From positions 1 through 31,777 of the IMG/VR virus record IMGVR_UViG_3300006874_000070: a DNA stretch of 31,777 nucleotides; one strand, given 5' to 3'. The position numbers and the translations under genes were made by a program. Numbering within the stretch: position 1 is the first letter of the stretch; every line of letters begins with the position of its first letter. The notes under the pieces were generated by a model, which saw nothing but the letters and a program-made list of their open reading frames with translations, ran no database searches and was not told the DNA's origin. Of this stretch, positions 1 through 31,777 are shown piece by piece. The DNA is from a virus.

Positions 1-32
1 TTATACTAGTAGATAACTAAACGAGTTTGTGA

Positions 33-758
33 ATGATTATATCATATAGTAATGATTTTGTTTTAGTGAGAATACCAAAGACCGCATCGACTACATGTGT
101 AGCGGGACTCTACGATATGGGTGCGGTTGTTGAGTCAGAAGGTGATCTATGTCCGGGCGTGGAAGCGTCTATGGAATATGAGTCCGAAGATTCGACTAGA
201 AGTGGTGTTAACTGGGGAAGTTGGATTACTGGGGTCACTGAAATATTAGATCCCAATATGTACTGCCGCGAAGACCCTAGACACAGACAACTGTATAGAC
301 AACATGTCTGGCACACTGGGTTTCATAGGTTGGTTGAAGTTGGATTGGTGGATGAAGATATGCCTTGCGTATCAACAATCCGTCATCCTGTAGATAGGTT
401 CTTATCTATCAATGCATTTCTGGGTAAACACACACGTGTGCCAGAACGCGATCCCAACAGTACGTGGGATCAATATAAAAACGGAGATGAAGTATTTGGA
501 ATGTGGGAGAACATGTTTCGATTACATCAAGACTACTATGTTCCCGAACATGCCACGTTATGGAACATAGAAAACCTTTACGATTGGATGAAAAGGTTTG
601 CAAAAGAAAAAGGGTTAGTGTATAAAGAACCAATCTATTTTAAGAACAACAAGAAGTACAGGACAGTATCGTTGACTTCAGATAGAGAACAGGAAATCTT
701 GGACCACTTTGAAAAAGATTTCTTGTTATGGGAACAGGCATTTAGAGAGTTTAACTAA
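33..758 (+). CDS. Sulfotransferase-like protein
   Basis: A 241-residue protein that looks like a PAPS-dependent sulfotransferase of the Sulfotransferase_2 type. Seen directly: an N-terminal beta strand followed by RIPKTASTT (residues 13-21), which fits the 5'-phosphosulfate-binding loop, and TIRHPVDRFLS around residues 115-125, which fits the 3'-phosphate-binding R..P..R..S motif. These enzymes move a sulfuryl group from PAPS to a hydroxyl or amine of a glycan or small molecule. The gene ends by overlapping the next start (TAATG). A related partial gene lies at the far right end of the window. The acceptor is unknown. The 32 bases before it hold no recognisable element and probably belong to the tail of an upstream gene. 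Confidence 0.72.
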   Translation: MIISYSNDFVLVRIPKTASTTCVAGLYDMGAVVESEGDLCPGVEASMEYESEDSTRSGVNWGSWITGVTEILDPNMYCREDPRHRQLYRQHVWHTGFHRLVEVGLVDEDMPCVSTIRHPVDRFLSINAFLGKHTRVPERDPNSTWDQYKNGDEVFGMWENMFRLHQDYYVPEHATLWNIENLYDWMKRFAKEKGLVYKEPIYFKNNKKYRTVSLTSDREQEILDHFEKDFLLWEQAFREFN

Positions 759-1981
759 TGGAAGATTTTTTAGGGTTCATCACAGAACAGAAAAATACTC
801 ACATGACTCACATTGAGGACAGGGTTCTTTATGGTGGAGTCAAGGGTACACGTGAGGCCATCTTCGCACTTCGTAACATGCGAGATATGTTGGCGGGGAA
901 GAAAGAAGGTAAGGTATCTGTGAAGTGGGACGGTGCACCCGCAATCTTTTGTGGCGAAGACCCCAATGACGGAAAGTTTTTTGTTGCGAAGAAAGGTATC
1001 TTTGCGAAGAACCCAAAAATCTATAAGACCGATGCTGAGATTGATGCTGACATGTCTGGTGACCTTGCAACCAAGATGAAGGCCGCCCTTCGGTATCTAC
1101 CGGATCTGGGTATCACTGGAGTCATACAGGGAGACTTCCTATTTGGGCCAGGCGACATAACCACAAAAACTATTGATGGTACAACGTACAAGGTTTTCCA
1201 TCCAAACACGATTGTCTATGCAGTTCCGGTTGGTCAAGCCGGTCCTATCATGTCTGCGAAGATTGGTATTGTGTGGCATACAACCTACACGGGGACTTCG
1301 TTTGAAAACATGAGAGCGTCCTACGGTGTGGACGTATCGAAGTTTAAAAAGTCTACCGCAGTTTGGTCTCAGGACGCAATGTTGCGTGATGTAACCAAGG
1401 CGACAATGACCGCCGAAGAGACCGAAGAGGTTAACGGATACCTAAGTACTGCGGGTTCGATATTCGCCAGTATCTCTGGTACTACCCTTCGACAACTGGA
1501 GGCAGATGAAGAACTCGCAAAGTTGATTGAACAGTACAACAACACTTTTGTTAGGAGGGGTGCAATCATTGGTGATACTACTCGACACACCAATGGACTG
1601 ATCAAATGGATCAGGGATAAATTTAAGGCGGAGATGGCGAAGAGAAGTTCCGCACGTGGTAAGAAGACCCAACAGGATAAGTTAGATGCAATCATGAAGT
1701 TCTTCTCTGCAACGAATAAAACTAACCTAATAAAAATGTTCGAATTGCAAAAAGTCATTGTTTTAGCGAAACTAAAACTTATAAATAAACTTAATAGACT
1801 AAAGTCAATTGATACTTTTGTCCAAACTCGAAAGGGTTATCAAGTAACCGGAGAAGAAGGTTACGTGGCAATTGACCGTCTTGGTGGTGATGCGGTGAAA
1901 TTGGTTGATCGTATGGAGTTCTCCTACAACAACTTTTCACCAGATGTTATTAAGGGATGGGATAAACCAACGAGGAATTAA
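758..1981 (+). CDS. DUF6267-like protein with ligase-type KxDG motif and capsid-targeting-like N-terminus
   Basis: A 407-residue protein resembling a conserved cyanophage family I recall as DUF6267. Residues 54-62 read SVKWDGAPA. K56-x-D58-G59 matches motif I of the covalent nucleotidyltransferases (DNA/RNA ligases, capping enzymes), and IQGDFLFG further on could be a later ligase motif. Ligase or adenylyltransferase activity is therefore inferred, not shown. The N-terminus MEDFLGFITE ends in I-T-E, the form of a T4 prohead protease site, and is built like the T4 internal-protein capsid-targeting sequence. The protein may thus be packaged in the head. The C-terminal third is helical and Lys-rich. 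The gene starts one base inside the preceding stop and leads the head-associated block. Confidence 0.7.
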   Translation: MEDFLGFITEQKNTHMTHIEDRVLYGGVKGTREAIFALRNMRDMLAGKKEGKVSVKWDGAPAIFCGEDPNDGKFFVAKKGIFAKNPKIYKTDAEIDADMSGDLATKMKAALRYLPDLGITGVIQGDFLFGPGDITTKTIDGTTYKVFHPNTIVYAVPVGQAGPIMSAKIGIVWHTTYTGTSFENMRASYGVDVSKFKKSTAVWSQDAMLRDVTKATMTAEETEEVNGYLSTAGSIFASISGTTLRQLEADEELAKLIEQYNNTFVRRGAIIGDTTRHTNGLIKWIRDKFKAEMAKRSSARGKKTQQDKLDAIMKFFSATNKTNLIKMFELQKVIVLAKLKLINKLNRLKSIDTFVQTRKGYQVTGEEGYVAIDRLGGDAVKLVDRMEFSYNNFSPDVIKGWDKPTRN

Positions 1982-1984
1982 ACG

Positions 1985-2434
1985 ATGGCGAAGCCATTAG
2001 GATTTAAACAATTCGTATCTACAGATACTACTATGTCTGGTGATGACGAACTCGCATATCAAGCGAAGAAACGTCGAGGACATATTCCTACAGGGAACAC
2101 AGGTGAGGCAGTAGATATGCAGACCCGCCGCAAGATGGCGCGGGCGATGAAAAAGAATAAGGCGAAAATCGCAATGGGTCGTAAACGTGCGGCCCGCAAG
2201 ATTGCAAATCAAGAAGTCCTTATGAAACGGGCCCGCAAGGCGGCACGTAACGCATTCGCAAAGAAAATCACAAAGAACCTTTCTAAGTCTGACTTGACCT
2301 ATGCACGGCGTCAAGAGATTGAGAAGCGTCTAGATAAAATGAAACCAAAGATTGACAAACTTGCGAGAAAACTCCTACCCCAAATGAGGAAGAAGGAACT
2401 CGAAAGGAAGCGTGGCGGAAACAAAGATGATTAA
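1985..2434 (+). CDS. Small highly basic protein, likely virion-associated
   Basis: A 149-residue protein extremely rich in Lys and Arg, with long stretches of predicted helix and many RKxARK-type patches. The N-terminus (MAKPLGFKQFVSTD) contains FKQFV, similar to the short F/Y-rich leaders of neighbouring genes, but no clear LxE site follows. A DNA-binding or head-filling role is plausible from charge and position alone. It lies 3 bases after the preceding stop and its own stop overlaps the start of the nucleotidylyltransferase gene. I recall similar basic proteins in marine T4-like phages but cannot name a function. Confidence 0.6.
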   Translation: MAKPLGFKQFVSTDTTMSGDDELAYQAKKRRGHIPTGNTGEAVDMQTRRKMARAMKKNKAKIAMGRKRAARKIANQEVLMKRARKAARNAFAKKITKNLSKSDLTYARRQEIEKRLDKMKPKIDKLARKLLPQMRKKELERKRGGNKDD

Positions 2435-3917
2435 GAATTTCTCACAATATCTGGTCGAAGAGGAACGTGAAGTTTATTTTACCTTTGGTAGAATGAACCC
2501 GCCTACTATCGGTCACGGTAAAGTGATGGATACCCTTGCAACCAAATCAGGCAAGGCAGACTACAAGGTATATCTGTCTCAGGTGTCCAATCCAAAGAAA
2601 GACCCCCTCTCATATTCAGACAAAGTTAAACACGTCCGTAAGATGTTTCCTACACACGCACGTAGTGTTATGATCGACAAGAACGTTAAGAACGTATTCG
2701 ACGTTGCCTCTAGACTTTACGATCAGGGATACAAGAAGGTTACGATGGTTGTCGGTGATGACCGTGTGCGTGAGTTCGAAGTACTCCTGAACAAGTACAA
2801 TGGTACGAAGGCGCGTCACGGGTTCTACAACTTCCAGTCAATCAGAGTTGTGTCTGCGGGTAAACGCGATCCGGATGCGGAAGGTGTGGAAGGTATGTCC
2901 GCATCGAAACAGCGTGAGAACGCATCCAAGAACGATTTCGTTACCTTCGCACAAGGCGTACCCAAGTCCATGTCTAACAAGGACGCACGTAAACTATTCA
3001 ATGACGTGCGTAAGGGTATGGGTCTCAAAGAAGAGCGTTCGTTCAAGAACCATGTTGAACTCGTTCCTGTTTCCGAAACAAGAGAACAGTATGTTCAGGG
3101 AGAACTATATGGTATCGGCGATCAAGTCGTTATCAAAGAAACTGATGAAGTGGGTACAGTCTCAATGCTCGGGGCCAATTATGTTATCGTCGAACGCACA
3201 GATGGCACTCGACTACGCAAATGGTTGGATGCAGTCGAACTCGTCGAAAAAGGATCAGGAAAGAATCAAGACCCTGACATTAAAGACAGAGAGGGAACCC
3301 AACCCGCAAGGTATCACGCAGGACTAGAAAAGTCCACCAAGGCGAAAAGAGACGCACACTTCAAGAAACACGGTAAGAAAGACGATGATGATGCTTCTGC
3401 CTACAAACCCGCGCCTGGCGATAAGACCGCCAAGACTAAACCTTCTAAGTACACCAAGGCGTTCAAGGACATGTACGATGAAGATTCTTGGGACAGGTAC
3501 AAAAAGGATCTGGATGAGATGCCACGTTGGATGATAGACGCTATTGGTGATAAGGTTAATCCAAAAACTTACAAGGCCGCTCTAGATACTCTCAAAGACG
3601 TTGTGACTCGTAAGAAGAAAGAGTCTGGTGGTAAACTCAGACATGACGTTGGGTATTATGCCGCCACTATTGGAAGACAATACAATGGTGTTGATGCGAG
3701 AGTGTTGGCGCGCCTCTACAAGAAATCTGTTACCGAAGTCGCCGCACCTCGTGGGTCAGATCCAGTAGTTATTGCGAAGGCGAGGATCCGTAGAGAGAAG
3801 GATGCAGATCGTAAGAAACACGATAGACTTCTCGACACCGCAAGGTCCGCAAAAGCCCGTGCATCTAATGCAAACCGTAGTGCAAGAACACAGTCTAAGA
3901 ACAGGAACACACAATGA
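2427..3917 (+). CDS. Nucleotidylyltransferase (HIGH family) multi-domain protein with capsid-targeting-like N-terminus
   Basis: A 496-residue protein read from the ATG at 2427. That start overlaps the previous stop (ATGATTAA) and gives a leader like its neighbours; a GTG at 2412 would add five residues. Residues 18-36 carry FGRMNPPTIGH, the (H/T)xGH signature of cytidylyl/adenylyltransferases such as NMNAT and PPAT. SASKQR (158-163) fits the second nucleotide-binding motif. A KOW/SH3-like stretch (about 229-273, GDQVVIKE to WLDAVEL) follows, ending in LVE-K at 272-275. The remainder is Lys-rich with a helical segment and an Arg/Ser tail. The leader MIKNFSQYLVE has L9-V10-E11, a T4-like prohead protease site. 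The substrate (NMN, pantetheine phosphate, sugar or lipid phosphate) cannot be told. Confidence 0.72.
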   Translation: MIKNFSQYLVEEEREVYFTFGRMNPPTIGHGKVMDTLATKSGKADYKVYLSQVSNPKKDPLSYSDKVKHVRKMFPTHARSVMIDKNVKNVFDVASRLYDQGYKKVTMVVGDDRVREFEVLLNKYNGTKARHGFYNFQSIRVVSAGKRDPDAEGVEGMSASKQRENASKNDFVTFAQGVPKSMSNKDARKLFNDVRKGMGLKEERSFKNHVELVPVSETREQYVQGELYGIGDQVVIKETDEVGTVSMLGANYVIVERTDGTRLRKWLDAVELVEKGSGKNQDPDIKDREGTQPARYHAGLEKSTKAKRDAHFKKHGKKDDDDASAYKPAPGDKTAKTKPSKYTKAFKDMYDEDSWDRYKKDLDEMPRWMIDAIGDKVNPKTYKAALDTLKDVVTRKKKESGGKLRHDVGYYAATIGRQYNGVDARVLARLYKKSVTEVAAPRGSDPVVIAKARIRREKDADRKKHDRLLDTARSAKARASNANRSARTQSKNRNTQ

Positions 3918-4162
3918 GACGTTACTCTCTTTGGGATAGTTTAGGTAGTTTGGAAGAAGGTCCGGATGGTATCGCCGCGAAGGCGAAGAAGTCTGGTATC
4001 TCTCCTAAAACACTTAAGAAAGTTTATAATCGTGGGGTTGCCGCATGGAAGACCGGACACCGGCCTGGGACAACACCGCAACAGTGGGGGATGGCGCGAG
4101 TGAATGCGTTCATCGTTAAAAAGAAAAAGGGCACATTAAATCACGATAAGGATCTCGCATGA
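3914..4162 (+). CDS. DUF5824-like small protein
   Basis: An 82-residue protein. Residues about 20-72, with TLKKVYNRGVAAWKTGHRPG then TTPQQWGMARVNAF, match a conserved phage module I recall as DUF5824, which is also seen inside larger head-associated phage proteins. Function is unknown. The N-terminal region reads MRRYSLWDSLGSLEE; L13-E14-E15 is another possible prohead-protease site. It overlaps its upstream neighbour by four bases (ATGA) and the next gene likewise, so the three are translationally coupled. Confidence 0.65.
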   Translation: MRRYSLWDSLGSLEEGPDGIAAKAKKSGISPKTLKKVYNRGVAAWKTGHRPGTTPQQWGMARVNAFIVKKKKGTLNHDKDLA

Positions 4163-5808
4163 TTAATTTTAAAGAGTTGCGGGAGAAGACTCTGACCCCC
4201 GCAGAGAAAAAGAAAAGAGAAGAGATTGCGAAGGCAATTGAGAAAGACGATCCTAAGATGTCGATGGACAAGAAGATGGCCATCGCTACTGCGACTGCGA
4301 AAAGAGTTGCAGAGGGTTTCACTCCTAAAGAAATCAAGATGGCAATCGGTGTTGCATCTGATAAACGATATGCGGGTGGTAACTACTCTGGTGCGGTCAA
4401 GGCAATCGAAAAGATCAAGAAGGGTCTATCTAAACATAGTCAAGTAGCGGCAGTTCTCCGAAGACAGAATGAGTCAACAGAACTTGTTTCTGAAGCGGTA
4501 GACTACTTCAAGGTCGCAAAGGCATTCGATGACTATGCAAAGAAGCATGGTGGTATCGACAAGAAGGACTTCATGAAGGTCGGTCAGTTTGTACGTCAAC
4601 TTGGTAAAGAGTCGGACGTGAACAAACAGGACAAAACGTTCGTAGCGATGAAGAAGTTTATTGGTGCAATGGACACTGACCCCCGTGATGGCGTAATCCA
4701 AATCTTGCAGAAGCATGGTATGTGGAAGGGTGGTCGGATCATGCGTGAAGAAAAGGAAGGTATTTCTTTCTTTTCGTTGAGAGAAAAGAGAGATGCTGGT
4801 AAGTCTGCGACTGGGTATGACATTTATCACGATACGTATTCTGCGGCAATGCAACATGCATATGCACACGCCAAGAAGAAACATGGTGTGACCGTTCGTC
4901 CTAGTGAGATCGACGATAAGGTCGCAACCGGACCTAAGAAACCGTCCACTGGTAAGACCGTAAAACATATTCTCAAAACAGACTCTAAGAAAAACCTTCA
5001 CGTTCAGGTGTACAACACTGGTCGTAAGTACGAGTTGAATATGTACGTTGAGTCAGTAGAACTCAACGAGGCGGTTGCGATGCCTCGCAAACAGTTTGAT
5101 ACTCTGAGGAAGGGTGACAAGGTTACTATCACTTATGACTCATCGATCCGTAAGGGTACAACTACAACCTTCGTTGTGAAGGGTAAGTCACGTAGTGCCA
5201 AGTACAACGTAGATAAGGTCACCATGCACCCCGAAGGTAAACCATCCGGAATGAAGTATTACCTCTACAGTAGAGATGGTAAGGACGCAACACTTGCACT
5301 GGGTGACATGGGTGCAACCATGACTAAGATTGTCAAGGAGGCGGTATCACCCGCACAACAGGCAGCGATTGCAATCTCTAAGAAAGAGAAGGGTGAGAAA
5401 CCCGTGAAAGAAGAGAAGGTCGAATGTCCTAAGTGTAAGGGTGATGGTTGTTCTCATTGTGATAACAAGGGTTATCACGTCGAGAGTGCACGTTCTATGG
5501 CGATGCGAGATATCTCTAGAGACAAAGACTTCCAAGACAAAGATGATGAGAAGGATGTCAAGGCAACCGATGATGACCGCAAGGCCGCAGACAAGAATAT
5601 CATCATGCAGATCCGTAGAGTCTCAGATCTACCAAAGGGTGGGACTCTAGAATTCAAGGACGGTAAGAAGGTGAAGATTAGTCAGAAAATTGCAAAACAA
5701 ATCTCTGACAAGTTCAACAGTATACGCAAACCGCAGGACAAGAAGAAGTTCCAAGACATGGCGCAGACTTCCATGAACGGACTCAAACAGGCACTAAGGA
5801 TCCGATAA
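4159..5808 (+). CDS. Modular, probably proteolytically processed head-associated polyprotein
   Basis: A 549-residue Lys-rich protein of several small modules. The leader MINFKELREK has L7-R8-E9. A second LREK occurs at residues 207-210 (SFFSLREKRDAGKS), at the start of a His/Lys-rich module. Three junctions share the pattern xEAV: VSEAV (E112), LNEAV (E304) and VKEAV (E394). All fit a T4 gp21-like cleavage rule of a hydrophobic residue two before a Glu. Residues 423-434 form a zinc knuckle CxxCxGxGCxxC like that of DnaJ. The C-terminal module (about 495-549) resembles the next gene's product. Function is unknown; a set of internal head peptides is inferred. The gene overlaps its neighbours by 4 bases and 1 base. 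Confidence 0.62.
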   Translation: MINFKELREKTLTPAEKKKREEIAKAIEKDDPKMSMDKKMAIATATAKRVAEGFTPKEIKMAIGVASDKRYAGGNYSGAVKAIEKIKKGLSKHSQVAAVLRRQNESTELVSEAVDYFKVAKAFDDYAKKHGGIDKKDFMKVGQFVRQLGKESDVNKQDKTFVAMKKFIGAMDTDPRDGVIQILQKHGMWKGGRIMREEKEGISFFSLREKRDAGKSATGYDIYHDTYSAAMQHAYAHAKKKHGVTVRPSEIDDKVATGPKKPSTGKTVKHILKTDSKKNLHVQVYNTGRKYELNMYVESVELNEAVAMPRKQFDTLRKGDKVTITYDSSIRKGTTTTFVVKGKSRSAKYNVDKVTMHPEGKPSGMKYYLYSRDGKDATLALGDMGATMTKIVKEAVSPAQQAAIAISKKEKGEKPVKEEKVECPKCKGDGCSHCDNKGYHVESARSMAMRDISRDKDFQDKDDEKDVKATDDDRKAADKNIIMQIRRVSDLPKGGTLEFKDGKKVKISQKIAKQISDKFNSIRKPQDKKKFQDMAQTSMNGLKQALRIR

Positions 5809-6008
5809 TGAACACCATCGATCAGATCAAAGACATCGTAAAGACCAAAGGCGCCAAGAAGGTAGATGGAGTCATGATTGATCTATTTACCGCATCTGCA
5901 ATTTCTCAGATTTATGACAAGGTGAACGATGCCAATAAACAAAAGATGCAGAAGATGAAGGCGACTCAACTCGCCAACGCTGCATACAAGATTATGCAGA
6001 GAAAGTAA
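5808..6008 (+). CDS. Small conserved phage protein (TASAI-type module)
   Basis: A 66-residue protein with the stretch VMIDLFTASAISQIYDKVN, which I recall as a short module recurring in marine T4-like phage proteins. It resembles the C-terminal module of the preceding polyprotein (KVKISQKIAKQISDKFNSI), suggesting duplication or fission of a polyprotein module. It has no LxE-type leader of its own. Start and stop each overlap the neighbours by one base (TAATG). Function unknown. Confidence 0.6.
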   Translation: MNTIDQIKDIVKTKGAKKVDGVMIDLFTASAISQIYDKVNDANKQKMQKMKATQLANAAYKIMQRK

Positions 6009-6526
6009 TGAAGACATTCAACGAACATTGCGAGTGTGGTTCTCACTCCGATCTTGTAGAGAACAATATATACAGAGTTGGTTCTGAGATGTACTTCGCA
6101 TACTGGAGAGACATCCGCGAACAGTGGAAGAAGGGCGAGGTCACAGTCAACCCATCTGAGGTGGACATTATGGAATCTGACCTTGGTAATTTTGGAGTGT
6201 ATGATGGCCAGAACGTTGCGTTGGACTGTATCTTCGAAGAGGGGGATAAGAAGACCCCCGAACTTAACAAACCAAAGGCGGGGGGCCCGAAGAAGTACTA
6301 CGTCTACGTTAAAGACCCTTCGACGGGAAATATCAAGAAGGTATCTTGGGGTGACACTACAGGACTCAAGGTCAAGTTGAATGACCCCGCTGCACGTAAA
6401 TCATTCGCTGCGCGACACAAGTGTGCACAACAAAACGATAAGACGAAGGCCGCCTACTGGGCATGTCGCCTTCCCCGTTATGCAAAACAATTGGGGTTGA
6501 GTGGTGGCGGATCGTTCTTCTGGTAA
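6008..6526 (+). CDS. Head-block protein with conserved C-terminal RHKC module
   Basis: A 172-residue protein. The leader MKTFNEHCECGSHSDLVE resembles the T4 internal-protein leader (MKTYQEF) and contains L16-V17-E18. The C-terminal half, from about residue 95, carries KYYVYVKDPSTGNIKKVSWG, then ARKSFAARHKCAQQNDKTK, then AAYWACRLPRYAK. I recall this module at the ends of various T4-like phage head-block proteins. The two conserved Cys residues could bind metal, but no complete site is seen. Function unknown; a virion location is inferred from neighbours and leader. Confidence 0.6.
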   Translation: MKTFNEHCECGSHSDLVENNIYRVGSEMYFAYWRDIREQWKKGEVTVNPSEVDIMESDLGNFGVYDGQNVALDCIFEEGDKKTPELNKPKAGGPKKYYVYVKDPSTGNIKKVSWGDTTGLKVKLNDPAARKSFAARHKCAQQNDKTKAAYWACRLPRYAKQLGLSGGGSFFW

Positions 6527-6788
6527 ACCCTACGTAGATTTCAAGATGATGAACGGAGACACCCTTCGTTTATTTCGAAAGGAAATATGTGAGGAAGATT
6601 TAATTTGGCATCGTGATCTGCATGATCGTGATGTTAAAGTAGAAGACTGTGTTGGATGGAAATTCCAACTGGACAACGAGTTACCTGTCGATTTAAATAT
6701 CGGCGACAGGTTTAGGATTCCAAAGATGACCTATCATCGTGTTATAAAAGGTGATAGTGACCTTCTTTTGAGAATAAGAGATATATAA
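6501..6788 (+). CDS. Small cupin-like hypothetical protein
   Basis: A 95-residue protein starting at a GTG inside the previous gene (26-base overlap), with a GGGG ribosome-site-like run 5-8 bases upstream. The first residues before KPYVDFKM could be absent if a later start is used, but no ATG precedes the conserved part. LNIGDRFRIPKMTYHRVIKG at the C-terminal end has the look of a cupin strand pair, with WHRDLHDRD earlier supplying possible metal-binding His residues. Function unknown. Confidence 0.55.
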   Translation: MVADRSSGKPYVDFKMMNGDTLRLFRKEICEEDLIWHRDLHDRDVKVEDCVGWKFQLDNELPVDLNIGDRFRIPKMTYHRVIKGDSDLLLRIRDI

Positions 6789-6791
6789 ATA
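6784..6791 (+). promoter_or_regulatory. T4-type late promoter (TATAAATA)
   Basis: A perfect TATAAATA octamer, the gp55/gp33-dependent late promoter sequence of T4-like phages, overlaps the preceding stop codon. It lies about 37 bases before the ATG at 6828. There is no -35 element, as expected for late promoters. It should drive 6828 onward, consistent with a late (virion or lysis) role. Confidence 0.7.
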
Positions 6792-6827
6792 GATGTAGCA
6801 ACTAACGTTTATTTCTATGGGGCGAAC

Positions 6828-7115
6828 ATGGCAACACGAATAACACAATCTCAACGGTTAGACCGCATTGAAGACAAGATTGATAAACTGTCTGATGCGA
6901 TGATTTCTATTGCGAGAGCGGAAGAGAAGTTGATTGCAATAGAGAATAACAATCACGCTAACTACGATAGGATGAATCGATTCTCTCAGAAGTTAGATGA
7001 GTTAACCGTTAAGGTTGATGACAACGCTCGCACTGTCACGATTGTCAATAGGGTTGCGTTAGTTATCGGTACTGCGATAGTAGGTGCCATTATTAAATTT
7101 TTCTGGTTCATGTAA
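6828..7115 (+). CDS. Coiled-coil protein with C-terminal membrane anchor
   Basis: A 95-residue protein: an N-terminal heptad-like helix (RLDRIEDKIDKLSDAM), a second helical stretch around residues 45-65, then one C-terminal transmembrane segment from about residue 74 (ALVIGTAIVGAIIKFFWFM). The plan is like XhlA-type membrane proteins that act beside holins, but the match is only of form. It follows a perfect late promoter and a GGGGCG ribosome-site-like run. A role in lysis or membrane tethering is possible. Confidence 0.6.
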   Translation: MATRITQSQRLDRIEDKIDKLSDAMISIARAEEKLIAIENNNHANYDRMNRFSQKLDELTVKVDDNARTVTIVNRVALVIGTAIVGAIIKFFWFM

Positions 7116-7126
7116 CGGAGACTACC

Positions 7127-7756
7127 ATGAGAACTGAAGACATTAAAAGACTGGCAGAGGCATGGCAAGAAGTTGTCTCTGAAAAGAAATTAGATCCAGT
7201 CGATGACAAAGAGAACGATAAAAAGTTCAAAGATCGTAAGGACAAAGACATCGACAATGATGGCGATGTGGATGATTCTGACGAATACCTTCACAAGAGA
7301 CGCGCCGCTACCGACGATGCAATTGATGCACGTGACGGTAAGAAGGACGATGATGAGGGTGATGAGAAAGAAGACCCCAAGAAGAAAAAGAAGGTCGCAG
7401 GGAATGACGGTGAGAAGACTGCCGAGATTTCTAAGATCGGTGAGAAGAAACACACCGTAAAGAAAGAAGACGTTGATGTATTGATCGACGCCCTCGAAGA
7501 AGCGTCCAAGAAAGATCAGACTAAAGGTGCAACCGAACCCGAAGGTATCATGGATAAGGAATCACCCAAGTCCAAAGAGTTCGCTGACAAACATAAAGTC
7601 GATGTTAAGAAACATGACGATCTGGAGAAGATTGTCCCTAACCCCAAAGTAAAGGTTAAGGAAGACAATCGTTCGTATCAACAGAAGATCATGGACATCC
7701 TGAATGGGAAGTCTTGGTCTGAGATCGCACAAGAAGTAGATCAAGTCGAGGATTAA
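7127..7756 (+). CDS. Acidic/Lys-rich head-block protein with EF-hand-like loop
   Basis: A 209-residue, highly charged, low-complexity protein. Residues 41-52 (DIDNDGDVDDSD) form an EF-hand or dockerin-like calcium loop: D41, D43, D45, G46, V48, D52. The N-terminal helix RLAEAWQEVVSEKK contains V-S-E, a weak match to the junctions seen in the 4159-5808 protein. The C-terminal 25 residues (YQQKIMDILNGKSWSEIAQE) are a conserved-looking helix. The composition would suit a scaffold or prohead-core protein, but no scaffold family is recognised. It follows the late-promoter gene by 11 bases, with GGAG upstream. Confidence 0.58.
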   Translation: MRTEDIKRLAEAWQEVVSEKKLDPVDDKENDKKFKDRKDKDIDNDGDVDDSDEYLHKRRAATDDAIDARDGKKDDDEGDEKEDPKKKKKVAGNDGEKTAEISKIGEKKHTVKKEDVDVLIDALEEASKKDQTKGATEPEGIMDKESPKSKEFADKHKVDVKKHDDLEKIVPNPKVKVKEDNRSYQQKIMDILNGKSWSEIAQEVDQVED

Positions 7757-7758
7757 AA

Positions 7759-8073
7759 ATGGTGTCACCTCCTAACTGGTGCCGAAATGCGGTGCCTACT
7801 ACTCGTGGTTGGATTGATCCTACTACTGGGGAACTTTTGAAATCACAACGTATGACTCTGGGTGAGATTGAAGATTATCTGGGTCAACGTACTGGTCCGG
7901 TTGTAACGGAACAGGTGGTTCATGAGGAACCTCAGATGTTGCATGAGGCGCCTGTGGGTAACAAGTCTCTTGAAGACATGACCAAGGCAGAACTACTCGC
8001 ACTGGGAGAACAAACCGGAGTACAAGTAAGTAAGTGGGAATCTAAATCTGTGTTGATTGAAAAGTTGTTGTAA
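7759..8073 (+). CDS. Conserved phage protein with SAP-like C-terminus
   Basis: A 104-residue protein in two parts. The N-terminal part, PPNWCRNAVPTTRGWIDPTT, is a motif I recall from several marine T4-like phage proteins. The C-terminal 35 residues (DMTKAELLALGEQTGVQVSK) form a helix-turn-helix of the SAP/Rho-N type, which often binds nucleic acid. The two are joined by a variable Glu/Pro linker. Function unknown. It starts two bases after the previous stop. Confidence 0.58.
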   Translation: MVSPPNWCRNAVPTTRGWIDPTTGELLKSQRMTLGEIEDYLGQRTGPVVTEQVVHEEPQMLHEAPVGNKSLEDMTKAELLALGEQTGVQVSKWESKSVLIEKLL

Positions 8074-8084
8074 CCCCTATATAA

Positions 8085-8105
8085 GGGATAGAATTAATTT
8101 ATCCC
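8085..8105 (+). other. Intergenic hairpin (inverted repeat)
   Basis: GGGATA at 8085-8090 pairs with TATCCC at 8100-8105. A G-T and an A-T pair extend the stem to about 8 base pairs around a short AT loop. It sits in the 45-base gap between two genes. No U-run follows, so it is not a clear intrinsic terminator. It may be an RNA-processing or stability element. A nearby TATATAAGG (8078-8086) is only a weak late-promoter match. Confidence 0.35.
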
Positions 8106-8118
8106 ACACAGGTATATT

Positions 8119-8493
8119 ATGGATTTAGAACTTACACCGAACAATGTTGTTTTGTATGCAGCGAAGAACTACTATACTCCGAACTGCATTGACAGTGAAC
8201 AGTTCTTCGAAGACCTGAAACGGTTCAAATATGTTAAACGTCTCCTGAACCGTTACAGAGACTCCGGAGAACTCTCAGAGAGATTGATCTTGAATCATCT
8301 CATTGTAATCTTTAATGTGTTCGGGATAAGTGCCGGACTGAAGATATTAGAATTAAAAATCGACGAGGAACATTGGCCTGCACTCAAACCTTTTCTAATT
8401 TTCCTTAAGTCGATTGACTACGATGGTTATCCAGACGTTATAATGGATGACCTCGCAGTACAAAGGTTAAGAGAAATTAAGAGGATCACATAA
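8119..8493 (+). CDS. Conserved T4-like phage protein (DUF7207-like)
   Basis: A 124-residue mostly helical protein resembling a small conserved cyanophage/T4-like family I recall as DUF7207. Typical stretches are NNVVLYAAKNYYTPNCIDSE, LKRFKYVKRLLNRY and LILNHLIVIFNVFG. Function unknown. In related genomes I recall it beside the gene type found next here, which supports the block being a conserved T4-like core segment. The stop overlaps the next ATG by one base. Confidence 0.65.
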   Translation: MDLELTPNNVVLYAAKNYYTPNCIDSEQFFEDLKRFKYVKRLLNRYRDSGELSERLILNHLIVIFNVFGISAGLKILELKIDEEHWPALKPFLIFLKSIDYDGYPDVIMDDLAVQRLREIKRIT

Positions 8494-9092
8494 TGGGAAT
8501 TCTAAAAAGTGCTGCCGATCTGGTCTACACGATTAGATTCCTAAAACTCCTTGTAACCAAGTGGGAAGATACTGGTGCATACAAGGCGGGTATTATCAAC
8601 TCAGACGGTTCTCGTAACAAAGATTTCAACACAAATTCTATGGACGATAGGAAAGCGTATGAGGAACATTATACGATGTTCCATCGTCTTGTCTACAACA
8701 TCAAAAGACTTATGACCAAAGTTCCTGGCGGACAATCCGTGGTTGCACGGTATGGTGCCGCACTTCTATTGATCAAGGAACATGGTGAACTGTCTGATGA
8801 TCAGATTGAAAAGATACACAAGGAGACTGGAATAGACATCCTTGATGTACTCTCTGAGGAAACTCAGTGGTTCATGATTGAAGGGGATCACCTCTCGCCT
8901 GGCGTGTATAGAATGAAGAACGATAGTATGACCTGTTTGGGTCATGAGTCCGTTGAACGTGGAGACCAGATAAGAGTCGAAGAGGAGTGCAATGGTCCCA
9001 TAGATGAAATTCTTGGTTTGAAAATATATCAGGCTACACATCTTAAAACTCGTCAACGCATATATATTTCTACCGGAGAAATTCTTAGATGA
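8493..9092 (+). CDS. Conserved T4-like phage protein, likely virion component
   Basis: A 199-residue protein. The N-terminal two thirds (YTIRFLKLLVTKWEDTGAYK, HYTMFHRLVYNIKRLM, PGGQSVVARYGAALLLIKEH) match a family I recall from cyanophages and other T4-like phages. Its structural role is suspected but not defined. The C-terminal third, from about residue 128, is a separate beta-rich domain beginning WFMIEGDHLSPGVYRM. It overlaps its neighbours by 1 and 4 bases and is therefore co-translated with them. Confidence 0.62.
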   Translation: MGILKSAADLVYTIRFLKLLVTKWEDTGAYKAGIINSDGSRNKDFNTNSMDDRKAYEEHYTMFHRLVYNIKRLMTKVPGGQSVVARYGAALLLIKEHGELSDDQIEKIHKETGIDILDVLSEETQWFMIEGDHLSPGVYRMKNDSMTCLGHESVERGDQIRVEEECNGPIDEILGLKIYQATHLKTRQRIYISTGEILR

Positions 9093-9271
9093 GATCGTTC
9101 AATAAATTCCTAGAAGATATGACCAGTACCGCCTCTGTTGTAGGGACTGGTGACGATTCGTCTACTGTTATTGTCCGGAAAAAAAAGAAACGTAAGGATG
9201 CTACTGAGATCCTGAGACGTTTCAAGAGGGAATATAAGGAGACGAAGAATGACACACAGAAATCTAACTAG
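9089..9271 (+). CDS. Short head-block protein with F-rich leader and basic tail
   Basis: A 60-residue protein. The leader MRSFNKFLED is close to the T4 internal-protein leader in form, although the site would be L8-E9-D10 rather than LxE. TGDDSSTVIVRKKKKRK is followed by a basic helix. I recall the GDDxSxxxxRKKK pattern in small marine T4-like proteins. Likely a minor head-associated protein; function unknown. It is the last gene before the early-type promoter at 9286. Confidence 0.58.
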   Translation: MRSFNKFLEDMTSTASVVGTGDDSSTVIVRKKKKRKDATEILRRFKREYKETKNDTQKSN

Positions 9272-9285
9272 ACTCAAACTAACTC

Positions 9286-9315
9286 TTGACAGATCCCTCT
9301 CCCCTTTGATATAAT
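9286..9315 (+). promoter_or_regulatory. Consensus sigma-70 promoter for the nrd operon
   Basis: TTGACA at 9286-9291 and TATAAT at 9310-9315, both perfect, are separated by 18 bases. It lies in the 65-base gap before the gene at 9337. It should drive 9337 through nrdA, iscU and nrdB early in infection using host RNA polymerase. The sequence around its -35 closely matches the element at 31746. Confidence 0.8.
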
Positions 9316-9333
9316 TCTCCGTCTCTTGGAGAA
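9315..9333 (+). promoter_or_regulatory. Inverted repeat over the transcription start and ribosome-binding site
   Basis: TTCTCC (9315-9320) and GGAGAA (9328-9333) are perfect 6-base arms around a 7-base spacer. The right arm is the ribosome-binding site of the ATG at 9337. The expected start of transcription (about 9322) falls inside the repeat, so a full RNA hairpin would not form from this promoter. An operator, or chance overlap with the ribosome site, is more likely. Confidence 0.4.
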
Positions 9334-9336
9334 ATT

Positions 9337-9687
9337 ATGTCAAAACCTATCAACCTAGACTTCGGCAACAAACTCGTTATCTTCGATGGTGACGAAGATT
9401 TGTCGTGGGTCTATGAGATCCAAGAAAACTCAGATAGAAACAAATTGGTCTACGTGGCGAGACGTGGGACAAAGGATAGATATCTCTACCCCGATAGATT
9501 CTTGGTGGAGAATTATGATGTTGACATGGAGGCGCACTTCATGTATAATGATAAGTTCAACGAGGAAGACCGAACCGAATATCTTATCGAAAAGGCCCTA
9601 GCGTTTGTGAACGAGGGTCGAAGACTCTTTATAGAAGACTATGCGTTTAGTAGACCTCTAGAATTTTTTGACTATACTAAACGATAA
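9337..9687 (+). CDS. Hypothetical protein, first gene of nrd operon
   Basis: A 116-residue acidic protein with no recognised motif. It is beta-rich at the start (NKLVIFDGDEDLSWVYEIQE) and aromatic-rich towards the end (LEFFDY). It is led by a strong promoter and a GGAGAA ribosome site, so it should be among the first proteins made. It stands 13 bases before the nrdA start. Confidence 0.6.
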   Translation: MSKPINLDFGNKLVIFDGDEDLSWVYEIQENSDRNKLVYVARRGTKDRYLYPDRFLVENYDVDMEAHFMYNDKFNEEDRTEYLIEKALAFVNEGRRLFIEDYAFSRPLEFFDYTKR

Positions 9688-9700
9688 CTGGACAGAAAAC

Positions 9701-11689
9701 ATGACATTGAAAATTGATAAAAAGAGGGATGACCTACTGGCAGATTATGCAGTAGGTATGTTGAAAGACTTTTACCTTAACAGTTACGAGACATCACCAC
9801 AGGAGGCGTATGGACGAGCAGCTACCGCATGGTCAACCTATAAAGAAGAGTTGGATGAAGAACTGGCCCAACGCCTCTACGATTATGTCAGTAATAAGTG
9901 GTTCATGTTTGCAAGTCCTGTTCTATCTAATGCACCAAACGGTCACGGCAAGGGAAAAGGTATGCCAATATCATGTTTCCTTACTTACGTACCCGACACA
10001 CTTGAAGGTCTTATCGATCATAGTTCTGAGTTGCGTTGGCTTAGTGTCTATGGTGGTGGTGTGGGAGGTCATTGGTCTGATGTCCGAACAGTTTCCGACA
10101 TTGCGCCAGGCCCTATCCCGTTCCTACACACTGTAGATGCGGACATGATTGCGTATCGACAGGGTAAGACTCGTAAGGGTTCTTACGCTGCGTACATGGA
10201 TGTTTCTCATCCGGACATTGTAGAGTTCCTTAACATGCGTATCCCAACGGGAGACGTTCAACGTAAGGCGTTAAACCTACACAACGCAATCAATATCACC
10301 AACGAGTTTATGCAGGCAGTAATGGACAACACTTCGTTTGATCTGCGAGATCCCAAAGACGGTGGTGTCAAAGAGACCATCAATGCACGTAAACTTTGGG
10401 AACGAATTTTAGAAGTGAGGTTCCGTACAGGTGAACCGTACCTCAATTTCATTGATACCGCAAACGATGCACTACCACAAAACCTGAAGGATCTGGGACT
10501 CAAGATTCATGGATCGAATCTTTGTAACGAGATTCACCTACCTACTGGACCGGATCGAACGGCGGTGTGTTGTCTGTCCAGTCTAAACTTGGAGTACTAT
10601 GATGAATGGAAAGATACAACGATTGTGCGTGATCTTGTCACTATGCTTGATAACGTCTTGCAGTACTTTATCGACAGCGCACCCGACACAATCACCCGCG
10701 CAAAGTACAGTGCAGAAAGAGAAAGATCAATCGGACTGGGAGCGATGGGGTTTCACTCTCTGTTACAGAAACACGGTGTGGCTTGGGAATCAGCTCGGGC
10801 AAAGGAAATTAATGAAGTTGTGTTCAACCACATCAAAACAGAAGCCACTACCCAATCCAGACACCTTGCTGGATTGCGAGGTGAATATCCTGACGGAGAG
10901 GGGAGTGGATTGCGATTCGCGCATTTACTTGCCATCGCGCCAAACGCATCTTCCGGAGTTGTACTTTCAACCAGTCCGTCCATTGAGCCCCTGAAGGCGA
11001 ACGCATACACGCATCGAACCCGAGCGGGAAGTTTTTTGGTGAAGAATAAGTATCTTGACAAATTACTTACCGAGCGGGGTATAAATACTGATTCCACTTG
11101 GACATCTATCATCACACAAAAAGGTTCGGTTCAACACCTTCCAGAGTTAACAGAGGGTGAGAAGGCGGTATTCAAGACCGCACAAGAACTTGATCAGAGT
11201 TGGGTTGTCACTCACGCCGCAGACAGACAGAAATATATTTGTCAAGGACAGTCGGTCAACCTATTCTTCCCCGCTGGTGCAGAGAAGTCCTACGTTAACA
11301 AAGTACATCTCAAAGCGTGGAGAGAGGGTCTCAAGGGACTCTACTATCTACGTACCGAAGCGAAGGCTCGTGCAGAGAACGTATCGGAGAAAGTGGAACG
11401 AGTTGCATTGCAAGATGACAGTCGCACCTTGGTGTACGGTAAGAAGAATTGTCCGTTCTGTCAACTTGCGAAAGAAGAACTCAAACTACGGGGAATCCCC
11501 TATGACTATATCGATCTGGAAGAGATCGGTAAGACCGCCGCTGAAGTGACAGGTAGAAAAGTAAAGACTGTCCCTCAAATCTACGTAGAGGGAACGTATG
11601 TCGGTGGGTACGAAGAACTCATTGAATTTCTAGATAATACCACTACAGAAGTTGTTGAAGAAGAAGAGTGCAAGGCTTGCGAGGGATGA
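9701..11689 (+). CDS. nrdA: Ribonucleotide reductase class I alpha subunit fused to glutaredoxin
   Basis: A 662-residue protein read from ATG 9701; a TTG at 9668 would add 11 residues and overlap the previous gene. It reduces ribonucleoside diphosphates to deoxy forms with the NrdB encoded downstream. Seen: PVLSNAPN, active-site C92 (PISCFL), N273-x-C275-x-E277, the partner cysteine at C290 (AVCCLSS) and the radical-transfer pair Y548-Y549. No ATP-cone is present at the N-terminus. From about residue 575 a glutaredoxin domain follows, with CPFC at 584-587, TVPQIYVEG and GGYEEL. After it come a Glu-rich linker and a terminal C657-K-A-C660-E-G, equivalent to the usual NrdA redox tail. The fusion should let the enzyme be reduced within one chain. 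Confidence 0.93.
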   Translation: MTLKIDKKRDDLLADYAVGMLKDFYLNSYETSPQEAYGRAATAWSTYKEELDEELAQRLYDYVSNKWFMFASPVLSNAPNGHGKGKGMPISCFLTYVPDTLEGLIDHSSELRWLSVYGGGVGGHWSDVRTVSDIAPGPIPFLHTVDADMIAYRQGKTRKGSYAAYMDVSHPDIVEFLNMRIPTGDVQRKALNLHNAINITNEFMQAVMDNTSFDLRDPKDGGVKETINARKLWERILEVRFRTGEPYLNFIDTANDALPQNLKDLGLKIHGSNLCNEIHLPTGPDRTAVCCLSSLNLEYYDEWKDTTIVRDLVTMLDNVLQYFIDSAPDTITRAKYSAERERSIGLGAMGFHSLLQKHGVAWESARAKEINEVVFNHIKTEATTQSRHLAGLRGEYPDGEGSGLRFAHLLAIAPNASSGVVLSTSPSIEPLKANAYTHRTRAGSFLVKNKYLDKLLTERGINTDSTWTSIITQKGSVQHLPELTEGEKAVFKTAQELDQSWVVTHAADRQKYICQGQSVNLFFPAGAEKSYVNKVHLKAWREGLKGLYYLRTEAKARAENVSEKVERVALQDDSRTLVYGKKNCPFCQLAKEELKLRGIPYDYIDLEEIGKTAAEVTGRKVKTVPQIYVEGTYVGGYEELIEFLDNTTTEVVEEEECKACEG

Positions 11690-11690
11690 C

Positions 11691-12068
11691 ATGGCATATT
11701 CGGAAAAGGTATTAGACCACTACGAAAACCCACGTAACGTGGGTAAGTTCGACGAAGACGAAGAAGACATTGGTACAGGTATGGTGGGTGCACCCGCTTG
11801 TGGTGATGTCATGAGACTACAGATCAGGGTGAGTGATGAAGGAATTATTGAAGACGCACGGTTTAAAACTTATGGTTGTGGTAGTGCTATCGCTTCTAGT
11901 TCTCTACTCACCGAATGGGTCAAAGGGAAAAATCTTGAAGACGCCGGGCAAATCCGTAATACAGATATCGCAGAAGAACTCGCACTTCCACCCGTAAAAA
12001 TTCATTGTAGTGTTCTTGCAGAAGACGCAATCAAAGCAGCCATCAAAGATTACAAGGAAAAACACTGA
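11691..12068 (+). CDS. iscU: Fe-S cluster assembly scaffold IscU
   Basis: A 125-residue protein starting one base after the nrdA stop. It is the scaffold on which IscS-derived sulfur and iron are assembled into Fe-S clusters. The ligands fall at the same numbers as in E. coli IscU: C37 (APACGD), D39, C63 (YGCGS), H105 and C106. The LPPVK motif bound by the chaperone HscA is intact at 99-103. It overlaps nrdB by one base, so nrdA-grx, iscU and nrdB are one coupled unit. Full retention of functional residues argues for a working auxiliary metabolic gene that relies on host IscS and HscA/HscB. The recipient protein is not known. Confidence 0.93.
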   Translation: MAYSEKVLDHYENPRNVGKFDEDEEDIGTGMVGAPACGDVMRLQIRVSDEGIIEDARFKTYGCGSAIASSSLLTEWVKGKNLEDAGQIRNTDIAEELALPPVKIHCSVLAEDAIKAAIKDYKEKH

Positions 12069-13060
12069 TGTCCCTATTAGAATTTAGTACAACCTACAAA
12101 CCGTTCAAGTATCCTTGGGCGGTAGAACTCTCTAAGAAACATGAAGAGGTTCATTGGATTGAGGATGAGGCGGAACTGTCCGAAGACGTACAGGACTGGA
12201 AGACTAAACTTACCGATGAGGAGAAAGACTTCATCACACACATTCTCAGACTGTTTACTCAGTCGGATGTTCAGGTGGGCGAGAACTACCACGAACTACT
12301 AATCCCTCGTTTTAAAAACAACGAGGTCCGTAACATGTTGTCCTCGTTCGCCGGACGGGAGGCAGTACACCAACGTGCATATGCACTGTTGAACGATACT
12401 CTGGGTCTACCCGACGAAGAGTACCACAAGTTTCTTGAGTTCAAGGAGATGGCAGACAAAGTTGACTTCATGAAAGAAGGTGACGTTAGTACACACACGG
12501 GTCTTGCACTCGCCCTTGCTCAGTCAGTATTCAACGAAGGTATGAGTCTTTTCTCTTCATTCGTGATGTTGTTGAACTTTCAACGATTCGGAAAGATGAA
12601 GGGTATGGGTACAATCGTGGAATGGTCGATACGTGATGAAACACTTCACGTGCAAGGGAATGCAAAACTGTTTCGTACATTCTGTGAGGAACATCCTCGC
12701 ATCGTGAACGATGAACTTAAATCCAAAATCTATGAGATGGCAAAAAATGCAGTTGAACTGGAAGACAAATTTATCAACCTTGCGTTCCGTGGTAACGATG
12801 TACAGGGACTCACTAAGACTGAAGTTAGGAAGTATATTCGTCATATCGCTGATAGGCGTTTACTTCAACTGGGTCTCAAACCAAAATTTAGACAGAAGGA
12901 TAATCCCCTCACCTGGCTTGACTGGGTGCTTAACGGTGCATCCCATGACAACTTCTTCGAAAAAAGAGTTACCGAATACAGTGTTGTTGGGATGGCAGGA
13001 AGTTGGGGATGGGAGGAAAGTCCCGTTGTGTGCGACATTAGCGAGAATGTCGCTGCATGA
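12068..13060 (+). CDS. nrdB: Ribonucleotide reductase class I beta subunit
   Basis: A 330-residue ferritin-like radical-generating subunit. The six metal ligands can be placed: D67 (TQSDVQ), E98 and H101 (REAVHQ), E157 (FNEGMS), E191 and H194 (RDETLH). The radical tyrosine fits Y105, four residues after H101 as in E. coli Y122. It is thus a standard tyrosyl-radical type rather than a Tyr-lacking class Ic type; the metal (Fe or Mn) cannot be told. It partners the NrdA encoded upstream. The stop overlaps the following small gene by one base. Confidence 0.93.
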   Translation: MSLLEFSTTYKPFKYPWAVELSKKHEEVHWIEDEAELSEDVQDWKTKLTDEEKDFITHILRLFTQSDVQVGENYHELLIPRFKNNEVRNMLSSFAGREAVHQRAYALLNDTLGLPDEEYHKFLEFKEMADKVDFMKEGDVSTHTGLALALAQSVFNEGMSLFSSFVMLLNFQRFGKMKGMGTIVEWSIRDETLHVQGNAKLFRTFCEEHPRIVNDELKSKIYEMAKNAVELEDKFINLAFRGNDVQGLTKTEVRKYIRHIADRRLLQLGLKPKFRQKDNPLTWLDWVLNGASHDNFFEKRVTEYSVVGMAGSWGWEESPVVCDISENVAA

Positions 13061-13209
13061 TGGAGTCTTACATATACCAAGTTGAGTGCGTTATATGTGA
13101 TGGCATCACCAAGGTTGTTTGTAGTTACGATGATGACGAACCTCTCTACTGTCCTTTGTGCGGTGAAGAGGCGGAAGTTGAATATCTAGGAGATAGTGCC
13201 GTAGTATAA
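13060..13209 (+). CDS. 49-residue zinc-ribbon protein
   Basis: A short ORF whose ATG overlaps the nrdB stop (TGATG). It has two CxxC pairs, VECVICDG near residue 10 and YCPLCGEE near residue 32, the layout of a single zinc ribbon. The rest is acidic. It is translationally coupled to nrdB. Role unknown; a rubredoxin-like metal site or a small regulatory zinc finger is possible. Confidence 0.7.
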   Translation: MESYIYQVECVICDGITKVVCSYDDDEPLYCPLCGEEAEVEYLGDSAVV

Positions 13210-13222
13210 GTCTACATACAGT

Positions 13223-13630
13223 ATGTGGATTTATAACGGAACGCCTTACGAACCAGATGAAGACGAACTCAGTCAGTGGGTTGGGTTCGTCTATCTGATC
13301 ACTGAACGTGACACCAACAAGAAGTATGTTGGTAAGAAGTTCTTTTGGTCTACTCGAAAATTGCCTCCTCTTAAGGGACAAAAAAGGAAGAGGATCAAAA
13401 AGGTTCAGTCCGACTGGAGAGACTACTACGGATCATCCGAAGAACTAAAACTTCTAGTCGAAACGAAAGGTGGGGACGCCTACCATCGTCAAATTTTGAG
13501 GTTGTGCAAATCGAAAGGTGAGTGTTCCTACTATGAGGCGAAAGAACAATTTGATCGTGATGTTCTGTTGCGAGAGGATTACTACAATGCGTTCATTGGT
13601 TGTAAGATACATGCGAAACATATCCAATGA
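13223..13630 (+). CDS. GIY-YIG-like endonuclease (Seg-like)
   Basis: A 135-residue protein. VGFVYLITERDTNKKYVGKK (from about residue 20) is the GIY-YIG hallmark in variant form (VYL...KYVG). An Arg-rich segment follows, and SYYEAKEQF near residue 110 supplies the likely catalytic Glu. It resembles small Seg-like putative homing endonucleases that I recall beside nucleotide-metabolism genes in cyanophages. No separate DNA-binding domain is seen, so it may be a nuclease used in phage DNA metabolism rather than a mobile element. It overlaps the next gene by four bases. Confidence 0.7.
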   Translation: MWIYNGTPYEPDEDELSQWVGFVYLITERDTNKKYVGKKFFWSTRKLPPLKGQKRKRIKKVQSDWRDYYGSSEELKLLVETKGGDAYHRQILRLCKSKGECSYYEAKEQFDRDVLLREDYYNAFIGCKIHAKHIQ

Positions 13631-14832
13631 TTGTTGATCGAAATATAATCAACCCCGATATTATTTACGATGGTAAGACCAAGAATGAACTCATTCGAGA
13701 CATCGACGGTTGGAAGAGACTACTCGTAGACACGCATAGTTTGAAAAAGGGCGACATGGTTGCGGTGTCAATCATGAACGTAAGTACGAGACACGTGTCG
13801 GCCGTGTTCGCTTGTGCAGAACTAGGATTACGGTTGATCCTACTTGATTCCCCCGCACACAAAGAATCTTTACCGTACACCAAGATTGCAAGGTTTGGTC
13901 CAGCGGACCTAACTATCACCGATGGTATTGGTGAAAAATTGTACAAGGGGTTGCACGGTGATATGATCCACCACAATTCCAAAAAGGTCGTTCATGAACT
14001 TGATATGGAACCAAGTCCGGATCCATACTTCCCTTGGTACGCCGAAGAGTCGGATCCCTTTTTAGTATCCAGTACTTCGGGAACGACACAGTACTCTCGC
14101 AAGATAGAGTTCACTCATGAAGACTGTATGGTCTTCGCACTTCGAAACATTCACATATTCAAGTTCCACCCTAGTTCAGTTTGTTGGCACACCAAGAACA
14201 TGCACCATGCATCTTCTATGTTGACAGACCTTCTACCCTCTGTGATGGCCAGTAATCGTCACTGGAGTTACTCTCTGCCAGACAGGAAAGAATGGTTACC
14301 ACTCACCAAGAATGAGGCCATAACCTTCATAGAGGACCGTGGCATCAATCGGTGTATCGTACCTAACCGTGACATCCTAGATTGGTTGATAAGAGGACAC
14401 ACCTTCAAAAAACGCTTGACAATTAACATGTCTGGGTTTACAATGGATAAAGACTATGGGGACATGTGTGCAATGCATAATCTCAGGTTCATATCCCACT
14501 ACGGTTCTATAGACACCGCTATCCCCGCACTGGTGAACTATGTGGATGAAACCTATGATGAGGATGAGAATTGTCTGGGTGTCCTAGCGGATACGCAATT
14601 TATGGTTGGGGTCAATCCCGAACACGCATATGTAATCCACCAGAGATGGAAAGAATCCCGTCAACTGGGTGACAGACTCGAATATCGAAATGGGAAGTAT
14701 TATCATTTGGGTAGAATCGAGAACATCAAACTGCCTGAGGGCATCGATCTAGAACCCTTTTACCAAGATACCAAGGTAAACATGGACCAACTGAGGGGGT
14801 ACATGTGGGAAAAATTTTCAAAAATAATTTAA
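13627..14832 (+). CDS. AMP-binding (ANL superfamily) enzyme lacking most of its C-terminal domain
   Basis: A 401-residue adenylate-forming enzyme. Core motifs are visible: the phosphate loop SSTSGTT at 148-154, followed by QYSRK in place of the usual GxPKG; HYGSIDTAIP at 291-300 in place of YGxTE; GDRLEYRNGKYYHLGR at 348-363, matching the TGD/GR region. Only about 33 residues follow, so most of the mobile C-terminal domain with its catalytic Lys is missing. Such enzymes activate carboxylates as acyl-AMP; the truncated form may stop at adenylation or hand on to another protein. It is coupled to the GIY-YIG-like gene and closes the nrd operon. The substrate is unknown. Confidence 0.78.
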   Translation: MIVDRNIINPDIIYDGKTKNELIRDIDGWKRLLVDTHSLKKGDMVAVSIMNVSTRHVSAVFACAELGLRLILLDSPAHKESLPYTKIARFGPADLTITDGIGEKLYKGLHGDMIHHNSKKVVHELDMEPSPDPYFPWYAEESDPFLVSSTSGTTQYSRKIEFTHEDCMVFALRNIHIFKFHPSSVCWHTKNMHHASSMLTDLLPSVMASNRHWSYSLPDRKEWLPLTKNEAITFIEDRGINRCIVPNRDILDWLIRGHTFKKRLTINMSGFTMDKDYGDMCAMHNLRFISHYGSIDTAIPALVNYVDETYDEDENCLGVLADTQFMVGVNPEHAYVIHQRWKESRQLGDRLEYRNGKYYHLGRIENIKLPEGIDLEPFYQDTKVNMDQLRGYMWEKFSKII

Positions 14833-14840
14833 AAAAACGC

Positions 14841-14869
14841 TTGACTTTTCTTGCCAGACTTGTTAGTAT
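14841..14869 (+). promoter_or_regulatory. Early-type sigma-70 promoter, family A copy 1
   Basis: TTGACT at 14841-14846 and TAGTAT at 14864-14869 are separated by 17 bases, with an A-tract just upstream. The spacer begins TTTCTTGCC, the same as the promoters at 15303 and 19939. It lies in the 80-base gap after the ANL gene and should drive the small genes from 14913. Confidence 0.68.
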
Positions 14870-14912
14870 AAGAAGTAATTTGGTTGTTTTGAGGAGACTG
14901 TGAGGTAATGTG

Positions 14913-15050
14913 ATGGAAGACTTGGTTTACTACTTAGAAGTTGAGGGAGTACTCCTGCCGGAGTGTTTTGAGTGTGAAGATGATGCGATAGAATACGCAG
15001 TCCAGAATGGTCTGGATGAGTACGAAATCGTAGAATGGGATGTTGATTGA
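14913..15050 (+). CDS. 45-residue acidic hypothetical protein
   Basis: A short ORF about 40 bases downstream of an early-type promoter. Its product is strongly acidic (16 Asp/Glu) with one CxxC-like pair (PECFECED). The stop overlaps the next ATG (TGATG). A ribosome-site-like GAGG lies some 20 bases upstream, but none is at optimal spacing, so the start is fairly but not fully sure. Possibly an early host-interaction protein; no family recognised. Confidence 0.5.
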   Translation: MEDLVYYLEVEGVLLPECFECEDDAIEYAVQNGLDEYEIVEWDVD

Positions 15051-15274
15051 TGATTAGAATTGTGATTGGTTTGTTGATGACGTTTGGTGCGGTTGGTACT
15101 CAGGACTTCTATGATGAGTGTCTGATGGCCGCAGACTGTGTGGCTGGTGATCCCCCTAGTATGTGGGTGACTTGTGGTCTCGCCCTAGTTGGCCTCTTTC
15201 TGATGTATTGGGGTGTCTGGGACAACCGTGATGACTTCGTGAATGATGACGATGACCGTCCATATTGGGGGTAA
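15050..15274 (+). CDS. Small two-helix membrane protein
   Basis: A 74-residue protein starting at ATG 15050 (a TTG three bases earlier is an alternative). It has two hydrophobic segments, IVIGLLMTFGAVG near the start and WVTCGLALVGLFLMYWGVW around residues 42-60, ending in an Asp-rich tail. I recall similar short proteins in several phages, without a known role. It is coupled to the upstream 45-residue protein. Confidence 0.6.
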   Translation: MIRIVIGLLMTFGAVGTQDFYDECLMAADCVAGDPPSMWVTCGLALVGLFLMYWGVWDNRDDFVNDDDDRPYWG

Positions 15275-15302
15275 AAAATATCACTTTTTTTGAAAAAAAG
15301 TC

Positions 15303-15331
15303 TTGACTTTTCTTGCCCGATGGGTTATAGT
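15303..15331 (+). promoter_or_regulatory. Early-type sigma-70 promoter, family A copy 2
   Basis: TTGACT at 15303-15308 and TATAGT at 15326-15331 with 17 bases between. An UP-like palindrome, CTTTTTTTG then AAAAAAAG (15284-15300), lies directly upstream. The spacer starts TTTCTTGCC, as in the two sister promoters. It drives the small-gene run beginning at 15364. The same T/A palindrome could also act as a weak terminator for the genes before it. Confidence 0.78.
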
Positions 15332-15363
15332 ATACCTGTAACGTTGATTGAGAGAGTATTGTT

Positions 15364-15912
15364 ATGAAAGAGTTGATTGCGAAGTTTGAAGAACGTGGAT
15401 ACGAGTTGGCCATGGATTATGGTAACAACGTTGCCAAGTGTGTCCGTCCCGCCCCCCGTGCTCGTCTTGGTTACAAGATTGAGTTCAACTACCGCTTCGG
15501 TAGTGAGGTTCGCATGGTGGAGTACTGTGAGGACTTCCTCGTCAGTCTTGATCGTGCTGCGAAGTACAAAGAAGAACGCAAGATTGCCCGTGCGAACGCT
15601 CGGAAAGAGGCAATCGCCAACGTCAAAGAGGGTGACTTGTTCGTCGCGTCTTGGGGTTGGGAACAGACTAACGTTGATGCCTATCAGGTTGTTGCGAAGA
15701 AGGGTGCGAGTGTTGTCCTTCGTGAGATCGCCCTTCAGAGTGTTGAAGGTTCTGAGGGTTTCATGAGTGACCGTGTTGTCCCCGTCAAGGATGCCTTCAT
15801 TGGTAGTGAGTTCAAGAAGCGAATCGCTGGTAAGTACATCAACATTGATGACGTTCGTATGGCTTGTCCTGCGGAAGAAGGTAAAGATTTTTATAGGAGT
15901 TGGTACGCATAA
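15364..15912 (+). CDS. Conserved phage protein with SWGxxQTNxDxYQV motif
   Basis: A 182-residue protein. GDLFVASWGWEQTNVDAYQV (about residues 93-112) followed by VVLREIALQS matches a small domain I recall in many phage and plasmid proteins of unknown function. An Arg/Lys-rich helix (KYKEERKIARANARKEAIAN) precedes it. It is the first gene behind a strong early-type promoter, so it is likely made at once on infection. Its stop overlaps the next ATG. Confidence 0.62.
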   Translation: MKELIAKFEERGYELAMDYGNNVAKCVRPAPRARLGYKIEFNYRFGSEVRMVEYCEDFLVSLDRAAKYKEERKIARANARKEAIANVKEGDLFVASWGWEQTNVDAYQVVAKKGASVVLREIALQSVEGSEGFMSDRVVPVKDAFIGSEFKKRIAGKYINIDDVRMACPAEEGKDFYRSWYA

Positions 15913-16181
15913 TGACTGTTATTCCGATTGGTAGTGGTAAGATTGTGACTGAGAAATATCGTAAGTTCCAAATGTTTCGTGAGTTCCGTAACTATTGTCT
16001 GTCTTTCTATGGTTACGATGGGATCTACCCCATCGCTGGATTGACTGTTGACTATCTCGAACAGGCTATTGTCAAGTACATTGACCTGTGTCGGGATCCT
16101 CAAAACTTCTTTGAGTGGGGTGACGGTGACAGTCTTGACCGTGAACGTGTTCGTGATTTAATTCTACAGGAGAGTGTGTAA
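15912..16181 (+). CDS. Hypothetical protein, early small-gene run
   Basis: An 89-residue protein from ATG 15912, which overlaps the preceding stop (TAATG). It has aromatic-rich helices (FQMFREFRNYCLSFYGY) and no recognised motif. Part of a coupled series of four short genes. Confidence 0.55.
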   Translation: MTVIPIGSGKIVTEKYRKFQMFREFRNYCLSFYGYDGIYPIAGLTVDYLEQAIVKYIDLCRDPQNFFEWGDGDSLDRERVRDLILQESV

Positions 16182-16387
16182 TGACATATATTGCAAAACC
16201 ATATCTTGGTCGAGAGAAGGGTCGCAAGGAATTTGCAACCGCAAAAGAGGCGGTCAAGTACCTTCTCGAAGAAACTGGGTGTGAGGAGTACGGTAACCGT
16301 ATGACCGCCGAAGATTGGGTGATGATTGAAAAGTTGGTTCCGCCTGCGGGGGTATACTTCCGCGAGAACAAGGAGTTCGCGGCATGA
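16181..16387 (+). CDS. Hypothetical protein, early small-gene run
   Basis: A 68-residue protein starting on the A of the previous TAA. Its first half is basic (KPYLGREKGRKEFATAKEAV) and its second acidic. No family recognised. A four-base ATGA overlap links it to the next gene. Confidence 0.55.
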   Translation: MTYIAKPYLGREKGRKEFATAKEAVKYLLEETGCEEYGNRMTAEDWVMIEKLVPPAGVYFRENKEFAA

Positions 16388-16599
16388 GTTTAGTGTACTG
16401 CGATTTCATCGCAGACTTCATTAAGAAGACTCTTCCCTCTGCAAAGATGTATGGGGAAGACTTCACTAGTGATGTGGGTCCAGTCAAGTTGGATCTGAAT
16501 GTCGATGGGGTTTTCTTGTCCACCAAGAAGACTCTGGATCTTGTAGATAATAACGGTACTAAGTATCGTATAACCGTTGAGGAAATGCCTGATGAGTAA
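16384..16599 (+). CDS. Hypothetical protein, early small-gene run
   Basis: A 71-residue protein: an N-terminal helix (YCDFIADFIKKTLPSAKM) and a beta-rich rest (VKLDLNVDGVFLSTKKTLDL). No family recognised. It overlaps its neighbours on both sides. Confidence 0.55.
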   Translation: MSLVYCDFIADFIKKTLPSAKMYGEDFTSDVGPVKLDLNVDGVFLSTKKTLDLVDNNGTKYRITVEEMPDE

Positions 16600-16798
16600 G
16601 ATGGGTCAATTTGTTTTTGAAGTTCAAGAGATCGTGTGCGATAACTACAACGAACCTTTCTCTGTTGTTGAGGAAAAGATCCGGACTCGTTTCGGGCCTG
16701 TAGCGGAATACGCTGTTCAAACCGCTCGTCAAGAGTACGATCAAATTTTTTCAGATTTTGAAGAATTTGAACAATATCTTGCATCTGGGGAACGGTAA
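16592..16798 (+). CDS. Hypothetical protein, early small-gene run
   Basis: A 68-residue acidic helical protein read from ATG 16592, which overlaps the previous stop (ATGAGTAA). An ATG at 16601 is an equally good start. A Glu/Phe-rich tail (FSDFEEFEQYL) is notable. No family recognised. Confidence 0.52.
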   Translation: MSKMGQFVFEVQEIVCDNYNEPFSVVEEKIRTRFGPVAEYAVQTARQEYDQIFSDFEEFEQYLASGER

Positions 16799-16827
16799 AA
16801 CCCTATATACTATAACAGGTGAATTAT

Positions 16828-17268
16828 ATGGCATACGTAGGTGAAACCAAACAAGTCTATGAAATTTTCGAGGAAATCGAAAATGCAAAAAACAAAGCAG
16901 AGCGGATGACAGTACTCAAGAAGTACTCTGACGTACCCGCATTGAAGGATGTCCTTCGAGGAACCTTCGACAAATCTTTGGTCTTCCTTCTTCCCGAAGG
17001 CAAACCGCCCTATACTCCAAACATTCCGGAGTCAGTCCCATCTTCCTTACTCAAAGCCCATAAAAACTTTGGATACTTTGTAAAGGGTGGGCCTGGTACA
17101 GAATTACCCGCATTCAGACGGGAGAAGATGTTTATCGACATGCTCGAATCAATTCATCCGGCTGATGCAGAAATCGTCTTGAACATGGTTGCGAAAAAAC
17201 AACCAGTGAAGGGCGTAACCCTTAAACTAGTACAGGAGGCATTTCCAAACTTAATTCAATCTTCTTAA
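16828..17268 (+). CDS. DUF6433-like conserved phage protein
   Basis: A 146-residue protein from ATG 16828, behind AGGTGA at 16817-16822. Conserved stretches ALKDVLRGTFDKSLVFLLPE, SVPSSLLKAHKNFGYFVKGG and MFIDMLESIHPADAEIVLNM match a family I recall as DUF6433 in marine T4-like phages. Its role is unknown. In those genomes I recall it in the early/replication region. The 30-base gap before it holds TATACTATAAC, a poor late-promoter match. Confidence 0.7.
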   Translation: MAYVGETKQVYEIFEEIENAKNKAERMTVLKKYSDVPALKDVLRGTFDKSLVFLLPEGKPPYTPNIPESVPSSLLKAHKNFGYFVKGGPGTELPAFRREKMFIDMLESIHPADAEIVLNMVAKKQPVKGVTLKLVQEAFPNLIQSS

Positions 17269-17291
17269 CTCACCAACAAAAAAGGAGTGTT

Positions 17292-17465
17292 ATGACAGCA
17301 ACTCAGATAGAACGATTAAAAAGAGACAGTCGAGAACTAGATAATTATATTGCGAGTCTCAATAAAAAGGGAAAAACTCAGAAGGCGCACAAACTGATGG
17401 CCAAACGGGAGTTTCTCAATCAGACTATTTTAGAAGTCGAACCTAAATTCACTCAAGTACAATAA
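17292..17465 (+). CDS. 57-residue coiled-coil-like basic protein
   Basis: A short ORF with AGGAG at 17283-17287, five bases before its ATG. It is a single Lys/Arg-rich helix with heptad-like spacing (IERLKRDSRELDNYIASLNK). No family recognised. The following 68 bases to the next gene show no promoter or hairpin. Confidence 0.6.
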   Translation: MTATQIERLKRDSRELDNYIASLNKKGKTQKAHKLMAKREFLNQTILEVEPKFTQVQ

Positions 17466-17533
17466 GGAAGGTGATCCTATCTCTTCATCGAAAGATGTCG
17501 TAGTGAGGTTTGATATTAAGTGTGAAGTAAACC

Positions 17534-17770
17534 ATGCCAACTTATACGTTTAAAAATTTGGAAACCGGAGAGATTTTGGAGGAGTCTCTCCGAATGTCCG
17601 AATACGATCAATTTAAGATCGACAATCCCCATCTAGAAAGAGTTTACAATTCAGTGCCAGGCCTGATATCTGGACGAATCAGTCCTATGCGTAAGGCGGG
17701 TAAGGAATGGGAAAATCATCTAGAGAGGATTAAGAAAGGTTCTGGAAAAGGAAATACCATCAATACATGA
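17534..17770 (+). CDS. Small FmdB-like protein without zinc cysteines
   Basis: A 78-residue protein beginning MPTYTFKNLETGEILEE, close to the start of FmdB-type zinc-ribbon proteins but lacking their Cys pairs. FKIDNPHLERVYNSVPGLIS is typical of a short phage family seen in marine T4-like genomes. Function unknown. It overlaps phoH by four bases. Confidence 0.6.
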   Translation: MPTYTFKNLETGEILEESLRMSEYDQFKIDNPHLERVYNSVPGLISGRISPMRKAGKEWENHLERIKKGSGKGNTINT

Positions 17771-18471
17771 AACCCAAAGTCAATACGCTTCCGCAGAAGT
17801 TACGCATTGATGATCTAAGAACCTTCGAACCAATCACAGCCTCTCAAGAAAAAGTTTATGCGGCCTGGGATAACGGTGATCATATCGTAATGTCCGGATC
17901 TGCCGGCACAGGTAAAACCTTCAGTGCGTTATATCTTGGACTAGAAGAAGTTCTGGATAAAGGTAAGATGCCTGACAAGATCATACTTGTTCGATCCATA
18001 GTACCTACACGAGAGATCGGTTTTCTGCCAGGCACCTTAGAAGAAAAGATCGATGCATACACGGGTCCATACCGTGCACTGTGTTATGAACTCTTCGATG
18101 ACAAAGAGGCCTATGACAAACTGATCAAAGAGGGTGTGATTGAGTTCGTCTCAACATCATTCATTCGAGGGTTCACGTTTGACGATGCCGTGATCATAAT
18201 CGATGAGATGCAGAACTGTACATTTCACGAGTTGGACTCTATAATTACACGAGTGGGTCACAACTGCCGAATCATCTTTTGTGGGGACTACAGACAGACA
18301 GACTTCACCAAAGAAACCGACAAAAAAGGACTGTTAAAGTTCCTTGATGTTATAGATAATATGACTAAGTTCACTAACGTAGAGTTCACTTGGTCTGACA
18401 TTGTGAGGTCAGACTTCGTAAGGGATTACATTATGACCAAGGAAATGTTGGGATACAACAGAGAGGAATAA
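17767..18471 (+). CDS. phoH: PhoH-like ATPase
   Basis: A 234-residue P-loop ATPase. Walker A is GSAGTGKT at 44-51; Walker B is VIIIDEMQN around 142-150. IIFCGDYRQTD near the C-terminal end is the sensor-like motif. PhoH-like genes are common in marine phages; their role in RNA or phosphate-stress metabolism remains uncertain. The length is that of the single-domain phage form. Coupled to the preceding small gene; no pho-box was sought in detail. Confidence 0.9.
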   Translation: MKPKVNTLPQKLRIDDLRTFEPITASQEKVYAAWDNGDHIVMSGSAGTGKTFSALYLGLEEVLDKGKMPDKIILVRSIVPTREIGFLPGTLEEKIDAYTGPYRALCYELFDDKEAYDKLIKEGVIEFVSTSFIRGFTFDDAVIIIDEMQNCTFHELDSIITRVGHNCRIIFCGDYRQTDFTKETDKKGLLKFLDVIDNMTKFTNVEFTWSDIVRSDFVRDYIMTKEMLGYNREE

Positions 18472-18475
18472 GGAA

Positions 18476-18976
18476 ATGCAACTTAGCGCGAACTTTGTAT
18501 TGGCGGAATTCACAAAATCAGCCACTGCAACAAAAAAAGGGATTGACAACACCCCTCAAGACGAACACCTTGAAAACCTAAAATACGTTGTCCAGAATAT
18601 CTGTCAACCAGTGCGTGAGGCATTTGGTAGACCAGTACGTATCAACAGTGGATATAGATCCCCCGCACTGAACAAAGCGGTTGGTGGTTCTAAAACATCA
18701 CAACACTGTAACGGACAAGCCGTTGACTTTGAGATCAACGGTGTTGCCAATCTTGCACTCGCAGATTGGATCAGTGAGAATTTGACTTTCGATCAACTCA
18801 TCCTAGAATTCTATAACCCTGATGAGGGTGAGAACTCTGGTTGGGTTCACGCTTCGGTCAGATCGGATGGTCAAAATAGAGGTCAAAAACTTATTGCGTT
18901 CAAGGACGGGAGACGTACCCGTTACGAGGTGGTAGATGATTTTGACCCTGACAATAACTACGACAAGTATCTCTGA
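18476..18976 (+). CDS. M15-type peptidase, probable endolysin
   Basis: A 166-residue protein of the peptidase M15A fold (zinc D,D-carboxypeptidase or L-Ala-D-Glu peptidase). Zinc ligands can be placed at H77 and D84 (SQHCNGQAVDFE) and H125 (WVHAS), with SGYRSPALNKAVGG before them. There is no signal peptide or membrane segment, so it would need a holin to reach peptidoglycan. Candidate partners are the small membrane proteins at 15050, 6828 or 22798. It starts four bases after phoH. Confidence 0.83.
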   Translation: MQLSANFVLAEFTKSATATKKGIDNTPQDEHLENLKYVVQNICQPVREAFGRPVRINSGYRSPALNKAVGGSKTSQHCNGQAVDFEINGVANLALADWISENLTFDQLILEFYNPDEGENSGWVHASVRSDGQNRGQKLIAFKDGRRTRYEVVDDFDPDNNYDKYL

Positions 18977-18993
18977 TATATAAAGGGGTGAAC

Positions 18994-19143
18994 ATGGCGA
19001 AGTTCAGTCGGCATGACACTAGAAACAAAAAACGTAACAGACATAAGAATCTAACCAAGAGTGGATTCGTGGGAAAGATGCATCATGACTTCAGGCGAAA
19101 ACCCAAATACAAATCTGATATTTCAGTATCTAGTTATAAATGA
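18994..19143 (+). CDS. 49-residue very basic protein
   Basis: A short ORF with GGGGTG 5-10 bases before its ATG. The product has about 17 Lys/Arg and 5 His and begins MAKFSRHDTRNKKRNRHKNL. I recall comparable tiny basic proteins in cyanophages. Its last 59 bases overlap the start of the glycosyltransferase in another frame. A weak TATAAAGG (18979-18986) upstream is not a proper late promoter. Confidence 0.6.
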   Translation: MAKFSRHDTRNKKRNRHKNLTKSGFVGKMHHDFRRKPKYKSDISVSSYK

Positions 19144-19942
19144 TGACCTAGACGAAAAACGGGGAGATATCCAAGGTAGATCACGATCACAACTGTATCG
19201 TGAGATGGCAGATATCTCCCGCGAGTCATTTGAGATTTACGCCAAAACTGTTGGCGCTGATTACCTTTACTCTGATGAAGCGGTGTTCACCAAAGAAGAA
19301 TATGTACGGGACACTACCGTGTGTCTGTTCGAGTGTCTTCGAGTAATCTACGATGAGTCGTTCGACAAGTATGACAAGGTTCTCTTTGTCGATACTGACA
19401 TTGTAGCGAACACCGAACGAAACATCTTCGAAGAGGCTGATGGTGAAGTCTCTGGTGTACTAGAGTCTGATATTCGAACTGCTAACGGTGGTGGATATAA
19501 TGCATGGGACCACAAGGAATCTACTCTTCGAGATTACGTAGAGAAGTATGAGTGGCATGACGTACCCATAGTACCCGCCTTCGGAGTAATCCCTTCCAAA
19601 CTAACAATCATGAATACCGGAGTAGTTGTCTGGACACGCGAGGCGCGTATACGTGCGCGAGAGGTCTTTGACGATTGGAAGTGGTGGTTCTTTGAGGGTC
19701 CGGTTAAACACATGTCAATCATGAATGATCAACCTTATATCTCAGGCCAACTGGTGAAACACGATTTCGATATCGGTTGTATGGATCAGTTCTGGAACGA
19801 CACACCAACACACTACTCCGATCCTTGGGGTGAGGAAGCCATGTCTGCTGGGTTTCTTCACTACACTGGTGGCGAGAATAAGATCGTCATGGTGGACGGT
19901 TACAGGGAAAAAAAGTTTCCTATTTTTGAAAAAAGTTCTTGA
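19085..19942 (+). CDS. GT-A fold glycosyltransferase
   Basis: A 285-residue enzyme from ATG 19085; a GTG at 19061 would lengthen it by 8 residues. The metal/sugar-nucleotide DxD motif is D103-T-D105 in VLFVDTDIV. IMNTGVVVWTREAR and the His near the end (FLHYTGGENK) fit GT8-like enzymes. It transfers a sugar from a nucleotide sugar to an unknown acceptor. Its stop codon lies inside the -35 box of the promoter at 19939. It opens the glycan/modification block. Confidence 0.78.
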   Translation: MTSGENPNTNLIFQYLVINDDLDEKRGDIQGRSRSQLYREMADISRESFEIYAKTVGADYLYSDEAVFTKEEYVRDTTVCLFECLRVIYDESFDKYDKVLFVDTDIVANTERNIFEEADGEVSGVLESDIRTANGGGYNAWDHKESTLRDYVEKYEWHDVPIVPAFGVIPSKLTIMNTGVVVWTREARIRAREVFDDWKWWFFEGPVKHMSIMNDQPYISGQLVKHDFDIGCMDQFWNDTPTHYSDPWGEEAMSAGFLHYTGGENKIVMVDGYREKKFPIFEKSS

Positions 19943-19967
19943 CATTTCTTGCCTGATCAGTTATAGT
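19939..19967 (+). promoter_or_regulatory. Early-type sigma-70 promoter, family A copy 3
   Basis: TTGACA at 19939-19944 and TATAGT at 19962-19967 are separated by 17 bases. The spacer starts TTTCTTGCC and a T5-G-A6 UP-like tract sits upstream, as in the copies at 14841 and 15303. The tract overlaps the end of the glycosyltransferase gene. It drives the HAD, carbamoyltransferase and cupin genes. Confidence 0.82.
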
Positions 19968-19989
19968 GTAACTGAATTAAGGAACTGTT

Positions 19990-20571
19990 ATGAAAACAGA
20001 TTATGAAAAAGTGATTCTGACTGATGTTGATGGAGTACTCCTTAACTGGGGTTACGCCTTCGATATCTGGATGAATCAACATGGTTATGAAATGAAAAAT
20101 CGGGATGTCTATGACATCGCTCAGTGTTACGGTATCTCTAAAACTAAGGGTAAGGAACTGGTAAAACACTTCAATGAGAGTGCGGCGATTGGTTTCATTC
20201 CCCCTCTCAGGGACGCAATCCACTACGTGAGAAAGTTACACGAAGAACACGGATATGTGTTTCACGCAATTACCAGTCTGAGTCTTGATCCCCACGCTGC
20301 AAAGTTGCGGGAGATGAATCTCGCAAAGTTGTTTGGTGAGACTGCGTTTGAAAAGGTTGTCTGCCTCGATACTGGTGCGGACAAAGACGAAGAACTTGTG
20401 AAGTACAAGGATACTGGTTTCGTCTGGATTGAAGACAAAATCGAGAATGCCCATGTAGGAGATAAATTCGGTCTAGATAGTATCGTCATGGAACATGGTT
20501 ACAATATGAACGACTACACGTTTCCTCTGATGAAAAACTGGAAAGAGGTATATGAATACCTAGAGGGTTGA
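19990..20571 (+). CDS. HAD-superfamily phosphatase / 5'-nucleotidase-like
   Basis: A 193-residue protein. LTDVDGVLLNW at 10-20 gives the nucleophile D12 and acid D14 of HAD phosphatases. ITSLS supplies motif II, and FVWIEDKIENA the acidic motif IV. Length and motifs resemble deoxyribonucleotidase-like HADs. Standing immediately before a carbamoyltransferase, it may dephosphorylate a sugar or nucleoside intermediate. It is led by its own promoter. Confidence 0.75.
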   Translation: MKTDYEKVILTDVDGVLLNWGYAFDIWMNQHGYEMKNRDVYDIAQCYGISKTKGKELVKHFNESAAIGFIPPLRDAIHYVRKLHEEHGYVFHAITSLSLDPHAAKLREMNLAKLFGETAFEKVVCLDTGADKDEELVKYKDTGFVWIEDKIENAHVGDKFGLDSIVMEHGYNMNDYTFPLMKNWKEVYEYLEG

Positions 20572-22068
20572 ATGAGATACATAGGATTCTCTGAGTTCTA
20601 TCATGATGCGGGAGTCAGTGTCATCGAAGAAGATGGCACTGTCTCCTATGCAACACATGCAGAACGATGGTCTAAGAAAAAGAATGATGCGATAATCCCA
20701 CCTGAGTTGTGGGATTTTGTAGGCCAAGAAAAAGGTGATGTGGTCACCTTTTATGAGGACCACCACATCAAGTATAACGTTCGTGGTGGTTTGGCGGTAG
20801 AACCTAAGTTAGACAATTACAAAAAAGAACTCCATTACCACCACAAGATCCCTGTGTATGAGTCTCTTGTGTATGACAAGAAAGAACTACATCACACATC
20901 CCATTGTGCGGGTGCATTCTATACACGCCCTTGGCAGTCAATAGAAGATACCGTAATGGTGTCGATTGATGGTGCTGGAGAAGTCCAGACTGGGGTCATC
21001 CTAGATCACAACTTCAATCTAATCAAAGAGTGGCACTACCCTAAGTCCGTTGGGTTAATCTATGCAATGGTCACTGAGTTTCTTGGTCTGAGACCTCTAG
21101 AGGACGAATACGTGGTCATGGGATTATCATCCTATGGTGAACCCGTATTCGCCGACTGGTTGTACGAACAATATCACAAGTTCTCTGATATCGCAAAGGA
21201 GATAGAAGAGGGTACTCTCATTGGGGTCAGTCATTCGGATAGAGAGAAACGAAGAAAGGTTTTCCGTAAGGAACTAAAATGGAAGTGTTACAACAACAAG
21301 GACCAAGACTCCGCTGCATCTGTACAGGAGTTTGCGGAACGTGCAATCCTTGAGATCATGCGTGAGGCGCGTAAACACGGATCTAAGTTAGTCTACTCTG
21401 GTGGATGTGCACAGAACGTTGTTACGAACTCTAAGATCGCAGAATTGTTTGATGAGGTTCACATTGCAATCGCTCCCGCAGACTCAGGGTCTTCTCTGGG
21501 GTGCGCCGCAAAAACGTGGGCGGATGAGACCGGAGGAACTCATCTTCGTTGGAACCCTTACTTAGGAACCAACATTGACCGTGAGATTAACCCGTCCGAT
21601 GTTGTTGACCACTTATTGTCAGAACAATACTGTGGTATCGCAAACGGTAGATCAGAGTTTGGTCCACGTGCACTGGGTAACAGATCCTTGATTGCAGACG
21701 TTCGGTTTGATGTCAAGGATACGGTCAACGCAATCAAACGGAGACAGAAGTATCGTCCATTTGCTCCTGCGATTCTCGAAGAGTATGCGGACCAATATTT
21801 CTCTGGTCCGATGAATGAGTACATGCAATTTACCAGTAAGGCATTACATGACTACAAGTCGGTGACCCATGTAGATGGAACCGCAAGGGTACAGGTTGTC
21901 CGTAAGGATTGTCAATCTATATTCCGTAAAATTATTGAAGAGTACTATGAACGCACTGGTGTCCCTATGCTCTTGAATACTAGTCTTAACGTTAGGGGTA
22001 GACCTATGGTCGATGATCTTCGAGACGCTAAGATTTGGGAAAGTACATATAACGTAAGGGTATTTTAA
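20572..22068 (+). CDS. NodU/CmcH-family carbamoyltransferase
   Basis: A 498-residue enzyme that transfers a carbamoyl group from carbamoyl phosphate, via carbamoyl-AMP, to a hydroxyl of a sugar or antibiotic-like molecule. Conserved features: YHDAGVSVI at 10-18, HHTSHCAGAFYTRPW (His cluster), VSIDGAGE, YSGGCAQNVVTNSKI, and in the C-terminal domain NGRSEFGPRALGNRSL and YRPFAPAIL. Length is slightly below the family's usual 550-600. It abuts the HAD gene with no gap. The acceptor is not known. Confidence 0.88.
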   Translation: MRYIGFSEFYHDAGVSVIEEDGTVSYATHAERWSKKKNDAIIPPELWDFVGQEKGDVVTFYEDHHIKYNVRGGLAVEPKLDNYKKELHYHHKIPVYESLVYDKKELHHTSHCAGAFYTRPWQSIEDTVMVSIDGAGEVQTGVILDHNFNLIKEWHYPKSVGLIYAMVTEFLGLRPLEDEYVVMGLSSYGEPVFADWLYEQYHKFSDIAKEIEEGTLIGVSHSDREKRRKVFRKELKWKCYNNKDQDSAASVQEFAERAILEIMREARKHGSKLVYSGGCAQNVVTNSKIAELFDEVHIAIAPADSGSSLGCAAKTWADETGGTHLRWNPYLGTNIDREINPSDVVDHLLSEQYCGIANGRSEFGPRALGNRSLIADVRFDVKDTVNAIKRRQKYRPFAPAILEEYADQYFSGPMNEYMQFTSKALHDYKSVTHVDGTARVQVVRKDCQSIFRKIIEEYYERTGVPMLLNTSLNVRGRPMVDDLRDAKIWESTYNVRVF

Positions 22069-22069
22069 T

Positions 22070-22417
22070 ATGAAGGCAGGTAAAGTTTGGGGTCAGACGG
22101 AACTGATCGAAGCGAACGGTGTACTAGAGTTTCATCGTATCGAAATGAAGAAGGGTGGTGTGTGTTCCAAACACAAACACAAGTATAAGTGGAACGGGTT
22201 CTTCTGTGAGTCCGGAGAACTACTCATTCGAGTGTGGAAGAACGCATATGATCTTGTTGATGAAACAATTCTCAAGCCCGGACAGTATACCAAGGTTGCG
22301 CCAGGCGAGTTTCACCAGTTCGAATGTTTGAAGGATGGTGTCGCCTATGAATTGTACTGGGCGGAGTTCAACCATGATGATATTGAAAGAGAGTCCGTAG
22401 GGTTCCAACAGGTATAA
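22070..22417 (+). CDS. Cupin-domain protein 1
   Basis: A 115-residue single-domain cupin. HKHKYKWNGFFCESGELLIRV and the C-terminal motif PGEFHQFE give the expected metal-binding His/Glu set. Such proteins include sugar-phosphate isomerases and epimerase-like enzymes. It is one base after the carbamoyltransferase stop, so a joint role on the same sugar is likely. Confidence 0.75.
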   Translation: MKAGKVWGQTELIEANGVLEFHRIEMKKGGVCSKHKHKYKWNGFFCESGELLIRVWKNAYDLVDETILKPGQYTKVAPGEFHQFECLKDGVAYELYWAEFNHDDIERESVGFQQV

Positions 22418-22423
22418 AATATT

Positions 22424-22747
22424 ATGAAATTCAAAAGTTCAAGTATTGAAGGAACGGTTGTAAAAAATGATGATCGTTACATTGTAAAGGATAACACAAC
22501 ACTAAAAAATCTTGTTGTTAGTTCAACAAGATTAAATCCACGCAAAAGCACAAGTGGACACAAGCACGAAGGACAGGAAGAAGTTTACATGTTTCTTGAA
22601 GGCAGTGGCACTATGGAACTGGATGATGTAACTCATAATGTTGAAGCAGGCGACACTGTGTTAATTGAGGACGGTGTGTTTCATCGTGTTCATGCAGGCA
22701 ATGAAGAATTGTATTTTGTATGCGTGTTTGATGGAAGTAGAAAGTAA
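22424..22747 (+). CDS. Cupin-domain protein 2, compositionally distinct
   Basis: A 107-residue cupin. GHKHEGQEEVYMFLEGSGTM and the C-terminal AGDTVLIEDGVFHRV give two His and a Glu for metal, then a third His. It resembles mannose-6-phosphate-isomerase-like cupins. The gene is more AT-rich than its neighbours and its Gly codons are mostly GGC/GGA (8 of 9), whereas the adjacent cupin favours GGT. Lys is largely AAA. This suggests recent transfer into the block. Confidence 0.76.
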   Translation: MKFKSSSIEGTVVKNDDRYIVKDNTTLKNLVVSSTRLNPRKSTSGHKHEGQEEVYMFLEGSGTMELDDVTHNVEAGDTVLIEDGVFHRVHAGNEELYFVCVFDGSRK

Positions 22748-22759
22748 CGAGACAAACGG

Positions 22760-22767
22760 TATAAATA
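22760..22767 (+). promoter_or_regulatory. T4-type late promoter (TATAAATA)
   Basis: A perfect TATAAATA octamer in the 50-base gap before the EF-hand membrane protein, 30 bases before its ATG. It shows that this gene is switched on late, separately from the early-type promoter at 19939. Confidence 0.72.
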
Positions 22768-22797
22768 CTTCCGACAATAACAATAAGAGAGGTAACC

Positions 22798-23136
22798 ATG
22801 TCGGAAGAAAAACAAACCTTAACTGTCGATAAGGACAGTGATCTCAGTACAGCAGATTTGAATGGTGATGGTCACATCTCTAATGAAGAGTTGTCGATGC
22901 ACCTTGAGTTCAAGAGAAGAGAACTCGAAGACAAAGACGCACAGAGAGACGCCATTCGTAAGATGGCTTGGTTCTCCCTGTTCGGACTTTTAGTCTATCC
23001 GTTAGGTATTGTAATCACTGCGGTTCTGGGTCTAGAAAAGGCTGCCGAACTTATTGCAGATATTGCACCTACCTACTTTGCATCGATTGCGGTTCTGGTG
23101 GCAGCGTTCTTCGGAGCAGACGCCTACAAGAAATAG
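22798..23136 (+). CDS. EF-hand membrane protein, holin-like topology
   Basis: A 112-residue protein. A canonical EF-hand loop spans D20 to E31 (DLNGDGHISNEE, with D20, N22, D24, G25, I27 and E31). An amphipathic charged helix follows, then two transmembrane segments at about 52-75 and 88-109. I recall this family in marine T4-like phages, without function. Two membrane helices and a late promoter make it a candidate holin or lysis regulator that might respond to calcium; this is inference. Confidence 0.7.
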   Translation: MSEEKQTLTVDKDSDLSTADLNGDGHISNEELSMHLEFKRRELEDKDAQRDAIRKMAWFSLFGLLVYPLGIVITAVLGLEKAAELIADIAPTYFASIAVLVAAFFGADAYKK

Positions 23137-23151
23137 ATAAGTACCTTTATT

Positions 23152-24018
23152 ATGAGAAAAGTTTCGTGGAGAGGTACGCCAGGCGTTGGAGATTTTATGT
23201 GGGCACTTAACTGTGCACACAACTACTCCTATGAATTCAAAGAAACAGTAGACCTCACCTTCCATTGGGAACACGGTGAGGACTACCTTCATCACTTCGA
23301 AGATCCCGAAACCATAATCGAAAGACTCGAATACATTCACAACTTCTATCACCGGAAAGAGGATGTGGTGGTAAACCACGTCTTCAACTCAACAGATCCC
23401 ATGTACTCCTCTTGGAAATTTTCTGATGATGTGATCCAGAAAGATGGTGAACACAAACCAACCATAGTCGCCAAGGGGACAGAGAAAAAACGGTTCTGGT
23501 TCGAAGACGGTTGGTTTAATGACGAGAAGGGGAGGACACTACCCTACAACGACTGGGCGTTCAGACAAGACAGTTTTCTCCCAAAAGACGATAACAAGAT
23601 AGTTGTCTGGACTCCTATCCTAAATGCAGAAACACCAAGAACTTGGAAAAGACTCTTGCCAAACCGTGAATGGTATGGTATAATAAATCTACTTCGCCGC
23701 TCAGGGTTCAATGTAGTAGAGTTGTCTTATCGTACTCCGGTAAGAGAGGCGATGTACCATATCTCTAACTGTAGACTAGTGTTCTGTTATGATGGTATGT
23801 GGCATTACATTGCAAGGAACTTCTTTAAACCCATGATTGTGATGAGTGATCAGGGTGTGACTACATACCACACCCCTCAGGCTCAGAAGTTATCTCCGAA
23901 TAAGGACGATAAGAGAAAGAATATATACGAGATGAAAAAGAACATGAACGAGTTTCTGGGTCTTCCGAAGAAGAGGGCCGTTGAATTTCAGAAAGCGATG
24001 CAGTGGATCTATGACTGA
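23152..24018 (+). CDS. GT-B-like glycosyltransferase (heptosyltransferase-related)
   Basis: A 288-residue protein. The N-terminus WRGTPGVGDFMWALN fits the Gly-rich loop of GT9 heptosyltransferase-like enzymes. The C-terminal part, ISNCRLVFCYDGMWHYIARN then FFKPMIVMS, fits their nucleotide-sugar-binding motif (D-G..H..A). It probably transfers a sugar to a glycan or lipid core. It overlaps the radical SAM gene by eight bases. Confidence 0.66.
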   Translation: MRKVSWRGTPGVGDFMWALNCAHNYSYEFKETVDLTFHWEHGEDYLHHFEDPETIIERLEYIHNFYHRKEDVVVNHVFNSTDPMYSSWKFSDDVIQKDGEHKPTIVAKGTEKKRFWFEDGWFNDEKGRTLPYNDWAFRQDSFLPKDDNKIVVWTPILNAETPRTWKRLLPNREWYGIINLLRRSGFNVVELSYRTPVREAMYHISNCRLVFCYDGMWHYIARNFFKPMIVMSDQGVTTYHTPQAQKLSPNKDDKRKNIYEMKKNMNEFLGLPKKRAVEFQKAMQWIYD

Positions 24019-24994
24019 TATTAAAATAGACAGAGCGGTTATTGAGGTTCAGGGTGCCTGTAACTTTGACTGTACCATGTGTCCCCAAGACAAACGTGCG
24101 GGAGGTAGACACAAGGGGTTCCTAACCAAGATGAGTCTTCTAGAGTTTGAAGACAACGTGTATGACTGTGTACAACACGGACTTCGAGTAGTGAACCTAG
24201 ATGGTTCTGGTGAGGCGACGATTAATCGTAACCTACCCGAATACATCAAGATCGTTAAGAAGTATAACGCACAGGCGATTATCTTCTCGAACGGTTTTCG
24301 TATGCGTGGTCAGTTCATGAGAGATTGCGTAGACGCTGGTCTCGATTTCTTTCGGTTCTCTTTCATTGGACCAACACCCGAACTCTACGATAAGTGGATG
24401 CACAACACACGGGGAAGTTCATACGAACTGATCAAACAAAACGTCAAAGAGATGAAGGAGTACGTCGATCAAACTGGTAGCGGTTGTGTTGTGGAGACCT
24501 ATCACTTGATCACAGACAACGATAACCTAGAATGGGAACTAGATAAGTACAAAGAACTAGTCGAAGAACTTGGTGTCAAAACAGAAATTTGGAAGATGCA
24601 TAACTGGTCTGGTGCTTGGGACATTGGAAAGAATGCACGAAAAGGTGAGGTAAAAACTTGTGGAAGGCCTTTTAGTCCTGACGTTGTTATCCGTGCTGGC
24701 GGTCTTGATGGTCAACGGGGTGCTGTTCATCCTTGTTGCCAAGTCCTTGGTAGAGACGAAGAAGCCGTCCTTGGACACACCAGTCAAAACACAATCGAAG
24801 AGATTATTCGGGGAGAAGAGTACTCTGCGTTGAGACAGGCTCATCGTACTGGAGACTATCCCGATTACTGTAAGTCCTGTGATTTCTTATTAGATGATCC
24901 AGAGGTGCTCGTGTATACAAATCACGATAGAGACCTATACAAGATGATCGGGACTGAATTTGATCTAAACGACTATCGGGAGGTAGTAGAATGA
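24011..24994 (+). CDS. Radical SAM enzyme with SPASM-like C-terminal cysteines
   Basis: A 327-residue protein from ATG 24011, overlapping the previous stop by 8 bases; a start at 23981 is possible but would overlap more. C17-x3-C21-x2-C24 (ACNFDCTMCPQ) binds the SAM [4Fe-4S] cluster. GEATIN and IIFSNGF are typical barrel motifs. A SPASM-like set follows: C217, C242-C243, C287 and C290. Such enzymes modify peptides, sugars or nucleosides by radical chemistry. It lies between two glycosyltransferases. Confidence 0.86.
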   Translation: MTDIKIDRAVIEVQGACNFDCTMCPQDKRAGGRHKGFLTKMSLLEFEDNVYDCVQHGLRVVNLDGSGEATINRNLPEYIKIVKKYNAQAIIFSNGFRMRGQFMRDCVDAGLDFFRFSFIGPTPELYDKWMHNTRGSSYELIKQNVKEMKEYVDQTGSGCVVETYHLITDNDNLEWELDKYKELVEELGVKTEIWKMHNWSGAWDIGKNARKGEVKTCGRPFSPDVVIRAGGLDGQRGAVHPCCQVLGRDEEAVLGHTSQNTIEEIIRGEEYSALRQAHRTGDYPDYCKSCDFLLDDPEVLVYTNHDRDLYKMIGTEFDLNDYREVVE

Positions 24995-25221
24995 AATCAA
25001 TAGTTAAGTGGTTTAAAGATTTGTTTTTAGAAGAGTTTGAGGTCACTATCTGGTTCAAGGGTGGTACAGAATACAGTCCGTCAGAGTTTAAACGGGACTG
25101 GCGTATGAAGAAGATCATTACCAAGAAACAAACTCACTTTGTTGGTATTGATATTGACGGTAACATGGTTGAAATCAAAACAACAACCCCATTTGATTAT
25201 AGGATTAGGAAGATACATTGA
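24991..25221 (+). CDS. Hypothetical protein between radical SAM and glycosyltransferase genes
   Basis: A 76-residue protein. It starts with an amphipathic helix (IVKWFKDLFLEEF), then beta strands (VTIWFKGGTEY, HFVGIDIDGNMVEIK). It has the look of a small beta-sheet phage protein, without a recognised family. Its four-base overlap with the radical SAM gene and TTGA overlap with the next show coupling. Confidence 0.55.
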   Translation: MKSIVKWFKDLFLEEFEVTIWFKGGTEYSPSEFKRDWRMKKIITKKQTHFVGIDIDGNMVEIKTTTPFDYRIRKIH

Positions 25222-26003
25222 GACGTTTAATATATCAGGTAGCGGTAGGTAAACCCTCTCAACTTTACGAACACTGTATTAAGAGTGTCTCGAACTACTG
25301 TAAGTATCATGGAATTGGTCACATAGTACAGAGACAACCGATATTTCGTATTGCTCCCGATCCCTTTAACATGGGTCGATCCCGCGAGTCCTTCGAGAAG
25401 TACGGTGGTTACCTACCTATCTTTGAGAAAGAGGTTGCGTTCAATTATCTGGATGAGTATGACCAGATCGCAATCGTGGATGCTGACATCTACATCCGTC
25501 CTAACTCCCCCAATATCTTCGAAGACTTTGGGACAGACAGGGCGTTCGGTGCGGTCATCGAACGGGAGATGCCTATCAGGAGTTGGTACATCGACAAGAT
25601 AATCAACTACTCTCGTATGCAGTACGGACAACTCCACAACAACAAAGTTGATTTCAAACCAACAGCGGCAGGGTTCGAGTATGCGAACATGGGGTTGATC
25701 CTACTCAACAGTGAGAAGTTTAAACCTTTCCTCAAGGGGCAGACAGGTAAACAGTTTCTCGAACGTGCAGAGTTCAAGAACTTTGTTGATGGTGTGGGCC
25801 CTTGGAAGTGGAGTACAGATCAAACACTACTAAACTACTTTGTTAAGAAGTACAACGTTCCTTTCAGGAAAATGCACTGGAAGTGGAACGGTCTATACAC
25901 CGCAAATGACAAGATAGAAGATTGTCACTTCGTCCATTTCTTCCTGAAGGATAAACTACCTAATCAGGGAGAGGATGTTGTGGAATTGATGAATCGGATA
26001 TGA
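25218..26003 (+). CDS. GT-A fold glycosyltransferase
   Basis: A 261-residue protein. The start is a TTG overlapping the previous stop (TTGA), with AGGAAG a few bases upstream; the first residues would be MRRLIYQVAVG. The DxD motif is D88-A-D90 in IAIVDADIYI. ANMGLILLNSEKF and WSTDQTLLNYFV fit GT8-like sugar transferases. It differs from the enzyme at 19085 but shares the fold. The acceptor is unknown. Confidence 0.75.
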   Translation: MRRLIYQVAVGKPSQLYEHCIKSVSNYCKYHGIGHIVQRQPIFRIAPDPFNMGRSRESFEKYGGYLPIFEKEVAFNYLDEYDQIAIVDADIYIRPNSPNIFEDFGTDRAFGAVIEREMPIRSWYIDKIINYSRMQYGQLHNNKVDFKPTAAGFEYANMGLILLNSEKFKPFLKGQTGKQFLERAEFKNFVDGVGPWKWSTDQTLLNYFVKKYNVPFRKMHWKWNGLYTANDKIEDCHFVHFFLKDKLPNQGEDVVELMNRI

Positions 26004-26794
26004 AACCCAAAGTAGCGATGGGGTTGTGTTACCCTTCGGGTTCGGGTGGCATGTTCCTTACGGAATTGATCTACCCAACCACGGATGATAAGTCCGGTAA
26101 GTACGAGACTAATCCAGGCTGTAACCGTTCCGTATCTCACAATGAGTATGGTGGTGCACAAGAGTGTGTCTTCGTTGATAACACCGATGGACCCCTTGAG
26201 GCGAACGAGAAGTCTATCCTTGTTGCGAAGTTAAATATCCACAAGTATCTACCGTTCTATGACTGTCCGATTACATATCAGATAGATGTACAGGACGATG
26301 AGTCCTACGCATTTACGCAAGAACTCTTCTTCTTAAAAAAATACCTTGGGGGGTATCCTCAGTACGAAGAAGAGTTTAAGGACGTATTCCAAGAGTCTGG
26401 ACTGTCTGAACTGTTGTCTGAATTCAAGAGTATACATCCCTATTCAAAGATCGCCACGGATCTCTATCGAATGTACCTAGAAGTAGGTCAGATAAACAGA
26501 GATATGGTGTTGAGTCAATGCAGAACAATTTATTCAGAATACCTTGACAGGGGACAAAAATCAAGGTATAATAAGAAAGAACGTTGGGACAGGGATACTA
26601 ATATTGATCGTAGTGCGTTGTATGATCCAGAAGAGATAAAGAAGCACACGCACCTAGAGGTGATCAGTTATGCCGATCTGTTTCTAAACGGTAAACAGAC
26701 TTGGACAATCTGGGATAGTTACCTAGAGGAGATAGGAGAGTACACAGAAAGAAACTGGAGACTCATCGAACAGTTTGAGGACGAATTCTTATAA
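26000..26794 (+). CDS. P-loop protein, possibly sulfotransferase-related
   Basis: A 264-residue protein. GLCYPSGSGGMFLTEL (8-23) resembles the nucleotide/PAPS-binding loop of sulfotransferase-like proteins, and the C-terminal region EVISYADLFLNGKQTW looks like the late region of that family. There is no clear R..P 3'-phosphate motif, so the call is tentative. A consensus sigma-70 promoter lies within its last third. It overlaps the GT gene by four bases. Confidence 0.5.
   Translation: MKPKVAMGLCYPSGSGGMFLTELIYPTTDDKSGKYETNPGCNRSVSHNEYGGAQECVFVDNTDGPLEANEKSILVAKLNIHKYLPFYDCPITYQIDVQDDESYAFTQELFFLKKYLGGYPQYEEEFKDVFQESGLSELLSEFKSIHPYSKIATDLYRMYLEVGQINRDMVLSQCRTIYSEYLDRGQKSRYNKKERWDRDTNIDRSALYDPEEIKKHTHLEVISYADLFLNGKQTWTIWDSYLEEIGEYTERNWRLIEQFEDEFL
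26539..26572 (+). promoter_or_regulatory. Consensus sigma-70 promoter within a 9-base inverted repeat, internal to a CDS
   Basis: TTGACA (26544-26549) and TATAAT (26567-26572) are both perfect with 17 bases between. They are overlaid by the arms ATACCTTGA (26539-26547) and TCAAGGTAT (26561-26569). The -35 box lies in the left arm and the start of the -10 in the right. It is inside the 26000-26794 gene and could drive the ferritin-like gene at 26845. The repeat may be an operator. Confidence 0.55.
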
Positions 26795-26797
26795 ATA
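26790..26797 (+). promoter_or_regulatory. T4-type late promoter (TATAAATA)
   Basis: A perfect TATAAATA octamer spanning the stop codon of the preceding gene, 47 bases before the ATG at 26845. Together with the consensus sigma-70 element some 220 bases upstream, it gives the ferritin-like gene possible early and late expression. Confidence 0.65.
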
Positions 26798-26844
26798 AAG
26801 AAGGTGAACATCTATATTAAAAGAGTGATTAACAGGAGAACCTT

Positions 26845-27543
26845 ATGTTAGAACCACAAGAGTTTGTGAAGAAAATTCGCAACGAAAACCAAGCCCTCTT
26901 CGAGGCGTCTAAGATGAATGTCAAGGCGTACTTCGAAGGTGACCTTTCCGAAGAGGAAATGGTCGATCACTTCATTGGTCGCATGGTCAATGAACGTATG
27001 AACATGTCTGAGATTTCTATGCAGATTGCAAATGCAGCGGATGACGCAGACCCCAAAGAATTAGAACTTCTTTCTAAACAAGCCGCAGACGAGGCGAAAC
27101 ACTATCGCATGGTCAAGGAAGTTATCGAACACATCTCTGGTGAGGAGATCGATGCAGCCTCTGCAATCCGCAAGGAACGTGAGATGGATACCGCAAAGGG
27201 TGCGACTCTGTTAGAGAAGTATGGTGCAGAGAATGACGAAGCAGTTCTCGCCGCGTATCAGTTGGTTGCGGAAGGACGTGCGGAAGCAGTCTGGAACCAG
27301 ATGGCAGACACCATCGAAGACTCATTCATTTCAAGTCGTTATCGTGAGATCGCAAAGGACGAAGGTTTCCACAGTGCAATCGGTGGATACAAACTACGCA
27401 AGGTTGCAACAGACGAAGAGACACAGAACCGTGTCCAACGTGTTGTTGAAGGTATGCGTAAAGACCTTTTTGAAATCTCGTGTGCAAACACAGTTGAAGC
27501 GACTGGATCACGTGAACTCGTAAACGAAGCTTACGGTTGGTAA
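26845..27543 (+). CDS. Ferritin-like di-iron protein
   Basis: A 232-residue helical protein with two ExxH motifs, E83-x-x-H86 (ADEAKHY) and E173-x-x-H176 (KDEGFHS). Further Glu residues on the other helices (E50 or E56; E143 or E147) complete a four-helix di-iron site. Possible roles are oxygenase, oxidase or iron storage; the family cannot be settled by eye. AGGAGA precedes the ATG. Codon use is strongly biased to preferred codons (GCA, GAA, CGT), suggesting high expression. A late promoter leads it. Confidence 0.72.
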   Translation: MLEPQEFVKKIRNENQALFEASKMNVKAYFEGDLSEEEMVDHFIGRMVNERMNMSEISMQIANAADDADPKELELLSKQAADEAKHYRMVKEVIEHISGEEIDAASAIRKEREMDTAKGATLLEKYGAENDEAVLAAYQLVAEGRAEAVWNQMADTIEDSFISSRYREIAKDEGFHSAIGGYKLRKVATDEETQNRVQRVVEGMRKDLFEISCANTVEATGSRELVNEAYGW

Positions 27544-27546
27544 ATC

Positions 27547-28110
27547 ATGAAAATTGGACTCACTCAACGAGTCCTCACGTTTCCTAACACTGGAATAGTT
27601 CATGACGCTTTAGAACATGGTTGGTACAAGTTCCTAAAGGGTCATGAACTCATTCCTATCCCAAATCGTGAAGACTTAGATTATGAAACCCTCTCAGACG
27701 AATTGGATCTACTCATCATAACAGGTGGGCGGAACGACGATATTCGTATCATCACAGAAGTAGGGATCGCCACAGAGATGGTGACCGAAGGTAAACCCGT
27801 ACTTGGTATTTGTCACGGGGCGTTTCTACTCACCTCAATTCTGGGTGGATACGTCGAAGGTGATAAAATTAAGGAACAACACTACATAACAGAACACAAC
27901 GTTTTTTATGATGGAAGACCTTACTGGGTCAATAGTTATCACGATATCTGGATTGCAGAACCACCGCCCGGATCTGTAGTACTTGCAACTGATCCAGAGG
28001 GAGACTGTGAATCGTGGTATAAAAACAACATTGGTGCGATAGTATGGCATCCAGAAAGAATGGAGAAACCCTTCATTCCGACAGAGATTTTAGAGGTGAC
28101 AGGATTATGA
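27547..28110 (+). CDS. Class I glutamine amidotransferase-like protein
   Basis: A 187-residue protein of the class I GATase fold. The nucleophile elbow is GICHG with C89; the catalytic His-Glu pair is H168-P-E170 (WHPERM). TGGRND forms the oxyanion loop. It splits glutamine to supply ammonia, or hydrolyses a gamma-glutamyl bond (peptidase C26 type). No fused synthetase domain is present, so a partner is needed for amide synthesis. It overlaps the next gene by four bases. Confidence 0.82.
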   Translation: MKIGLTQRVLTFPNTGIVHDALEHGWYKFLKGHELIPIPNREDLDYETLSDELDLLIITGGRNDDIRIITEVGIATEMVTEGKPVLGICHGAFLLTSILGGYVEGDKIKEQHYITEHNVFYDGRPYWVNSYHDIWIAEPPPGSVVLATDPEGDCESWYKNNIGAIVWHPERMEKPFIPTEILEVTGL

Positions 28111-28799
28111 AGAACAACATGTTCCATCTCCATCACGGTGAAACGTTTCAGGTAAACGATATCTGGAGATATGACGTTCAGGTGTGGAAAGGACAATACG
28201 AAGAAGTGTCGGAAGGTTGGCAGGACCATAACAGTTATGTGATGGGCAAGTCTTGCAACTTTCGAAGTAACAACAGTGGGTGGAGTATCAAAGACTCGAA
28301 CTTCGCCGCTTCGGTGAACTCAGGGTTTCAGGCAGAAACACTGGATGAGGACTCCACACTAGTCAACATCAAATACTATGGACTTGGGATGAACGACGAA
28401 CGTTTGTTTGTACCCAACGCCCGTGGTGTAACAGGTAATCTATCCTACATGGATGGTGGTACTAACACCACCGCAGTCAATCCGGGCCGATTAGGACTTC
28501 CGGTCATCAACTACGTGCACTTCCCCAAAGGAATGCAACAAACACTCCATACTCACCCAAGTCAACGTATCGGTCTTATCCTCAGTGGATCCGGTCAGAT
28601 CGAACTTGACAACAACGAAGTGTTCCCCATTAACAGGGGTGACGTTTGGGTTATGGAAAGAAACGTTCTACATAATTTTATGTGTAACAAAGGTGAAGAC
28701 GTAACCCTTTTCGTGTTTGCGCCTGACTCTGGTACAGGCCCAACAGATGAAGTTAACCCATTGAAGGTACGTACCTATGTCGGACAACAACGAGTATAA
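28107..28799 (+). CDS. Cupin-domain protein 3
   Basis: A 230-residue protein from ATG 28107, overlapping the previous stop (ATGA). The C-terminal half is a cupin: HTHPSQRIGLILSGSGQIEL then INRGDVWVMERNVLHNFM, with two His in HTH and a later His as likely metal ligands. The N-terminal half (MFHLHHGETFQVNDIW) is unique and aromatic-rich. A role as isomerase, dioxygenase or sensor cannot be told. It overlaps the following P-loop gene by 23 bases. Confidence 0.68.
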   Translation: MKNNMFHLHHGETFQVNDIWRYDVQVWKGQYEEVSEGWQDHNSYVMGKSCNFRSNNSGWSIKDSNFAASVNSGFQAETLDEDSTLVNIKYYGLGMNDERLFVPNARGVTGNLSYMDGGTNTTAVNPGRLGLPVINYVHFPKGMQQTLHTHPSQRIGLILSGSGQIELDNNEVFPINRGDVWVMERNVLHNFMCNKGEDVTLFVFAPDSGTGPTDEVNPLKVRTYVGQQRV

Positions 28800-29448
28800 C
28801 CGAAACAGACCAATCGGAAAACACATTCTATTGGTCACAGGCCCACAGGGTTCTGGTAATCACTTATTCAGTAAAATCCTTGGTCTCAGCGAACATGTCT
28901 ATGGTTGGGACTTTGGAGAGAAGTATTGGATTCCGAGTGATGAGGAACCCTTTGCAGAATGTTGGGTCAATCCGGAACTGACCGTTCCTACCCTAGAGAA
29001 GATCAAAGAGGACTACGTTGTCGCAAACGTCAGTGTCCCATTTGTCTTTGACGGAGAGAAACGAATTCCCGCCATTCAGGAGTTCGTTGATGAAGCCAAG
29101 AGTGCGGGTCATAGAGTAACTGTTTGTATCGTCTCTCGTGACCGTAACATCAACTGTCTTCAACAGGAAAGGGTAAGGGACGAAATAACCCTACCTACTG
29201 CGATGGCGTACTATCGTTGTCTTGATTGCGACTTTGCGTTTCTATCCCACGAAACTTTATACCTACATAAAGGTATGTACTTAAAGTATTTGTCGAGGAC
29301 TCTAGGATTTCCTATTGACTACGACAACCCAAGAGTGTATGATATACTGGTAGAAGATCAGAATAACAAATATGTAAAATATGTTGAGGAGCACTGGTTA
29401 GATAATGAAGTCTGGAAAGGTCTTAGACCCAAGTCTGAAAGAAAATAG
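28777..29448 (+). CDS. P-loop NTPase / sulfotransferase-like protein
   Basis: A 223-residue protein. LLVTGPQGSGNHLFSKIL (18-35) is a P-loop of the type in PAPS-dependent sulfotransferases and kinases; GSGNHL is close to the 5'-phosphosulfate loop. VTVCIVSRDRNINCLQQERV may be the region binding the 3'-phosphate. I recall similar proteins in cyanophages. It overlaps both neighbours. Confidence 0.58.
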   Translation: MSDNNEYNRNRPIGKHILLVTGPQGSGNHLFSKILGLSEHVYGWDFGEKYWIPSDEEPFAECWVNPELTVPTLEKIKEDYVVANVSVPFVFDGEKRIPAIQEFVDEAKSAGHRVTVCIVSRDRNINCLQQERVRDEITLPTAMAYYRCLDCDFAFLSHETLYLHKGMYLKYLSRTLGFPIDYDNPRVYDILVEDQNNKYVKYVEEHWLDNEVWKGLRPKSERK

Positions 29449-30019
29449 GTATATCCTATTCACAGGTGCGCCAGGCTCTCGTTGGTCTGGTGTGTCTAAT
29501 AACATTTGGATCGCACCCGACTTCGATCACACCGACTCTACACCTGAACGAAAATACACACACAACAACGGACTGGTTCATGGTGGTGCATACTTTGACC
29601 CCATGATGGAGTTCGACTTTGATCCCTCAAACTGGGACTTGCCATTTAGTGGTGAAGGTGTCCGGTTGATCAAGTCACACACACTTTCAACCCAACTACA
29701 GAACTTTCACAAGTACCGGATTATTCTGGTCTATCGAAACGACTATGAGTGTTGGAAGTGGTGGAATGAGTGTGGAGGTTTTGATATAACCTACCCGAAC
29801 TACGCTTGGTACAAAAATCAAGAAAACATGTTTGACCAGATTCAAAGACAGAATCAGGCGATAATGCAATTCATATATAAGAACGAAAATAAAGTAACTC
29901 AATGTGATAACAACTTAGAGGTTCTGAAGTTACTTGACCTAACTTGGAAATTAGATCCTTCGGTCATAACAGATGAATACTCTAAGAAGGATGTGAAAGT
30001 TTATGTCTACAGACCTTAA
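29405..30019 (+). CDS. P-loop / sulfotransferase-like protein
   Basis: A 204-residue protein starting 44 bases inside the previous gene. ILFTGAPGSRWSGVSNNIW (18-36) is the loop. RLIKSHTLS and IILVYRNDYECWKWWNE fit the substrate-His and 3'-phosphate regions of sulfotransferases. It is Trp- and Asn-rich. The fold is inferred from these motifs only. Confidence 0.55.
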   Translation: MKSGKVLDPSLKENRYILFTGAPGSRWSGVSNNIWIAPDFDHTDSTPERKYTHNNGLVHGGAYFDPMMEFDFDPSNWDLPFSGEGVRLIKSHTLSTQLQNFHKYRIILVYRNDYECWKWWNECGGFDITYPNYAWYKNQENMFDQIQRQNQAIMQFIYKNENKVTQCDNNLEVLKLLDLTWKLDPSVITDEYSKKDVKVYVYRP

Positions 30020-30557
30020 TCCACACATGGATTTTTTGAAGGATTATTTTACTAACACGTGGCCTAGTTCCAGAACCGCTGGTTTAGATGGTTACTACTG
30101 GACTGGGTTTCGACTGATTGATGAAGTGAAAAGAGAAGAAAGGGTATTAGATGTCGGTTGCGGAGTCAATCCTTTTAAGCGTCATATTGATCTACTCCAC
30201 GGTATCGATATTACTGATATAGGTGCGGATGAAGTATGTCCGATTGAAGACTATGAAGTTGTCGATATGTACGAGGATAAATATGACGTTGCATTCTGTC
30301 TGGGTAGTATCAACTTTGGATCGTATGATCTTGTTGAATTGCAATGCAAGAGAGTGTGTGAGGCACTAAAGGAAAAATCTAGGATCTACTGGAGGTGCAA
30401 TCCGGGCCACAGAGATCATGGTAATGATAGGGTAGGTGAGATACCCTTCTTCAACTGGACGATAGATCATCACATCGATCTATCAAGAAAGAACGGGTTT
30501 GAGGTGACCGAATTGATGCCTGACAGGAATAGGATGTACGTGAAATGGGAACGTTAA
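30003..30557 (+). CDS. Class I SAM-dependent methyltransferase
   Basis: A 184-residue protein. VLDVGCGVNPFK (about 48-59) is motif I binding S-adenosylmethionine. VAFCLGSINF fits motif IV. The rest is a single Rossmann domain without a recognised substrate domain. It overlaps both neighbours (17 and 13 bases). It likely methylates the molecule made by this block. Confidence 0.75.
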   Translation: MSTDLNPHMDFLKDYFTNTWPSSRTAGLDGYYWTGFRLIDEVKREERVLDVGCGVNPFKRHIDLLHGIDITDIGADEVCPIEDYEVVDMYEDKYDVAFCLGSINFGSYDLVELQCKRVCEALKEKSRIYWRCNPGHRDHGNDRVGEIPFFNWTIDHHIDLSRKNGFEVTELMPDRNRMYVKWER

Positions 30558-31195
30558 GAGAATTATTCGACAAGTGGGATTGCGACAAAGGTACTAAGAA
30601 ACACTGTTACGACAACTGTTACGAGCAGTATTTCTGGGACGTGAAGGATGACCAACTCAATCTTCTTGAGATTGGTTGTTTTCGGGGGGAGAGTACTGCC
30701 GCATTTTTGGAATATTTTCCTCATGCGACTATTTACACAATCGACATCTTTGAGAGGACTCATCCCGATAGTCTTGATGTCCTGAAGGATGAACGTGTGA
30801 AGTGGTTGAAGTATGATAGTTGTCACGCCGCACTGCCGAATGCAATCCGTAGGATGTGGGGTAACGATATCAAGTTTGACTTTATTATCGATGATGGTGC
30901 ACACTGGCCTGAAGCGAACCGAAAGACTTTCGAAAACTGTTTCCCGTTTCTAAAACAAGACGGGGTGTACTTCATCGAAGACGTTTACATGTTAGATCGG
31001 GATTATGCCGCTAACGACCCTTGGGTAAAGAAACAACCCGATAGGTACAAGATCGGAGAACACATCCGATTGATGAACACCATCGATAAGTACGATGTCA
31101 AACACTATGACTACCACGAACGTGAGTACATGCATCTGGGGGCGATATGTAGAAATCCCGACTCTTATATCTTAAGGGTAATGCATGGATCGTAA
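30545..31195 (+). CDS. Class I methyltransferase (CmcI/TylF-like)
   Basis: A 216-residue protein. LLEIGCFRGESTAAFLEYFP is motif I; FDFIIDDGAHWPEANRKTF, followed by FLKQDGVYFIEDVY, is typical of Methyltransf_24/CmcI-type O-methyltransferases from sugar and antibiotic pathways. The acidic and His residues in DDGAHW may hold metal. It overlaps the sulfotransferase gene by 11 bases. Confidence 0.78.
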   Translation: MGTLRELFDKWDCDKGTKKHCYDNCYEQYFWDVKDDQLNLLEIGCFRGESTAAFLEYFPHATIYTIDIFERTHPDSLDVLKDERVKWLKYDSCHAALPNAIRRMWGNDIKFDFIIDDGAHWPEANRKTFENCFPFLKQDGVYFIEDVYMLDRDYAANDPWVKKQPDRYKIGEHIRLMNTIDKYDVKHYDYHEREYMHLGAICRNPDSYILRVMHGS

Positions 31196-31777
31196 ACTCT
31201 TCATACACATCCCCAAAAACGGTGGTATGACTCTCCGCAGAAATGTGGAGTTACGCAAACGTCTGATACTTGCACACCCGACTCACCATTGTAATAGGAC
31301 ATACACCAAACGTCTCGAAGAAAAGATGCGAGCCACGGGTGATGATATGGGGTACGAACACGCCCGATGGAGAGACGTGGATAATACGATAAGAAACACC
31401 TATAAGTCTTTTGCGATAGTTCGAAACCCTTGGGCAAGAGTTGTATCTCGTTACTGGTTTGCAAAGAAGGTCATTGAGGTCGAATACAATTCGAACGTCT
31501 ACGGTAACAAAGAGTATGCGGATGTATCATCCTTCGAAGCGTTCCTTGAGGAACGTCACAAGTGGGGTGGTGAAGAATTTATGTGGCATCGTGCAGTGCG
31601 GGGTTGGTATCCCGCATACGATCACGTGTGTGACAAAGAGGGTAATGTAAGGTGCGACATCCTTCGGTTTGAGAACTACAACGATGATATCAAAGCCTAT
31701 TTCAAGGTACTGTTCGATCCGGAACCTCGTAACGTAACAGGACTCTTGACAGACCCCTATCAGTCCATGTATAATGA
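31185..31777 (+). CDS. Sulfotransferase (partial, runs off window end)
   Basis: An open reading frame of at least 197 residues, cut by the window edge. FIHIPKNGGMTLR (6-18) is the 5'-phosphosulfate loop and FAIVRNPWARVVSRYW (about 76-91) the 3'-phosphate motif of Sulfotransferase_2 enzymes. It is the clearest sulfotransferase in the window and is related in plan to the gene at 33-758. It probably sulfates a glycan. Confidence 0.83.
   Translation, partial: MDRKLFIHIPKNGGMTLRRNVELRKRLILAHPTHHCNRTYTKRLEEKMRATGDDMGYEHARWRDVDNTIRNTYKSFAIVRNPWARVVSRYWFAKKVIEVEYNSNVYGNKEYADVSSFEAFLEERHKWGGEEFMWHRAVRGWYPAYDHVCDKEGNVRCDILRFENYNDDIKAYFKVLFDPEPRNVTGLLTDPYQSMYN
31746..31775 (+). promoter_or_regulatory. 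Consensus sigma-70 element, family B
   Basis: TTGACA (31746-31751) and TATAAT (31770-31775) are separated by 18 bases. From three bases before the -35 into the spacer it matches the nrd-operon promoter at 9286 at 18 of 20 positions. It is within the sulfotransferase coding region near its likely end, so it may serve a gene beyond the window. Confidence 0.5.

Follow-up and report, generated by a model that had tools for sequence, protein, structure and literature searches.

Enzymes of the ANL superfamily, or class I adenylate-forming enzymes (acyl-CoA synthetases, NRPS adenylation domains, and luciferases), are textbook examples of domain alternation. A mobile C-terminal domain of approximately 100 residues (AMP-binding_C) is a usual feature of these enzymes and rotates about 140 degrees between the two half-reactions. 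In the domains that activate amino acids (NRPS-type), an Asp in motif A4 contacts the alpha-amino group of the substrate. In GrsA, K517 of motif A10 serves adenylation, and K434 and R439 of motif A8 serve the thiolation state, for which the C-subdomain turns by 140 degrees (PMC11253843). FadD23 from which the entire C-domain has been removed is almost inactive (PMC9989471). McbA is an ANL enzyme that forms amides directly (PMC6282839).

We analysed a window of 31,777 nucleotides, by which we mean the whole stretch of DNA, whose source is an aquatic T4-like phage. One ORF with an ATG start, the product of which we call P0001, encodes a real ANL adenylating enzyme that is a maintained and structurally unusual member of this known superfamily. 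The gene is the last in a row with the order nrdA, iscU-like, nrdB, SegE-like, and ANL (Table 1), and its start overlaps the stop of the SegE-like gene by 4 bases (ATGA). The ORFs on its 3' side are small and unrelated, and scans for promoters and terminators around the gene gave chance-level results only. In the part of this row at window 9668-13060, nrdA appears to be fused to a C-terminal glutaredoxin-like segment, and an IscU/NifU-like gene (11652-12068) lies between nrdA and nrdB.

Table 1. Coordinates of the ANL gene, its motifs, and context genes (window positions unless another contig is named)
Feature	Position	Strand	Evidence
nrdB, ribonucleotide reductase small chain (context)	12068..13060	+	PF00268, E 7.4e-75
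SegE-like GIY-YIG endonuclease gene	13223..13630	+	PF19835, E 7.7e-38
ANL adenylating enzyme P0001, 401 aa	13627..14832	+	PF00501; profile match to the 17-member clade of phage ANLs; AlphaFold2 model; PDB ANL matches
P-loop (A3) TSGTTQYSRKIEFTH, residues 150-164, Arg158 in the canonical Lys column	14074..14118	+	Alignments, motif table
A5 motif SHYGSIDT, residues 290-297, Asp296 replacing the usual Glu	14494..14517	+	Alignment of 26 ANLs, motif table
A7 Asp349 and A8 hinge GR362-363, residues 348-365	14668..14721	+	26 ANLs: D349 invariant, R363 nearly invariant
19-residue tether, residues 364-382, in place of the C-terminal domain body (59-97 elsewhere)	14716..14772	+	Motif table
A10 motif DTKVNMDQLR, residues 381-390, putative adenylation Lys383	14767..14796	+	Ends of full-length homologues (DTKINMDQLR, L095); hhalign with canonical GKxxR
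TctC-type genes directly beside the ANL gene, three phage lineages	L069 4878-5828; L079 1400-2326; L077 contig 9949-10056

The initial annotation had called the product a phage-encoded ANL adenylation enzyme, and a Pfam match, the predicted fold, and the core motifs all bear this out. PF00501 matched P0001 with 29.6 bits (E = 4e-7), just below its curated cut-off of 29.9, and scored about equally with both of the 72-73% identical relatives. The NCBIfam matches were weak, collinear, and all to ANL models. No PHROGs family was matched by P0001; PHROG 36676 matches only the other viral ANLs that we tested. An AlphaFold2 model built from an alignment of 26 sequences had a pLDDT of 88.5 and a pTM of 0.88 and showed the large N-terminal domain fold of ANL enzymes, and an alignment of the three close relatives only gave a pLDDT of 35. 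The larger alignment included ordinary ANLs, so the model is supportive and is not independent evidence.

Comparison of this model with solved structures placed FACL13, oxalyl-CoA synthetase, MenE, EntE, and NRPS A-domains at the top. The Z scores were 32.2 over 340 residues for the FACL13 N-domain, 31.8 for oxalyl-CoA synthetase, and 31.4 for EntE, and the Foldseek E value for MenE was 2e-18. Stand-alone acyl-CoA/acyl-AMP ligases (MenE, FACL13, the FadD family, and oxalyl-CoA synthetase) are like P0001 in fold (residues 1-365), in their ATP-binding motifs, and in an acyl/aryl-type A4 motif without the amino-acid Asp. By contrast, P0001 is only 12-16% identical to them, has an Arg in the P-loop, has the body of the C-domain deleted, and has no AMP-binding_C match. 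Among predicted viral structures the best matches were ANL proteins of uncultured Caudovirales. One of these 'AMP-dependent synthetase/ligase' proteins (BFVD A0A6J5L571, 442 aa) is a phage-borne ANL fold that matched P0001 with a Foldseek E of 7e-21, but its identity over the structural alignment is 16%.

The core motifs of acyl-AMP-forming enzymes reported from the first reading of the sequence were found: A3 (TSGTT...TH, 150-164), A5 (HYGSID, 291-296), A7 (D349), and the A8 hinge (GR, 362-363). An alignment of 26 ANLs shows no variation at T150-SGTT, T163, H164, G293, and D349, and almost none at R363 and K383. We also looked for loss of the ATP-binding residues across homologues and found them retained, with Arg in the A3 Lys column of P0001. 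The altered context of the P-loop Lys (QYSRK) noted at the outset is real and, in addition, variable. In the segment TSGTTQYSRK, R158 occupies the canonical Lys column and K159 comes next; the corresponding pair is KK in L008 and RM in L009. The column holds K in L094, L095, L085, L073, and others as well; K prevails in the full-length clade, where L097-L099 have T. Thus, the residue at this position drifts across the family. Asp in A5 also occurs in the full-length relatives L095, L085, and L097. In the A4 region (MHHAS), Ala195 falls in the column of the amino-acid-activating Asp, a placement of moderate certainty in the 26-sequence alignment. Because this region is without the typical Asp, the sequence suggests that the substrate is a non-alpha-amino carboxylic acid.

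The C-terminal domain had been described as nearly absent. The body of the domain is indeed deleted, but the deletion is internal and the terminal A10 segment with Lys383 is retained. The window protein has 19 residues between hinge Arg363 and the A10 Lys, and L008 and L009 have 21 each, compared with 59 in L095, 70 in L085 and L073, and 74-97 in all others. The deletion is therefore common to P0001-P0003, and the nearest full-length relatives keep the body. The proteins end in LDKETFTVDTKINMDQLREYL (full-length L095) and IDLEPFYQDTKVNMDQLRGYM (window), of which the A10 part, DTKxNMDQLR, is nearly identical; motif A10 thus forms the extreme end of the window protein, QDTKVNMDQLR. Both the wide alignment and a profile-profile comparison place the end segment of full-length members at A10 (GKxxR) of ordinary ANLs, so we take K383 as the A10 lysine, which would dock in the active site. 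The short Arg363-Lys spacing and the retained A10 end show that the domain body was lost by an internal deletion that kept the catalytic tip.

Profile comparison with hhalign gave a 428-column alignment of the full-length phage clade with ordinary ANLs (E 1.3e-24) that reaches the A10 segment. For the window clade, the alignment with the full-length clade (E 4e-71) stops at the hinge, and the match of the P0001 tail rests on MAFFT and on near-identity with L095. PF13193 did not match P0001 and also did not match the full-length clade members; thus, the length of the spacer, and not PF13193, is the evidence for domain loss. No conserved A8 Lys/Arg is recognisable after GR363 in P0001-P0003, which accordingly lack both the A8 thiolation residues and the CoA-binding C-domain of acyl-CoA synthetases. 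The close homologue L094 is truncated by the end of its contig and cannot date the deletion. An assembly error or frameshift was ruled out, since the identical protein occurs in seven other contigs and the same deletion in L008 and L009. The lost domain is also not encoded downstream, where the next ORFs are unrelated.

With the A10 lysine kept and the A8 residues and the rotating domain gone, the simplest reading is that the enzyme is held in an adenylation-like state and passes acyl-AMP directly to a nucleophile. We consider it somewhat probable that P0001 is a functional adenylation-only ligase that makes acyl-AMP and transfers the acyl group directly onto an acceptor, with no domain alternation to CoA or a carrier protein. 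The enzyme would bind ATP-Mg together with a carboxylic acid of the non-alpha-amino kind and form an acyl-adenylate, with K383 on its roughly 20-residue tether still reaching the active site. The 140-degree alternation to the thiolation state (CoA or carrier protein) is probably lost, because the body of the C-domain and a recognisable A8 Lys/Arg are missing. The acyl-AMP would then go straight to an acceptor with an amine or hydroxyl group, as in ANLs of the amide bond synthetase type. We infer this mechanism, along with catalytic activity, docking of K383, and the substrate class. The likeness to McbA, where the acid is adenylated and an amine then attacks without CoA, would be one of mechanism only. 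More tentatively, P0001 may be a natural minimal ANL in which all that is left of the C-terminal domain is a short tether with the A10 lysine; it would then be a single-state, adenylation-only ligase with a phage- or host-specific acceptor. The NRPS A-domain core construct LgrA F-A-delta-sub and the FadD23 N-domain are likewise cores without most of the C-subdomain, but these were truncated in the laboratory and lack the A10 Lys, whereas the deletion in P0001 is natural and internal and keeps it.

The near-inactivity of FadD23 without its C-domain cuts both ways: it indicates that the retained A10 Lys matters, and it also counts against the adenylation-only ligase, since a 20-residue tether might not suffice. 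Also counting against it are the Arg in the P-loop Lys column, the pLDDT of only 71-76 for the tail (residues 361-400) of a model whose alignment held ordinary ANLs, the hhalign match that stops at the hinge, and the lack of any linked gene for an acceptor or substrate. P0001 could use host carrier proteins or CoA. It would then be an ordinary acyl-CoA/acyl-carrier ligase whose short tail still allows thioester formation with host CoA or ACP, that is, a metabolic cargo gene. Acyl-CoA synthetases are among the top structural matches, and carboxylate-binding TctC genes adjoin the ANL gene in L069/L075, L077 (partial, at the contig end), and L079, which fits uptake and activation of a carboxylate. 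We nevertheless think this unlikely because the window clade lacks the domain body and A8 residues of the thiolation state, there is no TctC on the window phage contigs, and no carrier-protein (PP-binding) domain was found on eight family contigs, where controls were positive. Two contigs, both large (262 and 345 kb), have three TctC genes each.

If the adenylation-only reading is true, this natural enzyme, with the adenylation lysine and without the rotating domain, would directly test which half-reaction needs that domain. It would also be a possible compact scaffold for amide synthesis.

We also asked how the gene is distributed and maintained. Close relatives in IMG/VR are few: the seven contigs with the identical protein, plus L008 and L009. 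Further ANLs on viral contigs were gathered by motif scans of IMG/VR, and another such scan added L097-L099. A profile built from these three proteins (P0001 and those of L008 and L009) matched L094 (E 1.5e-123) and L095 (7e-89), as well as L085, L073/L086, L077, L076, L069/L075, L070/L082, and more distant ANLs. A maximum-likelihood tree built from 26 sequences, which has several long branches and a midpoint root, groups 17 phage ANLs in a single clade (100/100); the window clade and L094 together are nested inside it (100/99). This clade comprises about 20 loci in IMG/VR. A tblastn search of described phages (50,697 records) gave zero matches for P0001, P0003, and L076, and one insignificant match each for L095 and L091; the few 'phage' matches of P0004 and P0005 are probably bacterial contamination in draft records. 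Such enzymes had been thought unusual in phages, which holds for the described phages searched but not for uncultured ones, given the 17-sequence clade. P0001 marks a family of adenylating enzymes that is unannotated and scattered among aquatic T4-like phages, and this phage-borne, carboxylate-activating ANL family is little known. The part of the literature covered held no paper on such phage enzymes or on a natural C-domain deletion that keeps A10. Motif scans of genome contigs found no cellular homologue, with patterns so narrow that this is not evidence of absence. More phage-contig ANLs, of the ordinary type, occur in L064 (1084-2169), L035, L044, and L056; the one in L064 has a shortened N-terminal part and an intact C-domain.

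Between L008 and L009, dN was 0.038 and dS 0.57. The resulting ratio of about 0.07 is in the range of the neighbouring nrdB and segE; against the window, dS is saturated. This ratio indicates that the ANL gene is maintained under strong purifying selection. It bears on whether P0001 is catalytically dead, or a decoy without turnover whose ligand is ATP, an acid, or a host enzyme or other protein, as the change of the P-loop Lys to Arg, the Asp in place of Glu in A5, and the large C-domain deletion might suggest. However, the conserved catalytic residues together with the low dN/dS speak against gene decay. The core that binds ATP was kept, as was the A10 Lys, although the surrounding domain was lost. 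Moreover, L008 combines a P-loop Lys with the same deletion, and the A5 Asp is shared with full-length relatives. A dead enzyme or decoy is decidedly unlikely on these data.

The suggestion that P0001 feeds an acyl or aminoacyl group into a downstream sugar/modification pathway is not supported by comparison of gene neighbourhoods, and we regard it as highly improbable. The window does carry a modification cluster starting at 19061, with carbamoyltransferase, cupin, radical SAM, glycosyl- and methyltransferase genes at 19-31 kb, and a weak link comes from L073/L086, where a homologue (53%) of the 19990-20571 gene of the window is found two genes past the ANL gene. However, the ANL gene belongs to a separate row that ends 4 kb before the first glycosyltransferase gene. 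L094 has the same nrd-SegE context with a PP-loop-like gene between SegE and ANL, and in L069/L075, L076, L077, L087, L090, L092, and L097/L098 the ANL gene adjoins genes read as T4 gp47/gp46. A constant partner gene was ruled out; the neighbours, including TctC, differ by lineage.

Some of these neighbourhoods hold other genes of note. The dense cargo cluster of the window (19061-31195) includes GT8-like, carbamoyltransferase, radical SAM/SPASM, class-I glutamine amidotransferase-like, and methyltransferase genes and three cupins. The L094 gene (1040-1657, - strand), absent from the window, reads as PP-loop ATPase-like from its sequence (SSGVES, CGKCAKC); its only Pfam match was a weak one to DUF6395. 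In L085, a TET/JBP-type oxygenase gene (1577-2914, + strand; PF12851, E 8e-24) lies beside an ANL gene of the phage clade.

Follow-up and report, generated by a model that had tools for sequence, protein, structure and literature searches.

Carbamoyltransferases are known from T4-like cyanophages, as are large clusters of LPS genes, one of which lies near phoH (PMC3037559). The sugar clusters of P-SSM2 and S-SSM7 (PMC3037559), as well as that of C48C1 (OQ984149), likewise hold a carbamoyltransferase and glycosyltransferases beside phoH. The DNA analyzed here (the window; positions 1 to 31,777 of IMG/VR virus record IMGVR_UViG_3300006874_000070, one strand) comes from a T4-like aquatic phage, a marine virus of bacteria, and shows the same arrangement: phoH (17767-18471) adjoins a block with a carbamoyltransferase and glycosyltransferases, of which the GT8-like one scores just below cut-off. 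The original prediction had described this block as one modification island, a decorated-glycan or natural-product toolkit unusual in a phage. Most of the listed enzymes are present, but the block is two transcription units, not one, because promoters divide it at HAD and at FER; these promoters and the separate phyletic distribution of the two units argue against the single-island reading. The toolkit description holds for two things rather than one, with unit A (19990-26003: HAD, carbamoyltransferase, two cupins, GT-B, radical SAM/SPASM, GT-A) being of glycan type. Unit A and the genes around it are:

19061..19942, + strand, GT8-like (GT-A) glycosyltransferase; PF01501 21.2 bits, below the cut-off of 24.3
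19939..19967, + strand, unit A promoter, sigma-70-type TTGACA-17-TATAGT; 11/12 consensus positions match
19990..20571, + strand, phrog_420 protein (HAD), unit A gene 1; phrog_420 114 bits, a family of unknown function
20572..22068, + strand, NodU/TobZ-type O-carbamoyltransferase (CARB); PF16861 155 bits, PF02543 119 bits, far above cut-off
22070-22417 and 22424-22747, + strand, two small single-domain cupins; Cupin_2 28.4 and 49.5 bits, cut-off 27.2
22798..23136, + strand, small protein that has a hydrophobic C-terminus and a stretch resembling an EF-hand; EF-hand_5 22.6 bits, short of cut-off
23152..24018, + strand, putative GT-B glycosyltransferase (GTB)
23981..24994, + strand, radical SAM/SPASM enzyme (rSAM); PF04055 50.9 bits, PF13186 33.3 bits
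25218..26003, + strand, putative GT-A glycosyltransferase (GTA2); phrog_28746 20.6 bits only
26000..26794, + strand, u26000, with glycine-rich N-terminal loop; present in 13 loci

Unit A, a glycosyl/carbamoyl cluster of early type, belongs to a familiar kind: it is the ordinary sugar cluster of marine T4-like phages. C48C1 keeps the window's order of GT8, HAD, CARB, GTB and rSAM, at 51-72% identity (GT8-like gene 55%, carbamoyltransferase 62%, radical SAM/SPASM enzyme 72%). Megablast of the island against phages gave no match. Relatives of the carbamoyltransferase (phrog_1601 267 bits) were found by tblastn in 145 phage records, and so for unit A, unlike unit B, the claim of rarity in phages fails (see also PMC3037559). 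Curated models bear out the predicted carbamoyltransferase, all three cupins, the radical SAM/SPASM enzyme and the class I amidotransferase. Among the glycosyltransferases the GT8-like GT-A is plausible, while the putative GT-B and GT-A lack a family match (for the former in Pfam, PHROG and NCBIfam, as also for u26000) and, like the reading of the phrog_420 protein as a HAD-like phosphatase, which has no Pfam match, are assignments from sequence only; in the GT-A, from the DxD-like motif VDADIY. The GT8-like gene, which lies 5' of the early-type promoter, is conserved in ~39 related loci and the GT-B gene in 39, and the two unit A cupins vary among relatives. Some relatives also encode a sugar nucleotidyltransferase and GT25 in unit A. 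Gene order, whose comparison among relatives had been proposed, is kept across ~40 related contigs. Stuffer DNA, a possibility raised for phage LPS genes (PMC3037559), is unlikely here because dN/dS is ~0.03-0.3 in most comparisons, indicating purifying selection on genes with estimable synonymous divergence; values as high as 0.6 come from a small number of noisy pairs with very similar sequences.

The second unit runs from 26845 to the window end as a chain of overlapping genes. Marine T4-like LPS clusters and C48C1 match unit A only. The features of unit B, with a further gene near the start of the window, are:

26790..26797, + strand, unit B promoter, T4-type late TATAAATA, 47 nt before FER
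26845..27543, + strand, FER, predicted ferritin-like diiron protein, unit B gene 1
27547..28110, + strand, GAT, amidohydrolase of class I/C26, closest to Cj1417, the gamma-glutamyl-CDP-amidate hydrolase
28107..28799, + strand, cup3, cupin; Cupin_2 37.7 bits; ATGA overlap of its start with the GAT stop
28777..29448, + strand, ST2, P-loop protein of predicted sulfotransferase/kinase fold; GPQG[SA]GNH motif; AF2 pLDDT 88.7
29405..30019, + strand, ST3, P-loop protein, sulfotransferase-like by motif only (GxPGS[RK]WS); linkage to FER
30003..30557, + strand, MT1, class I SAM methyltransferase; weak Pfam match in the window, below cut-off
30545..31195, + strand, MT2, methyltransferase; Methyltransf_24 38.1 bits, phrog_21658 64 bits
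31185..31777, + strand, ST4, sulfotransferase truncated where the window ends; Sulfotransfer_2 38.4 bits, above cut-off
33-758, ST1, sulfotransferase-like; 17.9 bits against a cut-off of 22; motifs IPKTASTT, RHPVDRF

The promoters of the two units differ in class, so that the halves of the block can be tested separately. A sigma-70-type site (at least 11/12) precedes HAD in 19/22 distinct relatives; none lies upstream of the 13 other genes tested, and shuffles gave 0. Late genes of T4 and of T4-like cyanophages are known to have NATAAATA/TATAAATA as their promoter (PMC2984593). The window contains five TATAAATA sites against 0.96 expected, a count reached by 0/100 shuffles, and the motif stands 5' of FER in all 27 distinct relatives compared (0.5 in shuffles). 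Relatives have it 0 times at GT8, HAD, CARB, GTB, rSAM and GTA2, and 0 times at GAT, cup3, ST2, ST3, MT1, MT2 and ST4. One further site (22760-22767) precedes the small EF-hand-like gene, where just 2/21 relatives share it. The motif directly upstream of unit B is common to virion genes: in two near-complete relatives it precedes late genes, among them those for sheath, tube, baseplate and head closure. On these motifs unit B would be expressed late, and unit A appears to be under early-type control. Superinfection exclusion, one of the functions originally suggested, is therefore a poor fit for unit B, for which virion modification or a released product is better; modification of the host envelope may suit unit A, given its early-type control.

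The lead gene of unit B, FER, was missed in the original prediction. Its predicted metal ligands (E50, E83xxH86, E143, E173xxH176) are invariant in 122/122 distinct sequences, with no internal stops, and the AF2 model (pLDDT 93) is all-helical, placing this E...ExxH...E...ExxH set on four helices (36-62, 70-98, 132-156, 160-187) as expected of a ferritin-like diiron protein. TenA-like proteins, PqqC, CADD, UndA, PolF, RNR R2 and rubrerythrin similarly combine an all-helical bundle with carboxylate/histidine diiron ligands, but HDO enzymes have a 3-His set. Foldseek gave weak matches to HDO/ferritin-like enzymes, RNR R2 and rubrerythrin (TM-scores ~0.5-0.64 for the better ones, none better than E 0.001); Ferritin_2 scored 15 bits, below its cut-off of 24.7, and PDB sequences, NCBIfam and PHROG gave no match. 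In searches of the literature on phage ferritin-like/diiron genes, phage phosphoramidate genes, phage TctC and the unit B gene set itself, this FER-led set is not described.

Very divergent viral contigs share a recurring set made up of FER, GAT, a cupin, a methyltransferase and two sulfotransferase-like P-loop proteins, and the module is conserved in hundreds of uncultured aquatic viral contigs from the environment; FER, GAT and ST2 had no match by tblastn in 50,697 catalogued phage records. FER is present in 42/45 loci found with ST2 and 36/38 found with GAT, CARB in three of each, and rSAM in none of the former and one of the latter. Since unit B almost always travels without CARB and rSAM in divergent phages, it need not concern glycans. 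It is unlikely that the two units jointly make a virion or host-envelope sugar bearing sulfate, carbamoyl and methyl groups. The units do adjoin in ~40 contigs of the window clade (loci classed by FER identity of at least 80%, or >64% with GTA2, rather than by a genome tree), 24 loci of this clade encode a HAD + sugar nucleotidyltransferase protein, and GT25 and GT8-like genes lie 3' of unit B in relatives. However, promoters of different class divide the block, nearly all other lineages have unit B without CARB and rSAM, C48C1 has the unit A genes without FER, and no glycosyltransferase belongs to the shared core of unit B. That an early-type glycan cluster here precedes a late, horizontally spread tailoring pathway is a model we consider evenly balanced between right and wrong; as the best explanation, we infer that unit B is such a separate pathway.

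Among NCBIfam models, NF045546 fits GAT far better than any other (50 bits in the window, 74-96.5 in relatives, cut-off 250), to which Cj1417 belongs; the match is near full-length, and the Cys-His-Glu triad is shared (C89, H168 and E170, invariant in 111/111). GAT might accordingly be imagined to make CDP-phosphoramidate, as for the MeOPN of the Campylobacter capsule, with MT1 and the P-loop proteins finishing and transferring it, and MeOPN likewise needs a kinase and a methyltransferase. We consider this very improbable: scores stay under the curated cut-off, the partner L-glutamine kinase (PPDK_N-type) was found in 0/28 viral FER records, which may be fragments, and the bacterial clusters described below have no GAT. 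A PuuA/PuuD-type gamma-glutamylation pathway was also rejected, with a glutamine-synthetase-like ligase (PF00120) in 0/28 records. GAT is missing from both bacterial clusters and part of the ST2-found loci, and is therefore not needed by every version; the two bacteria have just PfpI-, GuaA- and CarA-like partial matches, none near FER. A TctC gene (PF03401 38.5 bits) occurs in 12/38 GAT-found loci, usually directly after GAT, as would suit a metabolic module in which a carboxylate or amide nutrient is imported with the phage's own binding protein and converted for late growth. Such a role seems improbable, given that most lineages, the window clade included, lack TctC and that the sulfotransferase-like and methyltransferase genes suggest synthesis, not breakdown.

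The remaining genes may serve sulfation and methylation. ST2, which has >500 viral relatives and no Pfam, PHROG or NCBIfam match, resembles P-loop sulfotransferases (SULT1A1, TPST) and adenylate kinases in predicted fold (Foldseek E ~6e-4; best SULT1A1, E 5.6e-4, with adenylate kinase equally close), and the two fold families score alike. ST3 has no family match, and homology between the two is not supported (hhalign probability 11%, the P-loop alone in common). Of the predicted sulfotransferases ST4 is confirmed and ST1 plausible; ST4 is complete in relative L003, where GT25 follows. Both predicted methyltransferases fare similarly: MT2 is secure and MT1 plausible, its Janthinobacterium orthologue scoring 30.8 bits to Methyltransf_11 and its DVGCG motif being invariant. 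The cup3 motifs HTHPSxR and LHNF are conserved in phage and bacterial copies; some other phages have a 2OG-Fe(II)-oxygenase-like protein instead. APS_kinase exceeds its cut-off in 14/31 FER records, although in fused relatives PF01583 scores only marginally (22-29 bits), and the matched proteins might be P-loop kinases of another type.

Unit B is most likely a late tailoring pathway (oxidation, sulfation, methylation) acting on a small molecule or virion group, and its product is probably sulfated. FER would use O2 to hydroxylate or otherwise oxidize a small precursor, GAT would cleave an amide of gamma-glutamyl or glutamine type, the cupin or its oxygenase-like substitute could perform a second oxidation or isomerization, MT1 would methylate, and ST2/ST3 might move sulfate from PAPS, some relatives adding an APS-kinase-like protein. 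Formed during virion assembly, the product would most likely be fixed to progeny virions or released at lysis; in the window clade it may sit on a glycan. Against this pathway model, adenylate kinases match ST2 no worse than sulfotransferases do, ST3 lacks independent support, the PF01583 and FER Foldseek matches have the weaknesses given above, and GAT is not universal. P-loop DNA-base kinases occur in other phages, a precedent for hypermodification of phage DNA, in which FER and the other oxygenase would oxidize a base, with the P-loop proteins as base kinases or sulfotransferases; late expression would permit modifying replicated DNA before packaging. Phage DNA was among the targets originally proposed, but no positive evidence favors it and we judge it quite improbable: chromosomal copies in bacteria do not suit a phage-DNA function, and general searches of the loci brought neither a DNA glycosylase nor a base pyrophosphorylase to notice.

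Those copies occur in isolates of Massilia atriviolacea and Janthinobacterium sp. UMAB-56, which carry FER, cupin, ST2, ST3 and MT1, and whose FER nests inside the viral tree (a quick tree). It is tempting, if tentative, to suppose that uncultured aquatic phages spread a biosynthetic pathway with an orphan diiron oxygenase, two sulfotransferases, a methyltransferase, an amidohydrolase and a cupin, which turns on as virions assemble and either places a sulfated product on them or releases it at lysis, and that rare bacteria obtained this pathway from phages. Beside the bacterial cluster lies a sulfatase-family gene (PF00884 63 bits). With a version of the module present in these two isolates, standard knock-out work and metabolomics could reveal its product without a cultured phage.

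Positions 18994-31777, which the original prediction read as one carbamoyl/sulfo/methyl modification island, hold two units with separate promoters. Unit A (19990-26003) carries HAD, the carbamoyltransferase CARB, two cupins, GTB, the radical SAM/SPASM protein rSAM and GTA2, with GT8 upstream; unit B (26845 to the window end) carries the ferritin-like diiron protein FER, the class I amidohydrolase GAT, cup3, ST2, ST3, MT1, MT2 and ST4. In the window clade (related contigs with FER at least 80% identical to the window's, or more than 64% with GTA2), TATAAATA lies upstream of FER in all 27 distinct upstream regions, where shuffles predict 0.5, and was not found in this clade upstream of PhoH, GT8, HAD, CARB, GTB, rSAM, GTA2, GAT, cup3, ST2, ST3, MT1, MT2 or ST4; it precedes an EF-hand gene in 2 of 21 regions. 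A review lists TATAAATA and NATAAATA as the late promoter in T4, in KVP40 and in cyanophages (PMC2984593). In two near-complete relatives the coding strand is enriched in TATAAATA, which fronts homologues of the sheath, tube, baseplate, head-closure, DNA-end-protector and tail-fibre-assembly genes of phage C48C1 (OQ984149), as well as some genes with no C48C1 counterpart. FER regions from beyond the window clade are also enriched in the exact late motif, though not all have it (17/89 against 3.5 expected). From FER on, the unit B frames run head to tail, with a first gap of 3 bases and then overlaps of 4-44 bases, and their product would be made late. Of the genes tested, only HAD, the first of unit A, has a near-consensus sigma-70 promoter ahead of it, in 19 of 22 regions. 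Two genes have upstream of them a sigma-70-type promoter that lies within a 70-base repeat (15269-15338 and 19905-19974, 80% identical); near 14840 there is a similar but shorter element.

Unit A is a known kind of cluster, since GT8, HAD, CARB, GTB and rSAM keep the same order in C48C1 and cyanophage sugar clusters with carbamoyltransferases adjoining phoH have already been described (PMC3037559). As for the enzymes originally listed across both units, Pfam bears out the carbamoyltransferase, three cupins, radical SAM/SPASM protein, amidotransferase, one methyltransferase and one sulfotransferase; the rest is sub-cut-off or motif-based, namely the HAD assignment, the other methyltransferase, the glycosyltransferases and the additional sulfotransferases. 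FER, at 26845, was absent from that list.

The unit B genes are linked, conserve their predicted active sites and are under purifying selection. In FER, E50, E83xxH86, E143 and E173xxH176 are invariant across 122 sequences; its predicted structure is confident and helical, and its structural relatives are weak, those at the top of the list all being diiron or helical-bundle proteins (probability near 1). GAT keeps Cys89, His168 and Glu170 in 111/111 sequences, and its nearest known protein is Cj1417, yet it scores far under that model's cut-off. ST2 is modelled as a P-loop protein of sulfotransferase or kinase fold. An APS-kinase-like gene occurs in 14 of 31 FER records, often near ST2 (cluster c38), and in some is fused to an NMN-adenylyltransferase-like domain:

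L056:12561-13415, APS-kinase-like + NMN-adenylyltransferase-like fusion
L075:14161-14997, APS-kinase-like + NMN-adenylyltransferase-like fusion

Together, the unit B enzymes may make a single product, using diiron oxidation and amide cleavage as well as methyl and sulfate transfer.

Unit B is portable. Scans returned 228 viral relatives for FER, more than 500 for ST2 and 223 for GAT. Among the best-scoring 80 per scan, to which these fractions apply, 45 ST2-found loci of low identity to the window include FER in 42, ST3 in 34, MT1 in 33 and GAT in 25, and 38 GAT-found loci (one, L255, a window-clade contig) include FER in 36, ST3 and MT1 in 27 each and ST2 in 25; the loci are partly redundant, some being pieces of contigs that another query had already found. 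All five core families co-occur in about half. CARB appears in 3/45 and 3/38 and rSAM in 0/45 and 1/38. By tblastn among 50,697 phage records, FER, GAT and ST2 have no match and ST3 matches only two single-cell marine virus records. Other lineages add a 2OG-oxygenase-like protein (c24; weak PF13640) or a TctC/Bug-type periplasmic binding protein, and genes similar to the latter adjoin FER-GAT in L073, L075 and L082:

L064:11254-12219, phage-encoded TctC/Bug periplasmic binding protein (PF03401)

Phage-encoded proteins combining CHASE2 with a class III adenylate/guanylate cyclase were also seen at L043:993-3044 (PF05226, 117 bits; PF00211, 69 bits) and L282:11212-13032; a relative in window-clade contig G002, called by sequence similarity, has TATAAATA about 54 bases upstream.

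The 31.8-kb record encodes PhoH, a class I ribonucleotide reductase pair and IscU, and a T4-type major capsid gene is present on 115-149 kb contigs among its near-identical and close relatives; the window is therefore a fragment of a T4-like phage. T4-type Gp23 is present on 14/29 FER contigs.

9668-11689, ribonucleotide reductase large subunit with C-terminal glutaredoxin domain
11685-12068, gene for the iron-sulfur scaffold IscU; overlaps the NrdA end, just ahead of NrdB

IscU is very close to the E. coli protein (end-to-end alignment, 230 bits), a closeness that hints at a proteobacterial host. A putative AMP-binding (acyl/aryl-adenylating) enzyme at 13627-14832 scores 29.6 bits where the cut-off is 29.9.

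In the cellular genome collection FER occurs on five contigs, three of them metagenome-assembled, which may be phage, and two from isolates, Massilia atriviolacea and Janthinobacterium sp. UMAB-56. In both isolates, amid host-type genes, FER-cup3-ST2 share a strand and the opposite strand carries MT1-ST3-sulfatase-family genes; GAT was not found next to FER in either. Only 2 of 394 genomes of their family have FER, and in a quick tree the two isolate sequences fall within a large viral cluster (support 90-98), a nesting that suggests transfer from phage to bacterium. Adjoining the bacterial FER cluster, a 2H phosphoesterase (2_5_RNA_ligase2, 39.9 bits) lies at L088:8504-9136, and the Massilia locus L087 has a similar gene.
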